Positions 1 through 64,000 of a stretch of DNA of 64,000 nt are shown piece by piece. The stretch lies in contig NZ_CP058334.1 in NCBI RefSeq assembly GCF_013391085.1, positions 2,356,001 through 2,420,000 of the forward strand, written 5' to 3'. The notes below the pieces were generated by a model. It was not told the origin of the DNA. It did no database searches and saw only the letters and a list, made by a program, of their open reading frames with translations. The position numbers and the translations under genes were made by a program. Source of the stretch: Natronomonas halophila. Its GTDB lineage: Archaea > Halobacteriota > Halobacteria > Halobacteriales > Haloarculaceae. The stretch's first letter is position 1. Every line of letters starts with the position of its first letter.

Positions 1-1
1 G

Positions 2-925
2 CGCGCTGTTGGCGCCGTCGAACTCGACGTCGAGCAGCGGCGAGCGGAGCGCGGAGCGAATCGAGTCCTGGGCCTTGTTCTCCGAATCGCTCTCGCCGAG
101 ACCGATCATGGCGACGCCGCCGTTCTCCATGATGGTCTTCACGTCGGCGAAGTCGACGTTGACCAGCCCGGGCTTGGTAATCAGTTCGGTCATGCCCTTG
201 ACCGAGCGCATCAGGACGCGGTCACAGATCTTGAAGGCGTCCTGCAGGGGCATGTTCGGCGCGTAATCCAGTAGGCGGTCGTTCGGGATGACGATGACGG
301 TGTCGGCGACCGCACGGAGGCGTTCGAGGCCCGCGTCGGCGTTGGCGCGGCGACGTTCGCCTTCGGCGGTAAACGGAATCGTCACGATGGCGATGGTTAG
401 CGCACCGGCGTCCTGTGCGGCCTGGGCGACGACGGGCGCGGAACCGGTGCCGGTGCCACCGCCGAGGCCGGCGGTGACGAAGACCATATCGGAGTCGTCG
501 ATGGACTGATTGATGTCGTCGATATTCTCCTGGGCAGCCTCCTCGCCGATTTTCGGGACGGAGCCGGCCCCACGGCCGCCGGTTCGCTGGCGGCCGATGA
601 GGATCTTCTCGTCGGCTTCGACCTCGGTTGCGAGGTGCTGGGCGTCGGTGTTCGCGGCGACGAGTTTCGCCCCGTGGATGCCGGCCTCGGCCATCCGGGT
701 GACGGTGTTGCCGCCGGCGCCGCCACAGCCGACGACGGTGATTTTCGTCTCGAGATCTTTGACGACCTCGGCGAGTTCCTCGTCGGTCATGGTGCCTGAC
801 CCTTTTACGTCCTGGTCGGCGGCGGTGCCGCCGTCTGTGGCGTTGCCGTTCGCCGCGGACGCTGGCGCCTCGCTGTCCCCATCCTCTTCAGCTTCGTCGA
901 TAGCGTCCTCGATAATCGAGTCCAT
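2..925 (-). CDS. ftsZ1: Cell division protein FtsZ1, 3' end outside the window
   Basis: Tubulin-like GTPase that polymerises into the division ring on the inner face of the membrane. About 308 codons from the start are visible; the C-terminus lies left of the window. The tubulin signature GGGTGTGS is present, as is the N-terminal nucleotide-binding stretch [12 protein letters not shown]. Ahead of the GTPase domain there is an acidic tail of about 50 residues beginning [14 protein letters not shown], which is the form seen in haloarchaeal FtsZ1 rather than FtsZ2. The start at 925 gives this tail; a second ATG (MTDEEL) lies inside it. The 140 bases upstream, to the stop of the deacylase gene, must hold its promoter. 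Confidence 0.96.
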
Positions 926-1065
926 CTATGAATGGCGGTGTCGCGCACGCGCTTAAAGTATCTTTCCCCCGCGTCTGACGTTCGTCATACGATTTGCGGC
1001 CGTTTCAGCCCTCGATAGCGGAAATCTGCGATAAACCATTAGCCACGATATAAAATCCGCCCCGC

Positions 1066-2391
1066 TCAGAACGGGAAGCGCTGCTCGCGCGCGCGACGAA
1101 CGTCGTCCGGCGTGACCGTCTCGCCGTCGATTTCGACGCACTCTCCAGCCGAGAGGCGACCGAAGGCCGGTCCCTCCTCGATTCCGGCCTCGCGTGCGAG
1201 TTCGGGGTCGAAGGCTTCGCGCCGGGCGACGACCGCGTCGTCCTCGACAGTGACGGTGTCGTATTTCGATTCGAGAACGGCCGCTAGTTCGTCGATGAGC
1301 GCTCGGTAGGTGGCAGCCTCGGGGAGTGCGACGGGTCCCGACGCGAGTGAGCCACCCTCCGCAGTCTCGTAGGCGAGGGCGTGTGCGGACACGGCATCGA
1401 ATACGGCCTCGCGGTCGACCCCGTTCGCCTCGTCGAGCAGGTCCGTCGGCAGGTCGTCGACGTAGAAGCCACCCTCGTATCCCTCGGCGGGGTCGCCGAA
1501 CCGAAGCCCGTCGTCTACCGGCGCTAGGTCACGCTCCAGTTGCGCGACGAGGTCCAGCGGTACGTCCGTCGTCTCCCGAAGCCACGTCTCCGAGACGGTC
1601 TCGAAGCCGAGGTCCTCGATGACGGCTTCGAGTTCGGGGTAGTCGCCGTCGACGAGGGCGTGGTCGGCGCCGCTCGCCTGAAACGCCTTGGCGACGACGG
1701 CCCGGGCCTCGTGGGGGTCGCCCATCTCTTCGAGGCCCCAGTTCGCGGCGATGTGGCCGACGCCCCAGTCGGTTTCGGTCAACACGCGGTCGAAGCGGGG
1801 CGCGTAGTGGTTGCCGCCGAAGCCGATAACCGCGCGGTCGGTCCCGGGGTCGACTTCACAGAGGTCCAATATCGCGCGTGCGACGGCTTCCGCTCCATCG
1901 GCGTCTCGCCATTGGTCCTCACCGCTGCCCAGTTCGACGAATAGTGAGGGACAGCCGACGCTGCTCGGTCCGTGGTGGGTACACTCGATACCGGCGTCGT
2001 AGCTCTCGGGTGCGTGTTCTTCGAAGGCTTCGCGGACGGCGGATAGCGCGTTCGGCGCGGCACGCGCGAGTGACCCGGCGTAACCGCCGTATTCGGCGGG
2101 GCCGAAGTTCCCCGTCGCGTGGGCGGTCAGGAGGGAACCGGTATCGCCCGCATGCCGTGAGGCGAAAACGAGCATGTCGGGTTCGTCGAAGGTGGCTGCG
2201 ACGCCGTCGAGATGGATATGTAGGTCCTCGAAGGTCCGCAACTCCGCGCCATCCGTCCGATAGTATCGGCCGCCACCGTTCTCGTCAGAGCGGCTCTCAT
2301 CCTCGTGTTCGGTCCAGAAAGCGATATCCAGCAGATGGTCGCCGATGTGTTCGGAGGCCTCGTCGGCCCGAGAAACGACGATAGCGAGCAT
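1066..2391 (-). CDS. dtdA: D-aminoacyl-tRNA deacylase (DtdA/GEK1 type)
   Basis: Removes D-amino acids mischarged onto tRNA, a zinc-dependent proofreading activity in the cytoplasm. The 441-residue product begins [21 protein letters not shown] and has the family stretches [40 protein letters not shown] and [11 protein letters not shown], rich in histidines that can bind metal. Archaeal DtdA proteins are usually nearer 270-280 residues; the haloarchaeal form, as here, carries a long C-terminal extension (about residues 280-441) with no motif I recognise. It is transcribed away from aroE, so 2392-2560 is a divergent promoter region. Confidence 0.92.
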
Positions 2392-2560
2392 ACGCTATCT
2401 CGGCGTGCCGGCCGCTAAAGGCGTCCGGTTCAGCGAACGCCCCGTGTCGCCCGCGATTCTGTGCCCCGGGCGTGGCGCTTCTGTCGCATTTGCTATCTCG
2501 ATATACGGTTTATCACGCGTTCGGGAACCCTTTTGCCGATGGGCGGAGTCGACGTTCCAT

Positions 2561-3355
2561 ATGCAGGTTTACGGTCTCATCGGCAACCCCGTCGGCCACT
2601 CGGTATCGCCGCCGATGCACGAGGCGGCCTACGAGGAACTTGGAATCGACGCCCGCTATGTCACCTTCGAGCCGAGTCCGGAGTCGCTCGGCGTGGCGCT
2701 CGATGGCGCCAGTGCGCTCGGGGTTCGCGGCCTGAACGTCACGATTCCGTTCAAGGAGGACGTACTGCCGCTGGTCGACCCGGACCCGCTGGCCGAGCGC
2801 ATCGGGGCGGTCAACACTATCGACTTCGAAGGCGAACCGACTGGCCACAACACCGACGCCGCGGGCGTCACGCGCGCGTTCGAACATCACGATGTCTCGC
2901 TTTCGGGTACGGGCGTCGTCGTCGGTGCCGGCGGTGCGGGCCGGGCCGCTGCCTTCGCGCTCGCGGACGAGGGCGTCGACGTGCGAATCGCCAACCGGAC
3001 CGTTTCGCGGGCCGAGGGACTCGCCGAGGAGGTGCCGAACGCCAGCGCGCACGGACTCGACGGCCTCGATGCCCTCCTCGACGGCGCCGACCTGCTGGTC
3101 AACGCGACGAGCGTCGGGATGGAAGCCGACGAAACGCCGGTCCCACAGTCGGCCCTCCACGCCGACCTCGCGGTGCTGGACGCCGTTTATAAGCCGCTGG
3201 AGACGCGGCTGCTCCGGGACGCCGCCGACGTCGGTGCCACGACCATCGATGGCGCGTGGATGTTGCTCTATCAGGGGGTCGAGGCCTTCGAACACTGGAC
3301 TGACCGCGACGCGCCTGTTGCCGTAATGAACAACGCGCTTAGAGCGTCGCTATAA
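2561..3355 (+). CDS. aroE: Shikimate dehydrogenase
   Basis: NADPH-dependent reduction of 3-dehydroshikimate to shikimate in the chorismate pathway. The 264-residue protein starts [20 protein letters not shown], giving the substrate-binding SxS motif. Lys65 (NVTIPFKED) and Asp99 (GHNTDAAG) match the catalytic pair, and [10 protein letters not shown] at about 121-130 is the nucleotide-binding loop. An upstream in-frame extension exists, but family length and the conserved first residues favour the ATG at 2561. The neighbouring pab genes also draw on chorismate. Confidence 0.95.
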
Positions 3356-3418
3356 CCGGGTTCGCGGGGTTTGCGGCAGTGGTCGGGGTTTAAGTAATCG
3401 CCGATTAATATTCCAACT

Positions 3419-3895
3419 ATGCCAATCGTCAAACTACTGCGATCGGTTCTGGGAATCAGCGATTCCAAGTCCGAGGAACCGACCGAATCGACGGACGTCT
3501 CCGTCGAGCACGAACCCGACGTGGACGACGCGGCGGCGGCCGGCACCGACGCGACCGCCTCTACGGGCTCGATGACCGAGGAACCGCCCGAAGACGAGGA
3601 ATCAGCGGCCGAACCCGCCGAAACCGGTACCGATGTGAGCGACCACAGCGGAACCGATACGGCTGCTGCCGAATCGGCCGAAGCCGCCGGCCCTGTTCCC
3701 GAGGAAGCCGAGGGCGGCTCGGACCCCGTCGAGAACGTGAGCGGTATCGGCCCCGCGTACGCCAAACGCCTCGAAGAAGCGGGCATCGAGTCGGTTCAGA
3801 ACCTCCTCGACGTCGACCCCGAGGAGTTGGCCTCGAAGACGGACCTCTCCGAAAAGCGCATCAAGCGCTGGCAGGAGCGGGCCTCCGAAGTATAG
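3419..3895 (+). CDS. Acidic protein with C-terminal helix-hairpin-helix domain
   Basis: 158 residues. The first 17 are a short basic-hydrophobic stretch ([13 protein letters not shown]). Residues 18-105 are a low-complexity acidic Ala/Glu/Thr linker. Residues about 106-155 form a helix-hairpin-helix pair with the core [20 protein letters not shown], as in the DNA-binding tails of recombination and replication proteins. The N-terminal stretch may touch a membrane or a partner. A TATA-like GGTTTAAGTAA lies about 30 bases before the ATG, implying a leaderless message. It sits between aroE and pabB on the same strand. No enzyme domain is visible, so the role is unknown beyond probable nucleic-acid or protein binding. 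Confidence 0.8.
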
Positions 3896-3935
3896 ACCGC
3901 AAAACGGTTACTCCTTCGCTGCCTCTCGGGTGGTA

Positions 3936-5423
3936 ATGCGAGTCGTTACCGACCGGAGTGCGTTCCGTTCGGCAGCCACGTCGGCGGCCGTCGACGCCCG
4001 CGTCCCGGTCGAACTACAGGTCCGTGTTGCCGACCCCTTCGAAGCCTACCGCCGCGCACGACGCGGCGACGGTGGGGACGTGTTTCTGGAGACCACGGGC
4101 GGACAGGAAGGCTGGGGCTACTTCGCTACGGACCCAATCGAACGCGTGACCGTCGGGAGCGAGGCCGTCCATCGCGACGGTGGTTCGCCGTCGCTGGCGA
4201 CGCTCGATGGCCTCCTCGGCAGCGAGACGCTCGAAGGGGGCGACTGTTCGGTTCCGTACCCGTGCGGCGTCTTCGGTTGGCTCTCCTACGATATCGCCCG
4301 CGAACTGGAGGCACTCCCCGGTGGGACGATTGACGACCGGGGCCTTCCCCGCCTCCAGGTCGCGAAATACGACCGAGTCGTCACCTGGGAGGTACCGTGG
4401 ACCGGCGAGGCGACCCTCCGAGTGACCGCCTGCCCCCGTCTCGACGAGTACGAATCGGTCGATGCGGCCTACGACTGGGCGGTCGGGCACGCCCGTGAAC
4501 TCGTCGCGCGTGCAGTCGCGGGCGACCGGTCCGTCGGCCGCGCACCTGCCGAAACCGATGAGGCAACCTTCGATGCCGGCTGTTCCCGGGAGGCCTTCGC
4601 CGACCGGGTGCGCCGCGTCAAGGAGTACATCCGCGATGGCGACACCTTTCAGGCCAACGTCTCCCAGCGGCTTTCGGCGCCTGCGGCGGTCCACCCCGTC
4701 GAGGCCTACGCCGCGCTCCGCCGGGTCAACCCCGCGCCCTACTCGGCGCTCGTCGAGTTCGACGGCGTCGACCTGGTCAGCGCGAGTCCCGAACTCCTCC
4801 TCGACGTGGAGGGCGACCGCTTGCTGACCGAACCGATAGCCGGTACGCGCCCCCGCGGGCGCACGCCAGAGGAAGACGAGGCGCTAGAAGGCGACCTCCT
4901 GTCGGACGAGAAAGAGCGGGCCGAACACGCGATGCTCGTCGACCTCGAACGAAACGACCTCGGGAAGGTAAGCGAATACGGTACCGTCGACGTCCGGGAG
5001 TACCGCCGCGTCGACCGCTACTCCGAGGTGATGCATCTGGTCAGTCTCATCGAGGGCCAACGGCGCGAGGACTGCTCGCTCGCCGACGCCGTCGCGGCGG
5101 TCTTCCCCGGCGGCACCATCACGGGCGCCCCAAAACCCCGAACGATGGAGATTATCGACGAGGTCGAAGCCACGCGCCGCGGGCCCTACACTGGCGCAAT
5201 CGGCGTCTTCGGCTTCGACGACCGCGCGACGCTCAATATCGTCATCCGAACGCTGGTTCGCCACGAGGACCGCTACGACCTGCGGGTCGGCGCCGGCATC
5301 GTCCACGATTCTGACCCCGAGAGTGAATACGAGGAGACGCTCGACAAGGGTCGGGCGCTCGTCAACGCCCTCGACCGGGCGCTTGACGAACGGACCGCTC
5401 TCGCTCTGGAGGTGGCAGACTGA
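3936..5423 (+). CDS. pabB: Aminodeoxychorismate synthase component I
   Basis: Joins chorismate with ammonia from PabA to give 4-amino-4-deoxychorismate for folate and other pABA-derived cofactors. 495 residues with the chorismate-binding domain in the second half: [44 protein letters not shown] and [20 protein letters not shown]. Anthranilate synthase TrpE shares these motifs, so the call rests on the pabC-like gene that follows. The ATG at 3936 was chosen; an in-frame GTG lies six bases earlier. Its TGA overlaps the pabA ATG by one base (TGATG), so the two are translationally coupled. Confidence 0.88.
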
Positions 5424-6007
5424 TGGCCGTCCCCACGATTCTCGTCATCGATAACTACGACTCGTTCGTCTACAACCTCGTCCAGTACGTCGGCACCCAC
5501 GCCGAGGTCGTGGTCCGTCGAAACGACGCCATCGACGTCGACGGGGTCCGCGAACTGGACCCCGACGGTATCGTCGTCTCACCAGGGCCCGGAACGCCCG
5601 CGGATGCGGGCGTCTCGGTATCCATCTTCGAGGAACTGGACTATCCGACTCTTGGCGTCTGTCTCGGTCATCAGGTATTGTGTGCCGCAAACGGCGCCAC
5701 GGTCGGCCACGCGCCGCACGTGGTCCACGGCAAGCCCTCCGTCGTGACCCACGACGGCCGTGGCCTCTTTGCGGACCTCCCCGACCGGTTCGAGGTCGGG
5801 CGATACCACTCGCTGGCCGTCGACCACGACGACCTGCCCGCGGACCTCGTGGAGACGGCCCGTACCGACGCCGAGGGTGGCGTCGTGATGGGTGTTCGCC
5901 ACTGCGAGAAACCCCACGTCGGCGTCCAGTTCCACCCCGAAAGCATCCTCACCGACACCGGTGAGCGCATGGTCGAAACCTTCTGTGACACATGCAGTAC
6001 CACGTAA
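5423..6007 (+). CDS. pabA: Aminodeoxychorismate synthase component II, glutamine amidotransferase
   Basis: Class I glutamine amidotransferase that supplies ammonia to PabB. The 194-residue protein has the nucleophile Cys80 in GVCLGHQ, the oxyanion stretch VSPGPGTP and the His/Glu pair in QFHPESI. It overlaps pabB by one base and pabC by 16 bases, so the three genes form a tight operon. TrpG is the close alternative and many archaea share one subunit; context favours pABA synthesis. Confidence 0.9.
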   Translation: MAVPTILVIDNYDSFVYNLVQYVGTHAEVVVRRNDAIDVDGVRELDPDGIVVSPGPGTPADAGVSVSIFEELDYPTLGVCLGHQVLCAANGATVGHAPHVVHGKPSVVTHDGRGLFADLPDRFEVGRYHSLAVDHDDLPADLVETARTDAEGGVVMGVRHCEKPHVGVQFHPESILTDTGERMVETFCDTCSTT

Positions 6008-6861
6008 ACGGCGAACTGGTCGACCGGGAGGAGGCGACCGTCAGCGTCGACGACCGGGGGTTCCGATACGGCGATGCGGCCTTCGAAACGTGTCGTGTCT
6101 ACGGCGGGACTGTCTTCGCGTGGGACCGGCATTTCGACCGTCTCGAAACCACCTGTGAGACGCTGGGGATGCCCGAGGCGATACCCGACGACATCGACAC
6201 CCGCATCGACGAGACGCTGACGGCGAACGACCTCGAAGACGCGTACCTCCGCGTGTCCATCAGCCGCGGGGTCCAGCCAGGGAAGCTGACCCCCGACGAG
6301 GACGTCGACCCGACGGTCGTCGTCTACGTCAAACCCCTCCCCCGTGGCGGTACCGAGGGCGAACGCGTCTGGGACGACCCTGCAGTCGTCCAGTCGGTCA
6401 CGCGTCGGCGGCCCCCGGAGAGCGTGCTCCCGGCCGACGCGAAGACCCACAACTACCTCAACGGCATCCTCGCGCGTCTGGAACTCCGGCGGGCGTCCCG
6501 CGAGGGGTATCAGCCCGACGAGGCGCTGATGCGGGACACCGACGGGAATCTGGCCGAGGGTGCGACGAGCAACGTCTTCTTCGTCGACGACGGCATTCTG
6601 CGGACGCCCGCCGAAGACTCGTTGCTCCCCGGTATCACCCGGGAGACCGTCATCGAACTCGCCGAAGAGGAAGGGTTTACCGTCGATTCGGGACGGTATA
6701 CGGTCGACGACTTGCGTCAGGCTGACGAGGCCTTCCTGACGAATTCGACGTGGGAAATCAGGCCGATTGCGACGGCGGACGGAATCGATATCGGCGACGG
6801 CCCGATGACGAAACTCCTCCAGCGGCTTTACGACCGGCGAATCGAGGCCCGCTGTTACTGA
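5992..6861 (+). CDS. pabC: Aminodeoxychorismate lyase (class IV PLP enzyme)
   Basis: Releases pyruvate from aminodeoxychorismate to give p-aminobenzoate. 289 residues of fold-type IV PLP enzyme: N-terminal VDDRGFRYGDAAFET, the PLP lysine at about Lys151 in KTHNYLNGI, and the phosphate-binding GATSNVFFV followed by LLPGITRETV. By sequence alone it could be a branched-chain amino acid aminotransferase; third place in a pabB-pabA operon makes the lyase the better call. The start overlaps the end of pabA. Confidence 0.85.
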   Translation: MQYHVNGELVDREEATVSVDDRGFRYGDAAFETCRVYGGTVFAWDRHFDRLETTCETLGMPEAIPDDIDTRIDETLTANDLEDAYLRVSISRGVQPGKLTPDEDVDPTVVVYVKPLPRGGTEGERVWDDPAVVQSVTRRRPPESVLPADAKTHNYLNGILARLELRRASREGYQPDEALMRDTDGNLAEGATSNVFFVDDGILRTPAEDSLLPGITRETVIELAEEEGFTVDSGRYTVDDLRQADEAFLTNSTWEIRPIATADGIDIGDGPMTKLLQRLYDRRIEARCY

Positions 6862-6884
6862 TACGTTGTCCGAACGGACAGCGC

Positions 6885-7691
6885 TCAGGCCGGCTCCTGA
6901 TGCGGGACTTCGAGAAGGCGGTCACCGCAGTCCTCGCAGGCGACCGCGACGACGGTCGTCGACCGACAGCAGGATTCGACGACTTCGGTATCAGTGGTGA
7001 CGGGTCCCCCACAGGTCGGACAGTCCGTGATGAACACGCGGAGGCCGCCGAGCAACTGGCTCCGGTGCTGTGAGGGCAGCGACGACCAGTAATCGATCCA
7101 GTCGGGGAGTTCCTTGGCCGCCGCCAAATCGGCCAGCAGCGCGGCTCGGGATTCCCACTGGCCGATCTGTTCCCCGTCGCTGTGAGCGATGAAGGCGTCG
7201 CCGTAGGTCTCGAAGTCGATGGTCTCCCGTTCCAAATCGAGTTGGTCGGCGAGTTCGTCCCGGAGGGCGTCCTCGTCTTCGAGTGCCTCGATGCGACCCA
7301 GCCACGCCGTCTCGAAGTCGTCGGTCAGACAGAGGTCGTCCACGTCAGCACAGGGCTCGACGGCACCGGCTTCCAGTAGGACTTCCTCCGGGTTGAAATC
7401 GCTCGGCGGTTCGGGGGTCGGCTCCGGTGCCTTGTCGAACTTCGCGAGCAGCCACTCCGGGAAATACCGTTTCGTGAGTTCGGGCGTCTTCGGGACGAGA
7501 TAGCCTCGAAGCCAGATACTTCCCGCAGCGAGGACGGCGAAAACGCCCGCGAGCGGCGGTGATACGAACGCCAGTACCCCTGTCAGCACCACGGCGATGA
7601 CGATATTCGTGACGGTACAGGGAATACAGCGGTTCTCCCCCGTGTATTCGGGCTGGCGAAGCCTCGATACTACCTCGCTCGTCGTTTCCAT
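6885..7691 (-). CDS. Membrane protein with C-terminal zinc ribbon, unknown function
   Basis: 268 residues, not a family I can name. An N-terminal ENRCIPCTVTN Cys pair precedes two hydrophobic segments at about residues 28-46 and 48-64, followed by a Pro/Glu-rich linker. The middle is a soluble acidic helical part. The C-terminus has a rubredoxin/zinc-ribbon pattern, DCPTCGG, then ESCC, then CEDCGD, enough for at least one metal site. It converges on pabC with a 23-base gap. The combination suggests a membrane-anchored protein with a cytoplasmic metal-binding tail. Confidence 0.75.
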   Translation of the reverse strand: METTSEVVSRLRQPEYTGENRCIPCTVTNIVIAVVLTGVLAFVSPPLAGVFAVLAAGSIWLRGYLVPKTPELTKRYFPEWLLAKFDKAPEPTPEPPSDFNPEEVLLEAGAVEPCADVDDLCLTDDFETAWLGRIEALEDEDALRDELADQLDLERETIDFETYGDAFIAHSDGEQIGQWESRAALLADLAAAKELPDWIDYWSSLPSQHRSQLLGGLRVFITDCPTCGGPVTTDTEVVESCCRSTTVVAVACEDCGDRLLEVPHQEPA

Positions 7692-7734
7692 GGAGAACCG
7701 TATAACACGGGACGGGAAAACTGCGTGGGGTCAG

Positions 7735-7878
7735 TTACCGCTGAACCGTGCGCCCCGACGAGAGGTCATGGTCGCTTTTCGGTCCGACGTGGTCGAACTC
7801 GTATTCGTCCTCGGTGAGATAGACGCCCCCGCCCTCGACGTCGACTCCTTCGAGGGTCGCGCCCTCACAGGGGCCAGA
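7735..7878 (-). pseudogene. C-terminal remnant of a second Rieske-type protein
   Basis: Just past the stop of the intact Rieske gene, the same strand encodes 47 residues beginning SGPCEGATLEGVDVEGGGVY and ending in TAA. This aligns with residues about 92-135 of the intact neighbour (FGPCEGAYLNEVDVSVDEGD and onward), including LTEDEYEF against LTDEDFEF. No upstream part with the Cys-His ligands is present, so it is the tail of a lost tandem paralogue rather than a working gene. Confidence 0.7.
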
Positions 7879-7882
7879 CTGC

Positions 7883-8302
7883 TCAAAACTTGTAGTTCGA
7901 CTTCGATTCCAGATCTATCTCGTCTTTCTCGAGCGGCCCCTGACGCACGAACTCGAAGTCCTCGTCGGTGAGAAACACGTCCCCCTCGTCGACCGAGACG
8001 TCGACCTCGTTGAGATACGCGCCTTCACACGGACCGAACGTACAGAAGCCGGTGTCCTGTTCGAAGTACGCCGCGTGGTTCGTACAGACGATTTCCCCGT
8101 CGCGCATCTCCGCTCCCGAACCCTTGTCGAGCTTGATGTGGGTGTAGTGCTGGCAGTAATTCAGCCACCCGTGAATCGAGTCGTCATCTCGAAGCAGGAT
8201 GGCTTCCTTCTCGTCGCCGGAGTCGACTTCCTCGATGGTGAAAATGTACGTCGTATCGACGGGTACGTCATCGACAGCTACGATTCTGCTTCCCGAGTCC
8301 AT
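7883..8302 (-). CDS. Rieske-type [2Fe-2S] protein
   Basis: 139 residues with the Rieske cluster pattern: Cys50-x-His52 in NYCQHYTH and Cys73-x-x-His76 in VCTNHAAYF, with a following GPCEGAYL loop. It has no signal peptide, membrane segment or oxygenase domain, so it is likely a soluble ferredoxin-like electron carrier or small redox subunit in the cytoplasm. It is a single gene with an AT-rich region upstream. A decayed copy of its tail lies directly downstream. The redox partner cannot be read from context; the nearest Rieske-using possibilities are the oxygenase genes several kb away. Confidence 0.85.
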   Translation of the reverse strand: MDSGSRIVAVDDVPVDTTYIFTIEEVDSGDEKEAILLRDDDSIHGWLNYCQHYTHIKLDKGSGAEMRDGEIVCTNHAAYFEQDTGFCTFGPCEGAYLNEVDVSVDEGDVFLTDEDFEFVRQGPLEKDEIDLESKSNYKF

Positions 8303-9014
8303 TACTGGCCGCTAGCAGGCGCCGGGACTTAGATGTGTAGTTTGAAGATTCGTTCGCGGTACCTCGGTTCGGTGTCCTCGCCGTGCGTCGGATATAGCAG
8401 TCGATGCTGCCTCCGGAGGCTTCGGTTCCGTCCTTATCCCGCGGATGTGGTTGGCCCGTTCGTGTCCGAATTATATTGGTGGATTTACTCGACGTTCAAA
8501 ATATAATGATACTGTCTGAAACTCAAAAATGATAACTTTACAATGAATCTTGGTTTGCGAGTTCAATAATCTCCTCGGATGGCCGCTCACGCTCGGCGAC
8601 CGCGACGTCGATACGGCCGATAAAGCAGCTTATCCGGCCGTTTTGGCATGGAACTTGGAAGACCTATCGTCTTATATTTAAGTCAACAGCGCCGCGGACC
8701 GGCTGTGCTTAGTTACGGATGAGGCGAGTGAAACTTCGGCTGGCTAAATGGGCAAATAGTTGCTCTTAGCGCTTTTAACGGTTGTATTTGGTGGGGAAAT
8801 GTTGGGGGTGAGAGCGGACACAGAGCGAATCGGTGAAACTCGGTATTCAGTTCTATTTGTCTAAGATATATGTTTTAAATACTAATCAAAAATATGGTAG
8901 TATCTGTGTCAAACGGCATAGATGCAGGCCTTCGACGGTTGGTGAGATCCGCTCGACTAAACACGATGTTTGCAGAGAGGGTACTTTTTTGAATAGCGGC
9001 GTAAGAGTGAGCAT
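8303..9014. other. AT-rich spacer of 712 bases, no intact gene
   Basis: No convincing gene. The middle (8480-8560 and 8840-8900) is much richer in A+T than the flanks. On the minus strand 8538-8663 is open and ends with a plausible C-terminus (VAERERPSEEIIELANQDSL then TAA) but has no start, so it may be the tail of a lost gene. A T-run GGGTACTTTTTTGAAT about 30 bases before the ATG at 9015 is a likely promoter element for the amidohydrolase. Confidence 0.4.
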
Positions 9015-9887
9015 ATGGGCGAATTACCCGGACAGGCAGCAGGCCGTCTCATCGACACGCACGCACATCAACCGACGGCGGAGTTCTTGGTGGACGCCGG
9101 CGGCGAAATGATGGCCGATGCCGCCGACAAATTCGGAACCGATCTCGAGACGTGGGATTACGAGGAGATGTACGATGAGTACCGGAACGCCGGCGTTGGA
9201 CACGCCGTCTTGCTGGGGTGGGATGCCGAAACGAATACCGGCAATCCACCGGTTCCGAACGACTACGTCGCGGAGATTCGCGATGAGTATCCCGATTTCT
9301 TCGTCGGGTTCGGAAGCGTCGACCCGCACAAAGACGACTGTGTTCGAGAGGCTATTCGCTGCGTCGAAGACCTCAACCTGTCGGGGTTCAAATTTCAGCA
9401 AATCGCTCAGGGCTTCGACCCGTCCGACCCCGAGCACCGCCACCTCTGGAACACGATCGAGGACCTCGACGTTCCGGTCGTCTTTCACGGCGGAAACTCC
9501 ACGCTCGGTGCCTGCAGCGCCGGTGGACGGGGATTGAAAGTCAAATACGGGAATCCGATGCTCATCGACGACGTGGCGGCCGAGCATCCCGGAATGGACA
9601 TTCTCATCGCACATCCTGCGTTCCCGTGGGAGAAAGAACAACTCGCTATCTGCCAGCAGAAAGGAAACGTCTACATGGACCTCTCAGGCTGGCTCCCGGA
9701 GTACATCGACGACCAGGTCCTCCAGTATGCGGGCACGGTTCTCCGGGACAAAGTGATGTTTGGAACCGATTACCCGATGATTCGTCCCGACGACTGGCTC
9801 GATTCGTTCGCCGAACACACGAACTACGACGAGGACACCCAGCGGAAACTCCTCTTCGAGAACGCCGAATCCTTCCTCGAGCTTTGA
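9015..9887 (+). CDS. Amidohydrolase-family metal-dependent hydrolase
   Basis: 290 residues of the amidohydrolase-2 TIM-barrel family. Metal-ligand motifs are visible in order: DTHAH (His16, His18), VVFHGG, ILIAHPAFPW and FGTDYPM, the last holding the conserved aspartate. Members hydrolyse or decarboxylate small carboxylates and amides; the substrate here is not evident. It stands at the edge of the paa island, so an aromatic or ring-fission acid is possible, but that is only positional. The protein is soluble and has no signal peptide. Confidence 0.85.
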   Translation: MGELPGQAAGRLIDTHAHQPTAEFLVDAGGEMMADAADKFGTDLETWDYEEMYDEYRNAGVGHAVLLGWDAETNTGNPPVPNDYVAEIRDEYPDFFVGFGSVDPHKDDCVREAIRCVEDLNLSGFKFQQIAQGFDPSDPEHRHLWNTIEDLDVPVVFHGGNSTLGACSAGGRGLKVKYGNPMLIDDVAAEHPGMDILIAHPAFPWEKEQLAICQQKGNVYMDLSGWLPEYIDDQVLQYAGTVLRDKVMFGTDYPMIRPDDWLDSFAEHTNYDEDTQRKLLFENAESFLEL

Positions 9888-9951
9888 TCGAACGTAGGTG
9901 ATCGTCCTTCGAGACACCGTGGCTTCTCGATGCGCGGACGCCCGCCAGTAA

Positions 9952-11094
9952 TCAGGGTCGCTCGAAAATCGTCGCGACTCCCTGTCCGAACCCGACGCAC
10001 ATCGTCGCCAGGCCGTACGTCGCGTCCTGTTTTTCCATCTCGTGCAGCAGCGTAGTGGAGATACGCGCACCCGAACAGCCGAGCGGGTGTCCGAGCGCGA
10101 GAGCGCCACCGTTGACGTTTACTTTCTTGTCGGGAATCCCGAGTTCGCGCACGCAATGGAGGCTCTGTGCGGCGAAGGCTTCGTTGAGTTCCACGAGGTC
10201 GATGTCGTCGATGGTGAGGCCAGCGTCGTCAAGCGCCGCACGAGTCGCGGGAATCGGCCCTTTCCCCATGACCAGCGGGTCGACACCGGCGACGCTCCGC
10301 GTCTTGACAGTGGCCATGACGTCGAGCCCGTGATCCTCGGCGTACGATTCGGACGTCACGAGCATACCGGATGCCCCGTCGGTCAGCGGCGAGGCATTGC
10401 CCGGTGTGACCGACGCCGCGTCGTCGTCGCGGAAGACGGTCGGCAACTCGCCCAGTTTTTCGACGGTCGTGCCCGGCCGGGGGGTCTCGTCGGTATCGAA
10501 CGACCCGTCGGTAGTTTCGACGGAAACGAGTTCGTCATCGAACCGCCCCTCCTCGGCCGCCGCGACTGCACGCTCGTGGGAACGCATGGCGAACGTATCC
10601 TGAGCCTCCCGGCTGACGTCGTGGCGGCGCGCGATAGTTTCGGCGGTCTGGCCCATCGGTAGTCTGTCCGAGTCGTAGCGCTCCTCGATGGCAGGGTGGA
10701 GCCAGTCGGAGAAGGGAATCCGACTCATCTGCTCGACGCCGGCGACTGGATAGACCGCGCCGTCGCCGGCCTCGATGGCGCGGGCGGCGTCGTTGAGCGC
10801 AGTCAGCGACGACCCACAGAGGCGCGTCGTGGTGGACGCCGGTATCGATTCCGGGAACCCACCGGCGAGTAGCGACTGCCGGGCGAGGTTTCGGCCCTGT
10901 TCGTTCTCTTGATTCGCACAGCCGAGGCGAAAGTCCGCCCACTCCGCGGCCGGGACGGAAGTTCGCTCGACCAATGCGTCGAGGATAGTCGTCACCAGAT
11001 CCTCTGGGTACACGTCAGCAAGCCCGCCGTCTTTCTTGGCCATCGGTGTACGAACGGCCTCGACAACGACGGCTCGTGTGCCAGAATCGCTCAT
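9952..11094 (-). CDS. Acetyl-CoA acyltransferase (thiolase), PaaJ-like
   Basis: 380-residue thiolase. The acyl-accepting Cys93 lies in [15 protein letters not shown], His336 in [15 protein letters not shown], and the second catalytic Cys366 in MCVGFGQG. These are the three residues of biosynthetic and degradative thiolases. In a phenylacetate cluster the expected job is cleavage of 3-oxoadipyl-CoA and the C8 ring-opened 3-oxoacyl-CoA, as done by PaaJ; general fatty-acid thiolase activity is the alternative. It is transcribed divergently from the hydratase remnant. Confidence 0.9.
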
Positions 11095-11235
11095 AGTCGT
11101 TTCTCCGTTTTTGGAAGGAAGACATTAATGTACTGGTCGTGCTCCACACCGCCTCTGGCTGGCAACGGTTCTGGTCTCGTACGTGGTGCAAGTAGCTGTA
11201 CTCGGAGATGGCACTGTGGGTCACGCCATGGTCTC

Positions 11236-11481
11236 ATCCTCTCGGGTGAGCGCGTCTACAACCTCGCCGCGTCCATGGCCGCGAGGAGCCGTGTTACACT
11301 CGAGTTCGCGAAGACGTCCGTGACGGCTGCGTCGCGGATGGATATCGAAGCCGGCATCGAGTACGAAGCCGAACTGTTCTCACAACTGTTCGGGACGCGA
11401 GAGAAAAACGAGGGAACCGACGCGTTTCTCGAGGACCGAGACTCCGAATGCACGGTGAGTCGACGCCAACCTTCCGTGTGA
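11236..11481 (+). pseudogene. 3' remnant of an enoyl-CoA hydratase gene
   Basis: The reading frame ending TGA at 11481 encodes a typical enoyl-CoA hydratase/isomerase C-terminus: ERVYNLAASMAARSRVTLEF, then DIEAGIEYEAELFSQLFGTR and EGTDAFLEDRD. The first two-thirds of the protein, with the oxyanion-hole glycines and catalytic glutamates, are missing. The bases back to 11095 show no start or family motif. Given the neighbours, the lost gene was probably a paaF- or paaG-type hydratase or isomerase. The left boundary is approximate. Confidence 0.7.
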
Positions 11482-11517
11482 AAACGCCGCCGGCCGACTC
11501 CCGATGGTGAGTGCCGG

Positions 11518-11865
11518 CTACTCCTTCGGGATGAGTTTCCCGGCGAACGTCTGGAAGCGAATCGTGTCCTCGGGGATGTAGAACGTGTCCGTACAGAACT
11601 CGTAGACGGTCTCGTCGGTTTCTGCGTGCCAGACGAGGTACGCGAAGTCGTCCTCGACGTGCGTCTCGTCGACGTGGAGCGTGGCGTCCGCCGCTGCGAA
11701 CTCGGAGAGCATGTTCTCGAAGACGCCCCGGATTTCGTCGCGTCCACGGAACACGCCCATCGTGGTGACAAGCACCGAGTCCTCGGCGTAATCCGCGAGC
11801 GTGGCGTCGATGTCGTGGGCGGCGAGCGCGTCGCAGTGTCGGTCGAACGTGTCCTGAGTGGTCAT
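11518..11865 (-). CDS. NTF2-like (SnoaL-type) small protein
   Basis: 115 residues beginning MTTQDTFDRHCDALAAHDID, with the cone-shaped NTF2/SnoaL pattern: ADYAEDSVLVTTMGVFRGRD, then EIRGVFENML and a final beta-rich part. The family includes isomerases, hydratases and ligand-binding proteins. Its ATG overlaps the stop of the aldehyde dehydrogenase gene (ATGA), so the two are co-translated. It may act on an unstable ring-opening intermediate, but no catalytic residues can be assigned. Confidence 0.82.
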   Translation of the reverse strand: MTTQDTFDRHCDALAAHDIDATLADYAEDSVLVTTMGVFRGRDEIRGVFENMLSEFAAADATLHVDETHVEDDFAYLVWHAETDETVYEFCTDTFYIPEDTIRFQTFAGKLIPKE

Positions 11866-13313
11866 TCGAGGTTGATGTGGACGTTCTTCACTTCGGTGTA
11901 CGACTCGATTGCCTGCTCGCCCTGCGCGCGGCCGTGACCGCTCGCCTTCGTCCCGCCGAACGGCGTCTGCGGCCACGTGTTCGGTGTCTCGTTGACCATC
12001 ACCATGCCGTAGTCGAGTCGGTCGCTGAACGTGTGCGCACGGGAGAGGTCGTTCGTCCAGACGCAGGCGGTCAACCCGAACGGCGAGTCGTTCGCGACTT
12101 CGAGGGCTTCCTCCTCGCTACTTACTTCGATGACGGACAGGACGGGGCCGAATATCTCCTCGCGGGCGATGGTCATGTCGTTCGTGACGTTCGTGAACAC
12201 CGTCGGTTCCACGAAGTGGCCGGTGTCCGTATCGTCCGGGACGCCGCCACCGGCGGCGACGGTCGCGCCTTCCTCCTTCCCGGTCTCGATGTAATCGAGG
12301 ATGTCCTGCTGGTGGGCCTCGCTGACGACCGGCCCCATCTGGCCGTCGTCGTCGATACCGCTGCCGAGCGGGATGTTCTCCGCGATGGACGTGAGGGAGT
12401 CCACGAGTTCGTCGTGGACGTCCTCGTGGACGACCAGCCGCGAGTTCGCCCAACACATTTGACCGGCGTTCATGAAGATGCCGTACTGGACGCCACGGGC
12501 CGCGGCTTCGAGGTCTGCGTCGGGGAAGACGACCGCCGGGCCCTTTCCGCCGAGTTCGAGCGTCACATCGGCAACGGCATCAGCCGCGTCCCGCTGAATC
12601 GTCTTCCCGACGCCGGTGCTGCCCGTGAACGTCACGTGGTCGACGTCGTCGTGGCTCGCAAGCGCGCTTCCAGCCGTGGCTCCCGACCCTGGGATGACGT
12701 TGAGAACGCCGTCCGGGAGCCCTGCCTCCTCCGCCGCTTTTGCGTAGTAGAGTGCGGATAGCGGCGTCATACTGGACGGTTTGAGGACGACGGTATTCCC
12801 GGTGGCGAGCGCGGGCGCTACGCCACGTCCGGCGAGCTGGAACGGGAAGTTCCAGGGCGCGATGTGCGCGGTGACCCCAACGGGGTCGCGCTTCGTGTAG
12901 TTGAGTCGGGAGTCCGAGACGGGAATCTCGCTCCCGCCGTCCTTCTCGGTCCACCCCGCGTAGTACCGGAACGTATCGACGACCATCCCGACTTCGAGCT
13001 TCGCCTCGAACGGCGTCTTCCCGTTGTCGTGGGATTCGACGAGGGCGATTTCGTCCTTCATCTCCTCGATAGCGTCCGCCATCGCATGGAGCTTTGCGCG
13101 ACGCTCCTCGGGGTCTATCGTCCGCCACTCGCCGTCGCGGGCGGCAGCCTCCGCGGCCGCCGCAACCGCATCGTCCACGTCGTCCGCGCCGGCTTTCTGC
13201 ACGGTCGCGTACGTCGACTCCGTGGCGGGGTCTTCGGTTGCGATAGTGCCGTTGCTCTTTGCTGCAGTCCATTCGCCACCGATATACAGGTCTGTGGGCC
13301 CGGAATACTCCAT
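11862..13313 (-). CDS. Aldehyde dehydrogenase, candidate dehydrogenase half of a split PaaZ
   Basis: 483-residue NAD(P)-dependent aldehyde dehydrogenase. Catalytic Cys287 is in NAGQMCWANSRL, the general-base Glu in LELGGKGPAVVF, the NAD-binding Asn in APWNFPFQ and FTGSTGVGK follows. The start at 13313 (MEYSGPTDLYIGGEW) fits the family; a longer in-frame start exists. Bacterial PaaZ joins this domain to a MaoC-like hydratase that opens the oxepin-CoA ring and oxidises the aldehyde. Here a MaoC gene lies 85 bases upstream on the same strand, so together they may do the PaaZ job. Phenylacetaldehyde dehydrogenase is the other plausible role. Confidence 0.9.
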   Translation of the reverse strand: MEYSGPTDLYIGGEWTAAKSNGTIATEDPATESTYATVQKAGADDVDDAVAAAAEAAARDGEWRTIDPEERRAKLHAMADAIEEMKDEIALVESHDNGKTPFEAKLEVGMVVDTFRYYAGWTEKDGGSEIPVSDSRLNYTKRDPVGVTAHIAPWNFPFQLAGRGVAPALATGNTVVLKPSSMTPLSALYYAKAAEEAGLPDGVLNVIPGSGATAGSALASHDDVDHVTFTGSTGVGKTIQRDAADAVADVTLELGGKGPAVVFPDADLEAAARGVQYGIFMNAGQMCWANSRLVVHEDVHDELVDSLTSIAENIPLGSGIDDDGQMGPVVSEAHQQDILDYIETGKEEGATVAAGGGVPDDTDTGHFVEPTVFTNVTNDMTIAREEIFGPVLSVIEVSSEEEALEVANDSPFGLTACVWTNDLSRAHTFSDRLDYGMVMVNETPNTWPQTPFGGTKASGHGRAQGEQAIESYTEVKNVHINLE

Positions 13314-13398
13314 TACGTATGAATCCTGAGCAGAGAATACCTTAATCGTTTTCGTTACTGAATCCACCTGAACGATTGATAGAACGGGAATCGCGGCG

Positions 13399-13860
13399 TC
13401 AGTTCTGTTTCTTCACGAGGAACTTCATGTCACCCTCGAAGACGACGGTGTCTTCCTGGTTCTCCATAACCGTATCGAGGACGACGATACCCGCGTCGTC
13501 CCGACTGTCCAGGTCCTTGCGGTTCGCGACCTCGATTTCCAATTGGAGGGTGTCACCGATGGTGACGGGGTTCGGAAGGTCCATGTAGTTCATACCGAGG
13601 AACGCAACGGCGGTGCGCTCGACGATGCCCGTCCGGTAGACGAACCCGGTCGCCTGGACGAACGTCATCGGGCCGTGTGCGATGCGTTCCCCAAACTGCT
13701 GGTCTTCCGCGTACTCCTTGTTCGTGTGGAGCTCCGTCCAGTCGCCGCTCAACGCCGAGTGCATCATGAAGTCGGACTCGGTGACGGTTCGACCGACGCT
13801 GATGAACTCCTTTCCTTCTTCGAAGTCCTCGAAGTGGTGTGGCTCGTAACTGTATGCCAT
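13399..13860 (-). CDS. MaoC-family hydratase, candidate hydratase half of a split PaaZ
   Basis: 153 residues from MAYSYEPHHF, or 156 from an in-frame ATG nine bases earlier. Hot-dog fold MaoC motifs: DFMMHSALSGDWTELHTN (hydratase active-site region with Asp and His) and ERIAHGPMTFVQATGF. In bacterial PaaZ a MaoC-like domain hydrolyses oxepin-CoA. Here it is a separate gene directly upstream of the aldehyde dehydrogenase. An AATAAGTCTT element about 25 bases before the start is a likely TATA box. Confidence 0.87.
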   Translation of the reverse strand: MAYSYEPHHFEDFEEGKEFISVGRTVTESDFMMHSALSGDWTELHTNKEYAEDQQFGERIAHGPMTFVQATGFVYRTGIVERTAVAFLGMNYMDLPNPVTIGDTLQLEIEVANRKDLDSRDDAGIVVLDTVMENQEDTVVFEGDMKFLVKKQN

Positions 13861-13944
13861 ACGCCTCATATTCCCGACCTGTGGTAAATAAGTCTTGTCG
13901 TGAGCGTCGAAGCGGCTATGTAGGTGGCTTCGATAAGCGGCACT

Positions 13945-14745
13945 ATGCAGATTCCTGAGAGTTGGCGTTCTCGCCATGCGACCGTCAACGGCTGCCGGCA
14001 CCACTACGTGACCGGTGAGCGTACGGATCGCCGAACGGTCGTCGTCGCGCACGGGTTTACGGACAACTGGCAGTGTCTCGCACCCCTCGCCGCGACCTTC
14101 AACGAGACGTACGACGTCGTCCTCTACGATGCACGCGGCCACGGGCTCAGCGAAGCCCCCGCGGACGGCTATGACGCGGCGACGATGGCCGACGACCTCG
14201 CCGCGCTCTGCGACCACCTCGACGTCGAGCGACCCGTGTTCTACGGCCACTCGCTCGGGGCGGACTCCGTTCTCCGGGTCGCGTGCCGGCCGGATTTCAA
14301 CCCGCGAGCGCTCGTCCTCGAAGACCACCCTGCACAGCTGTTCGCGGTGCTCGGTGACGACCACCTCCACGAGAAGCAACAGGAGCTCGAAGCGTGGGGG
14401 ACCGCAACCCACGAGGACGTTCGACAAACGTTCGAACAGCGCGGAAACGCGTTCGCAGACGCACTCGCGACCGCACGCAAGCAAGTCCGGCCCGCGATCA
14501 TCGGCGTGACCCGTCGAGGGTTCGAGCCACTCACTGATACTGCGCCCAGTCCGCCGTGTCCGAGCCTCCTGCTCCGCCCCGACCCCGACATCGCGCCGTA
14601 CACGAACCCTGCGCGTGACTGGACGGACGACGATGCCGTCCGCCACGTCGTCGAGGAAGCGGGCCACACGGTGTTCCGAAACGCACCCGAGACCTGTCGG
14701 TCCCTCGTCAGGGACTTCTTCGAAGAGAACGGCCTACCGTCCTGA
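13945..14745 (+). CDS. Alpha/beta hydrolase
   Basis: 266 residues. Family motifs are the oxyanion loop HGFTDNWQ, the DARGHGLSE strand, and the nucleophile elbow YGHSLGAD with its serine, ending with the His in EEAGHTVF. The acid is probably in LLLRPDPD. No lipase lid or signal peptide. Several paa clusters have an accessory hydrolase or thioesterase; the substrate here is unknown. The ATG at 13945 was chosen over an in-frame GTG at 13924. It converges on paaK with no gap. Confidence 0.87.
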   Translation: MQIPESWRSRHATVNGCRHHYVTGERTDRRTVVVAHGFTDNWQCLAPLAATFNETYDVVLYDARGHGLSEAPADGYDAATMADDLAALCDHLDVERPVFYGHSLGADSVLRVACRPDFNPRALVLEDHPAQLFAVLGDDHLHEKQQELEAWGTATHEDVRQTFEQRGNAFADALATARKQVRPAIIGVTRRGFEPLTDTAPSPPCPSLLLRPDPDIAPYTNPARDWTDDDAVRHVVEEAGHTVFRNAPETCRSLVRDFFEENGLPS

Positions 14746-16038
14746 CTACTGTTCGCGGTGGTCGTAAACTCGCTTTACCTTTCCCGTCTCCGTGCGTTCG
14801 ATACCGCCAGGCTCCGCGATTTCGATCTGGTCCGGCGTGAACGACAGGACGTTCGAGAGGCGGCGCTTGATGCGGCCGCGCAATTCGTCGGTCTCGAACG
14901 ACGCGTCGGGCTCGCGTTCGACCTGCAGTTCGAGTCGGTCGAGGTTGTTCTCCCGGTAGAGGTCGATCCGGTAGAACGGTGCGACTTCGTCGAACTCGAG
15001 GACGACGTCTTCGATTTCGCTCGGGTAGAGATTGACGCCGCGGACGATGAGGAGGTCGTCGGCGCGACCGGTGACGTTGTCCATTCGAACCATCGTCCGT
15101 CCGCACTCGCACTCGTCGTAGGTAAGCGTCGTCAGGTCACCGGTCCGGTACCGGAGCACGGGGAGTGCTTCCTTCGTAAGCGAGGTGAGGACGAGTTCGC
15201 CTTCCTCGCCCTCGGGAAGGGGTTCGCCGGTCTCGGGGTCGACGACCTCGGGATAGAAGTGGTCCTCCCAGACGTGGAGTCCATCCTGTGCTTCGTGGCA
15301 CTCGTTGGAGACGCCGGGGCCCATGACCTCGGACAGCCCGTAGATATCCACGCCCGTGATATCGAGGCGCTCTTCGATCTCGTTGCGCATCGGCTCCGTA
15401 CAGGGTTCGGCGCCGAAGATGACCGTCGAGAGTGGGAGATCACGGATATCAATGCCGTGTTCTTCAGCCGTTTCAGCGAGATAGAGGGCGTAGGACGGCG
15501 TACAAGTCAGCGCGTCGCTCTCGAGGTCCTCGAGGAGTTCGATCTGACGCTGGGTCTGGCCACCGCCGATCGGAATGACGGACGCACCGAGTTCCTCGAT
15601 ACCGTTGTGGACGCCGAGCCCGCCCGTGAACAGCCCGTACCCGTACGCGTTCTGGACGGTATTCCCGGGAGAGACGCCGGCCGCGGTGAGCGACCGTGCA
15701 ACGACTTCGCTCCACACGTCGAGGTCATTCTGGGTGTAGCCGACGATTTTGGGCTTTCCGGTCGTTCCTGAGGAAGCATGAACTCGCCGGAGGTCGGCGT
15801 CATCGACGGCGAAAAGGCCGTCCGGATACTCGTCGCGGAAGTCCTCCTTCGTCGTCATCGGGAGTGCCGTAATGTCGTCGACACCGTCGATATCGGCAGG
15901 CGTGACGCCTGCATCGTCGAGCGCGCGTCGATAGAAGTCGACGTTCTCATAGGCGCGTTCGACGGTTTCTCGGAGTCGTTCGTCCTGTAACTCCCGAATC
16001 GATTCACGGTCGGCTGTCTCAACGCTACTCCATGACAT
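14746..16038 (-). CDS. paaK: Phenylacetate-CoA ligase
   Basis: Activates phenylacetate with ATP and CoA, the first step of the aerobic route. 430 residues of the adenylate-forming superfamily, in the short PaaK form: ATP loop HASSGTTGKPKIVGY, then YGYGLFTGGLGVHNG, YGLSEVMGPGVSNEC and the hinge GRADDLLIVRGVNLYPSEIE that is typical of PaaK. The start at 16038 is followed by a second ATG in another frame. Just upstream lie a palindrome and an AT-rich TATA region, then the Bat-type regulator. Confidence 0.95.
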   Translation of the reverse strand: MSWSSVETADRESIRELQDERLRETVERAYENVDFYRRALDDAGVTPADIDGVDDITALPMTTKEDFRDEYPDGLFAVDDADLRRVHASSGTTGKPKIVGYTQNDLDVWSEVVARSLTAAGVSPGNTVQNAYGYGLFTGGLGVHNGIEELGASVIPIGGGQTQRQIELLEDLESDALTCTPSYALYLAETAEEHGIDIRDLPLSTVIFGAEPCTEPMRNEIEERLDITGVDIYGLSEVMGPGVSNECHEAQDGLHVWEDHFYPEVVDPETGEPLPEGEEGELVLTSLTKEALPVLRYRTGDLTTLTYDECECGRTMVRMDNVTGRADDLLIVRGVNLYPSEIEDVVLEFDEVAPFYRIDLYRENNLDRLELQVEREPDASFETDELRGRIKRRLSNVLSFTPDQIEIAEPGGIERTETGKVKRVYDHREQ

Positions 16039-16043
16039 GTATG

Positions 16044-16059
16044 ACCACGATATAGTGGT
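16044..16059. promoter_or_regulatory. Palindrome between the paaK TATA region and start codon
   Basis: ACCAC-GATATA-GTGGT, five-base arms around a six-base AT centre, beginning six bases upstream of the paaK ATG and abutting the AT-rich TATATTATTAAAATATA on its far side. The half GATAT(A)GTGGT recurs upstream of paaA at 16768-16777. This fits an operator for the adjacent Bat-type regulator, by inference. Confidence 0.45.
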
Positions 16060-16092
16060 TATATTATTAAAATATACCGGGATCGGCAGGAG

Positions 16093-16731
16093 TTACGCGA
16101 ACAGGTCTCGAAACAGGGAGGCTTGCGCGCGCCGGAGACGTTCGAGGAACGCGGATTTGCTGATATCGAGTGCGTCGGCTACCTTGCTGGCATCCGCCTC
16201 TCGGGGGATGGCGAAGTAGCCGAGTTCGCATGCGGTTTCGATGCTCTCGACCTGTGAGGGGGTGAGGTCCCAGCGTTGGGCAACGGGTTCGTCGTCCTCC
16301 TCTCGGAGCGGGTAGACACGCTGCAGTTGGACACCAACGGTGTCGCTTGCCGTCTCCATGACGCCTTGGAGAACCGTGTGGCCGACGACCGCGCCGGTGA
16401 GACGGGCGGCGCCATTCTGGTACTGGATGGAGTCGACGAGAAGGCCATCGCTGATGAGCTCGTGGACGATGCACGGGTGTTTGGAGAGACAGCGGAAGTT
16501 GTCGCGAGGGCCCGCAGTCGAGCGATGGAGGTATCGGATTCGGGAGTCGGTATCGAGCGCCGCGGCGAGGTCGTCTCCGGCGCTCGTGCTGAACTGGAGG
16601 AGGACGTTCCCGTCCTCGCGGAGTTGAGGTGGTTGTGCGGTCGCGGTCGCGCTGGCAGTCGCGGTCGCGCTGGCAAGTGGACAGTCATCGCCCTCGACGT
16701 CGAATTCGACGATGAGGCATTCGTCGATCAT
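16093..16731 (-). CDS. Bat-type (HTH-10) transcription regulator, likely control of paa genes
   Basis: 212 residues. The N-terminal half is the ligand or sensor part found in bacterioopsin-activator-like proteins. The C-terminal 55 residues are the HTH-10 domain, with TPSQVESIETACELGYFAIP and then ADALDISKSAFLERLRRAQA. Such proteins activate or repress neighbouring operons in haloarchaea. It lies between paaK and paaA, so regulation of both is likely. An exact 18-base duplication lengthens an Ala/Thr linker near residues 20-31. A TTTAAATA box lies 20-33 bases upstream of the start and is shared with the divergent paaA region. Confidence 0.88.
   Translation of the reverse strand: MIDECLIVEFDVEGDDCPLASATATASATATAQPPQLREDGNVLLQFSTSAGDDLAAALDTDSRIRYLHRSTAGPRDNFRCLSKHPCIVHELISDGLLVDSIQYQNGAARLTGAVVGHTVLQGVMETASDTVGVQLQRVYPLREEDDEPVAQRWDLTPSQVESIETACELGYFAIPREADASKVADALDISKSAFLERLRRAQASLFRDLFA
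16640..16675 (+). repeat. Exact 18-bp tandem duplication inside the regulator gene
   Basis: GTCGCGGTCGCGCTGGCA occurs twice head to tail (16640-16657 and 16658-16675). It is in frame, so the protein gains an Ala-Ser-Ala-Thr-Ala-Thr hexapeptide repeat with no frameshift. Slippage of a GC-rich linker is the simplest explanation. Confidence 0.85.
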
Positions 16732-16767
16732 TACGCCCCGATACGCCGCACTAGTATTTAAATCCCG

Positions 16768-16815
16768 GATATGTGGTGGTCAATCTCTATTCGGATAGGG
16801 TCGATACACTGTATC
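16768..16815. promoter_or_regulatory. paaA upstream region with palindrome
   Basis: Contains GATATGTGGT (16768-16777), similar to half of the paaK palindrome, and a perfect inverted repeat GATAC-ACT-GTATC at 16803-16815 that ends three bases before the paaA ATG. A protein bound there would cover the start of a leaderless or short-leader message. Function is inferred from position only. Confidence 0.4.
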
Positions 16816-16818
16816 ACG

Positions 16819-17760
16819 ATGAACATCACCGAGGTCAAAGAAAACGCCGGTCCGCGGGAGTTCGGTCCCGCGGACGACATGCCAGAGGAGTACCGCAAGG
16901 CAGCCACCCGGATGATTCAGTTCCACGCGAACAGCGAAGTTATGGGCGGCTACCTCGACAAGGAGTTCACGCGGCATGCGCCCTCTATCGACCGGAAACT
17001 CGCGAACACCGCGAAGGTCCAAGACGAGATCGGGCACGCTCAACTCCTCTTCCGGGCCGCCGAGACGCTCGGCGTCAAGACCCGCGATCAGATGCTCGAC
17101 GAACTCGCGGAGGGTGAAGGGAAGTTCCTGAACTGCTTCCACTACCCCGTGGATTCGTGGTACGAGGCGCCGATGATTGACTTTTTCGTCGACGGCGGCG
17201 CGATGCGTCGGCAGGCGACGCTCAAGTCCACCAGCTGGACGCCGTACGCCCACGCGATGGATAAGGTCTGCTTCGAGGAGGGGTTCCACGTGAAACACGG
17301 CGAATCCATCCTTCGCGAACTCATGCAGGGGTCGAAAGCCACGCAGGAACGCGTCCAGGAGACGTTCGAGACGTGGTGGCCGCGCATCCTCCAGTTCTTC
17401 GGTCCGACGAACGACGAGTCCGTCCACGATGATTTCGCCCAGAGCGTCGGGCTCAAGACCACGACGAACGACGCGCTCCGAAACTCGTTCCTGAACATGT
17501 ACATCCCGAAGGCCGAGAAGTACGGCCTCGAAATCCCGGACACGCCGCGCATCTACGAGCGCGACGACGGAACCATGGCCGTCCGTGAGGAGGACCTCGA
17601 CTGGGACGAGTTCTGGACCATCTCGAAGAACGAGTACGATGGCTCGAAAGAACAGATCGGCTCACGTCGCCGCCGACAGGAGGCAGTCGAGTGGGTGCGG
17701 GACGCGCTCGACACGTGGGAGTCGACCGACAGCACGCGCATGGAGGTCGCACAGTCATGA
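16819..17760 (+). CDS. paaA: Phenylacetyl-CoA 1,2-epoxidase catalytic subunit PaaA
   Basis: Diiron subunit that epoxidises the ring of phenylacetyl-CoA. 313 residues; ferritin-like helices carry Glu70 and His73 in QDEIGHAQ and a second pair in CFEEGFHVKHGE, the diiron ligands. PRFG-type N-terminus (GPREFGPADDMPEEYRK) matches the family. The ATG at 16819 gives this start; a longer upstream frame is noise. The gene heads a run of six genes overlapping by 1-4 bases. Confidence 0.96.
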   Translation: MNITEVKENAGPREFGPADDMPEEYRKAATRMIQFHANSEVMGGYLDKEFTRHAPSIDRKLANTAKVQDEIGHAQLLFRAAETLGVKTRDQMLDELAEGEGKFLNCFHYPVDSWYEAPMIDFFVDGGAMRRQATLKSTSWTPYAHAMDKVCFEEGFHVKHGESILRELMQGSKATQERVQETFETWWPRILQFFGPTNDESVHDDFAQSVGLKTTTNDALRNSFLNMYIPKAEKYGLEIPDTPRIYERDDGTMAVREEDLDWDEFWTISKNEYDGSKEQIGSRRRRQEAVEWVRDALDTWESTDSTRMEVAQS

Positions 17761-18098
17761 TCTGGGAAGTGTTCCGCCAGGAGTCCGCCGGGGATACGTA
17801 CGAACACGTCGGGAACGTCCACGCTCCGGACAGCGAATTGGCGGAGCAGTTCGCCGAAGTCCAGCACGCCCGCCGTATGCAAACGAACAGCCTCTGGGTC
17901 GTTCCTGCGGACGAAATCAGCGAGGTCGGCGCGCAGGACGCGGCGTTCGGCGGTCGCACCGACAAGTCGTACCGGTGGGCGATGACGTACAACGATATCG
18001 ACGCGTCGTTCGCCGAAGAAGTCGCGGACAGCGAGGAAGAACAGCGCGAGGCCGCGCGAAAACGCCGCGAAGCGCTCGCGGAGGAGGGTGACGCATGA
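17757..18098 (+). CDS. paaB: Phenylacetyl-CoA epoxidase subunit PaaB
   Basis: Small subunit that bridges the PaaAC dimers. 113 residues beginning MIWEVFRQESAGDTYEHVGN, with LWVVPADEISEV and the charged helical tail EEEQREAARKRREALAEEG. Length and motifs fit bacterial PaaB. Its ATG overlaps the paaA stop (ATGA) and its end overlaps paaC by four bases. Confidence 0.94.
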   Translation: MIWEVFRQESAGDTYEHVGNVHAPDSELAEQFAEVQHARRMQTNSLWVVPADEISEVGAQDAAFGGRTDKSYRWAMTYNDIDASFAEEVADSEEEQREAARKRREALAEEGDA

Positions 18099-18961
18099 GT
18101 CCCGCCGCTGGCACCCTCGACCGCGACGACCTCACGCCCGAAGAGCAGGTCGCGCTCGAACGCCTCCTGTTCCGTCTCGCCGACGACGAGTTCGTCCACG
18201 GTGAGCGGCTGACCGAGTGGCAGATATTCGCGCCGACGCTCGAGTCCGACCTCTCGCTTGCGAATATCGCACAGGACGAGTTCGGTCACGCACGCCTCTG
18301 GTACGACCTCCTGCAGGAACTCGGATACACGGAAGCGGAGTGCGTATGGGAGCGTCCCCCGGAGGACTGGCGACATAGCGTCCTCGTCGAACGACCGTTC
18401 GACGAAGGGAATTGGGCCGACGTCGTCGTCCGGAGCTACCTCTACGACGTCGCGGAACGCATCCGTCTCGAAGCCCTGGTCGACACGAGTTACGCGCCGC
18501 TGGCAGACCGTGTCGGGAAAGCACTGGACGAGGAGTCGTACCACCGCGAGCATGCGCAGAACTGGCTCGAACGGCTTACCGCCGATTCGGACGCCCACGA
18601 CCGGGTTCAAGCAGCGCTTGATGACCTGTTTGCCCCCGCCCTCACCCTGTTCGTGCCCGGCGAATACGAGGAGACGATTATCGAGGCCGGATTCCGTACC
18701 GCTACGGCCGACGAGATGCGGACGGAATGGCTCGACACCGTCAGCACGTTCCTTACCTCGCTCGACCTCACGGTGCCGGACGCGCCGTCGCCCGGTGTTG
18801 ACGTTTCGGACGCGGACGCGCTCGCAGAACTCGACGCGCACGGTCGCGATGGCAGCCACACGGACGCGTGGGCCGACCTCTACGAGGAGTTCACCGCGAC
18901 GTATCGCGAACTCGACCCGGGTGCGCCGGCCCGACTGCGGTCCGAAGGGGTGACACAATGA
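18095..18961 (+). CDS. paaC: Phenylacetyl-CoA epoxidase structural subunit PaaC
   Basis: 288 residues, ferritin-like partner of PaaA. It keeps Glu62 and His65 in AQDEFGHARLWYD and the paired stretch ALDEESYHREHA. In the family PaaC mainly stabilises PaaA rather than carrying the active diiron site. Four-base overlaps tie it to paaB and to the DUF59 gene after it. Confidence 0.95.
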   Translation: MSPAAGTLDRDDLTPEEQVALERLLFRLADDEFVHGERLTEWQIFAPTLESDLSLANIAQDEFGHARLWYDLLQELGYTEAECVWERPPEDWRHSVLVERPFDEGNWADVVVRSYLYDVAERIRLEALVDTSYAPLADRVGKALDEESYHREHAQNWLERLTADSDAHDRVQAALDDLFAPALTLFVPGEYEETIIEAGFRTATADEMRTEWLDTVSTFLTSLDLTVPDAPSPGVDVSDADALAELDAHGRDGSHTDAWADLYEEFTATYRELDPGAPARLRSEGVTQ

Positions 18962-19371
18962 CAACGAACGCGCCGCTTGATGGCGGGAAAGCCTGCGCAT
19001 ACACGGACTACGAATCCGGCGACGTTCCGGCCGAGTACCCCAAGACTGGTGCGGATGCGACGGGCACGGAAGCCGAGGTCTGGGAGGCGCTCCGCGAGGT
19101 CGAAGACCCGGAGATGCCGGTCAGTATCGTCGATCTCGGCCTCATCTATGACGTGACCGTGGAAGACGAACAGTGCACGGTCGAGATGACGCTCACATAT
19201 ACGGGCTGTCCTGCTCGGGACATCCTCCTGAACGACGTGAAGTGCGCCGCCGAGACGGCGCGGTCGGTTCAGGACGCGGAGGTTCGGCTTCGGTTCACGC
19301 CGGAGTGGACGGTCAACATGGTGACCGAGGCCGGCCGAGACGACCTCCGTGAGTTCGGGTTGAGTGTATGA
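18958..19371 (+). CDS. paaD: PaaD-like DUF59 (MIP18) protein lacking the zinc-ribbon tail
   Basis: 137 residues: DUF59 core EVWEALREVEDPEMPVSIVD and TLTYTGCPARDILLNDVKCA, which matches iron-sulfur or diiron maturation factors. In bacteria PaaD joins this domain to a C-terminal zinc ribbon. Here the protein stops after RFTPEWTVNMVTEAGRDDLR and the ribbon is a separate gene that overlaps by four bases. Probable role is metal assembly for the epoxidase. The N-terminus has an extra 35-residue acidic leader. Confidence 0.9.
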   Translation: MTTNAPLDGGKACAYTDYESGDVPAEYPKTGADATGTEAEVWEALREVEDPEMPVSIVDLGLIYDVTVEDEQCTVEMTLTYTGCPARDILLNDVKCAAETARSVQDAEVRLRFTPEWTVNMVTEAGRDDLREFGLSV

Positions 19372-19532
19372 CTGTCGACCCGAGCACTGCCACGGCGGAC
19401 GATAATGCGACCGTGGAGTGTCCGTACTGTGGGTCGACGGACACGGAGCGAGAGCACCCGAAGGGGCCGTCGCTCTGCCGGTCGATGCACTTCTGTGCCG
19501 ACTGCCAGCAGCCGTTCGAACGGTTCCATTGA
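19368..19532 (+). CDS. Small zinc-ribbon protein, detached C-terminal part of PaaD
   Basis: 54 residues beginning MTVDPSTATADDNATVECPY. It has CPYCGSTDTE, then KGPSLCRSMHFCADCQQPFE, the same zinc-ribbon order as the PaaD C-terminus of bacteria (CPxC ... LCxxxxxCxxCxxPF). ATG overlaps the paaD stop (ATGA) and its TGA overlaps the paaI ATG (TGATG). It is short but sits exactly between two coupled genes and keeps all four-plus cysteines, so it is surely translated. It probably works with the DUF59 protein as two chains. Confidence 0.87.
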   Translation: MTVDPSTATADDNATVECPYCGSTDTEREHPKGPSLCRSMHFCADCQQPFERFH

Positions 19533-19942
19533 TGACCACGAACGACGACGTGGACGCGGCGGTCCGGGACCGCATTGAGAGTGATCCGTATTGCAATCGT
19601 CTCGGGATCGACATCGTGGCGCTCGACCCCGGCGTCGCTCGTGCGGAACTCACACTCGAACAGTCGCACTGTAACTTCCACGGAACGCCACACGGCGGAG
19701 CGATCTACTCCCTCGCGGACGCCGCGTTCGCGGCGGCATCGAACGCCAGTGGTGAGACGGCGCTCGCACTAGAGACGAACATCTCCTATCTGGATACGGT
19801 TGATGTCGGAACGACCATCACGGCTACCGCGGAGCGGGACCACGGCTCCTCGAAAACAGGGACCTACGACGTCCGAGTTGAGGGCGATGGGGAGGCGATT
19901 GCGGTCTTCCGAGGACGCGTCTACCGACCCAACGGGGGGTGA
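19532..19942 (+). CDS. paaI: Hot-dog thioesterase, PaaI type
   Basis: Hydrolyses phenylacetyl-CoA or hydroxylated dead-end CoA esters and so frees CoA. 136 residues with the PaaI hot-dog pattern CNFHGTPHGGAIYSLADAAF and YLDTVDVGTTITATAE. The HGG-containing helix is the active region. Last gene of the coupled run starting at paaA. Confidence 0.92.
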   Translation: MTTNDDVDAAVRDRIESDPYCNRLGIDIVALDPGVARAELTLEQSHCNFHGTPHGGAIYSLADAAFAAASNASGETALALETNISYLDTVDVGTTITATAERDHGSSKTGTYDVRVEGDGEAIAVFRGRVYRPNGG

Positions 19943-20496
19943 CACGGCACCCCCTGCCGACATAAGAACTGGCTTTCCTGATTTCTTGGCTGTTGCGACG
20001 GAATCGCCCCACTCTGCGATAACGGTACGAGCTCGTCATTTCCAGATTGAATAACAGTGTTAGCTTTGTTTGTATTGGCGGTACTCGTGTGGGAGTCGAA
20101 CAGATCACGATCTGGACCGTACCGGGGTTGTCTTTCCTCTCGTCAACCGCTTATTCGAGCAGTGTCCTATGTCGGTTTACACAACGTCTTACGCTTATGT
20201 ATCCATGCGTTTCAGATTGTGAAAATCATATAATAGAACGTTATATGGGTTACGTTGGCGGGTGTTGGTAATGTTACATCGGTCGGAGAAGAATACGAGG
20301 ACGACAAATCCGAACGGCAGAATATCTCGATCACTTACTAGCTATCCGGTACAGAGTGAGTAACCCCATCGCGGACGGTAAACAGCAGCGTCGAATTGTC
20401 AGGAACCGCTTCGAGCCCCGCGCTGCTCGCCAACCATTGGAGGTTCGTAGCGGCCGGCGGGATTTCGGTTCCTGTCCTGCGACGGTGTTCGTGGTC
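19943..20496. other. Spacer between the paa island and the AMP-ligase-like gene
   Basis: No intact gene seen. 20040-20340 is clearly richer in A+T than the coding DNA on both sides. On the minus strand 20338-20496 is open in the same frame as the gene that ends at 20497, so reading through its TGA would add about 52 residues (for example LQWLASSAGLEAVPDNSTLL); this may be chance or the decayed end of that gene. Confidence 0.4.
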
Positions 20497-21192
20497 TCAG
20501 CCCTCGAAGAAGGAGCCGGTTCTCACGTCGCTCTTCTCGCCGCCAACGACGAGGTCGCCGGTCGATTCGGTCCCGAGGACGATAGCTCCGCCGGCGAGAA
20601 TCGGCGCGACGAGTCCGGCGGCGACGACGCCGGGGTCGGTAAACGCCCCATGGACGGCCACCTCGTCGCCGCTTTCGAGTCCGGCCTCGTCGATAACGTC
20701 TTCGGCGGCCGTGAGTATCTCCCCGTGGGTGTACGTCCGTTCGGCGGTCGCTACGAGCGGGTCGCCCGGTTCGACGCGGTCCGGTGGCTGTGTCGGGTTC
20801 TCGCTCCAGACGTCCCGCTCGAAGTAGGCGACCGAGGGGTCTTCGGAGCGACTGCCGTACGCGATGATTTTCGTCCCCGGTTCCGGGTCGTGAGTGTCCA
20901 CCTCGGGTTCGGGGACGACGAGTGCTTTCGGACTTCCCCCGGTCGAATCGAAGCGGACGACGGCACCCAGCAACGCCGCCCCGTAGAAGGTCAATACCGG
21001 CTCGGGAAGGGGGTCGTCGGCGATGCCGACACCGGCGCCGCCGCGGACGCCGTGGTGGCGGAGGAAGTTGCCGACCTTCCACGCGCTCGTACAGAACCGC
21101 CGATAGTCGTAGCTTCGTCCGACGGTCGGGACCCGAAGTGCGGTGGCCGACGAGCGGCGGTCGCGGCCGATGGCGTCGCCGAGTACGTCCAT
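20497..21192 (-). CDS. AMP-binding (acyl-CoA synthetase-like) N-terminal domain protein
   Basis: 231 residues from MDVLGDAIGRDRRSSATALR; further in-frame ATGs lie 9 and 18 bases upstream. It resembles the N-terminal lobe of adenylate-forming enzymes (YDYRRFCTSAWKVGNFLRHH, then GVGIADDPLPEPVLTFYGAA and TYTHGEILTAAEDVIDEAGL), but the ATP loop SGTTGxPK and the C-terminal domain are absent. It is therefore probably not a ligase by itself. Haloarchaea encode such half-size proteins; a truncated ligase is the alternative, supported slightly by the open in-frame extension after the stop. Confidence 0.72.
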   Translation of the reverse strand: MDVLGDAIGRDRRSSATALRVPTVGRSYDYRRFCTSAWKVGNFLRHHGVRGGAGVGIADDPLPEPVLTFYGAALLGAVVRFDSTGGSPKALVVPEPEVDTHDPEPGTKIIAYGSRSEDPSVAYFERDVWSENPTQPPDRVEPGDPLVATAERTYTHGEILTAAEDVIDEAGLESGDEVAVHGAFTDPGVVAAGLVAPILAGGAIVLGTESTGDLVVGGEKSDVRTGSFFEG

Positions 21193-21269
21193 ACGACGCA
21201 TTCGGCCCACCGAGTCAAAAGCGCCTCGCGTCCGGCCGGGTTTTTACCCTCGGCCACACACCGGCATCT

Positions 21270-21575
21270 ATGGACGCCCAAACTCGTGTCGCGGAGTTCG
21301 TCGAAGCCAACGACCTGCAGGCTCCCGCGGCGTACCGCCTTCTCGATACGGTCTCGGAACTCGGTGAAGTTGCCAAGGAAGTCTGTACCTCGACGGACTA
21401 CGGAAGCGACCCCTCCGCTGTCGACGCTCCCGAGGACGAACTCGGCGATGCACTGTTCGCCCTGCTGGCGCTCTGCGAGGAACTGGACGTTGATGCCGAG
21501 GAAGCGCTGGAGACGGCGCTCGGCAAATACGAGAACCGCATCGACGAGAGCGGCGACGCTGGAAGCGGCCAGTAG
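21270..21575 (+). CDS. MazG-like nucleotide pyrophosphohydrolase
   Basis: 101 residues, single MazG-type all-alpha NTP pyrophosphatase domain. The Mg-binding helices show SELGEVAKEV and EDELGDALFALLALCEEL, the ExxE and ExxD pairs. It probably removes non-canonical or excess nucleoside triphosphates in the cytoplasm. The ATG at 21270 fits family length; it is divergent from the AMP-binding gene across a 77-base gap. Confidence 0.87.
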   Translation: MDAQTRVAEFVEANDLQAPAAYRLLDTVSELGEVAKEVCTSTDYGSDPSAVDAPEDELGDALFALLALCEELDVDAEEALETALGKYENRIDESGDAGSGQ

Positions 21576-21747
21576 CGAGCAGGCGGAACGCTTCGGGCTG
21601 GCTCGATGCCCGTTCCTCGGCGGCGGTGCTCCGCACAACGGCCCAGACCTGCCGCCGACTGGTAATTATGTCACGGGCTGTCTGGTCGCGTTATCGCTTA
21701 TAAATAAACGGGAGAAGCATACGTGAGCGCGCCGGACGCGCGCGAAC

Positions 21748-21866
21748 GTTTCACCGCGCGAGCAAAGCGAGCGCGGGACCAAGGCCTGACCGTAGGGAAG
21801 GCCGCCGTGTCTTTTTCATGAACATTTTTGCCGCGAGGGCGCCGCAGGCGCCCGAGCGTGCAAAAA
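21748..21866 (+). repeat. Long intergenic repeat copy A at the 3' end of korB
   Basis: 119 bases nearly identical, in reverse complement, to 25336-25446. A 52-base core (21771-21822) is exact in both. The korB-proximal end is a hairpin with arms GGGCGCC (21837-21843) and GGCGCCC (21847-21853) around GCA, framed by TTTTTGC (21825) and GCAAAAA (to 21866). Transcripts leaving korB meet the CTTTTTGCAC end within a few bases of the stop, so it probably acts as a terminator or 3'-end structure. Confidence 0.85.
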
Positions 21867-21869
21867 GGT

Positions 21870-22739
21870 TCAGTAGAACTCGCGAACCAGGTCCATCGCG
21901 TCGTCAGGCGCGCCGTCCGGAATGTCGGTCATCGGCTCGGTGACGCCTTCGCGTTCCTCGAAGCCGACGGAACTGTCGTCCTGGTAGATGACGCCCTGAT
22001 ACTCCTTGTCGCGGTCCAGGATGAGGTCCTTTGCGGCGTCGTAGTCGGAGGGGTCGTGGTCGAAGTCCTCGTCGCCGACGTCGACGATGGCATCGCGGAA
22101 GTAGTCGTAGGTGTCGACGTCGTTGAACGTGACACACGGCGAGTAGACGTTCACGAAGCCGAAGCCGTCGTGCTCGATGGCCTCCTGAACGATTTCGGCG
22201 TGTCGCTGGGAGTCCGAGGAGAACGACTGGGCGATGAACGTACCGCCGGCAGCCAGCGCCAGTGCAAGCGGGTTGACCGGCTGCTGGTGGGTGCCGTCGG
22301 GGGAGGTCGAGGTCTCGAAGTCCTCACGCGAGGTCGGCGAGAACTGGCCCTTGGTTAGGCCGTAGATGCGGTTGTCCATGACCACGTAGGTCATGTCGAC
22401 GTTCCGGCGGACGGCGTGGACGAAGTGGCCGGCCCCGATGGAGTAACCGTCGCCGTCGCCGCCGGCGACCATCACTTCGAGGTCGGGGTTGGCCATCTTC
22501 ACGCCCGTACCGACCGGCAGCGCGCGACCGTGGACGCCGTGCAGCGCGTAGCTGTGCATGTACGTCCCGATCTTGCCGGAACAGCCGATACCGGCGACCA
22601 CGAACGTGTTGTCGGGGTCGTTGCCGGTGTTGGCCAGGGCTTTCATCATGCCGTTCATCGTGCCGAAGTCACCGCACCCGGGACACCAGGTGGGCTGCTT
22701 GTCGGACTTGAAGTCTGTGAATCGGATATCGGAGCTCAT
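21870..22739 (-). CDS. korB: 2-oxoglutarate:ferredoxin oxidoreductase beta subunit
   Basis: Thiamine-diphosphate subunit of the 2-oxoacid dehydrogenase that replaces the NAD-linked complex in the haloarchaeal citric acid cycle. 289 residues; PTWCPGCGDFGTMNGM begins the domain, GIGCSGKIG and GGDGDGYSIG bind thiamine diphosphate. ATG overlaps the korA stop (ATGA). Pyruvate is a possible substrate, but the korA form supports 2-oxoglutarate. Confidence 0.92.
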   Translation of the reverse strand: MSSDIRFTDFKSDKQPTWCPGCGDFGTMNGMMKALANTGNDPDNTFVVAGIGCSGKIGTYMHSYALHGVHGRALPVGTGVKMANPDLEVMVAGGDGDGYSIGAGHFVHAVRRNVDMTYVVMDNRIYGLTKGQFSPTSREDFETSTSPDGTHQQPVNPLALALAAGGTFIAQSFSSDSQRHAEIVQEAIEHDGFGFVNVYSPCVTFNDVDTYDYFRDAIVDVGDEDFDHDPSDYDAAKDLILDRDKEYQGVIYQDDSSVGFEEREGVTEPMTDIPDGAPDDAMDLVREFY

Positions 22740-24499
22740 GCTTCCACCTCCGTGGTTTCGCCGAGTTCTGCTTTGATGTCTTCGGCGAGTTCGTCCGCGT
22801 TGAAGCGGACGCCGTTGTATTTGTTGATGCGCTTGACGCGACTGAGCGCGTCGTGTTCGACGAGGTCCGCGAACTGCCCGGTCGCGTTACACTCGACGAC
22901 GATGGTCTCGTCGGCGGCCTCGATCTCCTCGCTGAGGTCGGGTCGCGGGAAGATGTACGGCACCGAGAGGAACCGCACGTCGATGTCGTCCTCTTCGAGG
23001 AAGTCGATGGCTTCGAGCATCGGTCCCTCGTTGGACCCCCACGAGATCACGAGCGTGTCGGCGTCTTCGTTGCCGAACTCGCGGTAGTCGAAGTCCTCGC
23101 GTTCGCGGGCGGTCTCGACCTTTCGGTCGCGCTTTTCGACCTGTTTGACCCGCATCTCGGTGTCCTCGGTCCGGCGACCGAGTTCGTCGTGTTCGAGGCC
23201 CGTCGACATGTGGGCACCGTCGGTGGTGCCGGGGAACGAACGCGGCGAGATGCCGTCGTCGGTGAGCGCGTGGGGCTTGAACTGGCCCTTCTCGTTGGTC
23301 CACTCGTCGATGTTGTCCTCGTCGACGACCTTGCCGCGGTCGATTTCGACCGCGTCCATGTCGAACTCGTCGGGTTCGAACGTCTGTTCGGTGACCGCAA
23401 GCGAGAGGTCCGCGGTCAGGTAGACGGGTAGCTGGTATTTCTCGGCGAGGTTGAACGCCTCGACGGTCTTGTGGAAACACTCCGCGATGGTGGTCGGCGC
23501 GAGCACGAACCGCGGCACTTCGCCGTGGCCACCGTAGAGCATGGCGTTGAGGTCGCCCTGCTCCTGCTTGGTCGGCATCCCCGTCGAGGGACCGGAGCGC
23601 ATGACGTTACAGATGACGAGCGGCGTCTCCGAGGTCGCGATTAGCCCGAACGTCTCGGTCATCAGGTCGATACCCGGACCGGACGTGGCGGTCATCGAGC
23701 GTGCGCCGGCGCGGGCGGCACCGAGCGCCATGTTGATGGCCGAGAGTTCGTCTTCGGCCTGTACGACGACGCCGCCGTAGTTCTCGACGCGGCCCTTCAT
23801 GTACTCCATCACGTCCGTCGCGGGCGTGATGGGGTAGCCGGCGTAGAACCGACAGCCGCCGGCGATGGCGCCCATCCCGATGGCCTCGTCGCCGTTCAGT
23901 AGGACGTAGTCGTTGTCCGTGGTTTCAAGGTCGTACGGCGTCGTGAGGTCGAACTCCTCTTCGACGTATTCGGCGCCGAGACGCGCGGCCTTCTTGTTGT
24001 TCTCGACGATGGCCTCGCCTTTGTCGCCGAAGCGCTTTTCGAGCGACTCGTCGAGGTATTCGATATTGAAGCCCGTCACCGCACAGGCCGCACCGAGGGC
24101 GACGATGTTGCGCATAATGGCGCCACCGGCGTCCTCGGCGAGGGCCTTCAGCGGGACGTCGAGGCCCGTGGTCTCGCCGGGGGCCTCGAAGTCCTTCATC
24201 ATCGTCCGCTCGCCGTCGTAGATGATGATGGAGTCTTCGTGGAGCTCGTCGAGGTTCTCGTCGACGGTCCGCTCTGTGAGCGCGATCAGGATATCGAGTC
24301 TATCAACGACACTCTCGACGCGGTCGACCGACGTCCGTACCTTATAGGCGGTGTAGCCGCCTCGGATTCGTGAGGCGAAGTCCTTCGAGGTAAAGACGTG
24401 GCGCCCCGCACGTGAGAGCGCCTGGGCAAAGATCTTCCCGGTTGAGTCGATCCCGTCGCCGGCCTCCCCGCCGACGGCCCAGTTGAGGTCCTCTGGCAT
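22736..24499 (-). CDS. korA: 2-oxoglutarate:ferredoxin oxidoreductase alpha subunit
   Basis: 587 residues with an N-terminal gamma-like domain (NWAVGGEAGDGIDSTGKIFA, residues 4-about 185) fused to the alpha or pyrimidine-binding domain (CRFYAGYPITPATDVMEYMK, then MTATSGPGIDLMTETFGLI). The C-terminal transketolase-like part contains DTLVISWGSNEGPM. Together with KorB it oxidises 2-oxoglutarate to succinyl-CoA and reduces ferredoxin. The ATG at 24499 removes a 36-residue non-conserved extension. Confidence 0.93.
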   Translation of the reverse strand: MPEDLNWAVGGEAGDGIDSTGKIFAQALSRAGRHVFTSKDFASRIRGGYTAYKVRTSVDRVESVVDRLDILIALTERTVDENLDELHEDSIIIYDGERTMMKDFEAPGETTGLDVPLKALAEDAGGAIMRNIVALGAACAVTGFNIEYLDESLEKRFGDKGEAIVENNKKAARLGAEYVEEEFDLTTPYDLETTDNDYVLLNGDEAIGMGAIAGGCRFYAGYPITPATDVMEYMKGRVENYGGVVVQAEDELSAINMALGAARAGARSMTATSGPGIDLMTETFGLIATSETPLVICNVMRSGPSTGMPTKQEQGDLNAMLYGGHGEVPRFVLAPTTIAECFHKTVEAFNLAEKYQLPVYLTADLSLAVTEQTFEPDEFDMDAVEIDRGKVVDEDNIDEWTNEKGQFKPHALTDDGISPRSFPGTTDGAHMSTGLEHDELGRRTEDTEMRVKQVEKRDRKVETAREREDFDYREFGNEDADTLVISWGSNEGPMLEAIDFLEEDDIDVRFLSVPYIFPRPDLSEEIEAADETIVVECNATGQFADLVEHDALSRVKRINKYNGVRFNADELAEDIKAELGETTEVEA

Positions 24500-24684
24500 A
24501 CTACGTTCGGCTTCTGCGCGACGCACGTTAAGCCTTCTGAATATTGCCGCAGTTGAGTGGTTTTCCGGTTTCTCGCCCCGAACGCCGACGTTAACGATTA
24601 ACGGCACGGAACCGACGACCGGTTTATCCTTCGTCCCGAGTACCTTCGAAAACGCCTTCCCTCCGGCGCGGCGCCTAGTCGAGT

Positions 24685-25332
24685 ATGGACCCTATCGAGA
24701 CGACCGTCGCTGCCGTCCGCGATGTCGGCCCCGACGCCGTCGCTATCGACCTCGAAACCCCCGAGGATTTTTCGGCTGAACCCGGCCAGTTCGTCAAGCT
24801 CTCGACCGAAATCGACGGTGAAACCGAAGCCGGCTTCTACACCGTCTCCTCGCCTGACACCGACGAGACCTTCGAGTTCACCATCTCCTACGACCCCGAG
24901 GAAGGCGGCGCCTTCAGTGAATACCTCCTGAGTATCGAGGCCGGCGACGCCGTCACCATCACCGGCCCCTTCGGCAGCGACTACTACGAGGGCGAAGCAC
25001 GCGTCGTCGTCCTCGCTGGCGGGCCCGGCGTCGGCCCCGCCGTCGCCATCGCCGAACGCGCACTCGCCGACGGCAACGAGGCTGCCATCGTCTATCGCGA
25101 CGACAACCCACTCCACGAGGACCGCCTCGCCACCATCGCCGGCACCGGCGCGGACGTCTTCATCCTCAACGAATCCGAGCCGCTCACCGCCGCCGTCGAC
25201 GAGGTGCTCACCAACGACGCAGGCGAACAGGTCTTCATCTACGGCTTCGCCGACTTCCTCGAGGACGCCAACAACGCCATCAGTGCGGCCGGGGGCGACC
25301 CCGACGAGGCGAAGGCTGAGAACTTCGGTTGA
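24685..25332 (+). CDS. Ferredoxin-NADP reductase-like FAD/NAD-binding protein
   Basis: 215 residues of the FNR superfamily. The FAD domain has GQFVKLSTEI and GFYTVSSPDTD, and the nucleotide domain VVLAGGPGVGPAVAIAERAL. There is no iron-sulfur domain, so it likely works with a separate ferredoxin. It diverges from korA, whose product reduces ferredoxin, so ferredoxin-to-NAD(P) transfer is plausible. It could also serve the phenylacetyl-CoA epoxidase, which has no reductase gene in its cluster; that is only a guess. Confidence 0.83.
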   Translation: MDPIETTVAAVRDVGPDAVAIDLETPEDFSAEPGQFVKLSTEIDGETEAGFYTVSSPDTDETFEFTISYDPEEGGAFSEYLLSIEAGDAVTITGPFGSDYYEGEARVVVLAGGPGVGPAVAIAERALADGNEAAIVYRDDNPLHEDRLATIAGTGADVFILNESEPLTAAVDEVLTNDAGEQVFIYGFADFLEDANNAISAAGGDPDEAKAENFG

Positions 25333-25335
25333 AAC

Positions 25336-25446
25336 TTTTTGCACGGGCGCCTGCGGCGCCCGGCAAAAACTTTCATGAAAAAGACACGGCGGCCTTCCCT
25401 ACGGTCAGGCCTTGGTCCCGCGCTCCCTTCGGTCGCGCGGTGAAAC
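25336..25446 (-). repeat. Long intergenic repeat copy B at the 3' end of the FNR-like gene
   Basis: Reverse complement of copy A. The 52-base core is 25372-25423. The gene-proximal end is again TTTTTGC, then GGGCGCC-TGC-GGCGCCC (25345-25361), then GCAAAAA, starting four bases after the TGA. Copies A and B face each other around the korB-korA-FNR block. Confidence 0.85.
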
Positions 25447-25482
25447 CGCTCGGCGCTACGCGCCTCGCGGATGCTTCCCCTA

Positions 25483-25580
25483 TTGCTTGTATAGACAGCC
25501 GAAATTCGTTGCCTGTTGAGAGTGCCGAAACCTCTTGCTTGTGTAGACTGCTGAAACTCGTTGCCTGTGAAGTCTGCTAG
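25483..25580 (+). repeat. Four imperfect 26-bp tandem repeats
   Basis: Units begin at 25483, 25509, 25535 and 25561, each starting TTGC(T/C)TGT and containing GCCGAAA or GCTGAAA near the end. The last unit is cut short and runs into the stop codon of the nitronate monooxygenase-like gene (25577). Spacing is constant with no spacer between units, so this is a tandem array, not a CRISPR. Confidence 0.8.
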
Positions 25581-26590
25581 TCGATGAAGTCTGCCGTCGC
25601 TTCGATTTGCGCTTCGGCTTCCTCGACCAGTTCTTCGACGACTGCTCCTGCTGGCTGTATTTCGTCGGTCAGGCCGCTGCTTTGGCCCGCATAGAGCGCG
25701 AGGGCTTCGAGGTCTCCCTCCACACCTTCCATCGGCAGATCGTCGCCGTAGCGTTCGATTGGGTAGCCGCCCGGATATTCGGCGATGACCTCTCCCTCCC
25801 CGGGACGGTCGCCGGACTGCGGACGGCCGGCTTCCTCCCACGATTCGACGGTGCTGTTGCGGATGACGCGATGGGGCATCCCCTCCCAGCCAGCGTCGAA
25901 CAGTTCCGAATAGAGGGTGTCGGTCTCGTCGGCTTCGACGATACGCTCGCGGTAGAGCGATTCGACGGCTGCCTCCTCGGTGGCAACGAAGCGGGTCCCG
26001 AGCCACGCACCATCGGCACCGGCGGCGAGGACTGCGGCGACACCTCTGCCGTCCGCGATACCACCGGCGGCGATGACCGGGACGTCGACCGCGTCGTCAA
26101 CGCGGGGCACCAACGGGAGGGTGGCCACCTCGCTTTGGACGTGGCCGCCGGCTTCCCAGCCCTGCGCGACGACGGCGTCAGCACCGGCGTTTGCGGCCCG
26201 TTCGGCCTCCTCGGCGCTTCCGACGGTCACCAGAACCTTCGCCCCTGCGTCGTGTACGCGGTCGATGTAGGGTGCTGCGTCACCGAACGAAAACGAGACG
26301 ATGGGGACGTCCGCCCCGAGGACGGCGCCGAGGTGGTCCTCGGTATCGACCTCTTTGGCATCCGGGTCCAGTACGATGTTCACGCCGAACGGGGCGTCGG
26401 TTAATTCACGAGTCCGCTCGACGAACTCGGCGGCTTTCTCCGGCGGGCGCCACGTCACCGCGAGCGTGCCGAGGCCGCCGGCGTTGGAGACGGCCGCCGC
26501 GAGTTCCGGACGGGTCGCGCTCCCGATTGGTGCCTGCACGATAGGGTGGTCGATGCCGATGATTTCACAGAGGGGCGTCGACAGAGTCAC
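25577..26590 (-). CDS. Nitronate monooxygenase-like FMN oxidoreductase
   Basis: 337 residues, TIM barrel of the 2-nitropropane dioxygenase/FabK-like family. Visible are the N-terminal HPIVQAPIGSATRPELAAAV, FGVNIVLDP, the active-site His-containing AQGWEAGGHV and the FMN phosphate-binding VIAAGGIADGRGVAAVLAAG. Members oxidise alkyl nitronates or act as enoyl reductases; substrate uncertain. The gene is alone on its strand between the FNR-like gene and the epimerase. Confidence 0.85.
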   Translation of the reverse strand: MTLSTPLCEIIGIDHPIVQAPIGSATRPELAAAVSNAGGLGTLAVTWRPPEKAAEFVERTRELTDAPFGVNIVLDPDAKEVDTEDHLGAVLGADVPIVSFSFGDAAPYIDRVHDAGAKVLVTVGSAEEAERAANAGADAVVAQGWEAGGHVQSEVATLPLVPRVDDAVDVPVIAAGGIADGRGVAAVLAAGADGAWLGTRFVATEEAAVESLYRERIVEADETDTLYSELFDAGWEGMPHRVIRNSTVESWEEAGRPQSGDRPGEGEVIAEYPGGYPIERYGDDLPMEGVEGDLEALALYAGQSSGLTDEIQPAGAVVEELVEEAEAQIEATADFID

Positions 26591-26627
26591 GTCCGGGGGT
26601 CGTTCGAATGGCGAATAAATCCCTGGC

Positions 26628-27011
26628 CTAGTGTTCGACGAATTCGGTGAGGACGCCGCCGGTCGACCCGGGATGGAGGAAGGCGACCTGATGGCCCCAC
26701 GCCCCGCGGCGCGGTTCCTCGTCGATGAGGTCGACGCCGACGTCCTCGGCGGTTTCGAGGGCAGCCTCGATGTCGTCAGTCTCCACCGCGATGTGGTGGA
26801 GCCCCGGGCCGTGTTCGTCGAGGTACTTCGAAATCGTGCCTTCCTCCTGCGGTTCGAGCAACTCGAAATAGCCGTTGTCGAGTCCGAGGAACATGACTTT
26901 CAGGTCCTCGAACCGCTCTTCGTGGACGATTTCGCAGTCGAACAAATCCTCGTAGAGGAATGCCAGTCCTTCGGCGTTGTCGGTGGCGACGCCGGCGTGG
27001 TCGAAGCGCAT
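26628..27011 (-). CDS. mce: Methylmalonyl-CoA epimerase
   Basis: Interconverts (R)- and (S)-methylmalonyl-CoA in propionate metabolism. 127 residues, vicinal-oxygen-chelate fold: metal ligands are expected at His5 (FDHAGVATDN), in the GLHHIAVET segment and near the final Glu of the fold. The start at 27011 gives the conserved beginning MRFDHAGVATD. It lies on the same strand as the mutase large subunit, which is 295 bases upstream. Confidence 0.92.
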   Translation of the reverse strand: MRFDHAGVATDNAEGLAFLYEDLFDCEIVHEERFEDLKVMFLGLDNGYFELLEPQEEGTISKYLDEHGPGLHHIAVETDDIEAALETAEDVGVDLIDEEPRRGAWGHQVAFLHPGSTGGVLTEFVEH

Positions 27012-27240
27012 ATCCGAGGCGTGGCGGGCCGGCGGCAAATAGTTCGTGTTCCTTAGACGGGGTGCTTCTCCTCGTATGGCTTGACCCCCGCTCCCCACGT
27101 AGATAAGTATCCGCGGAGTGGGGCGCTTGAAAAGCGCCCCCGAGGCGGTTCCCGGCGACGAGCGAAGCGAGTCGCCGTAGCGAGAGCCGACTAACGCGGC
27201 CCGCAGGGCCGCGGCTGGAGGCTCTCACGCATATTTTCCC

Positions 27241-27303
27241 CACGTTTTTGCCGAGAACCGGGGTCGCGGCAACGCCGCGACCCGCGTTCTCGTGCAAAAA
27301 GTG
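27241..27303. terminator. Strong hairpin at the 3' end of the mutase gene, same family as copies A and B
   Basis: An 18-base arm (27253-27270) pairs with 27274-27291 around AAC with two mismatches, framed by TTTTTGC and GCAAAAA. On the mutase strand the order is stop, CTTTTTGCAC, hairpin, GGCAAAAAC, as in copies A and B, though the stem sequence differs. Confidence 0.7.
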
Positions 27304-27306
27304 GCT

Positions 27307-28983
27307 TCAGATACCAGCGCGGTACTCACCGAAGACGTCTCGCAGGGCGTTACAGATCTCGCCGGTGGTCGCGTAGGCCTTCACCGCATCGACGATGTAG
27401 GGCATGACGTTCTCGTCGCCCTCGGCCGCTTCTTTCAGGTCCGCGAGGGCGGCCTCGACGGCCTCGCTGTCGCGGTCCTCGCGGAGTTGCTGGACGCGCT
27501 CGCGCTGCTGGCGCTGTTCTTCCTCGCTGACCTCCTCGATGTCCTCTTTCGGTTCCTCGTCGACCTGATACTCGTTGACGCCGACGATGATGCGCTCGCC
27601 CGACTCGATTTCGCGCTGGCGCTCGAAGGCGACATCCTGAATCTGGCCCTGCACGTACTCGTTTTCGACGGCTTTGCGCATGCCGCCGCGTTCCTCGACC
27701 TCGTCCAGAATCTCGAAGGCCTCTGTTTCGAGTTCGTCGGTCAGCGCCTCGACGTAGTAGGAGCCAGCAAGCGGGTCGATGGTGTCGGCAGCACCGGATT
27801 CGTGGGCCAGAATCTGCTGGGTCCGCAGGGCGGTCCGCACTGACTGTTCGGTCGGCAGCGAGAGCGCTTCGTCCTTGCCGTTGGTATGGAGACTCTGGGT
27901 GCCGCCGAGTACCGCTGCGAGCGCCTGATAGGCCACCCGGACGACGTTGTTCTCGACCTGCTGGGCCGTCAGTGTCGACCCGGCGGTCTGGGTGTGGAAC
28001 TTCAACTGCTTGGAGGCGGGCTTTTCGGCGTCGAACCGCTCGTCCATCATCTTGTACCACATCCGGCGGGCCGCCCGGAACTTCGCGACCTCCTCCAGAA
28101 TGTTGTTGTGGGCGTTGAAGAAGAACGAGAGTTGGGGAGCGAACTCGTCGACGTCGAGGCCGGCATCGAGTGCGGCTTCGACGTATTCGAGGCCGTCCCC
28201 GAGCGTGAAGGCGAGTTCCTGTGCGGCGGTCGCGCCCGCCTCGCGGATGTGATACCCCGAGATGGAGATGGTGTTGAAGTTGGGCACCTCATCGGCGCAA
28301 AACTCGAAGATGTCCGTGATGATGCGCATCGACGGCTCCGGCGGGAAGATGTAGGTGTTGCGTGCGATGTACTCCTTGAGAATGTCGTTCTGGATGGTCC
28401 CCCGCAACTCCTCGCGGTCGACGCCCTGCTTGTCGCCGACGGCAATGTACATCGCTAGCAGGACGGACGCGGGCGCGTTGATGGTCATCGACGTCGAGAC
28501 CTCGTCCAGCGGGATACCGTCGAAGACGGTCTCCATGTCGTCCAGCGAGTCGATGGCGACGCCGGCCTTGCCGACCTCGCCTTCGGCCATCGCGCTGTCG
28601 GAGTCATAGCCCATCTGCGTGGGGAGGTCGAAGGCCATCGAGAGGCCGGTCTGTCCCTCGTCCATGAGGTAGTTGAACCGCTCGTTGGTCTCGCTGGCCG
28701 TGCCCATGCCCGCGTACTGGCGCATCGTCCAGAGGCGGCCGCGGTGCATCGTCGAGTAGACGCCGCGCGTGTAAGGTTCCTCGCCCGGGAAGCCGATGTC
28801 CTCCTCGTAATCAAGGTCGGCGACGTCGGCTGGGGTGTACAGCGGGTCGACCTGCTGGCCGCCGGTATCGGTCGTGAACTCCTCTTTGCGCTCCCCGAAG
28901 CGCTCGACGGTTGGGCCGTAGGTGTCGTCTTTCCAGTCCTCGTGGCCCTCCTGAATGGCTTCGAGGTCGTCGGGGTCGAACAT
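27307..28983 (-). CDS. Methylmalonyl-CoA mutase, large substrate-binding subunit
   Basis: Converts methylmalonyl-CoA to succinyl-CoA with adenosylcobalamin. 558 residues covering only the substrate TIM barrel: [34 protein letters not shown] and [16 protein letters not shown] are typical. The cobalamin-binding DxHxxG domain is not in this gene, so a separate small subunit must be encoded elsewhere. The ATG at 28983 was chosen over a longer non-conserved start. Confidence 0.94.
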
Positions 28984-29061
28984 TGTCGAAGAAAGGGGGC
29001 GGGCGGGGCTTAAGGGTTGGCGAGTCACGCCCCGATATGCGGCTAACCCCTCGATGGTCAG

Positions 29062-29928
29062 CTACAATGAGGGAAGTATGTCAATAAGATCAGATCGGCT
29101 CAGGCGTCCGTCCTTCTCGACACCGCTACCAGTTCCGGTTACTTTCCATCTACCGTTGGCTTTCTGGAGGCCGGGATGCACGTAGGTCTTGTCGACTTCC
29201 CCAATGTAGATGGCCGCGAACGAGTCCTGTGACTCACCGAGGTTTTTCGGTTGAAGTGTGGTGTTTCCGCCGATACCAGAGAGGGTTTGGCTCTCTACTA
29301 GGTAGGGAGTTCGATCGTCTTTGTCCAGTAGCCATGCATCTATCGTCATCGTCGAGACCCCTGATGCGGTGGTGAGTCGAACGTTCCCTGCACCCGTAAA
29401 CCGAAGCGACTGGATGAGGTTATCAGTCGTCTTGGGACATTCGACTCGGATGTCTCGGCTTTCGGTCGTCTCGATCGAGACGCCGGTCCCGGAAACAGCT
29501 ACGTCGAAATATACGGTCGCGGTTTCCGTTTCGAGGCGAACCGACGAACACTCGATATCGACCAGTACATCTCCACTTTCCCCAATATCGAGGATGTCGG
29601 GAACATGACTTAGTTCGGCTTCGACGCCGTCGTCGGTTTCGACATCGATTTCGAACTCGTCGACCGTGAGCGCGACACCGAACTGGTTCAGTAATTCGAC
29701 GAGTCTCTCCTCGTAGTCGGAACGAAGGGTAGTAGGCTCGACATCGTTCGGTGGTTCCTCAACCGCGAAATCCTCGTAGAGAAGACCGAGAAAGGCGTCT
29801 TCATCGCCGACAACATCGACGCTCACGTCCCGCTCGACTTCTGCCGAAGTGAAGCCGTTCGAGCCGATCACCAGACTCCCACTCGCGGTAAATGCTCCCA
29901 TCGAGGCGAGGACGCTTCGTCGTTTCAT
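29062..29928 (-). CDS. Secreted DUF1102-like protein coupled to a membrane regulator (cassette 1)
   Basis: 288 residues. The N-terminus MKRRSVLASMGAFTASGSLV has a twin-arginine-like pair and hydrophobic core, then GFTSAEVERDVSVDVVGDED, which matches the N-terminus of the locus's DUF1102 proteins. The rest is beta-rich with a single conserved CSSV and VECP cysteine pair and no catalytic motif. Its ATG overlaps the stop of the upstream regulator (ATGA). It may be the outside partner or ligand of that regulator, or a minor fibre subunit. It is a divergent relative of the protein at 34333-35028. Confidence 0.75.
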   Translation of the reverse strand: MKRRSVLASMGAFTASGSLVIGSNGFTSAEVERDVSVDVVGDEDAFLGLLYEDFAVEEPPNDVEPTTLRSDYEERLVELLNQFGVALTVDEFEIDVETDDGVEAELSHVPDILDIGESGDVLVDIECSSVRLETETATVYFDVAVSGTGVSIETTESRDIRVECPKTTDNLIQSLRFTGAGNVRLTTASGVSTMTIDAWLLDKDDRTPYLVESQTLSGIGGNTTLQPKNLGESQDSFAAIYIGEVDKTYVHPGLQKANGRWKVTGTGSGVEKDGRLSRSDLIDILPSL

Positions 29929-30515
29929 TCCTCGCTCACCTCGTACTTCTCCGAGCCGATTCGGTTCCGGGCAGCGTCGTAGGTGTGAACCCCGGCCGAT
30001 ACCGCGAACAATACGACGAGAATAACAGCCAATCCAAGTCCCGAAAGTTCGACGAATGGATACACCCCCAACCACACGGCAGCAGCGAGCGCCGCTCCGA
30101 CTGCCGAGAGCCCGAGGTAATACTCGCTCCACGGGATATCGTTGCTCGGAACGAACTCTAAATACATCTGTACTTCGCGCGCGTCCTCGGTCAGTTCCAC
30201 CTCCCCGCGCATGTGTTCGTACTCGATGATGCCTGCCTCTTCGAGCTTCGGCAGGTGGTTCTGGCGGAGGGCAGTGTAGACGCGCTTGCGTTCGCTACTG
30301 TCGATTTCGGCGGTCGATATGTCGTTCTCCCAGGCTGTGACGTGATCGACGAGTTCACGCAGTTCTACGCGCCGCCCATCGTGTTGCTTGAGATAGTGCA
30401 GCGCACAGCGGCGCCGATCGTTACTAAGTACCTCGAAAACCTCGTCGCGCGGTAGCGACGACCTGTTCTCGGAAGGTGCCAACGACTCGGAGATAGATGT
30501 CCCTTTCAGACTCAT
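29925..30515 (-). CDS. Membrane-anchored winged-helix regulator, DUF7344-like (cassette 1)
   Basis: 196 residues. Residues 24-118 are a winged helix of the DUF7344 type: VFEVLSNDRRRCALHYLKQH, ELVDHVTAWE, then YTALRQNHLPKLEEAGIIEY. Two transmembrane helices follow at about 132-153 and 157-177 with a very short outside turn, and a basic tail returns to the cytoplasm. This is a one-component regulator tethered to the membrane. GGGTGGGGAAAC directly precedes the ATG as a ribosome-binding stretch. It diverges from the DUF1102 gene at 30965 and is about 60% like the regulator at 35028 by eye. Confidence 0.85.
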   Translation of the reverse strand: MSLKGTSISESLAPSENRSSLPRDEVFEVLSNDRRRCALHYLKQHDGRRVELRELVDHVTAWENDISTAEIDSSERKRVYTALRQNHLPKLEEAGIIEYEHMRGEVELTEDAREVQMYLEFVPSNDIPWSEYYLGLSAVGAALAAAVWLGVYPFVELSGLGLAVILVVLFAVSAGVHTYDAARNRIGSEKYEVSEE

Positions 30516-30964
30516 GTTTCCCCACCCAAGGGTCGATTGCGTCTGACGTACGTCGCCTTAATTAAACCCTATGGTTGTTTTGTGATATGAGTGGTGGCGT
30601 GATGTCTGAAATGCCGCCGCACTCTGTCGGTTTCTGAGTGTTTGTACTTAATAAGCCGGTAATCTGACGGTTGGATTTTATATATGGGTGAGCAGAGGCT
30701 TGTAACGGGATTTCTCGGTGTCGGAGAGTACGTAAAATCGGCGCTAATGGTTGGTTAAGTGACTTCACGGGCTGTTTCAGCCTGAGGCTGTGTGTGATTC
30801 AGTCCTTTCGTGTCGGTTCGCAGGTCGGGGCTGTGTTCGTTTCTGCCAGTGCATACAGAAGGGGGTTCCACTACTGGGGGTAGGTAAGCGCGGAGCCACT
30901 GACGCCCGGTCGGTCGAGGTGAGGTGTGGGGGCGTGGGGCCGCGCGAAAACAAGGTGAAACAAC
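30516..30964. promoter_or_regulatory. Divergent control region of cassette 1 and the first DUF1102 gene
   Basis: 449 bases without a gene. TTAATTAAAC near 30560 can serve the regulator and TTTTATATATGG near 30680 may serve the plus strand. The last 45 bases (GTGGGGGCGTGGGGCC and then AACAAGGTGAA before the ATG) closely match the leader of the DUF1102 gene at 37881. AAGGTGA is a good Shine-Dalgarno, so this message has a leader. Confidence 0.5.
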
Positions 30965-31735
30965 ATGGAACGACGCAAATTCTTGATCGGTATGGGATCG
31001 CTCGCCGCCGGCTCGGCGGCCGTAATGGGTACTGGTGCCTTTGAGTCAGTTCAGGCTGAACGGGCAGTCAATGTTAATGTTGAGGGCGACGCAGGTGCCT
31101 ACCTTCGGTTAGACGCGAATGATGATTCTGAGTTTGTGAACAATAATAGCCCGCTGTCATTTGATTTCTCACAGTCTCTACAAGGTGGCGGGTCTGGTGT
31201 GAATAACAACGGTACGACGGAATCACGCCCAGGGTTCACGATGGAGAACCAATTTGAGAATACGATGCATATTGAAGCACACAACCCGTTGGCCAACAGT
31301 GACCTAAGTGACGGCGGGGTTGATTTCCAACTTATAGCGGTTCGAGATGCTACCAAAGGTGTCGGCTATGGGTTTAATGGCCGTTTGAACAAAGGAGTGA
31401 TTTTTGATCGGACTGAACCCATTGAAATTGTCGGTGGAAAAACCGATGCAGCTAACCCGGCGACAATCAGCCCCTATCCAGGAGATTCAACGTCTGGAAA
31501 GGGACTCCAAGGAAGCATGTGGTCGGGTAATCCCGGCTCGTATCCCGGAAGTATTGGAAACAACCCGAGGTATATCACTCTTGATCCTGGCCAATCAGTC
31601 GATGTGATTGTCCGTGTGGTTGCCAACAACGCAGATGTAGGCGAAATTGGAGGGGAAGTACAATTTGAAGCATTCGAAAAAGAGAGTAGCACTACGATTA
31701 GTGAAGGATATCAGCCTCCCCAGCCACAGTCCTGA
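30965..31735 (+). CDS. Secreted DUF1102-family protein, candidate fibre subunit
   Basis: 256 residues. MERRKFLIGMGSLAAGSAAV is an RR-motif signal peptide; a signal-peptidase site after SVQA would leave ERAVNVNVEGDAGAYLRLDA, the conserved start of the mature DUF1102 (TasA/camelysin-like) beta-sandwich. The body is Gly/Asn/Ser-rich with no Cys and no enzyme motif, and ends in a short Pro-Gln tail. Codons are much richer in A+T than in the neighbouring sipW gene (runs such as AATGTTAATGTT), which suggests a different origin. sipW follows after 106 bases on the same strand, so it is the obvious substrate. Confidence 0.82.
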   Translation: MERRKFLIGMGSLAAGSAAVMGTGAFESVQAERAVNVNVEGDAGAYLRLDANDDSEFVNNNSPLSFDFSQSLQGGGSGVNNNGTTESRPGFTMENQFENTMHIEAHNPLANSDLSDGGVDFQLIAVRDATKGVGYGFNGRLNKGVIFDRTEPIEIVGGKTDAANPATISPYPGDSTSGKGLQGSMWSGNPGSYPGSIGNNPRYITLDPGQSVDVIVRVVANNADVGEIGGEVQFEAFEKESSTTISEGYQPPQPQS

Positions 31736-31809
31736 ACATTTCAAAGAGGTTCTATTGAATTCGGATAGCACCAAGAGAAACCGTCAGAGTTGTATCCTCC
31801 GGTGAAACG

Positions 31810-31823
31810 TTTTTGTTAATAAC
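31810..31823 (+). promoter_or_regulatory. TATA-like element of the signal peptidase gene
   Basis: TTTTTGTTAATAAC lies 19-32 bases before the GTG start at 31842, the usual distance for a leaderless haloarchaeal message. It implies the peptidase can be transcribed apart from the DUF1102 gene before it. Confidence 0.45.
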
Positions 31824-31841
31824 CGCTGAGACTCACAATAC

Positions 31842-32972
31842 GTGTCGCTTCGACGCTACGCCACCTGGGGGGTGGAGATTCTTCTAATAGTGGTACTTAT
31901 ATCCCTCATTGCGGGCGCCGCCCTCGGCCAGCCGATACTGCTGTCCTTCGTCGAAACGGGGAGCATGGAGCCGACGATGGAACCCGGCGACGGCTTCATC
32001 GCGGTTCCATCGCCGGTCGCCGGCGAAATCGACGAGGGCGACGTCATCGTCTTCGAGGCCCAGAACCTCCACGGCGGCGGGCTGACGACCCACCGCGTCG
32101 TCGGCGAAACCGAATCGGGGTACATCACACGCGGCGACGCCAACCCGTTCACCGACCAGGACGGGCAGGAGCCACCGGTAACGGACGGCCAAATCGTGGC
32201 CGTCGCCTTGCAGGTAAACGGCGACGTCGTCGTCATCCCGGAACTCGGGACGGTGGCCGAGACGATGCGAGGGGTCGTCGAAGGTCTGCAGTTCCGGTTG
32301 GCGCAGGTATTCGGCACCCGGGCGTTCCTCGGGACGCAAGGGTTGGCGCTGTTGCTCTCGGGGATTGGGCTCGCGGTGCTTCTGTTCGGAGCGCTCTTCG
32401 ACGACGAGCGACGGAAACGAGCCGTCAAGCGAAGCCGGAATCGGGAAGGGGTCTATAACCCACGCCGGTTGGTCCTTGCCATGGCGATATTCATCGCGCT
32501 CGTGTCGGGCGGGACGATGGCGGCGATGTCGGACACGCAGGAATACGGCATGGTCAGTGCCTCCTTCGATTCGGAGAACCCGACGACGGTACCGACCGGC
32601 GAGGAGAGCGACCTGACGTATCCCGCGCTCAACGGCGGGCAGTTGCCAGTTTATGCCTTCTATTCGCCGGCCAGCAGCAACGTCGACGTCGAACCGCGGT
32701 CGATGCGGATGAACCGGGGTGAACAGGAGAACGTCACGGTGACGCTTCAGGCGCCGCCGGACACGGGCTATTATCCCCAGTACGTCACGGAACACCGGTA
32801 TTTCGCGGTGCTTCCCTTCGGTCTCGTCGCGTGGCTCTACGGCGTCCATCCGTGGCTGCCGACGATCGCGACCAGCGGAGTCATGGGCGGGGCCTTCCTC
32901 GTCGTGGGGCTGCTGGTGGTCGGTGCCTCGCCAATCCGGACGCGGGAGCGTTCGCGCGGTTCGTGGCTGTAA
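31842..32972 (+). CDS. SipW/ER-type signal peptidase I with extra outside domain
   Basis: 376 residues, GTG start. A first membrane helix (11-30) is followed by the catalytic Ser41 in ETGSMEPTMEPGD, the His84 of TTHRVVGE in place of the bacterial lysine, and ITRGDANPFTDQD. The Ser-His dyad is that of archaeal, ER and Bacillus SipW enzymes. Unusually, two further helices (about 165-186 and 208-228), an outside beta-rich domain (about 235-320) and a last helix (about 345-363) are appended; plain archaeal peptidases stop near residue 170. Bacillus SipW processes TasA, so processing of the locus's DUF1102 proteins is the likely role. Confidence 0.87.
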   Translation: MSLRRYATWGVEILLIVVLISLIAGAALGQPILLSFVETGSMEPTMEPGDGFIAVPSPVAGEIDEGDVIVFEAQNLHGGGLTTHRVVGETESGYITRGDANPFTDQDGQEPPVTDGQIVAVALQVNGDVVVIPELGTVAETMRGVVEGLQFRLAQVFGTRAFLGTQGLALLLSGIGLAVLLFGALFDDERRKRAVKRSRNREGVYNPRRLVLAMAIFIALVSGGTMAAMSDTQEYGMVSASFDSENPTTVPTGEESDLTYPALNGGQLPVYAFYSPASSNVDVEPRSMRMNRGEQENVTVTLQAPPDTGYYPQYVTEHRYFAVLPFGLVAWLYGVHPWLPTIATSGVMGGAFLVVGLLVVGASPIRTRERSRGSWL

Positions 32973-33015
32973 GCGGTGGAAATCCTTTTATTCCCCTGCC
33001 ACAATCAGCCTGATA

Positions 33016-34188
33016 ATGGGACTGTGGGGGGTTCGTGTGAGGGCGTCGCTCGATGAATATTTCGTCGTCGCAGTCGTGGCGCTGCTCGTCTTCGGAGCGA
33101 TGGGTGGCGCGGCTGCCTACACAGCACACCTCGACCCTGGAACCGAAACGCGGACACAGGAGGTCGGCGCCTGGGAGTCGACGGCCGGCTACGACCATCA
33201 GGCGACGGTCACCGAGGCAAACCAGGTGTACCCGATCGGCTACCCGCTCGAAAACCGGAGCGTCTACTACACGAGCATCGCGCCGAAACTCAACGGAACG
33301 TTCCGCTACGGCTTCGCGGGCGGCGGCGAACTCGACGTCGAAGCCGAGACGACGCTCGTGCTCCGGTCGGTCGGCGAGGAGGGCGAAACTTTCTGGGAGG
33401 TGACAGACACTCTCGAAGAGACGTCAACCACCATCGGACCCGACGGGACGGCCACGACGACGTTCTCGCTGAACGTCTCCGAGGTGCGTGCCCGAATCCA
33501 GTCTATCGAGGAGGACCTCGGCGCCTCGCCCGGAGCGACACAGGTCCGGGTCGTCACGAACGTCACCGCGGCGGGGGCGGCCGGCGGTGCCGATGCCAGC
33601 CACGAGACGGGCTACGTGCTGTCGATAGACCCCGGTTCAGATACGTATAGCGTCGAAGGGCCGAGGGGCGAGACCGAACGGCACCCCCACACGGGAACGG
33701 TAACCGTCGAGCGGGAATACGGGCCGCTTCGGAGCCTCGGTGGCCCCGCAGTGCTGGTGTTGTCGCTGCTCGGTCTGGTTGCCCTCGGCATCGCGCGCGA
33801 CCAGGAGATGCTCGCCGTCAGCGAAGCCGAACGCGCCGCGCTGGCCGCCGAGGCCGAACGCGAGGAGTTCGAGGAATGGATTTCGACCGGCCGCGTCCCC
33901 GAGACGGTTCGGTACCGGGATGCGGTGGCTGTCGACTCGCTGGCGGACCTCGTCGACACGGCTATCGATAGCGACCGCCGGGTCGTCCACGACCCCGCGG
34001 ACGACACCTACCACGTCATCGACGACGCGCTCCGATACGAGTACAGCCCCGACCCGCCGGTCGACGTATCGGGGGAATCCACCGACGGGAGCGTCGGGGG
34101 ACCGGAGGACCGGACACAGTCGAACGACGGAGTCGACGCCGAGACCGATTCTCAGCGGGAAGACGAGCCATCCTCCTCCGAAGCATAA
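33016..34188 (+). CDS. DUF5305-like bitopic membrane protein
   Basis: 390 residues. A helix at about 14-34 and a second near 240-256 bracket a 200-residue outside beta-rich domain (EVGAWESTAGYDHQATVTEA, then GYPLENRSVYYTSIAPKLNG). The cytoplasmic tail is a charged coiled-coil-like helix (AERAALAAEAEREEFEEWIS) and a small domain with RVPETVRYRDAVAVDSLADL. It follows sipW by 43 bases with its own CTTTTATT box 24-31 bases upstream. Haloarchaeal DUF5305 genes are commonly beside SipW-type peptidases, so a role in anchoring, chaperoning or secreting the fibre subunits is inferred. Confidence 0.78.
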   Translation: MGLWGVRVRASLDEYFVVAVVALLVFGAMGGAAAYTAHLDPGTETRTQEVGAWESTAGYDHQATVTEANQVYPIGYPLENRSVYYTSIAPKLNGTFRYGFAGGGELDVEAETTLVLRSVGEEGETFWEVTDTLEETSTTIGPDGTATTTFSLNVSEVRARIQSIEEDLGASPGATQVRVVTNVTAAGAAGGADASHETGYVLSIDPGSDTYSVEGPRGETERHPHTGTVTVEREYGPLRSLGGPAVLVLSLLGLVALGIARDQEMLAVSEAERAALAAEAEREEFEEWISTGRVPETVRYRDAVAVDSLADLVDTAIDSDRRVVHDPADDTYHVIDDALRYEYSPDPPVDVSGESTDGSVGGPEDRTQSNDGVDAETDSQREDEPSSSEA

Positions 34189-34332
34189 CCTCGTCGCATC
34201 CACGAGATTGATGCCGATGCCGGATTAGCGGGTTCAGAACCGAGGGCCGCTATCGTCTCGCGAACGGGTCGCTGAGCGAGGAACGGTCAGTGAGTCGATT
34301 CTCCGGACTGCACGATGCTGCTTGGGGCCCTC

Positions 34333-35028
34333 TCAAATCGCTCGGTTTTCTGTCGTACCGGTCACGTTTTCGCTCGCGTCGGCCGCCGGATGTTGGAGTC
34401 CGGGCGGGTCGACAGGTAGCGCTGCTGTATCGATACCGTCACCGCCGGGAGAACACTCGACTGTCGTCTCACGCGATAATTCTCCGGTGGTGTCCGGTTC
34501 AGGCGATTCCACGCCGAGCGCGACTGTAGCCGTCGTCTCCGATGGAGCGCGTATCGCGGCGGTTACGTTCCCATCGCCGGTCCGGGACAGCACGACTGGG
34601 CACTTCACGTCGACGGTCACGTTTCTCTGCTGGCCGATATCGAGCGTATCGGCCGTCCCGGCGAGTTCGATGGCCGGATACCTATCCGCAGTCGTGACTT
34701 CGGACGTGACGGATAACTCGGCCGGGAACCGGTTCGTAACCGTCGCTATCGGCACGCCCTCGTAGACGAACACGACGACTGCGCTGGTACCCGACTCGCT
34801 CGTGGCGATATCGGTGTTCGTCTCGACCCGGTCGACCCCGTCGGCCGGTGTCACCTCGACGCCGTGGACCTGGACGCCCAGAAGTGCCTCGGAATCGTCG
34901 ACGACCGTCACGGTCGCGTTGCGGTCGGCGTCGTTCGCGCTAAACCCGCCGCTGGCGACGACGAGGGTGGCCGCCCCAGTAACTATCAGGAGAGTCACTA
35001 CTCGCCGGAGTGCGATTCGGCGTGTCAT
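34333..35028 (-). CDS. Secreted DUF1102-like protein coupled to a membrane regulator (cassette 2)
   Basis: 231 residues. MTRRIALRRVVTLLIVTGAA is a signal peptide with two RR pairs; the mature start GFSANDADRNATVTVVDDSE aligns with the cassette 1 protein and the DUF1102 family. Shared later features are TLDIGQQRNVTVDVKCP against ILDIGESGDVLVDIECS, and a Cys near the C-terminus (TTVECSPG). The tail is Pro/Asn-rich. Its ATG overlaps the regulator stop by one base (TGATG). It converges with the DUF5305 gene. Confidence 0.72.
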   Translation of the reverse strand: MTRRIALRRVVTLLIVTGAATLVVASGGFSANDADRNATVTVVDDSEALLGVQVHGVEVTPADGVDRVETNTDIATSESGTSAVVVFVYEGVPIATVTNRFPAELSVTSEVTTADRYPAIELAGTADTLDIGQQRNVTVDVKCPVVLSRTGDGNVTAAIRAPSETTATVALGVESPEPDTTGELSRETTVECSPGGDGIDTAALPVDPPGLQHPAADASENVTGTTENRAI

Positions 35029-35636
35029 CACTCCTCCAGTTCGTATTTCCCGGTTCCGAGGCGCTTGACTGCGGCCTGACGCGTGTGTATCGCTGCCGAG
35101 AGACCGAACAGGCCAGCGAGGATGGCGGCGAGTCCGAGCCCGGATAGCCCCCCGAAGGGGTAGACGTTGAGCCACGTCGCGACGACGAGCGCGGCGCCGA
35201 CCGCCGACAGCCCGAGATAATACTCGCTCCACGGGATGTCGCCGCCCGGGACGTACTCCAGATACAACTGCGCTTCTCGGAGGGCATCCGTTAGCTCTAC
35301 GTCCCCGCGGAGGTGGTCGTATTCGATAAGTCCCGCGTCTTCGAGCTTCGGCAGGTGCGTTTGTCGAATCGCCGAATAGACGCTCTTGCGTCTGTCGCTA
35401 TCGAGCCTGTCGATCGACGTATCATCCTCCCAGGCGGCGACGTAGTCGACTATCTCTCGGAGTTCGACCCTGCGTCCTTCACACTTCTTCAGATAGTGGA
35501 CGATACACCGCCGCCGAGCGTTACAGAGCACCTCGAAGACCGCCTCGCGTTCGAGACCGCTGCGTTCGAAACTGTCCCAGGGCTGGTGACCCTCGTTTAT
35601 CGGGAGTACCTCCCCAAACTGACTGCCTCGTTTCAT
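35028..35636 (-). CDS. Membrane-anchored winged-helix regulator, DUF7344-like (cassette 2)
   Basis: 202 residues, same plan as the cassette 1 regulator: winged helix 32-125 (VFEVLCNARRRCIVHYLKKC, YSAIRQTHLPKLEDAGLIEY), the conserved DIPWSEYYLGLSAVGAAL entry into helix 1 (138-160) and helix 2 (165-185). GGGTGGGG precedes the start as in cassette 1. The ATG at 35636 gives good ribosome-site spacing; an in-frame GTG lies 15 bases earlier. It diverges from the VWA-DUF1102 gene, so that gene is the likeliest target. Confidence 0.84.
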   Translation of the reverse strand: MKRGSQFGEVLPINEGHQPWDSFERSGLEREAVFEVLCNARRRCIVHYLKKCEGRRVELREIVDYVAAWEDDTSIDRLDSDRRKSVYSAIRQTHLPKLEDAGLIEYDHLRGDVELTDALREAQLYLEYVPGGDIPWSEYYLGLSAVGAALVVATWLNVYPFGGLSGLGLAAILAGLFGLSAAIHTRQAAVKRLGTGKYELEE

Positions 35637-35992
35637 ACATTCAATCCCCACCCAGGTAGGTAATCTCTCACAACTCCGGATAAATCAGTTTCGTCCGTTC
35701 ACGAGATTATAATAAAGGGGCGGATATAGCCGGTTCCTCCTCCCTATCTAAAACACACTATGACGGCGAGTAACGTCCGATTACTCATAGTGAGGTTCGA
35801 TTTCCGGTCGAACTGCGCTGCCACAACACCGGGTTTGCGCTGATAACGGTCGCATACCCGTTCTCAACGGCTCGGTTCGAGGGAGAAACGCTCCGGTGGG
35901 ATTCGGTGGGGCGGCAAATACCAACGTGGGTCCTCCACGACCATCCCATGAGCGTGCTCCACGGAGCGTGCGCACGCGAACGAGGCTATACC
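35637..35992. promoter_or_regulatory. Divergent control region of cassette 2 and the VWA-DUF1102 gene
   Basis: 356 bases. GATTATAATAAAGG near 35705 is a TATA-like element. An imperfect inverted repeat has CACTATG (35756) and GAGTAA (35768) against TTACTCATAGTG (35781-35792). AATACCAACGTGGGT at 35917-35931 recurs with one change upstream of 37881. GAACGAGG about 10 bases before the ATG can act as a ribosome-binding site. Confidence 0.5.
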
Positions 35993-37528
35993 ATGGAACG
36001 ACGCAAATTCCTACTCGGCGTGGGGGGTGCCTCTCTCGGTACCGGCGCACTGGTCGGTTCGGGCGCGTTCTCGGCGATGCGGGCCGAACGCACCGTCTCG
36101 ATCGACGTTGTCGAGGACCCCGGCGCCCTCGTTGGACTGGATAGCTGTCCCGGCTCGGATAACGCGATGTATTCGGGAGTCAACGAAAACGGCCAGCTGT
36201 ATATCGACATCTCCGAGGAACCGAACGAAGGGGATGGCGTCAACGGCGATTCGCGCTACTGGTTCCACGACACCTTCCAGGTCTGCAACCAGAGCGACCA
36301 CAGCATCTGCCTGTGGGTGGTCGAACACGAGGGCTGGCCCGAGACCAGCGACGGAAACCCACGAGTGGATTTCTACCTCGGGGACAATCCCGACGAGTCG
36401 ATTCTCGGCGCCGCGAACGCCCACGAACTCGGCTCGGGTGAGTGTACGTGTGTCGGTATTTACACGAACACGCTCGGACTCACGTCGGCGGACGTCGACA
36501 CGCTGCTTGAGAATCTCGACGACGAGATTTCGATTCGTGCGAATGCCGAGTGTCCTGATGTGGAAGATGAGCCCGGTCAGAGTGGGCCGGAGTGTCAACC
36601 CTGTCAGGTCTCGGAGAGCGACGGCACCGAGGACTTCCTGACAATCGAGAACCTCGATGCTGGGAACTTCCCTGAGATTACCGCGACGGCGCGGGTCGAG
36701 ACGGATGATGGTGGAGACGGTGACTTGACTGCGAACGATTTCGAGGTGTGTGAAACGTTCGGCGGCGACAACTTCGGACAAGACTCGACGGTGGCGTTCG
36801 CAGGCGAAGACGAAAGCGCTGAAGCGGATGTGATGATTGTCCTGGATACGTCCTCGTCGATGACGTTCGAGTCCGGAAAGTTCCAGAACGCCAAGGACGG
36901 GGCAAAGACACTCGTCGATACCTTAGGTCCGGGCGTCAACGTCGGTCTGGTTGAGTTCGAAAGTTCCGCGACGTTGGTAACTGGTTTGACATCCGATCAC
37001 GGAAGCGTCAAAACGGCCATCGGAACGCTTACTGCCGTTGGTGGAACCGACGTCGGATCCGGTATCGACAGAGCGCAGACCGAACTTGACAATAACGGTC
37101 GTGATGTCCCGAGATACATGGTTGTGTTGGGTAACGGTGACACCAGCGGTGGTGAAATCCCGGCGAACAACGCGAAGAACGAGGGTACGACCATCTACGG
37201 AATAGCATACGGGACGGGGGCATCCTTGAGCGCGTTCGAGTATATCGTCGGTGAAGTTCCGACTGGCCGAGATCCCCAAGATTCGGTCCCGGATCTAGAC
37301 GAAGACCGATCGGATCCTGATTGGGAAGATTACGCATACGATGCGGGTACAGACGACATCGCCAGTATCTTCGAGGACATTGGTGAGATAATCTCCGGGA
37401 CCTACTCGATCACGTACACCACCTGCAATCCCGATACCGACGGGTCGATGCGCGACGTGCTGGTGCACGTCGATGACCCCGAAGGCGTTTCGACGGCGAC
37501 CGAATCGTACACAGCACCGTCGTCCTGA
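35993..37528 (+). CDS. Secreted DUF1102 protein fused to a von Willebrand factor A domain
   Basis: 511 residues. MERRKFLLGVGGASLGTGAL is the RR signal; AERTVSIDVVEDPGALVGLD starts a DUF1102 domain that runs to about 185, with Cys pairs in HSICLWVV and GECTCVG. A Cys-rich linker (188-204) and a beta-rich stretch follow. Residues about 278-470 are a VWA domain: MIDAS DxSxS at Asp285-Ser289 (VLDTSSSM), Thr352 in GGTDVGSG, and VVLGNGDTSG where most VWA domains have LTDG, so the third metal aspartate is Asn381 or shifted to Asp383. A short beta domain ends the protein. An adhesive or tip subunit is plausible. Confidence 0.85.
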   Translation: MERRKFLLGVGGASLGTGALVGSGAFSAMRAERTVSIDVVEDPGALVGLDSCPGSDNAMYSGVNENGQLYIDISEEPNEGDGVNGDSRYWFHDTFQVCNQSDHSICLWVVEHEGWPETSDGNPRVDFYLGDNPDESILGAANAHELGSGECTCVGIYTNTLGLTSADVDTLLENLDDEISIRANAECPDVEDEPGQSGPECQPCQVSESDGTEDFLTIENLDAGNFPEITATARVETDDGGDGDLTANDFEVCETFGGDNFGQDSTVAFAGEDESAEADVMIVLDTSSSMTFESGKFQNAKDGAKTLVDTLGPGVNVGLVEFESSATLVTGLTSDHGSVKTAIGTLTAVGGTDVGSGIDRAQTELDNNGRDVPRYMVVLGNGDTSGGEIPANNAKNEGTTIYGIAYGTGASLSAFEYIVGEVPTGRDPQDSVPDLDEDRSDPDWEDYAYDAGTDDIASIFEDIGEIISGTYSITYTTCNPDTDGSMRDVLVHVDDPEGVSTATESYTAPSS

Positions 37529-37880
37529 CGCGACCCTCTTTTTCGGCCCCGTGTGTCGAGCGGATGTCGAGCCAGCCCCCGTCGACCGAGCTGCCGATAC
37601 TGCCTATTGAGTGAGATGGCCCGTAGTCGTCCGGTGAAACCAGACATTACCGTAGGAGTGAGCAGGGTCTTCGTGCGATTATAGGTCCGAGCGCCGATTC
37701 AACGACTGCTTTCTCGACTGAATTCAGCCGTTTCGGAACGGCATTGAACGGTTGCGAATAGTCTGCTAGCTAATACCAACGTAGGTATGGGTGTATGGTG
37801 TTTCCAAGCGCTCCCCGATGGCGCGGTCGGCGTTGTGGTGTCCGTGTGGGCGGGTGGGCGCGGAACAAGGTGAACGAAAT
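37529..37880. promoter_or_regulatory. Spacer and leader before the third DUF1102 gene
   Basis: 352 bases without a gene. CTCTTTTTCGG at 37536-37545 is a T-run terminator for the VWA gene. AATACCAACGTAGGT at 37772-37786 forms an imperfect palindrome (TACC-AACGTA-GGTA) and repeats the motif at 35917. The last 45 bases, ending GGAACAAGGTGAACG, match the leader of the 30965 gene. Confidence 0.5.
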
Positions 37881-38642
37881 ATGGATCGACGAAAATTCCT
37901 GATCGCGGCAGGCAGTACAGCAGTCGGAACCAGCGCGCTCGTCGGCTCGGGTGCATTCAGTTCTGCACAGATTCGAAATCGTGAGGCAAACGTGGCGGTC
38001 AGTGCCGACGACGCTGCACTCATCCAGTTGCTTCCCGGCTGGCATCAAGACGTCGCCGGTAACAACTCAACCGTCTCGAAAAGTCGGGTCGGCTACGAGG
38101 ATGGCCAACTCTACATCAGCTTCAAAGCGGATAACCAGAGCGGCAACGGCGTGAACGCCAACTCCACTTACCAAGTCGGGGCGCTCGGTCAAGACGACGC
38201 CGAAGACGGCCTTGACAATCAGGGCATCGCTGGTGTCAGTTCCGACGACGCCCTCTACGGCAGCGCTGCGCCCGGCCCTTCGGACAACGAAATCGAGGAC
38301 GACCCGGCGTTCGCGCTCTGCAACGAGAGCGACGAGACCTACGAGTTCGAACTCACCTACGATGCGGATTCGGCACCAACCGATTCACCCGATGTTGACA
38401 GCGAAGACGCGGCGGCCGTGCTCGTCGGTAGCGCCGACGACACGTGGGGTGCCGCCTTCGCGATGGATATGACGGATAATGCAGGCCGTGTGAGCACGGA
38501 ACTTGCCCCCGGTGAGTGCCTCTACGTCTCGCTGATTATCAACGTCGGCGACGTCGACTCGACAGACACGCCCGACTGGGAAGGATCGCTGGTCGTCAAC
38601 GCTGGCGAGAACCCGCCGTCCGGGAACAACATCGACAACTGA
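37881..38642 (+). CDS. Secreted DUF1102-family protein
   Basis: 253 residues. MDRRKFLIAAGSTAVGTSAL signal with RR motif, then GAFSSAQIRNREANVAVSAD, the family's junction into the mature beta domain. The mature protein is acidic with Asn/Gly/Ser-rich loops (DNQSGNGVNANSTYQVG) and the family's late motif APGECLYVSLIINVGDVD. Two cysteines only. No catalytic motif. AAGGTGA 8 bases before the ATG is the ribosome-binding site. Expected to be exported and processed like the other locus members. Confidence 0.82.
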   Translation: MDRRKFLIAAGSTAVGTSALVGSGAFSSAQIRNREANVAVSADDAALIQLLPGWHQDVAGNNSTVSKSRVGYEDGQLYISFKADNQSGNGVNANSTYQVGALGQDDAEDGLDNQGIAGVSSDDALYGSAAPGPSDNEIEDDPAFALCNESDETYEFELTYDADSAPTDSPDVDSEDAAAVLVGSADDTWGAAFAMDMTDNAGRVSTELAPGECLYVSLIINVGDVDSTDTPDWEGSLVVNAGENPPSGNNIDN

Positions 38643-38729
38643 AACGGGCCGACAGCAGCCGCTTTAGTCGGTCCTTCGGCCCTCCAGCGTGAGTCCGCTG
38701 GTGGTCGTCAAAGCACCGACAACACAACT

Positions 38730-39866
38730 ATGAAACGAAGAACCATACTCGTCGGCCTCGGAAGCGCGTCCGTAGGTGCGAGTACCCTCGTCGGTTCGGG
38801 TGCGTTCAGCGCGGCCAACGTCCGACGGGACACCAGCATCGATGTCGTCCCCGATTCGGATGCGCTAGTCGGACTGGGGCCGTGTACGGGCCCGCAGGGC
38901 CAACCAACCTCGAACGGGGTCTACGTCGTCGAGGAGAACGGACAGTTCGCACTCCAGATAAGCGACGCTAACGACGCCTTCGACGGCGACGGCGTAAACG
39001 TAGAATCGATTTACTGGTTCGACAGCGTCTTCGAAATCTGCAACCAGAGTGGCCATCCGGTCTGTGTCGATTTCCAGATCGACGTCCCGCCGGTTCCCGG
39101 GCCGGTCCCGAACGAATACGACTTCGAGGCGGGCGACGACGCCGTCGTCTTCTACGAGGGCGACGACCGTAGCGCCGTCATCGACGTCTCCGAATCCAAT
39201 CCTCGGGAATCGGGGTTCTCCCTCGTTCCCGGCGAGTGCCTCTGTGTCGGCTTCGTCGTCCGTGCGTTCGGTTTCGACGCCGGCACCGATATCTTCCGGA
39301 ACGCGACGTTGACAATCAACGCGTTCGCGGGAGACGAGTGCGGCACCGAGGGACCGGGTAATGGCGACGACGGCGACGGCGAGGATGAGGGAGACGGGGA
39401 CGAACCTGATGAAAAGGAGGACTTCGAGGACCTCAAAGCCATCAGTTTCGTCGCGTTCTGTACGGGCGATGATACCGTCCCCGATATCGAACGCGTTGAC
39501 GTGAAAAACACGAAGGATAACGGCGAACCCGTCGAAATCGAGTGGGAATCGAACGACCCCGTCGAGGAAGTCGTCCTGTTCGGCGGCCAAGAATGGTACC
39601 TGTTCGACGTCGGCAGCGCGACGCAGGGAACGGCCCTCATGTCGGCCGACGGTAGCAGGTTCGGTACCGGTCGCGTCGCCGACGACTTTGCCGCAGGCGA
39701 TGGGCCAAGCGATATTACGTTCGATACCGACGGAAGCGACCACGTCCGGTGTCAGTCCTCTCCCTGCTACGGTGAGAAAGGGTACAAAGTCGAGGAAAGC
39801 GGCGGCAGCTTCGACGTCGACGACGGTGAGACGACGAACGAGACGTGCAACCAAGCCCCGACCTGA
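38730..39866 (+). CDS. Two-domain secreted DUF1102-family protein
   Basis: 378 residues. MKRRTILVGLGSASVGASTL signal, then GAFSAANVRRDTSIDVVPDS and a DUF1102 domain to about 205, with FEICNQSGHPVCVDF and VPGECLCVGFVVRAFGFDAG closely matching the VWA protein's first domain. An Asp/Glu/Gly linker (about 206-235) leads to a second beta-rich domain of about 140 residues with four cysteines, of unknown fold. The gene follows the previous one by 87 bases with no clear terminator, so the two may be co-transcribed. Confidence 0.82.
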   Translation: MKRRTILVGLGSASVGASTLVGSGAFSAANVRRDTSIDVVPDSDALVGLGPCTGPQGQPTSNGVYVVEENGQFALQISDANDAFDGDGVNVESIYWFDSVFEICNQSGHPVCVDFQIDVPPVPGPVPNEYDFEAGDDAVVFYEGDDRSAVIDVSESNPRESGFSLVPGECLCVGFVVRAFGFDAGTDIFRNATLTINAFAGDECGTEGPGNGDDGDGEDEGDGDEPDEKEDFEDLKAISFVAFCTGDDTVPDIERVDVKNTKDNGEPVEIEWESNDPVEEVVLFGGQEWYLFDVGSATQGTALMSADGSRFGTGRVADDFAAGDGPSDITFDTDGSDHVRCQSSPCYGEKGYKVEESGGSFDVDDGETTNETCNQAPT

Positions 39867-39883
39867 ACGGGGCCACCAAGCCT

Positions 39884-39893
39884 CTCTTTTTGG
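39884..39893 (+). terminator. T-run terminator between convergent genes
   Basis: CTCTTTTTGG sits 18 bases after the stop of the two-domain DUF1102 gene. T-runs of this kind end haloarchaeal transcripts. Confidence 0.45.
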
Positions 39894-39908
39894 CGCCGGA
39901 ACCGAGCC

Positions 39909-40496
39909 CTAGCTCCCGGTGTCGTACTTATAGGTCGCTTCCTCGGAGTCGATACCGAAGTCCTCTGGGGATTCCTCGGGTTCGGTTTCTTCGGCTGGCT
40001 CGGCTTCCGCGGCTGCCTTGAACCGCTCGCGGAACCGGTCGGGCATCTCGAAACTGTCGGTGTCGATGCGCATGGGGACGGCCTCGGGGTCCAGCGACTC
40101 GCGTTTGGCTTCGAGGCGGTCCTGCAGTTGTTCGGGGAGGTCATCCGCCGAGACGCCCTCGAAGCCGAACTGCGCGAGGTACTCGTGTTCGCTCGTCAGC
40201 GAGTAGACGTGGTCGAACCCCTCCGCTTCGGCGCTGTCGACGAGGCGTTCGATGACGTGGGCGCCGACGCCCTGTCCGCGCCAGCCGTCGAGGACGCCGA
40301 TACTGGTGAGTTCGCAAACCTCGTTGTCGTCGTCCTTGTGGACGCGTATCCGGCCGAACCCGGCGCGGGCGTTCGACTCCTCGTCGACGGCGATGACGTA
40401 ATCCCGCGACCGAAAGGACGTCTCGTCCAGGCCCATCGACTCGATGTGGTCCAACAGCCAGGCCTCGTCACGATTGCGTGCGTCCCGGACGTACAT
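39909..40496 (-). CDS. GNAT-family N-acetyltransferase
   Basis: 195 residues beginning MYVRDARNRDEAWLLDHIES. The acetyl-CoA-binding motif is ELTSIGVLDGWRGQGVGAHV, with the expected R/Q-x-x-G-x-G/A loop, and HVYSLTSEHEYLAQFGFE gives the later strand and helix. An acidic Pro/Glu tail of about 40 residues follows the fold. Substrate unknown. The ATG at 40496 excludes a non-conserved upstream extension. Confidence 0.85.
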   Translation of the reverse strand: MYVRDARNRDEAWLLDHIESMGLDETSFRSRDYVIAVDEESNARAGFGRIRVHKDDDNEVCELTSIGVLDGWRGQGVGAHVIERLVDSAEAEGFDHVYSLTSEHEYLAQFGFEGVSADDLPEQLQDRLEAKRESLDPEAVPMRIDTDSFEMPDRFRERFKAAAEAEPAEETEPEESPEDFGIDSEEATYKYDTGS

Positions 40497-40615
40497 ATCC
40501 CGGCCTACGAGTGGGGAACGCAAAACGGTTCCCCCGACGTGTAAAAACGCTAAACACATTTCCTGTTTGCGAACGTAAGAAAACTACTTGCCGGCGGGTG
40601 CGAACACATGACACC

Positions 40616-42616
40616 ATGGAGTCTCTCGAGGAGTTCGACGAGGTGGTTTACGAACCCGACGAGGAATTCGTCGAATCCACGAACGTCAAGGCGTTCATGG
40701 AGGCGTACGGTATCGACGACTACGAGGAATTAATCGAGCGGACGACTACGGATATCGACGGCGTCGAGGCCTCCGGCGTCGACTGGTTCTGGGACGAATT
40801 GCCCGACTACCTCGGCATCGAGTGGTACGATGACTACGACGAGGTCCGAGACGACAGCGACGGCCCGCAGTTCACCGACTGGTATCCCGGCGGCGAACTC
40901 AACATCGCTCACAACACCGTCGACCGCCACGCTGCGCGCGATTCGGGGACCCGAAACAAGGTCGCCTGCCTGTGGGAAGGCGAGGACGGCGAGGTCCGGA
41001 ACTTCACCTATCACGAACTCGCCCGCACGTCGAATCAGGTCGCCAACTACCTCGAATCGGTCGGCGTCGAACAGGGCGATACGGTCGCCCTCTACATGCC
41101 GATGGTGCCGGAGGTCATCTCGATTCTCTACGGCTGTTTCAAGGTCGGCGCCATCGCTGTCCCCATCTTCTCCGGGTTCGGCGTCGAGGCGACGGCGACC
41201 CGCATCGAGGACCCCGAAGCGGACGTCCTCTTTACCGCGGACGGATTCTATCGGCGCGGGTCGGAGGTGACGCTGAAGGACACCGCCGACGACGCCATCC
41301 AAGAAGCCGACCACGACGTGACCGACGTGGTCGTCTACCGGCGCTTCGAGGACTCTGACCCGCCGTTGACTGAGGGTCGGGACGCCTACTGGGCCGACAC
41401 CGTCGCCGAGCAGGCCGACGACTACGAGACGACGGAACTGGACTCCTCGGACGAGTCGATGCTGCTGTACTCGTCGGGGACAACGGGCAAGCCGAAAGGC
41501 ATCGTCCACACCCACGCCGGCGGGCAACTGCAGGCGGCCAAGGAGGTGTATTTCGGCTTCGACCTCAAGCCGTCGGACCGCTTTTTCTGGGTGTCGGACA
41601 TCGGTTGGATGATGGGGCCGTGGACGCTCATTGGCACCCACACCTTCGGCGGGACGATGGTGATGTACGAGGGCGCGCCGGACCACCCCAATCCGGACCG
41701 CTTCTGGGAGATGATCGACCGCCACGACATCACCCAGTTCGGCATCTCGCCGACCGCCATCCGCGCGCTCCGCAAGCAGGGCGACGAATGGGTCGAGGGC
41801 CACGACCTCTCCAGTCTCCGCCTTTTGGGATCGACGGGCGAACCGTGGGACCCCGAATCCTGGATGTGGTTCTACGAGGAGGTCGGTGGCGGCGACACGC
41901 CCATTATCAACATCTCCGGCGGCACCGAAATCATGGGCTGTTTCCTGATGCCGATGCCCATCCAGTCGCTGAAGCCGTGTACGCTCGGTGGCCCCGGCCT
42001 CGGGATGGACATCGACATCGTCGACGAGACGGGCGAGTCTATCAAGGAGGACAACGAACGCGGCTATCTGGTCGCCCGCGACTCCTGTCCGTCGATGACC
42101 AAATCGCTGTGGCAGGGCGACGACCGCTATCTCCACGAGTACTGGTCGTCCTTCGAGGACCCGCCGATGTGGGACCACGGCGACTGGGCCCAGAAGGACG
42201 AGGACGGCTTCTGGTACCTCCACGGCCGCGCCGACGACGCCCTGAACGTCGCCGGCCGCAAAGTGGGACCGGCCGAAATCGAGGGCGCACTCATCGAACA
42301 CGAGGCGGTCAATCAGGCCGCCGCCGTCGGCGTTCCCGACGATACGACGGGGACGGCCGTCGTCACTTACGTCGTGCTGGAATCCGGATACGAGGAAACC
42401 GACGAACTGCGCGAGGAGTTGCGCGAGAAGGTCGGCGAGGAACACGGCAAGCCGTTCAAACCCCGTGAACTGCTGTTCGTCGACGAGTTCCCCAAAACGC
42501 AGTCGGGCAAAATCATCCGTCGGGCCATCGAGGCCACCTACACCGGCGAGGAACTGGGCGATATGTCCTCCATCGAGAACCCCGGCGCCCTCGACGAAAT
42601 CGAGAACGCGCGATAG
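40616..42616 (+). CDS. Acetyl-CoA synthetase-like acyl-CoA ligase (AMP-forming)
   Basis: 666 residues. The ATP loop is LLYSSGTTGKPKGIVHTHAG, followed by WVSDIGWMMGPW, GISPTAIRALRK, the hinge YLHGRADDALNVAGRKVGPA and the catalytic C-terminal lysine in KTQSGKIIRRAIEATYTG. This is the acetate/propionate-CoA ligase group. The nearby methylmalonyl genes make propionate possible; acetate is the default. The ATG at 40616 starts MESLEEFDEVVYEPDEEF. Confidence 0.92.
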   Translation: MESLEEFDEVVYEPDEEFVESTNVKAFMEAYGIDDYEELIERTTTDIDGVEASGVDWFWDELPDYLGIEWYDDYDEVRDDSDGPQFTDWYPGGELNIAHNTVDRHAARDSGTRNKVACLWEGEDGEVRNFTYHELARTSNQVANYLESVGVEQGDTVALYMPMVPEVISILYGCFKVGAIAVPIFSGFGVEATATRIEDPEADVLFTADGFYRRGSEVTLKDTADDAIQEADHDVTDVVVYRRFEDSDPPLTEGRDAYWADTVAEQADDYETTELDSSDESMLLYSSGTTGKPKGIVHTHAGGQLQAAKEVYFGFDLKPSDRFFWVSDIGWMMGPWTLIGTHTFGGTMVMYEGAPDHPNPDRFWEMIDRHDITQFGISPTAIRALRKQGDEWVEGHDLSSLRLLGSTGEPWDPESWMWFYEEVGGGDTPIINISGGTEIMGCFLMPMPIQSLKPCTLGGPGLGMDIDIVDETGESIKEDNERGYLVARDSCPSMTKSLWQGDDRYLHEYWSSFEDPPMWDHGDWAQKDEDGFWYLHGRADDALNVAGRKVGPAEIEGALIEHEAVNQAAAVGVPDDTTGTAVVTYVVLESGYEETDELREELREKVGEEHGKPFKPRELLFVDEFPKTQSGKIIRRAIEATYTGEELGDMSSIENPGALDEIENAR

Positions 42617-42762
42617 AGGCCGGTCCCGGTAATCGGCCGAACCGTTCGTTCACCGCGTTTTCAGCCCCTGTGACGCTCCCTTTTGAAGCCGCCTCGGATG
42701 CTCCGCAGTATTGTTAACGAGTCACGAACCTTTCGTCCGCCGCAGGTTGTGCTCAGCGGTAC

Positions 42763-43893
42763 ATGAACGAACGAAATCCATCATCGATGACACGACGTGG
42801 CATGATGAAAGGGGTCGGGGGCCTCGCCGCGTTGTCGATGTCGAACACGACGGCTGCGGAGGCACAGGACATCCTCGAAAGCACGCTGGAAAGCGACCCG
42901 CACACGGTGGATACCTATCGGTCCATCGTCGACGCGATTATCCCGCGGACGCCGCAGTTGGAGGACGAACTCGGGCCGGAGCACGTCCCGGGCGGACTCG
43001 CGGTCGAACTCGAGAAGTTCCTCATCTGGGATTTCAACCATTTCCACGAGATTCGCTCGGAGACGGTCACCCAGTCAGGGTTGGTCTCCAGCGTGGGACA
43101 GACGCCGCGCTCGCGGTTCGAGGTCGACCTCGATATGCGCGCGGTGGACTCCGTACTCGATGCGCTGCCGGTCGATATCGGCCTCGATACGCTGGCTATC
43201 GACACCGACGCCCTCGACGAGCACCTCGATTTCGGCGCGACCGACCGGTATCAGGTGTCGTTTGAGGACCTCGAGTCGGTGGATGAAGGGCCCGTATCAT
43301 TCGACCGCACGATAATCTCGGACGGCGATACCTATCACCGCGTCGTCCAGAACTACCCCTACGCGAACGCCTTCCCGTTTGCCTTCGACCTCGCGGCGGC
43401 GGATTTCCTCGCCCGCGGGCAAAACGAGGACCAGCCGTCGCCGAACGAGCAGTTCGCGGGCGGCGGCACGTTCGTTCGGCTCTCCCGGAAGGACCGCCTC
43501 CGGTGTCTCTGGACCATCGTCGACGGCGGCGTCATCGACCGCCTCGACGGCCTGCTCTCGTCGTTCCTGCCAGCGGTCGGCCTGCTGAAATACGTCGTCA
43601 TGGCCGCCAACGGCCTCCACGGCTTCGGCTACTACACCGAGTGGTCCGGCTACGGCGAGACGAAGACGAACACGCCGAGCGAGCGGGAGATGCAGGTCGA
43701 CGAAAGCGAGGTCCAGAGTCGCACACAGACCGAGTACCCCGGTCCCTCGGACGGCTACGCCGCGGACTGGCGCCACGCCGTCGACGGCGGCTTCACCGAC
43801 GAATGGGAGACCGAGGACGACGAGGGCGACGAGGGCCCGCCGGTCGAGTTACCTGACCCGGTGCCCGACGGCCTGGACGGTGATATCCTATGA
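42763..43893 (+). CDS. Tat-signal partner subunit of the GMC oxidoreductase
   Basis: 376 residues. RR at 11-12 in MTRRGMMKGVGGLAALSM is a twin-arginine signal. The body resembles gluconate 2-dehydrogenase subunit 3-type proteins, including VDAIIPRTPQLEDELGPEHV at the start of the mature part and GLHGFGYYTEWSGYGETKTN. It ends in an acidic Pro-rich tail. The ATG of the GMC gene overlaps its stop (ATGA). Because the GMC protein has no signal of its own, this subunit probably carries it across the membrane as a folded pair. Confidence 0.84.
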   Translation: MNERNPSSMTRRGMMKGVGGLAALSMSNTTAAEAQDILESTLESDPHTVDTYRSIVDAIIPRTPQLEDELGPEHVPGGLAVELEKFLIWDFNHFHEIRSETVTQSGLVSSVGQTPRSRFEVDLDMRAVDSVLDALPVDIGLDTLAIDTDALDEHLDFGATDRYQVSFEDLESVDEGPVSFDRTIISDGDTYHRVVQNYPYANAFPFAFDLAAADFLARGQNEDQPSPNEQFAGGGTFVRLSRKDRLRCLWTIVDGGVIDRLDGLLSSFLPAVGLLKYVVMAANGLHGFGYYTEWSGYGETKTNTPSEREMQVDESEVQSRTQTEYPGPSDGYAADWRHAVDGGFTDEWETEDDEGDEGPPVELPDPVPDGLDGDIL

Positions 43894-45632
43894 AGAACCC
43901 CGACGTCACCATCATCGGCGCGGGCGCCGACGGGCCCGCCGCGGCGTGGCGGCTCGCGGAGAAACACGGCGTCGACGTACTCCTCATCGAGGGCGGTCCC
44001 TTCTTCGGCAACGAGGAGTGGCCCGAACCCCACGTCGACAAGGGCGGCACCGTCAGCACGGACCCCGACGACCTCGACGGCAAACTCCTCGACGACCAGA
44101 TTTCCCATCAGGAAGCCGGCGCCAACGACCCCACGGCGGGCTATCTCCGCGTCGGCCCCGCCAACAGTTCGCGGGCGCCGTGGTTCCGCAACCTCCATCA
44201 GAACGCCTTCATCTGGCAGGTCGCGGGCGTCGGCGGCACCTCGCTGCACTACTTCGCGAACCACCCGCGCGGCTATCCGATGGCCTTCGACGAGCAGCCC
44301 CACTGGCCCATCGACTACGAGGACATGCTCCCGTACTATCGGCTCAACGAGGAGATTACCTCGACACAGCAGGCGCCGATGACGGCCCGCGAGGAGGTGT
44401 TCATCGAGGGCGCGAAGGGTGCCGGCTACGACCTGCTGGAGGACCTCAACGTCACCGAAACCGGCTGGCGGCCACAGCCGAACGCCATCGCCGAACCGCC
44501 GGAGTACCTCGATTCGGACTACGAGGGGAGCTTCAGTTACGACGACGGCTACCGTGGCGACACCCTCGTCGGCGACCACTTCCAGGGGTCGTCGACCCCC
44601 GTGGATGCGCCCGTCCGCGAGAAGGCGCGTAAATCCAGCAACATCAGTTACGTCCCCCGCGCGCTGGATACCAACACCAACGACGGGGCGGGCAACGTCG
44701 CCATCCGGCCGAACACCTACGTCACGAACATCAACGCCGTCGAGGGGCCGGCGACCGGCAACCTCGAAGCCACCGGCGTCGAGGTCCGCGATACGTGGTC
44801 CGGCAGCAGCGAGACCATCGAGTCGGACGTGGTCGTCCTCGCCGGCGGCTGTATCGAATCGCCGCGCCTGTGGCTCAACTCCGACCTGCCGGACGACGGC
44901 TGGGTCGGCAAGGGCCTGACCACCCACTGGTTCGACTGGGTCGTCGGCGTCTACGACGACGAGGCCGTCGCCGACATCAACCCCGACCGCCAGCATATGG
45001 ACCCCTACGTCGGCCAAAACTCCGCGGTCCGGTTCGACAAGCCCGGCGTCGGTGGGCTGGAGGACATCGGCATGTCGCCCGGCCTCGTCTCCTTCGCGGA
45101 TTATCTCTTCTCGGAGGCCGGCTACTCCTTCGACGCGGAGGTCGACGCCGGCGAACCGTGGGACACCCGCGGCTACATCGTCGGCGAGGAACTGAAGCGC
45201 AAGATGTCCAACTACCGGCAGACGAAGGCGATTCTCGTCCTCACCGACGACCTGCCGCGACAGGACAACGGCGTCACGCTCGATAACACCTTCAGCGACG
45301 AGCACGGTCCGGTCCCCGACGTCAAGTGGGAACCGCATCCCGACGACGACGAGAAACGGGACGAACTCGCACGCATCGCGGCGGACATCCACCGGGAAGC
45401 CGGCGCCTCCCACGTCCACCGCGCGGAGTGGCCGCCGCTGTTGCTCCACATGCAGTCGTCGATGCGTATCGGCAAGGTCCTCGATGCGGGCGGCGAGGCC
45501 AAGAACGTCGACCGCCTCTTCGTGGCCGACCACTCGGCGCTGGCCAACGGCGTCGGCGGGCCGAACCCGACCAACTCGGGGCAGGCGAACGCCTTGCGGA
45601 CCGCCGACCACATCGCCGAGCGATACTTTTGA
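43890..45632 (+). CDS. GMC-family FAD oxidoreductase
   Basis: 580 residues. The FAD Rossmann loop is TIIGAGADGPAAAWRLAEKH at the N-terminus, the substrate part has AGVGGTSLHYFANHPRGYPM, and the C-terminus has LLHMQSSMRIG and the GMC signature ending VADHSALANGVGGPNPTNSG. Such enzymes oxidise alcohols, sugars or polyols and pass electrons on. The substrate is not evident. It lacks a signal peptide; the coupled upstream gene has one. Confidence 0.9.
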   Translation: MKNPDVTIIGAGADGPAAAWRLAEKHGVDVLLIEGGPFFGNEEWPEPHVDKGGTVSTDPDDLDGKLLDDQISHQEAGANDPTAGYLRVGPANSSRAPWFRNLHQNAFIWQVAGVGGTSLHYFANHPRGYPMAFDEQPHWPIDYEDMLPYYRLNEEITSTQQAPMTAREEVFIEGAKGAGYDLLEDLNVTETGWRPQPNAIAEPPEYLDSDYEGSFSYDDGYRGDTLVGDHFQGSSTPVDAPVREKARKSSNISYVPRALDTNTNDGAGNVAIRPNTYVTNINAVEGPATGNLEATGVEVRDTWSGSSETIESDVVVLAGGCIESPRLWLNSDLPDDGWVGKGLTTHWFDWVVGVYDDEAVADINPDRQHMDPYVGQNSAVRFDKPGVGGLEDIGMSPGLVSFADYLFSEAGYSFDAEVDAGEPWDTRGYIVGEELKRKMSNYRQTKAILVLTDDLPRQDNGVTLDNTFSDEHGPVPDVKWEPHPDDDEKRDELARIAADIHREAGASHVHRAEWPPLLLHMQSSMRIGKVLDAGGEAKNVDRLFVADHSALANGVGGPNPTNSGQANALRTADHIAERYF

Positions 45633-45647
45633 CGGCGGTCGAGCTCC

Positions 45648-45656
45648 TATTTTTAA
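45648..45656 (+). terminator. T-run terminator after the GMC gene
   Basis: CTATTTTTA begins 16 bases after the GMC stop, in the 209-base gap between convergent genes. The rest of the gap has no feature I can support. Confidence 0.45.
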
Positions 45657-45841
45657 TGCGACGAAAAGGACCACCCGTGTGGGTGGGAGAGCGAAGAGGG
45701 GTCTCGACCTAATCGTGGTCCGATACTATGCTGGTCGTGGGCGGGGTGTGGCGGTAGACTCCGTCACCACCTCCGTTACTTCGTGCTAGGGAGTGGCACA
45801 CAAAATATCTTGTGCCTAAATCCCACACCCCGGAACCCGCT

Positions 45842-47680
45842 TCAGACGTGTTCGTTCAGGAACTCGACGATGGCCTCGTTGGCCTCGATACGGTTTTCGA
45901 GTTTCGTGAGGCCGTGCCCCTCGTCCTCGAAGACGAGTTTTCGGACGGGCACGCCCTGTTCGGCGGCTTCCTCGGCGATCTGTTCGGCCTCGCCGACGGG
46001 GACGCGGGGGTCGTTCGCGCCGTGGAGGACGAACAGCGGCGCCTCGATGGCCTCGATGTTGTTGATGGGCGACATCTCCTCCAACAGTTCACGGTCCTCG
46101 GCCAGCGAGCCGTATTCGGCCTCCCGGAGGTGGCGGCGCCACGACCCGGTGTTTTCGAGGAACGTGACGAAGTTGGCGATGCCGACGACGTCGATGCCGG
46201 CGGCCCACAGGTCGGGGTATTCGGTCAGCGCCGCGAGCACCATGAACCCGCCGTAGGAGCCGCCCTTGGCGATTAGTCGGTCGGCGTCGACCTCGGAGCG
46301 GTCGGCCAGCCAGTCGGCCGCGGCCTCGATGTCCGCGACGCTGTCCATCCGCTTTTCGACGTCGTCGAGGTGGGTGTACTCCCGGCCGTAGCCGGTCGAC
46401 CCCCGAACGTTCGGCTCGAAGACGGCGTAGCCGTGCGCGAGGAAGTACTGCTTGGTCGGCGAGAAGGAGGGCCGCCGCTGGCTTTCCGGGCCGCCGTGGA
46501 TATCGACGATGGTGGGTGCCCCACCTTCCGGCACTTCGTGCGGAAGCGAGAGAAAGCCCGGAATCTCGCGGCCGTCGAAGCTCTCGTAGTGGCCCAACTC
46601 GGCCTCAAGGAACGATTCTTCGGGGATGCCCGCCGTCGACGCATGGGTCCACCGCTCCGCCTCGCCCGTCTCGATATCGACGACGTAGACGTTGGTGTTG
46701 ACCGTATCCGCGGTGACGGTGATGGCGAACCGGTCGGCGTCGGCGTCGAAGGCGACCCCACCGGAGACGCCGTCCGGAATGTCGGGGTCGGGATACTCCT
46801 CGATATCGGTCGGGCCGGCGAGTTCGCCGACGGTCAGGTCGGTGTAGCCGTCGACGTTCCGGGAGTAGACCAGGCGGCCCGTCTCGTCGTCCAGGGCGAT
46901 GCCGTCGAGGTTCCACTTTCCGTCGGACGGGTCCGACGACGTTCGCGCTCCCTCGCGCTCACCGCCGCCCGTCTCGACGGTCTCCAGTTCGCCCGTTTCG
47001 ACGTCAAGTCGAGCCAGATACAGCGTGTCGGCATCGAGGTCCGTACAACAGTAGAGTGCGTCGCCCTCCGGCGCCCACGAGAGGCTTGAATAGCGGATTT
47101 CCTCGTCGCTGTGGTCGGTGAGATGGGTCATCTCGCCCGACTCGATATTGAGGACGTGGACGTCGTGGTCGAAACTCGTGTGGGCCTCGTGGACGAGCAG
47201 GCGGTCGTCGCTCGGCGACCAGCCGGCGACCGAGAGCCAGCCGTCTCCCTTATAAATCATCTCAGCGGCGTCGCCCGTCGCTCCTCGGTCCTGCACGTAG
47301 ACGTCGAAGACCGACTCATCGCGACGGTTCGAGGCGAAGGCGAAGCGGTCGCCGTCGTGACTCCAGCCGCCCCACCGGTGTTTCGCGTCGGTGTCCGTCC
47401 AGTTCGTGACCTGCCCGTCCGCATCGAGGCGGAACAACTGCTGGCGTTCGTTGCCGCCCTCGTCCATTCCGAAGGCCAGTTCCTGCCGTTCGGGCGACCA
47501 CGAGGCGAAGGTGACCCGTTCATCGAAGAAGGTCCGCTGCTCGGGCCACTCGCCGGGTTCGGTCAGCGTCCAGACCTGCGGCGTGCCGGTCGCGTCCATC
47601 CGAAAGGAGAGGGTGCCGTCGGGGGCGAAGGATGCCCCGAAGGCGCTTCGGATGTTGAGATAGCGCTCGATGTCGTACAC
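45842..47680 (-). CDS. S9-family serine peptidase (prolyl oligopeptidase/acylaminoacyl peptidase-like)
   Basis: 612 residues, GTG start. The N-terminal two-thirds are WD40-like beta-propeller repeats (PDGTLSFRMDATGTPQVWTL and SWSPERQELAFGMDEG). The C-terminal alpha/beta hydrolase has the nucleophile in AKGGSYGGFMVLAALTEYPD, the acid in HGANDPRVPVGEAEQ and the His in FEDEGHGLTKLEN. No signal peptide, so it is likely a cytoplasmic oligopeptidase. Confidence 0.9.
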   Translation of the reverse strand: MYDIERYLNIRSAFGASFAPDGTLSFRMDATGTPQVWTLTEPGEWPEQRTFFDERVTFASWSPERQELAFGMDEGGNERQQLFRLDADGQVTNWTDTDAKHRWGGWSHDGDRFAFASNRRDESVFDVYVQDRGATGDAAEMIYKGDGWLSVAGWSPSDDRLLVHEAHTSFDHDVHVLNIESGEMTHLTDHSDEEIRYSSLSWAPEGDALYCCTDLDADTLYLARLDVETGELETVETGGGEREGARTSSDPSDGKWNLDGIALDDETGRLVYSRNVDGYTDLTVGELAGPTDIEEYPDPDIPDGVSGGVAFDADADRFAITVTADTVNTNVYVVDIETGEAERWTHASTAGIPEESFLEAELGHYESFDGREIPGFLSLPHEVPEGGAPTIVDIHGGPESQRRPSFSPTKQYFLAHGYAVFEPNVRGSTGYGREYTHLDDVEKRMDSVADIEAAADWLADRSEVDADRLIAKGGSYGGFMVLAALTEYPDLWAAGIDVVGIANFVTFLENTGSWRRHLREAEYGSLAEDRELLEEMSPINNIEAIEAPLFVLHGANDPRVPVGEAEQIAEEAAEQGVPVRKLVFEDEGHGLTKLENRIEANEAIVEFLNEHV

Positions 47681-47776
47681 GTCCGTGCCGTGGGGGCGGC
47701 GGGTAATATCGGTTCGCCCCTCGTGGCCGAGGGAAATCCAACCGCTTTAGGCGCACACCCGCGGACTACGACCCGA

Positions 47777-49312
47777 GTGCGTCGAAATCGAGAGGAGTCG
47801 GTCCCCGACGACGAGCGCGAGGCGCTGTTGACTATCGCGCACGGCGCCGTCGTCACTTCCGGTGGCGTCTCCGGCCAGCGGGTCCTGACGACGGCCGTGG
47901 AGGTCATCCTCGCGCGTGGGCTCGGTCCCACCGCCTACGGCGTGTACGCGCTGGCGTGGCGCATCGCACAACTGCTCGTCCAACTCGTCACGTTCGGCAG
48001 CGTCCCCGCCCTCCAGCGGTACATCCCGGCCTACGGGGAGGACCCGGGCCGTCGCTCGGTCGTCGCGGGACTGGCCTACGCCACGACCCTGACCTTCGGT
48101 GCCCTGATAGCTGCCGGCATCTGGGTCGCCGCGCCGCGAATCAACGACCTCACCGTCTCACAGCCGTCGTTCCCGGCGACGATGCGGGCGTTCGGCTTCC
48201 TCGTCGTCCTGCTCGGCGTCGTGGCGGTCGCCGCCGCCGTCTTCCGTGCGGTCGGCTCGGCACGCGGTGAGGTGACGTTCAACAGACTGCTCCGGCCCGC
48301 CGCCCGCCTCGTCGGCGGAGTCGCGGCACTGTGGGTGGGCAGTAACGTCGTCGGGGTGGCCGGCGGAATCGTCGTCGCTACGGGACTGCTCGCAGTCGCC
48401 GCCGTCCCGCTTTCCTCGCGGGTGACCGGCATCACCCCGTCGTTGCGCGGCGTGCGAAGCGAGGCCCGTCGGTTCTACAACCACGCGGCGCCGGTCGCGA
48501 TGAGCAGCCTCGGTAAGGTGTTCCAGAGCCGCATCGACGTGCTGCTGGTTGGCGCGCTGCTTTCGGCCGTTGCAGCCGGGGTCTACAACGCCGTTCTGGT
48601 GTTGATTGCCATCGCGTGGATTCCGCTGTTGTCGTTCAACCAACTGCTGCCGCCGGTCGCCTCCGAACTCTATGCGGACGGGGAGACGGGGACGCTCAAC
48701 GCCGTCTACTCGTCGGTGACGCGGCTGATAGTCACGACGGTCGTCCCGATACTGGCCGTCCTCGTCGTCTACGGCCGGGAGTTGCTCGGCGTCTTCGGCC
48801 CGACCTACACGCAGGGCTACGTGGCCCTGGTCGTCTATCTCGCCGGCGTGTTCGTCGGGAGCGCTGTCGGCGCGACAGGGTGGCTCCTGATGATGACCGA
48901 CCACCAGTACGCGCGGATGGCCCTCGACTGGTTCCTCGCGGCCCTCAACGTCGGCCTGACGTACGCGTTCATCCTCGAACTCGGCCTCGAAGGCGCCGCC
49001 CTCGGCACCTCGCTTGCCATCGCTATCCAGAACGGCATTCAGGTCTTCCTGTTGCGCCGGTTCGAGGGGCTGTGGCCCTTCGACCGGACGTTCCTCACCC
49101 CGCTTGCGGCGGGCGCCGTCGCCCTCGTGGTCATGTGGGCGGTTCGACTCGCCGTGCCGGGACTGGCCGCCGTCGCCGTCGGTGGCGTCGTCGGCGTTCT
49201 CGCGTACGTGGGGTGTCTCTACGTCCTCGGCGTCGACCCGCGGGACCGACTCGTGGTCCGCGAGTTGGCCGACAGGTACGCCAGCGACCTGACGCGCTTG
49301 CTTCCCCGGTGA
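47777..49312 (+). CDS. Polysaccharide/oligosaccharide flippase (Wzx/RfbX-like)
   Basis: 511 residues of the MATE-like multi-pass polysaccharide transporter family, about 14 helices. It opens with AHGAVVTSGGVSGQRVLTTA, the first helix of the family, and has RFYNHAAPVAMSSLGKVFQS at the start of the second half. It probably turns lipid-linked sugars outward for protein glycosylation or surface polysaccharide. No ATG fits; the GTG at 47777 is in frame just before the charged leader. A glycosyltransferase gene follows after 75 bases on the same strand. Confidence 0.88.
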   Translation: MRRNREESVPDDEREALLTIAHGAVVTSGGVSGQRVLTTAVEVILARGLGPTAYGVYALAWRIAQLLVQLVTFGSVPALQRYIPAYGEDPGRRSVVAGLAYATTLTFGALIAAGIWVAAPRINDLTVSQPSFPATMRAFGFLVVLLGVVAVAAAVFRAVGSARGEVTFNRLLRPAARLVGGVAALWVGSNVVGVAGGIVVATGLLAVAAVPLSSRVTGITPSLRGVRSEARRFYNHAAPVAMSSLGKVFQSRIDVLLVGALLSAVAAGVYNAVLVLIAIAWIPLLSFNQLLPPVASELYADGETGTLNAVYSSVTRLIVTTVVPILAVLVVYGRELLGVFGPTYTQGYVALVVYLAGVFVGSAVGATGWLLMMTDHQYARMALDWFLAALNVGLTYAFILELGLEGAALGTSLAIAIQNGIQVFLLRRFEGLWPFDRTFLTPLAAGAVALVVMWAVRLAVPGLAAVAVGGVVGVLAYVGCLYVLGVDPRDRLVVRELADRYASDLTRLLPR

Positions 49313-49387
49313 CCCCCTCTGTGGTGGGGAATCGGCCCCGCCCCCGATTCCAATCCCTTTTTGCCACCCGCCCTCGTCGTCGGTTCC

Positions 49388-50437
49388 ATGCGAGTCGCGG
49401 TCGTCTTCAGGTCCCCGCCGCCCCAGTCCGACCGTGACGGTGCCGCCCGCCTCAAACGGCTCGCGGTCGCCTTCGCCGACCGCGGCCACGACGTGACCGT
49501 CTACTGTGTCGGCTGGTGGGGCGAGGACACCCGCCGAATCCAACTCGACGGCGTCACCTACGAGGCAGTGGTTCACGACCGGCCCGCCCTCTTTTATACT
49601 CGGATTACGGGCCTGCTGGCCCGCCACCGCCCCGACGTCGTCCTCGTGTCGCCGGACCCGCCGGGCGCCGTCGTCTCCGCCCGAATCGGCGCCCTCGCTG
49701 CCCGCGCACCGCTTGTCTGTGACTGGTACGGCGACGAACCCGGCGCGGCTGATTCCCGGTGGGGCGGCGCGGCTGCTCGCCTGCCGACCCGCGTGGTGGC
49801 GCCCTCGGAACTCCAGCGCACGCGGGTGCGGGAACGCGGTGCCTCCGGCGAGGGGACCGTCGTCGTGCCGAACGGCATCGACTTCTCGCTCGTGGAATCG
49901 ACCGACCCCGACGAGCGCCGCGAGGTGGTCTACGCCCGGCGCCTCGACGAGGCGGCCAATCTCGAAAGCCTCCTGCTGGCGCTGGCGGAACTCCGCGGCG
50001 AGGACGGCTGGACGGCGACAGTCGTCGGCGACGGCCCACAGCGGGCCGACTACGAGAGACAGGCTCGTGACCTCGGTATCGGCGACCGCGTCGAGTTCGT
50101 CGGCGACCTCGACCGCGAGGACCGCGTCGCCGTCTATCGCGGCGCCCACACGTTCGTCCAGACGTCGAGACACGAGACCTTCGCCGACGAACTGCTCTGG
50201 GCGCTGGCCGCCGGCTGTGTCGGCGTCGTCGAGTATCAGGAGGATTCCAGCGCCCACGAACTCGTCGAGCGACGGGAACGCGGGATTCGCGTCACCGACA
50301 TGGAGGCCCTCGACGAGGCCATCGCCGACTCCTGGGAGCTAGCGTTCCGCGACATCGATAGCGACTTCGAGGAGTTCGACCACGGGGCCGTCGTCGACGA
50401 TTATCTCGACCTCTTTCGGGACTGCGGCGCGGAGTAG
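49388..50437 (+). CDS. Glycosyltransferase family 4 protein
   Basis: 349 residues, GT-B fold. MRVAVVFRSPPPQSDRDGAA starts the N-terminal Rossmann domain, the middle has VVVPNGIDFSLVE, and the donor-binding part has ATVVGDGPQRADYERQARDL and VEFVGDLDREDRVAVYRGAH. The usual EGFPxxxxE motif is replaced by RHETFADELLWALAAGCVGV. It probably builds glycan on a lipid or protein on the cytoplasmic face, with the flippase upstream. The ATG at 49388 was chosen. Confidence 0.88.
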   Translation: MRVAVVFRSPPPQSDRDGAARLKRLAVAFADRGHDVTVYCVGWWGEDTRRIQLDGVTYEAVVHDRPALFYTRITGLLARHRPDVVLVSPDPPGAVVSARIGALAARAPLVCDWYGDEPGAADSRWGGAAARLPTRVVAPSELQRTRVRERGASGEGTVVVPNGIDFSLVESTDPDERREVVYARRLDEAANLESLLLALAELRGEDGWTATVVGDGPQRADYERQARDLGIGDRVEFVGDLDREDRVAVYRGAHTFVQTSRHETFADELLWALAAGCVGVVEYQEDSSAHELVERRERGIRVTDMEALDEAIADSWELAFRDIDSDFEEFDHGAVVDDYLDLFRDCGAE

Positions 50438-50518
50438 CTTCCTGCGAACCGATTGACAATTCTGTTTGGAGGCGTTCTGACGCCTAGTTTGATGTGTGGG
50501 TGGCAATATTTACCACGC

Positions 50519-52507
50519 ATGAGTTGGCGTCAGGCCGAACGGGAGTACACGGACGAGGTAATCGGGGAGACGACCATCCCGGAGTTAATCTTCGGCTCGG
50601 TCGACCGCAACGCCGAGCGGGACGCACAGTTGTACAAGGGGGGCATCTACGACCGGTCGCTGACGCCTGAGATTGCCCCGGAACCGCCGGCAGGCGAATA
50701 CGGCGCCATCACGTACGCGGAGTTCGGCGACATCGTCCGCAACCTGACGGCGGGGTTCCGCGACCTCGGCGTCGGACCGGACGACCGGGTCGGTATCTAC
50801 GCCGACACGCGGATGGAATGGATTCAGTCCGACTTCGCCGTCCAGGCCGCCGAGGGCGTCGTCACGACCGTCTACACCGAATCGTCCGCGCCGCAGGTCG
50901 AGTACCTTCTCGACGACAACGACGCGATGGGGTGTGTCGTCGGCACCGAGGGCCTACTGGAGACGCTGCTTGAAGTCGAAGCCGACCTCGACCTCGAGTT
51001 CATCGTCACGCTCGACGACGTCAGCGACGAGTACACCAACCGCGATGACGTCCACACGCTGGCGGACGTCCACGACATCGGCGCGGAAACCTTCGACGAA
51101 GCGGCGTTCCAGTCGTGGCTCGACAACCGGGAGTGGACGGACCTCTGTTCGCTCGTCTACACCTCGGGGACGACCGGCGACCCGAAGGGCGTCCAGTTGA
51201 GCCACAAGAACTGGCGGACCTCGTTCAATCAGTTGCGCAAGCGCATCGGCCCGCGACCGGACAAGGGCGAGGACGTCCCGGCCATGGAGGGCGGCATGAC
51301 GGCGCTTGCGTTCCTACCGCTGGCGCATGCCTTCGAGCGCATCAACCACTTCCACGAACTCGCTATCGGGATGACCGTCGCCTACGCCGAAAGCGCCGAC
51401 ACCGTCGGCGACGACCTCCAGCAGGTCCAACCCGAGGCCGCCGCGTCGGTGCCGCGGGTCTACGAGCGCATCTACGCCCAGATGCGCGAGCAGGCCTCCG
51501 AATCGCCGGTCAAAAAGCGCATCTTCGAGTGGGCTGTCGACACCGCTCAGACGTACGACGACGCCGACGACCCCGGGTTCCTGCTGGAGACGAAACTGAA
51601 ACTCGCCGACAAACTCGTCTTCTCGCAGGTCCGGGATGCGCTGGGCGGCAACATCGAACTGTTCGTCTCCGGTGGCGGCTCGCTGTCGGCGGACCTCGCG
51701 AAGCTCTATCGGGCGATGGGGCTGACGATTCTGGAGGGATACGGCCTGACGGAAACCGCGCCGGCGCTGACGGTGAACCCGCCGGAGGACATCCGCATCG
51801 GGACGATGGGCGTCGCGCTATGCGACGTCGACCTCGAACTGGACCCCAACGTCGTCAGCGAGGAGACGAAGGAAAGCGCCGACGGCGAGGTGGGCGAGTT
51901 GCTCGCGAAGGGGCCGAACGTCTTCGAGGGCTACTGGAACAAGCCCGACAAGACCGAGGCGGCGTTCACCGACGACGGGTATTTCCGGACCGGAGACATC
52001 GTCGCCCGCGACGAGGACGGCTACGTCACCTTCGTCGACCGCCTCAAGAACCTCATCGTGCTGGATACGGGCAAGAACGTCGCGCCCGAACCCATCGAAG
52101 ACGAGTTCGCCACCTCGGCCCGTATCGACCAGATAATGGTCGTCGGCGACGACGAGAAGTTCGTCGCCGCCATCGTGGCGCCGAACTTCGAGGAACTGTG
52201 GGAGTGGGCCGACGAGGAGGGCCTCGACCTCCCCGAGACCCCCGAGGACGCCATCGAGACCGACGAGGTCCGCGCGTGGATCGACGAGGAAATCGACCGC
52301 GTCAACGACCGTCTCGCGAAACACGAGCAGATCAAGGCGTTCCGACTCGTCGCGACCGAGTGGACGCCCGACAATGACCTGCTTACCCCGTCGATGAAGA
52401 AAAAACGGCGGAACATCCGCGGCACCTTCGAGGACGAACTCGACGAGATTTATGGGCGGGCAGCGGCCGACGAGACCGGTCCCGAAGCCGAGGCGACGAC
52501 GGACTGA
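50519..52507 (+). CDS. Long-chain fatty acid-CoA ligase
   Basis: 662 residues of the long FadD/ACSL-type adenylate-forming family. ATP loop VYTSGTTGDPKGVQLSHKNW, then FLPLAHAFERINHFHELAIG, the YGLTETAPALTVNPPEDIRI loop and hinge GYVTFVDRLKNLIVLDTGKN, ending DNDLLTPSMKKKRRNIRG with the catalytic lysine region. It activates fatty acids or other carboxylates; isoprenoid lipids of archaea do not need it for membrane synthesis, so catabolism is likely. Start MSWRQAEREYTDEVIG at 50519. Confidence 0.9.
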   Translation: MSWRQAEREYTDEVIGETTIPELIFGSVDRNAERDAQLYKGGIYDRSLTPEIAPEPPAGEYGAITYAEFGDIVRNLTAGFRDLGVGPDDRVGIYADTRMEWIQSDFAVQAAEGVVTTVYTESSAPQVEYLLDDNDAMGCVVGTEGLLETLLEVEADLDLEFIVTLDDVSDEYTNRDDVHTLADVHDIGAETFDEAAFQSWLDNREWTDLCSLVYTSGTTGDPKGVQLSHKNWRTSFNQLRKRIGPRPDKGEDVPAMEGGMTALAFLPLAHAFERINHFHELAIGMTVAYAESADTVGDDLQQVQPEAAASVPRVYERIYAQMREQASESPVKKRIFEWAVDTAQTYDDADDPGFLLETKLKLADKLVFSQVRDALGGNIELFVSGGGSLSADLAKLYRAMGLTILEGYGLTETAPALTVNPPEDIRIGTMGVALCDVDLELDPNVVSEETKESADGEVGELLAKGPNVFEGYWNKPDKTEAAFTDDGYFRTGDIVARDEDGYVTFVDRLKNLIVLDTGKNVAPEPIEDEFATSARIDQIMVVGDDEKFVAAIVAPNFEELWEWADEEGLDLPETPEDAIETDEVRAWIDEEIDRVNDRLAKHEQIKAFRLVATEWTPDNDLLTPSMKKKRRNIRGTFEDELDEIYGRAAADETGPEAEATTD

Positions 52508-52590
52508 CGCTCCGCCGTCGGCCGGCGGGTTTCCGGCCGTGAGTCGGTCGACCCGCTTAAAAGGGCGGAGGCCGAACACGTTCCTATCAC

Positions 52591-53811
52591 ATGGGCCGGG
52601 ACTCGACACTGTTTGCCAACCTCGGCCGGCGGCTCTTCGAAAAGGCGGTCGAAGCTTCGGGCCACTCGGTGTATTTCACCGACCGGAACGGCGTCATCCA
52701 GTACGTCAACCCCGCCTTCGAGGAGGTGACGGGGTATACCGCCGCGGAGGCGGTCGGCAAGACGCCGCGCATTCTGAAATCGGGCGAGCACGACGAGGCG
52801 TTCTACGAGGAACTGTGGGAGACGATTCTCGCCGGCGACGTCTGGCGGAACGAACTCATCAATCGCCGGAAATCCGGCGAGCGATACGTCGTCGACCAGA
52901 CCATCGCACCCGTCGAGGACGACGGCGAGATAACCCACTTCGTCGCGATAAACGTCGATATCACCGACCAGCACGACTACGAGCGCCGCCTCGAACGGCA
53001 GAACGAACGGCTCGACGAGTTCGCCTCGGTCGTCAGCCACGACCTCAACAACATGCTGACCGTCGCCAGCGGCAACACCGAACTGGCCCGGGAAACCGGC
53101 GACCACTCGCGGCTGGACCGCGTCGAGGAGGCCCACGACCGCATGCAGGAACTCACCGACGAACTCCTCACCCTCGCTCGGTCCGGTCAGGCCGTCGAAA
53201 ACGAGCAGGCCGTCTCGCTCGTCTCGGCGGCCAAGGAAGCCTGGAGTACGACCGCGACCGCCGACGCGACGCTGGCGTGTGAGGACGACGTCGACGTCGT
53301 CGCCGACAGAGAGCGGCTGAGACAGCTCTTCGAGAACCTCTTTCGCAACGCCGTGGAACATGGTTCCACGAGCCCTCGCTCGTCCACTCGCGAGGACGCT
53401 GTCGAGCATGGTTCGACAAGCCCTCCTTCGCGGACTCAGGAGGACGCTATCGAATGCGGTTCGGCAAGCCCGTCCTCGTCATCTCGGACGGACGCCGTGG
53501 AACACGGATCAGACCCCCCGGCATCGGAGCCGCCCACGGGTGGCGACGCCAAACGCGACGGCGACGGGGTCACCGTCCGCGTCGGTGTCGACGACGACAC
53601 CATCTACGTCGCCGACGACGGCGTCGGTATCGACCCGGACGAGCGAACCGAGGTCTTCGAGAAGGGGTATACGACCGATGACGACGGCAACGGCTACGGC
53701 CTCACCATCGTCAGGAACATCGCCGAGGCGCACGGTTGGGGGGTCAACGTAACCGAGAGTTCCGCAGGCGGCGCCCGCTTCGAGATTACGGACGCCGAGT
53801 TCGACGCCTGA
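52591..53811 (+). CDS. PAS-domain histidine kinase with tandem-repeat insertion at the N-box
   Basis: 406 residues, soluble. PAS/PAC at about 10-135 (FEKAVEASGHSVYFTDRNGV, LKSGEHDEAFYEELWETILA), then the H-box with His150 in VVSHDLNNMLTVASGN, and an HATPase domain. The N-box LFRNAVEHG is followed by three further 16-residue copies of itself (residues 253-313), an insertion before DGVTVRVGVDDDTIYVADDG. G-boxes DGVGIDPDERTEVFEKGY and GNGYGLTIVRNIAEAHGW are intact. No receiver or response gene is adjacent. Confidence 0.9.
   Translation: MGRDSTLFANLGRRLFEKAVEASGHSVYFTDRNGVIQYVNPAFEEVTGYTAAEAVGKTPRILKSGEHDEAFYEELWETILAGDVWRNELINRRKSGERYVVDQTIAPVEDDGEITHFVAINVDITDQHDYERRLERQNERLDEFASVVSHDLNNMLTVASGNTELARETGDHSRLDRVEEAHDRMQELTDELLTLARSGQAVENEQAVSLVSAAKEAWSTTATADATLACEDDVDVVADRERLRQLFENLFRNAVEHGSTSPRSSTREDAVEHGSTSPPSRTQEDAIECGSASPSSSSRTDAVEHGSDPPASEPPTGGDAKRDGDGVTVRVGVDDDTIYVADDGVGIDPDERTEVFEKGYTTDDDGNGYGLTIVRNIAEAHGWGVNVTESSAGGARFEITDAEFDA
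53347..53529 (+). repeat. 48-bp in-frame tandem repeat inside the histidine kinase
   Basis: Four units begin at 53347, 53395, 53443 and 53491 (the last 39 bases). Each encodes (N/D)A(V/I)E(H/C)GS and then a Ser/Pro/Thr-rich run, for example NAVEHGSTSPRSSTRE and DAVEHGSTSPPSRTQE. The first copy is the natural N-box of the ATPase domain, so the array grew by duplication of that segment. Confidence 0.88.
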
Positions 53812-53841
53812 GCGGACTGCCCCTCTCGACCGGTCGCGGTC

Positions 53842-56283
53842 TCATTTCTTGGCGAACCGTTCGGGGTCGGCAGCGGCCTCGGCGGTCCGGACCGCAGCGG
53901 CGTTCTCCGCGACGTCGTGGACGCGGACGATATCCGCGCCGCGCTCGGCGGCGATGGCGCTGCCGGCGACAGTCGAGGCGAGTCGCTCGTCAGGGCCGCC
54001 GTCGTCGACCAGTCCGAACATCGATTTGTGGGAGTGACCGACCAGAATCGGACAGCCGAGCGCGCGGAACTCGTCGACGCGACCCAGCAACTCGAAGTTC
54101 TCGGCGGCGGACTTCCCGAAGCCGAGGCCGGGGTCGACGATGATTTGCGAGCGGTCGAGACCCGCCTTCTCGGCCAGCAGGACGCGCTCGGTCAGCGAGT
54201 CGATGGTGTCGGCGACGACGTCGTCGTACTCCACGTCGGCGCCGGGGTCGACGGGCGTCTCGATGGAGTGCATCACGACGACGGGCACGTCGTAGTCGGC
54301 CGCCACGAGGCGCATCTCGGGGTCTTCGAGGCCCGAAACGTCGTTGAGGATGTCGGCGCCGGCATCGAGGGCGGCGCGGGCGACGTCGGCCTTTCGGGTA
54401 TCGACGGAAACGAGAGCGTCGGTCTCGGCGAGTGCTTCGACGACCGGGACGACGCGGTCGATTTCCTCCTCGATGGGCACGGGGTCGGCGCCGGGGCGGG
54501 TGGATTCCCCGCCGACGTCGATGATGTCGGCGCCGTTTTCGACCATCCGTTCGGCCCGCTCGACGGCGTCGTCGAGGGTGTCGTAGCGGCCGCCGTCGTG
54601 GAACGAGTCGGGCGTGACGTTGAGGATGCCCATGATGGCGGTGCCGTCCGCCCAGGGGTAGTCGCCCGTTTCGGGTCGATACTGGATGCCCAGCGCCTCG
54701 CGGATTTCGGTCCCGACGGCGGGAAGGCCGTCGGGTTGGCCCTGGAGTTTCTCGCTCAGGCGCTTGAACTGCGAGAGGGTGCCCATCAGGACGACGTCGA
54801 CCAGTTCTCGGTCCTGTGCGTCGACGCCGGAGGTGGCACACTCCCCGCCCAAAGAGAGCAGTTCCTGCTTGAGGTAGGCGGCCTGTTTCGGGCGAACACG
54901 GGTGGCAAGGACGCGGTGGACGCCCTTGCCGCGCATGCGGTAGACACCGCCCTCGGTGACGTTCGCACCTTCCAGCACGTCGGCGGCGGTGTCGATGTCG
55001 GGCACGCGCTTGGGGACGTACTCGCGGGTCCAGCGGCGGCGGGCCTCGGCGACGACGAACAGCGAGCCACAGACGAGGACGGCGTCGTCCTCGCCGGCGT
55101 TTTCCACGGCGGTTTCGACCGCGTGGGTAACGGAGCCAACGGCGTCGACCGTTTCGGCGTCGTCCTCGAAGACCGCTGCGAGGGCATCGATGGACTCCGC
55201 ACGCTCGAAGTCCGGTCGGCAGGTGTAAACGTGGTCGGCCGTCGGGAGCGCGTCGGCCATCCCCGCGTGGTCCTTGTCGCACATCGCGCCGAAGACGAGG
55301 TGCAGGTCGTCGTAGTCGAACGTGCCGAGAGTCTCGCTGACGCCCTCGCAACTGCCGGGGTTGTGCGCGCCGTCGAGAACGACGAGCGGCGCCTGTTCCA
55401 TCACCTCGAAGCGGCCGGGCCAGGAGGCGTTCCGGAGGCCGCGTTCGATGTCCTCGACGGCAACGCTTCCCAGTTGTCGGGCCAGTGCTGCCGCCACGCC
55501 GGCGTTGCGGGCCTGATAGGACCCGAGCAAGGCGAGGTGGGTTCTGGCCGACCAATCCGCGGCCGACAAATCCACGGCCTGTTCGATGTCCTCCCGGCCG
55601 CGGTCGGTGACGCGAACGTCGGCATCGTCGTCCTCACCGACGCGAACCACGTCGCCGGCGACGTCCTTGACGGCGGCCAGCACGCCGCCGGTCGTCGCGG
55701 TGACGAGGGGCTTGTCTTCGGGTACGACGGCGGCCTTGTCGCGGGCGATTTCCTCGACCGTATCGCCGAGGATGTCGGCGTGTTCGAGGGTGACGCTGGT
55801 GACGGCGGCGGCCTCGGCGTCGACGGCGCTGGTGGCGTCGTGTTTGCCGCCGATACCGACCTCCAGAACGGCGATATCGACGTCCGCGCGGGCGAAGGCC
55901 CAGACGGCAAGCGCCGTCGTCGTCTCGAAGAAGGTGGGCGACTGGCCCTCTGCGGCCTCATCGGTGACGTAGGGTTCGACCTCCTCGACGAACTCGGTAA
56001 CGGCCGCCTTCGGCACTTTGCGACCGTCGATGCGGACACGTTCGCGAATGTCGTCGAGGTGCGGCGAGGTGTAGAGGCCGACGTCGTATCCGGCCTCGCG
56101 AAGGATGCGCTCGACCATACGGGCCGTACTCCCCTTCCCGTTCGACCCGGCAATCTGGACGACACGAAGGCCGTCGTCCGGTGCGTCCAGATAATCGAGG
56201 AGGCGCCGCGTGGACTCGACGCCCGTCCGCGGCGAGTATCGGCGGAGGTCGAACAGGAAGTTCGCCGCCTCGTGGTACTCCAT
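53842..56283 (-). CDS. folCP: Fused folylpolyglutamate synthase / dihydropteroate synthase (FolC-FolP)
   Basis: 813 residues. Residues 1-about 410 are FolC/Mur-ligase-like: QIAGSNGKGSTARMVERILR (P-loop), YTSPHLDDIRERVRIDG, LEVGIGGKHDATSAVD and LDGAHNPGS. After a linker with the clostridial/archaeal FolP N-terminal extension (VHRVLATRVRPKQAAYLKQE), residues about 545-813 are DHPS: MGILNVTPDSFHDGG, DVGGESTRPGADPV, LNDVSGLED and GHSHKSMFGL. It condenses pABA with the pterin and glutamylates the folate. Such fusion is known in haloarchaea. The pABA genes lie far away at 3.9-6.9 kb. Confidence 0.94.
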   Translation of the reverse strand: MEYHEAANFLFDLRRYSPRTGVESTRRLLDYLDAPDDGLRVVQIAGSNGKGSTARMVERILREAGYDVGLYTSPHLDDIRERVRIDGRKVPKAAVTEFVEEVEPYVTDEAAEGQSPTFFETTTALAVWAFARADVDIAVLEVGIGGKHDATSAVDAEAAAVTSVTLEHADILGDTVEEIARDKAAVVPEDKPLVTATTGGVLAAVKDVAGDVVRVGEDDDADVRVTDRGREDIEQAVDLSAADWSARTHLALLGSYQARNAGVAAALARQLGSVAVEDIERGLRNASWPGRFEVMEQAPLVVLDGAHNPGSCEGVSETLGTFDYDDLHLVFGAMCDKDHAGMADALPTADHVYTCRPDFERAESIDALAAVFEDDAETVDAVGSVTHAVETAVENAGEDDAVLVCGSLFVVAEARRRWTREYVPKRVPDIDTAADVLEGANVTEGGVYRMRGKGVHRVLATRVRPKQAAYLKQELLSLGGECATSGVDAQDRELVDVVLMGTLSQFKRLSEKLQGQPDGLPAVGTEIREALGIQYRPETGDYPWADGTAIMGILNVTPDSFHDGGRYDTLDDAVERAERMVENGADIIDVGGESTRPGADPVPIEEEIDRVVPVVEALAETDALVSVDTRKADVARAALDAGADILNDVSGLEDPEMRLVAADYDVPVVVMHSIETPVDPGADVEYDDVVADTIDSLTERVLLAEKAGLDRSQIIVDPGLGFGKSAAENFELLGRVDEFRALGCPILVGHSHKSMFGLVDDGGPDERLASTVAGSAIAAERGADIVRVHDVAENAAAVRTAEAAADPERFAKK

Positions 56284-56387
56284 ATTAGAGGGATTGTGGG
56301 CGGCCGCTTTAGCGTGTCGAAGGACGATACTGTTCGCGCCTCGCCCGGCCGCGGTGGGTTTCTTACGACGGCGCGTGTGGAGTCGGT

Positions 56388-56819
56388 ATGGTCTCGAATA
56401 CACGGCTGTACGGGGCGGCCATCGCGTTCGTCTCGGGCCTGTACTCGCTGTGGAGCGCGTCGATGGCCTCGCGAATGGTGACGAGCGGTTGGCTCATGGG
56501 CGTTCTCGGTGTTGTCGTCATCGTCCACGGCGCCGTTCTCCTGACCGAGTACGCCGAGCGACTCGCCGGTGCCAGCGGCCCGCTCATGATTGCCTATTCC
56601 ATCGTGATGCTCCTCAATCAGGCGTTTCTCGGCACGGGCATGATGAACGATGGAAGCGAGATGGGCATGAACGGCGGTATGAGCGGCGGCATGGCCAGCA
56701 GTTCGATGACGACCGGAATGGGGTGGGATGCGGGCATGGTCGCCCTCGCGGTGTTGATGCTCATCAGCGGTCTCATCATGGCCTCACGTGAGTCGGACGA
56801 TACGACCGACGGGATGTGA
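56388..56819 (+). CDS. Small four-helix membrane protein
   Basis: 143 residues. Hydrophobic segments are at about 7-25, 34-53, 64-80 and 111-130, separated by a Met/Gly-rich outside or inside loop (MNGGMSGGMASSSMTTGMGW). The loop is unusually Met-rich, which could bind copper or silver, but there is no His/Cys cluster to support this. Family unknown. It diverges from folCP with about 100 bases between starts. Confidence 0.72.
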   Translation: MVSNTRLYGAAIAFVSGLYSLWSASMASRMVTSGWLMGVLGVVVIVHGAVLLTEYAERLAGASGPLMIAYSIVMLLNQAFLGTGMMNDGSEMGMNGGMSGGMASSSMTTGMGWDAGMVALAVLMLISGLIMASRESDDTTDGM

Positions 56820-56900
56820 CCGGGCACCGAGACAGACTGCCGATTCGCCCACCGCCTTCGGCATAATCATTAACCGGACTCTCGACGAATATCCGGACGT

Positions 56901-57155
56901 ATGCTCGAACTTTATCAGGCCGAAGACTGCCCGTACTGCCAGAAAGTACGCGAGAAACTGATGGAGTTGGGCGTCTCCTATGTCAACCACAACCCGCGGA
57001 CCGCCGAAAACGACGTCCGGAACCAGCAGGTCCTCGAGGAGATGGTGGCTCTCGGCGGCAAGGACCAGGTGCCGTTCCTCGTCGACAATCAGCGCGGCGC
57101 CCAAATCTACGAGAGCGACGATATCGTCGAGTACCTCGAAGAACACTACGGGTGA
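56901..57155 (+). CDS. Glutaredoxin-like protein
   Basis: 84 residues, one thioredoxin fold: LYQAEDCPYCQKVREKLMEL has the redox CPYC, and KDQVPFLVDNQ carries the cis-proline, with YESDDIVEYLEEHYG at the end. This is the glutaredoxin/GST N-domain type. It reduces disulfides or mixed thiol adducts in the cytoplasm (haloarchaea use gamma-glutamylcysteine). Confidence 0.9.
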   Translation: MLELYQAEDCPYCQKVREKLMELGVSYVNHNPRTAENDVRNQQVLEEMVALGGKDQVPFLVDNQRGAQIYESDDIVEYLEEHYG

Positions 57156-57426
57156 GGCGTCGAAGCGGTAGGGTCGTACAGAAGGCTCTTTTGAAATCCT
57201 CAACAAATGATAGGTAATAGGCTTCGTACTGTATACAGGGCGCGTATCTCGCAAGCAGCTTTGACCAATTCGATTCGGTCGATATAGATGACCCACATAC
57301 CGACATAGGATGCAAACCTATCGACGTGGTGTCAGAGATTATGTCCGAGATACAGAGGGTGTGTTAGCAATGTCATCCTGCCAATTTTATTGGTGCAGGA
57401 GTGGTCTGGTTTTGGGACGCGTTGAG
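57156..57426. repeat. AT-richer spacer with sequences repeated near the other membrane-protein genes
   Basis: No gene seen. GATTCGGTCGATATAGATGAC (57272-57292) is nearly repeated at 58200-58220, and CGAGATACAGAGGGTGT (57346-57362) at 59133-59149 as CGAGATACAGAGCGCGT. All lie just 3' of the three membrane-protein genes, which supports their origin by duplication. Confidence 0.6.
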
Positions 57427-58053
57427 TCACTCTATCGGTGTGTCTGTCACTTGTTCCGTTGTTGTCGTTGCCGTTGACCGTGAGCGAAGGACGTACCAGA
57501 CCGCAAGGAAAGCGATGGCGTTCACGCTTTCACCGACCGCCCCCCGTATGTTCGTGGAGAACGTCCCTGAACCGAGTAACACGAACAGGATTGCAACAGA
57601 GGCGACCAGCATCAGACCACCAACAACCGTGGGGAATGCATCGGTTCGGAGTCCTGCGATGCCGAAGAGGATGAACGAAAGGAGAGTAAATACAACTGTA
57701 CCGGCCCCGAAAACCGCGATAAGTGGTGTGGTAACACCGAGATTTTGCAGTATCGATGTGGCTATCAACCCCACAGCAAAAACCATCGCCCCGCTGAGAA
57801 GGACACGGCTCAGTTTTCCTATCCGGGGATGGAGTTCTATCAAGCCAACGGAGAGGCCGGCTAATCCGAGGAGGACGGCCAAGCGACCAACGATGACAGT
57901 CGGGTATATCCAGTCAAAAAAGGTGACACTTTCTACCAGATACGCGGCCCCATGGTTGAGTGCAAAGATGAGTTCAAGGACGAAGCCAACGAAAAACAGC
58001 GTCGGACTCCACGCCTCAAGCGCTTTCCAATATTGCTTGCTAATGATTGACAT
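57427..58053 (-). CDS. Multi-pass membrane protein, paralogue 1 of 3
   Basis: 208 residues from MSIISKQYWKALEAWSPTLF. Six to seven hydrophobic helices, for example FFVGFVLELIFALNHGAAYL, ILFGIAGLRTDAFPTVVGGL and an adjacent TM segment, ending in a Thr-rich tail. No functional motif. The start aligns with the other two (S(I/V)SKxxWxxLE). TATTTTTATACG-type TATA sequence lies just upstream. Unknown function. Confidence 0.72.
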   Translation of the reverse strand: MSIISKQYWKALEAWSPTLFFVGFVLELIFALNHGAAYLVESVTFFDWIYPTVIVGRLAVLLGLAGLSVGLIELHPRIGKLSRVLLSGAMVFAVGLIATSILQNLGVTTPLIAVFGAGTVVFTLLSFILFGIAGLRTDAFPTVVGGLMLVASVAILFVLLGSGTFSTNIRGAVGESVNAIAFLAVWYVLRSRSTATTTTEQVTDTPIE

Positions 58054-58270
58054 AGGAGGGGAGATACAGCGATAATACGTATAAAAATTTCTTAACAATA
58101 ATTATGTTTAATAGGAGAGACCTAATTGTTGAGTCGGCCAATACCCAAACACGTCTCACGGCTGGTTCCGCCTCGCAACGCTGGAACTATCTCAGACCAG
58201 ATTCGGTCGGTGTAGAGGACGTTTCTATCAGAGACGGCATAAACCGGTTCCTCATCCCATGAACGTACCA

Positions 58271-58906
58271 TTACTTCGTAGTTGGATCGGGCGTTGGCTC
58301 CGCGTGGTCGGTCGGGATGCCGTCAGTGGGGAGCAAATAACCGATAGTAAGCGGAAAGACGCCAGTTGCCACGAGGAGAACGACCGGGAGCCATTCAGTT
58401 CCGCTTATAAGTGGAGATATAGTTGCGATTCCCAGAATCCATATACCGACAAATCCCAGCAAAAGACCACCGACAGTGCGGGACAGAGTTCTCGTCCAAA
58501 GGATGGTAACACCGAATAGGAGTAACCCGAGAAGCGTAATTCCAACAGTTATCGGGATGAGCATTCCCGGTGGTAACGGCTGGTTGAGGATTGTCATCAT
58601 GACTGCCCAGATGATGAGGGTGAGGAGAGAACCAGTACCGACAGCAACGAGGGTGAGGCTGATACCCGCCAATCGAGGAGCCTGATTCGTTAATCGACGA
58701 TAAAACCCTAAGACTCCGACGACAGCAACCACCAAGCCAGAAATGTAAATAACGAAGTTCTGCAATCCAGTATCCCCCAGATACGGCGTGAGCCGCTGGA
58801 ATAACTCGTAGATTGCGTTAAAGAAGAAAAGTCCACTAGAAAGAAAAAATAGCCACGCACTACTTTGTTCGAGCGATCCCCATATTTTCTTGCTAACAAT
58901 ACCCAT
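58271..58906 (-). CDS. Multi-pass membrane protein, paralogue 2 of 3
   Basis: 211 residues from MGIVSKKIWGSLEQSSAWLF; two in-frame ATGs lie 9 and 21 bases upstream, but the alignment with the other copies and a TTTTTATAA box about 26 bases before favour this one. Six hydrophobic segments, including FVIYISGLVVAVVGVLGFYR and LLLFGVTILWTRTLSRTVGG. The tail is Asp/Pro/Thr-rich. No known family. Confidence 0.72.
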   Translation of the reverse strand: MGIVSKKIWGSLEQSSAWLFFLSSGLFFFNAIYELFQRLTPYLGDTGLQNFVIYISGLVVAVVGVLGFYRRLTNQAPRLAGISLTLVAVGTGSLLTLIIWAVMMTILNQPLPPGMLIPITVGITLLGLLLFGVTILWTRTLSRTVGGLLLGFVGIWILGIATISPLISGTEWLPVVLLVATGVFPLTIGYLLPTDGIPTDHAEPTPDPTTK

Positions 58907-59154
58907 GCCCTCCATTGTATTTAACAATTATAAAAAGTATTGGCCATATTGTCTCAGCGATTTATAGTGAGTGTCACCCTAATACCTTCGCAGTCGAACT
59001 GTGATGGCTGTTTCAGCGGTTCTGTTGAATTCGTATTCACTCGACACTATATGTGGTGTAACAGCCCGTAAGTAGGATTACGAATTGACCGGGATACTTC
59101 CATCAGAATTAGCTGATGACCGAGATAGTGTGCGAGATACAGAGCGCGTCTTCA

Positions 59155-59820
59155 TCACTCAACAGTGGACTCTGGCGCTGGCTCTGTGGTGTCGGACGGA
59201 GCAGCCTCGGTTCGGAGAACGTAGGCGATGGCCAGCATGGTCAGAGCCAGCCCGCTGAGGATGAAGATGGTGACTTCTGACGGACGTGGATTGGGTACGC
59301 CTAGCGCTGACAGGACGAAAAAATTCGTGATGATAAACAGTGCCGGCATCAGCAGGAGTATGCTGAGGGCCCGCGAATGGACATCGCTCCGAAGGCTGAC
59401 GATACTGAATGAGACAAACCCTAGGATGGCCCCGATTAACACGCCGACGATTGTGCCTACGAGGACGAACATGGGGAAGGCTTCTGTTGGTGGGACATCT
59501 CTGACGAACGCGACGAGCGCCGTCGCGCCATTACCGACGAAGCCCACCACGCCGATTACGGCGAAGACGCCGCCAGCACCGGCCAGCCAGCGGTTCTGGT
59601 CGGCAAGGTTCGGATACAACCCAAGTAGCCCGGTGAGGGCGGCAATCCATCCGGCGGCGATGAATGCTTGGCCAACTCCAGACCTCAGGTCTTCAAGCCC
59701 CACTAGTATATTGGCCACATCGAATGCTGCGGCGATGATAAACATCAATCCACCAATACGGAATAGCGTCGTGCTTCTCTCTTCAAGCAAGTTCCACCGT
59801 TGTGTGCTAATCCCCACCAT
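59155..59820 (-). CDS. Multi-pass membrane protein, paralogue 3 of 3
   Basis: 221 residues from MVGISTQRWNLLEERSTTLF. Six to seven helices, for example LTGLLGLYPNLADQNRWLAG and SFSIVSLRSDVHSRALSILL, and a Glu/Pro/Thr tail. LGLYP and the arginine-bearing loop after helix 5 correspond to LGFYR and the TRTL loop of copy 2. Upstream AAAGTATTTTATAATATC gives a TATA box. Unknown function. Confidence 0.72.
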   Translation of the reverse strand: MVGISTQRWNLLEERSTTLFRIGGLMFIIAAAFDVANILVGLEDLRSGVGQAFIAAGWIAALTGLLGLYPNLADQNRWLAGAGGVFAVIGVVGFVGNGATALVAFVRDVPPTEAFPMFVLVGTIVGVLIGAILGFVSFSIVSLRSDVHSRALSILLLMPALFIITNFFVLSALGVPNPRPSEVTIFILSGLALTMLAIAYVLRTEAAPSDTTEPAPESTVE

Positions 59821-60024
59821 GATAGTGGTTGATACCCAAGATATTATAAAATACTTTGGATGCAGGGCTCACCCTCGATTGCAGGATGCTCCGGTAAGTG
59901 CGCAAGCGCGTTCTCACGGGTGATTTTGCATCGTCAATCTGGAAATGTCCCAAATTGGTTGATACAGGCGGTATATGTGGATATCCCGGGGATTTTAGTG
60001 AGTTTGACCGTAGTTATAAATGAT

Positions 60025-60465
60025 ATGCCCTCCATAAATCGGCGGACGTTTATCGCCAGTTCGAGTGCGGCCCTCGTGGGTGCCAGTGGTTGTACCGCTG
60101 TTGGTTCTTTGGAACGGCCTGCCCACACAGTATCAGTATATCTTGGCGATCGTGACAAAATGTATGACGTGACTGTCACGGTCGAAGCCGAGGATGGCAG
60201 TGTACTCTTCGAAAATGAGTATCGGCTCTCCGATAGCAACGAAGCCGATGAAGACGCAACGTTTCCAGAATCAACCGATCCAGAAACTGTCATCGTGACC
60301 GTCGATGGGACTCGATATGAACACGACTGGCCGGGAACCGATTACCCGCAACTCCCCTGCGAGAGCGGGAATTGGACAGGTGTTGAAGTGTGGGTTGAAC
60401 AGAGCCCGGATGGAACACCGAGTATTCGAATGGAAGCAAACTGCCAGCACGTTATGATGGACTGA
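60025..60465 (+). CDS. Tat-exported lipoprotein, small
   Basis: 146 residues. RR at 6-7 (MPSINRRTFIASSSAALVGA) and a lipobox ending in Cys23 (VGASGCTA) show a Tat lipoprotein anchored outside the cell. The mature part is a beta-rich domain with ERPAHTVSVYLGDRDKMYDV and DPETVIVTVDGTRYEHDW and a later Cys pair. No known function. It diverges from the third membrane-protein gene. Confidence 0.78.
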   Translation: MPSINRRTFIASSSAALVGASGCTAVGSLERPAHTVSVYLGDRDKMYDVTVTVEAEDGSVLFENEYRLSDSNEADEDATFPESTDPETVIVTVDGTRYEHDWPGTDYPQLPCESGNWTGVEVWVEQSPDGTPSIRMEANCQHVMMD

Positions 60466-60617
60466 TGCTCAATAAGCACACTCGTACTTGCAGCTGATTC
60501 AATCAAATACTGGTAGAATAAACGGAGTCATGCTGCTGCATGCAGCCTCTATATTCAGCACGCTATTCCTATCAGGTGCTGAGGGTTTCAACAGTGCCGT
60601 ATAGAAAGGATTTCGGT

Positions 60618-61457
60618 TCAGTAGAACTCTTTTTCGACGCTCCGAACCGCCTCGATACGCTTCTCGATGGGCGGGTGGGTTGCGAACAGTTTTTCGAGGC
60701 CGCCGCGGTCGCCGCCGAAGATACACAGCGCGGCGACGTCCGAATCGAGGTCCGCATCGCGACCCTTGCCGGCGGCGCTAATCTTCTGGAGGGCACTGGC
60801 CATCGCGTCGCCGCCGACGTGGCGGGCCGCGTCGGAGTCGGCGACGTACTCCCGATAGCGGGAGATGGCCAGCACGAACACCATCGTCACCGACTGGACG
60901 AGCATGGAGGCCATGTAGCCGATGATGATGTTGCCGATGCCGCCCTCCCGGGAGAAGGCGATGGCGAAGTAAGCCGCCAAGCCGAGCATGGAGGCGATAG
61001 ACTGGCCCATCACCATCGTGATGACGTCGCGGTTGTCGATGTGGGCGAGTTCGTGGGCGAGGACGGCTTCGAGTTCGTCGTGGCTCAGGGTAGCCATGAG
61101 TTCCGTCGAGACCACGACGACGCCGGCGCCACGGCGGCCGACGGCGAAGGCGTTGGGGACGCCCATATCGGCGACCATCAGGCGCGGCTTGTCGAGGTCC
61201 ATCTCGTCGGCGATGCGCTCGACCGAGCGATGGACTTCGGCGTAGCGGTCCTCGTCCATGTCCTCGGCGCCGGAACTCCGTATCGCGGCCCACTTGCCGA
61301 ACTTGTACTGGAAGCCGGCGAAGGCGATGGTGCCCAGGAAGACGATGGGCAGGCCGACGCCGTAGACCTGCACGGCGATGATGGCGACGAGCGCGTAGAA
61401 GCCGAAGAGCACGCTCCCGACGAATGCCATCCGGGCTTTGAGTCCTAGGTGTCTCAT
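60618..61457 (-). CDS. htpX: HtpX-like zinc metalloprotease
   Basis: Membrane M48 peptidase that clears damaged membrane proteins. 279 residues: helices near 13-31 and 34-50, the zinc motif HELAH at 135-139 (LEAVLAHELAHIDNRDVITM), a further helix pair and the third ligand in SRYREYVADSDAARHVGGDA. Closely family-length. It diverges from dapA across 284 bases. Confidence 0.93.
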   Translation of the reverse strand: MRHLGLKARMAFVGSVLFGFYALVAIIAVQVYGVGLPIVFLGTIAFAGFQYKFGKWAAIRSSGAEDMDEDRYAEVHRSVERIADEMDLDKPRLMVADMGVPNAFAVGRRGAGVVVVSTELMATLSHDELEAVLAHELAHIDNRDVITMVMGQSIASMLGLAAYFAIAFSREGGIGNIIIGYMASMLVQSVTMVFVLAISRYREYVADSDAARHVGGDAMASALQKISAAGKGRDADLDSDVAALCIFGGDRGGLEKLFATHPPIEKRIEAVRSVEKEFY

Positions 61458-61741
61458 ACGTCCGCCGGTTAGGGGTTTTTGGGGATATGGCTTCCGGCCC
61501 TAGTGCTAGCAGGGGGCACGGAAAACTCACAATACCTAAGTTGGTTCGCGCCGCGTTGACGCGTATGCGAAGCCACGTGCTCGTCGGTGGGTCGGCAGCG
61601 ACTACCCGCGAGCACGCCGGTTCGGTCGCTTTCTCGAAAAAAGGCAAACGTCCGTAGTCAGGTCTCCGGCGGGCGTGGCACCCCCGTCGGAGGTCGCCTC
61701 CGGACGCACCGCCTTCGACTACCGACTCCCAGACACCACCA
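61458..61741. promoter_or_regulatory. Divergent region between htpX and dapA, with a leader hairpin
   Basis: 284 bases, no gene seen. CACAATACCTAAG near 61531 may hold promoter sequence. In the last 80 bases, TCCGGCGGG (61665-61673) pairs with CCCGTCGGA (61683-61691) around a nine-base loop, 50 bases before the dapA ATG. It does not match a lysine riboswitch that I recognise. Confidence 0.4.
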
Positions 61742-62626
61742 ATGACACACGACACGTTCACCGGCGTCTTCCCCGCGATGACGACGCCGTTCCACGACGA
61801 CGAGAGCATCGACCACGAAACCCTCCGCGACCACGCCCAGCGACTCGAAGCCGCGGGCGTCGACGGCCTCGTGCCCGTCGGCACCACCGGCGAATCGGCG
61901 ACGATGACCCACGACGAACACATCGACGTCGTCGAAACGGTCATCGATGCCGTCGACGACGTGCCCGTTATCGCGGGCTCGGGCTCGAACAACACTCGCG
62001 AGGCGCTGGAACTCTCCGAGCGGGCCGCCGACGCCGGCGCCGACGGCCTGCTGCTCATCTCGCCGTACTACAACATCCCCGAACCCGACGGGATGGAGCA
62101 TCACTTCCGGCAAATCGCGGACGCCGTCGACCTGCCGCAAATCATCTACAACGTTCCGGGTCGAACGGGCCGCAACATCGCCGTCGAGACGGCCGTCTCG
62201 CTGTCCGAACACGAGAACATCGTCGGCTACAAGGCCGCAAGCGGCGACCTCAACCGAACCAACGAGGTCATCGAGCGCACCCGCGAGGAGAACTTCGCGG
62301 TGCTGTCCGGTGACGACGCACTGACCCTGCCCATCATCGCACAGGGCGGTTCCGGGTGTATCTCCGTCTCCGCGAACGTCGAACCCGAACGGACCGTCGC
62401 GCTGGTCGGTGCGGCCCTCGAAAACGACTTCGACCGTGCCCGTGACCTCCAGTACGAACTCGGCGACCTCTTCCGGACGCTGTTCATCGAGACCAACCCC
62501 ATCCCCATCAAGGAGGCCATGGAGATTCGGGACATCCACTCCTCGACGATGCGCTCGCCGCTGAGTCCGCTCCAGCCCGAGAACCGCGAACGGCTCCGTG
62601 AGGTCCTCGACGACCTGGAACGATGA
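61742..62626 (+). CDS. dapA: 4-Hydroxy-tetrahydrodipicolinate synthase
   Basis: Condenses pyruvate with aspartate semialdehyde, first committed step to diaminopimelate and lysine. 294 residues, TIM barrel: VPVGTTGESATMTHDEH, Tyr136 in IIYNVPGRTGRN and Schiff-base Lys164 in VGYKAASGD. The ATG at 61742 is preceded by a structured leader. The dapB start overlaps its stop. Confidence 0.95.
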   Translation: MTHDTFTGVFPAMTTPFHDDESIDHETLRDHAQRLEAAGVDGLVPVGTTGESATMTHDEHIDVVETVIDAVDDVPVIAGSGSNNTREALELSERAADAGADGLLLISPYYNIPEPDGMEHHFRQIADAVDLPQIIYNVPGRTGRNIAVETAVSLSEHENIVGYKAASGDLNRTNEVIERTREENFAVLSGDDALTLPIIAQGGSGCISVSANVEPERTVALVGAALENDFDRARDLQYELGDLFRTLFIETNPIPIKEAMEIRDIHSSTMRSPLSPLQPENRERLREVLDDLER

Positions 62627-63363
62627 AACTGGTCGTCATCGGCGCGACGGGCCGGACCGGCAGCGAAATCGTCGCCGAGGCCAGCGGCCGCGGCCACGAC
62701 GTCGACGGTATCGCCCGCTCGGAGGATACCATCGAGGACGTGCGCGTCCACACCAGCGATGCCCTGCCCGACCTGCTCGAAGACGCGGATGCGGTCATCG
62801 ATTTCACCGTCCCGAGCGCCACGCGGGAGTACGCCGAACTGGTCGCCGAGGCCGGCGTCCCCTACGTCGTCGGCACGACGGGCTTCAACGAGCAGGGCAT
62901 CGACGCCCTCCGCGAAGCTAGCGAGTCGACGGCCGTCCTCAAGGCCTCGAACTTCGCGAAGGGCGTGCAGGCGCTCATGCGGGTCGTCGAGGCCGGCGTC
63001 GAGGCGCTGCCGGAGTACGACATCGAACTCACCGAAACCCACCACAACGGCAAGCGCGACGCGCCGAGCGGCACCGCGAACACCGTCTTGGATGTCATCG
63101 ACCAAGCCCGCGACGAGGAACTCGACCGAACTCACGGCCGCGAGGGCGAGCATCTGCGCGAGGAGAGCGAGGTGGGCGTCCACGTCCGTCGGGCCGGCAA
63201 CGTCCGCGGCGAACACGAGGTCATGCTCGCTGGCAACGACGAAGTGCTAACGTTGACCCACCGAGCGGAATCCCGGCGGGTCTTCGCCGCCGGCGCCGTC
63301 GACGCCGCCGAATGGCTGGCCGACAAGGAGCCCGGCTGGTACGACTTCGCCGACGCGCTGTAG
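62623..63363 (+). CDS. dapB: 4-Hydroxy-tetrahydrodipicolinate reductase
   Basis: NAD(P)H reduction to tetrahydrodipicolinate. 246 residues: nucleotide loop IGATGRTGSEIVAEA, VGTTGFNEQ, the NFAKGVQAL stretch and active-site ETHHNGKRDAPSGTAN. ATG overlaps the dapA stop (ATGA). Confidence 0.95.
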   Translation: MKLVVIGATGRTGSEIVAEASGRGHDVDGIARSEDTIEDVRVHTSDALPDLLEDADAVIDFTVPSATREYAELVAEAGVPYVVGTTGFNEQGIDALREASESTAVLKASNFAKGVQALMRVVEAGVEALPEYDIELTETHHNGKRDAPSGTANTVLDVIDQARDEELDRTHGREGEHLREESEVGVHVRRAGNVRGEHEVMLAGNDEVLTLTHRAESRRVFAAGAVDAAEWLADKEPGWYDFADAL

Positions 63364-63367
63364 GCTT

Positions 63368-63376
63368 CTCTTTTCT
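63368..63376 (+). terminator. T-rich stretch after dapB
   Basis: CTCTTTTCT follows the dapB stop by four bases. It is a weak terminator candidate inside the 78-base gap before dapD, so dapD may still be read through. Confidence 0.3.
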
Positions 63377-63441
63377 ACTCCTCCCGCCAGCACGCGCCCG
63401 TTCCAACAGAGCCAAGTCCCGCGTTTCCGAGCACACAACTA

Positions 63442-64000
63442 ATGAGTGCGCTCGAAAACGACATCGCCGAACTGCAGCAGCGCAAGGAAGACGGACTGAC
63501 GGCCGAAGACGTGGGCTCCGAGGAACTCGCGGTCCTCGAAGAGTTCCTGCAGGCCCTCGAAGCCGGCGAGGTTCGCGCCGCCGAGAAACGCGACGGCGAG
63601 TGGCAGGCCAACGAGTGGGTCAAGCAGGGCATCCTACTGAACTTCACGCTCCGCGACATCCAGAGCCACAACTACGGCGGCGTCGACTACCACGACGTCC
63701 TGCCGCTCCGCGAGACCGAGGACCTCCCCGAACGGGGGACCCGGAACACGCCCGACGGGACGGTCATCCGCCGCGGCGCCTACGTCGGCAGCGACGCGAT
63801 TCTCATGTCCCCGGCGTTCGTCAACATCGGCGCCCATATCGGCGACGGCACGCTCGTCGACTCCTGTGACACGGTCGGGTCGGCCGCCCAGATTGGCGAC
63901 GACGTCAAACTCGGCGCGAACACGCTCATCGGTGGCGTCCTCGAACCCGTCGAGGCCGCGCCGGTCATCGTCGAGGACGGCGTCTCCCTTGGCGCCGGCT
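63442..64000 (+). CDS. dapD: Tetrahydrodipicolinate N-succinyltransferase, 3' end outside the window
   Basis: 186 codons from MSALENDIAELQQRKEDGLT are visible. GTVIRRGAYVGSDAILMSPA and AHIGDGTLVDSCDTVGSAAQ are the left-handed beta-helix hexapeptide repeats of DapD, and VKLGANTLIGGVLEPVEAAP holds the family's GGVLEP. It succinylates tetrahydrodipicolinate in the DAP route; dapE and dapF would follow beyond the window. Confidence 0.93.
   Translation, partial: MSALENDIAELQQRKEDGLTAEDVGSEELAVLEEFLQALEAGEVRAAEKRDGEWQANEWVKQGILLNFTLRDIQSHNYGGVDYHDVLPLRETEDLPERGTRNTPDGTVIRRGAYVGSDAILMSPAFVNIGAHIGDGTLVDSCDTVGSAAQIGDDVKLGANTLIGGVLEPVEAAPVIVEDGVSLGAG

Follow-up and report, generated by a model that had tools for sequence, protein, structure and literature searches.

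What is built by a cluster of genes in which six proteins with RR signals stand beside a SipW/ER-type signal peptidase? The locus in question, a probable surface-fibre locus of ten genes at 29062-39866 (genes A-J; Table 1), lies in a 64,000-nucleotide stretch of the genome of Natronomonas halophila, here called the window, and an earlier note on this DNA proposed that it encodes an extracellular filament or coat. Pfam and NCBIfam matches confirmed that the peptidase (D) and a DUF5305 membrane protein (E) are present among the RR-signal genes. The GxGAF junction described as common to four RR-signal proteins is likewise found in C, H, I and J, as G(T/S)GAF with a short R-bearing segment after it, while the two shorter relatives with the RR start are A and F, which carry the junction variants NGF and GGF. 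Two membrane winged-helix (wHTH, DUF7344) genes, B and G, were overlooked in that first reading; there is a 4-nt overlap between the stop of B and the ATG of A, and a 1-nt overlap between the stop of G and the start of F. A promoter and terminator scan revealed no excess over chance, as expected for bacterial-type models applied to an archaeal host.

Table 1. Features of the locus, with positions in the window
Feature	Position	Strand	Description	Evidence
A	29062-29928	-	RR-signal subunit, TafC-related, 288 aa	NCBIfam TafC 7e-10, mature-chain profile E 1e-5
B	29925-30515	-	DUF7344 winged-helix regulator, two C-terminal hydrophobic (transmembrane) segments	Pfam PF24035 1e-30
Leader and signal-sequence region of C	30732-30991	+		blastn DNA conservation
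C	30965-31735	+	RR-signal pilin subunit, likely major fibre subunit	PDB 9P0A phmmer 2.5e-10
D	31842-32972	+	SipW/ER-type signal peptidase fused to membrane-anchored extracellular domain	TIGR02228, Pfam S26
E	33016-34188	+	DUF5305 membrane protein	Pfam E 1e-57
F	34333-35028	-	TafC-like RR-signal subunit, 231 aa	NCBIfam TafC 2e-13
G	35028-35651	-	Second DUF7344 winged-helix regulator, two C-terminal hydrophobic segments	Pfam 5e-26
H	35993-37528	+	TafE/DUF1102-type pilin domain and vWA/MIDAS	TafE 2e-20, Pfam VWA 1e-17
I	37881-38642	+	RR-signal pilin-like subunit, 253 aa	TafE 2.5e-7
J	38730-39866	+	DUF1102-type pilin domain and separate C-terminal part, 378 aa	DUF1102 1.5e-6

The six subunits had been described as a paralogue set. 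Pairwise comparison of the mature chains supports this clearly for H and J alone (4e-19) and weakly for A and F, and C and I have no pairwise similarity to the other subunits once the signal is removed. Pairwise proof of paralogy thus fails for C and I, and we used profiles instead, built from the mature chains of other species with the signal removed and window sequences excluded, and controlled with 1,200 shuffled decoys. These profiles matched all six window subunits (E values: H 2e-54, J 8e-47, I 4e-13, C 9e-12, A 1e-5, F 7e-4) and 0 of the 1,200 decoys, so that the set does hold at the level of mature-chain profiles. The label DUF1102 is narrower than was supposed: H (24.2 bits) and J (28.9 bits) pass the Pfam cutoff of 22.2 bits, but A, C, F and I fall below it. 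A TafE profile run over the 3.2-Mb genome gave six matches, all inside these 10.8 kb, which indicates that the clustering is not due to chance. Searching genome contigs with C as query returned no match, and an alignment of H-type domains gave matches.

The NCBIfam Taf fimbrial families (TafA/C/E) have matches in all six subunits. The best scores lie below the curated equivalog cutoffs (TafA 41 of 190 bits, TafC 50 of 410, TafE 74 of 155), and the locus is therefore classed as a Taf/Tafi variant and not as a set of TafA/C/E equivalogs; scores above the NCBIfam cutoff occur in a sister genus as well as a few others. In canonical taf loci the genes tafF, tafE, tafA, wHTH-tafC, peptidase and DUF5305 stand together, and a DUF7344 gene overlaps tafC. 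The window shares with them pilins, TafE-type subunits, a wHTH gene overlapping a TafC-like gene, a SipW-type peptidase with an extra domain, and DUF5305, but differs in its sub-cutoff scores, in its gene order and in the lack of a TafF match among the window proteins.

A mature-only profile also matched PDB 9P0A, the Tafi pilus of Natrinema sp. J7-2 (E 4.7e-10; our statements on this entry are based on its PDB title, sequence and residue counts). In another locus, genes for a D homologue and a DUF5305 protein come after that of a pilin nearly identical to 9P0A (E 5e-117). Across D-type neighbourhoods, DUF5305 occurs in 34 of 38 and RR subunits in 31 of 38, within about 10 kb, and most related loci carry small single-domain subunits alongside two-domain ones. 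TasA and the Pyrobaculum pili had been put forward as relatives, but the closest one is the Natrinema Tafi pilus, by mature-chain profile and as the top fold match. The two systems have in common a homologous subunit, the same junction, a similar fold and, in the near-identical relative, the same peptidase and DUF5305 neighbours. They differ in that C is 19% identical to 9P0A in the fold alignment, and the window locus has in addition a vWA subunit, a further subunit of two domains and two pairs of regulator and TafC-type genes. The locus represents a diverged form of an archaeal fimbria whose structure was solved recently, and this kind of machine is already known.

Structure prediction of C, suggested earlier as a check, relied on alignments of sequences from the window and related loci alone and gave a modest model (pLDDT 60, residues 108-176 unresolved); the H model reached pLDDT 67. 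The modelled domains of both proteins are beta, and in both the first ~17 residues lie outside any strand, as expected of a donor strand without its partner. Foldseek with the C model ranked 9P0A first and the Pyrobaculum bundling pili second, and the VIA Z scores were 9.1 for 9P0A, 7.7 for 7UEG (Pyrobaculum) and 7.1 for the Sulfolobus thread filament 7PNB; a Z of 7-8 is weak alone for such a model, and what carries weight is the ranking combined with the match in sequence. Donor-strand pili head the PDB matches, and TasA is absent from the list, which we do not count against the reading. With 7UEG and 7PNB the likeness is a similar predicted beta-sandwich, but no sequence match was found to either, and the fold match lies close to what beta-sandwiches generally give. 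C also matched MSP/PapD-like domains (Z 6-8), which we put down to similarity common among beta-sandwiches.

D scores 61 bits against NCBIfam TIGR02228 (archaeal signal peptidase; cutoff 51.85) and also matches Pfam S26. Its catalytic residues S41, H84 and D99/D105 are kept in 98-100% of 50 homologues, and homologues occur in 31 of 40 related genomes. Against the Bacillus SipW equivalog NF046067, D reaches 30.6 bits versus a cutoff of 190. A marginal TIGR04088 match inside D, the sole one over the whole genome, raised the question whether D joins a peptidase to a TasA-like subunit held in the membrane. This is not supported, as the C-terminal domain of D aligned with the pilins at a probability of 0.2% and its Pfam matches are just weakly Ig-like. 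Neither camelysin (Pfam) nor TIGR04088 matched any of the six subunits.

Cleavage had been placed after SVQA, but the peptidase probably cuts at GxGA↓F, since the first residue of 9P0A (188 residues, numbering to 215) is F28 if the chain is continuous, and its SSVEADR segment is retained. Mature C is predicted to begin at F26, and the RR signals most likely direct all six subunits to Tat export. In Bacillus, TasA is processed by SipW and then provides an N-terminal donor strand (PMC9674648). The TasA-TapA-SipW system resembles the present one in that a SipW-type peptidase adjoins its substrates and an N-terminal donor-type segment is shared by accessory subunits. It differs from the window locus, which has RR (Tat-type) signals, no TasA/camelysin sequence match, an extra domain on the peptidase, and additional DUF5305 and wHTH genes.

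An assembly route is proposed in which the six RR-signal proteins would be exported, most likely via Tat, and cut by D at GxGA↓F. After this cut the N-terminal segment FxxxxAxRxVxVxVxxDxxAxL would be free to leave its own domain and fill in the beta-sandwich of the following subunit; a fibre would result, with C as the likely shaft subunit. The extra extracellular domain of D, together with E, may act in capture, polymerisation or anchoring at the membrane. Both DUF5305 genes of the genome adjoin its only two D-type peptidase fusions, and E is probably an assembly or anchoring factor. A and F would be co-translated with the membrane winged-helix regulators B and G, respectively, and B and G probably tie fibre state to transcription. 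H may form the end subunit, its pilin domain bearing a vWA/MIDAS head predicted to serve metal-dependent binding, and J would be a two-domain subunit similar to H. The earlier statement that the proteins lack any enzyme motif overlooks that H has a vWA domain and that the locus includes two membrane wHTH genes.

H comprises a pilin domain (about 26-200), a vWA domain with MIDAS (about 278-475) and, at its C-terminus, a short beta part, and the MIDAS motif DxSxS...T...D can be read in its sequence as DTSSS, GGTD and NGDTS. Matches to vWA structures (Z 16-19) fill the fold list of the H model, which therefore bears on the vWA part and not on the pilin domain; they include Mfa5, a protein of a Porphyromonas pilus whose pilin domain and assembly route differ. 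With this vWF-domain type V pilus tip (6TNJ), H has in common a vWA domain on a pilus subunit, with a Z of 18.6 for the vWA part. We give even odds to H sitting at the fibre end. H could also be a minor shaft subunit inserted along the length of the fibre with vWA heads pointing sideways, which we regard as possible yet rather doubtful: H retains a pilin-like domain and the full donor-type segment at its N-terminus, and its sequence does not bar internal insertion, but Mfa5 is a pilus tip protein by its PDB entry title, and bulky two-domain subunits beside small ones suit a capping role.

The extracellular fibre proposed at the outset is supported by the TafA/C/E profiles, the mature-chain homology to 9P0A, the donor-strand fold matches of C and the conserved peptidase/DUF5305 linkage across haloarchaea. 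We therefore consider it highly probable that the locus as a whole encodes a Taf/Tafi-type fimbria, an extracellular fibre of processed donor-strand-type subunits. The proteins might instead form a non-fibrous surface coat or matrix of singly displayed adhesins, in which the DUF1102/vWA proteins act alone and D is just a second signal peptidase. The extra C-terminal parts of H and J, the lectin-like, beta-helix or nuclease-like domains of several relatives and the scant pairwise likeness of mature C and I would all suit such a coat, but a coat is improbable: the relative with a solved structure is a pilus, the same genes adjoin its close homologue, most loci pair two-domain subunits with small single-domain ones, and C, H, I and J show no evident C-terminal anchor. 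That the locus makes a type IV-like pilus, or an appendage related to the archaellum, is hardly credible. Such appendages do exist in haloarchaea, and the subunits have a hydrophobic N-terminal segment, but they carry RR-type signals with the GxGAF junction after the hydrophobic core and beta domains in the models, and Pfam and NCBIfam identified a secretion ATPase or platform protein in 0 of the 10 locus genes.

Comparison of the Taf/Tafi-type locus across four Natronomonas genomes revealed that the peptidase and one regulator are kept at one site while the subunits are exchanged. B is 87-88% identical in the three other genomes, and blastn found the DNA of the C leader and signal region to be 81-87% identical in other Natronomonas, whereas mature C is not conserved. 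In Natronomonas gomsonensis the genes F/G-H-I-J stand in this same order, and I is 94% identical. A vWA head 55% identical to that of H sits elsewhere on a SipW/CalY-type N-terminus, and other relatives have lectin-like or beta-helix heads. The haloarchaeal fimbria may, with about equal chances for and against, be a modular carrier of adhesins. Export, processing and assembly would then be the work of a conserved core at a fixed chromosomal site, serving exchangeable subunits with a shared N-terminal pilin domain and varied heads (vWA, lectin-like, beta-helix and others); mature chains would be swapped behind a conserved leader and signal, and in another lineage the same vWA head would have been transferred to a SipW/CalY-type N-terminus.

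These results tie the mostly unknown families of a widespread gene set of haloarchaea (RR/DUF1102 proteins, the fused SipW-type peptidase, DUF5305 and the DUF7344 regulators) to a solved archaeal pilus and so give them a testable role. We also propose that pilus adhesins of archaea can bear vWA or lectin-like heads, which would make them comparable to bacterial tip adhesins. Rapid change of subunits while part of the machinery stays is what would be expected of surfaces met by viruses or partner cells.

The ten genes at 29062–39866 (see table) constitute, as predicted from the genes, a divergent Taf/Tafi-type fimbria locus, which supports in kind the surface-fibre interpretation of the earlier note. 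Pfam and NCBIfam searches assign B and G to the DUF7344 winged-helix (wHTH) proteins, D to archaeal signal peptidase I of the SipW/ER type and E to DUF5305. RR signal sequences are found in A, C, F, H, I and J, and all six match the NCBIfam fimbrial families TafA, TafC and TafE, every match lying below the equivalog cutoff; the best family is TafC for A and F, and TafE for C, H, I and J. H and J pass the Pfam cutoff for DUF1102, and H also contains a von Willebrand A (vWA) domain (Pfam). An RR motif in a signal points to Tat export, which would be the probable route for the RR subunits of the window.

Coordinates of features in and around the fimbria locus and in related loci (window numbering unless a locus or genome is given)
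Feature	Position	Strand	Assignment
Flank	27307–29028		Methylmalonyl-CoA mutase (name from reading of sequence)
A	29062–29928	minus	RR subunit, paired with B
B	29925–30515	minus	DUF7344
C leader + signal DNA	30732–30991		260 bp
C	30965–31735	plus	RR subunit
D	31842–32972	plus	Signal peptidase
D segment	32472–32546		Residues 211–235
E	33016–34188	plus	DUF5305
F	34333–35028	minus	RR subunit, paired with G
G	35028–35651	minus	DUF7344
H	35993–37528	plus	RR subunit with vWA domain
H cysteine set	36065–36520		Pilin domain
I	37881–38642	plus	RR subunit
J	38730–39866	plus	RR subunit
J cysteine set	38802–39340		Pilin domain
Flank	39909–42616		GNAT protein and acetyl-CoA synthetase (names from reading of sequences)
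Low G+C	57001–61000
L039	7724–10827 (G000:C1 about 2099723–2102826)		Own genome: RR subunit, peptidase fusion, short TafC-like protein, DUF5305; preceded by PAS/GAF-type regulator
L070	2377–3477	minus	Surface protein
L127	700–2511		vWA protein

In sequence, C, H and J match 9P0A, a PDB chain that the fold search named as the Tafi pilus of Natrinema sp. J7-2, and a profile of H-type domains built from mature chains alone hits it at 4.7e-10. Downstream of a nearly identical pilin (E 5e-117) at locus L070 come a 398-aa membrane protein, a homologue of D and a DUF5305 gene, and upstream lie a wHTH gene and a coupled 366-aa surface protein; the latter, adjoining the 9P0A-like pilin locus, has many GGD-type repeats. 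Genomes with TafA above cutoff carry DUF5305, TafF, TafE, TafA, wHTH, TafC and the peptidase in one stretch, where TafC overlaps wHTH by 4 nt. The window locus has nearly the same parts list but a different gene order, and NCBIfam gave no TafF match within it.

All six TafE-profile matches in the 3.2-Mb genome fall within the locus. Signal sequences can inflate TafE-type matches, so mature chains alone were compared; pairwise, only H–J (4e-19) and A–F (7e-5) were significant. Mature-chain profiles from other species, without window rows, recovered 6/6 subunits and 0/1,200 shuffled versions; the family relation is therefore real, with C, I, A and F as distant members. The H/J pilin domains share a cysteine set (SC/PC, VCNQ...C, GECxC), absent from C, that could form disulfides.

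Mature C is modeled as a beta-sandwich (pLDDT 60, with loop 108–176 unresolved) that leaves out the first ~17 residues. In the PDB it comes closest to 9P0A (VIA Z 9.1 over 134 residues, rmsd 4.2); several entries then tie, among them Pyrobaculum bundling pili (7.7) and a Sulfolobus filament (7.1), a fold Z below 8 alone not being strong. The H model (pLDDT 67) combines a beta domain whose initial 20 residues are loose with a vWA domain that matches, among many, that of Mfa5 (6TNJ, Z 18.6), a type V pilus tip protein likewise bearing a vWA domain. TasA fibres are built so that each subunit's N-terminal strand completes the sandwich of its successor; TapA, an accessory of TasA, carries a donor segment of a similar kind (PMC9674648). 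By analogy with TasA, we infer that the conserved FxxxxAxRxVxVxVxxDxxAxL segment could be the donor strand here.

9P0A comprises 215 residues in sequence and 188 in the structure, numbered up to 215; provided that the model has no gaps, it begins at F28, which puts the cut at GTGA/FSSVEADR. Applied to the window subunits, this probably places cleavage at GTGA/FESVQAER (C), GSGA/FSAMRAER (H), GSGA/FSSAQIR (I) and GSGA/FSAANVRR (J), and the cleavage after SVQA proposed earlier is thus probably wrong.

D homologues, most of them matching along the whole of D, occur in 31 of 40 related genomes. Among 38 D-homologue neighbourhoods, 34 contain DUF5305 (mostly within about 100 bp), 31 RR subunits and 28 a DUF7344 gene. 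Above cutoff, the own genome has two DUF5305 genes, each adjoining one of its two D-type peptidase fusions, and the second site (L039) is a small version of the locus. Ser41, His84 and Asp99/105 of D are conserved in 98–100% of 50 homologues, as are many positions in its C-terminal half, where a domain with weak Ig-like matches is enclosed by hydrophobic segments. This domain was tested as a TasA-like subunit, which was not supported; from gene linkage, our guess is that it and E might act in capture or polymerisation of processed subunits. One hydrophobic segment within D resembles a SipW-type substrate signal and is the genome's sole TIGR04088 match.

Locus L156 of Natronomonas gomsonensis YCN60 is orthologous to the window locus. 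In four Natronomonas genomes the locus adjoins the same acetyl-CoA synthetase and GNAT genes, and also methylmalonyl-CoA mutase wherever the examined stretch extends that far. Across these genomes B and D stay conserved, at 87–88% and 80%, and the values are 47–50% for E and 37–41% for A. Of the four, only the window and N. gomsonensis have near counterparts of H, I, J and F, and their identities vary (94% for I, 78% for J, 62% for H and 45% for F); C has no close counterpart in the other Natronomonas genomes of the four compared, save one 40% relative. The C leader and signal DNA is 81–87% identical in other Natronomonas, and the mature chain that follows is not conserved; it looks as if mature subunit sequence has been replaced behind conserved leaders. 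A related leader precedes gene I. Elsewhere in the window, a possibly foreign stretch has low G+C (0.48–0.56 vs about 0.65).

Across haloarchaea, H-type proteins differ in their C-terminal domains. The vWA head occurs in N. gomsonensis and other genomes, including two Halorubrum species; further heads are Laminin G/ConA-like lectin domains, right-handed beta-helices and a nuclease/LTD-like set. RR/DUF1102-type N-termini with lectin-like, beta-helix or SNase/LTD domains were seen at L117, L118, L123, L124, L125, L145 and L155. At L127, in a genome of another family, a counterpart of the vWA part of H (55% identity over residues 187–510) stands behind an N-terminus whose signal is of SipW/CalY type (TIGR04088 above cutoff). 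Exchange of the vWA head between two pilin-type N-termini would fit, and does not prove, a role of H as an end subunit or adhesin. The present analysis adds three points: a vWA-headed subunit, exchange both of heads and of subunits, and a doubling of the regulator/TafC pair.
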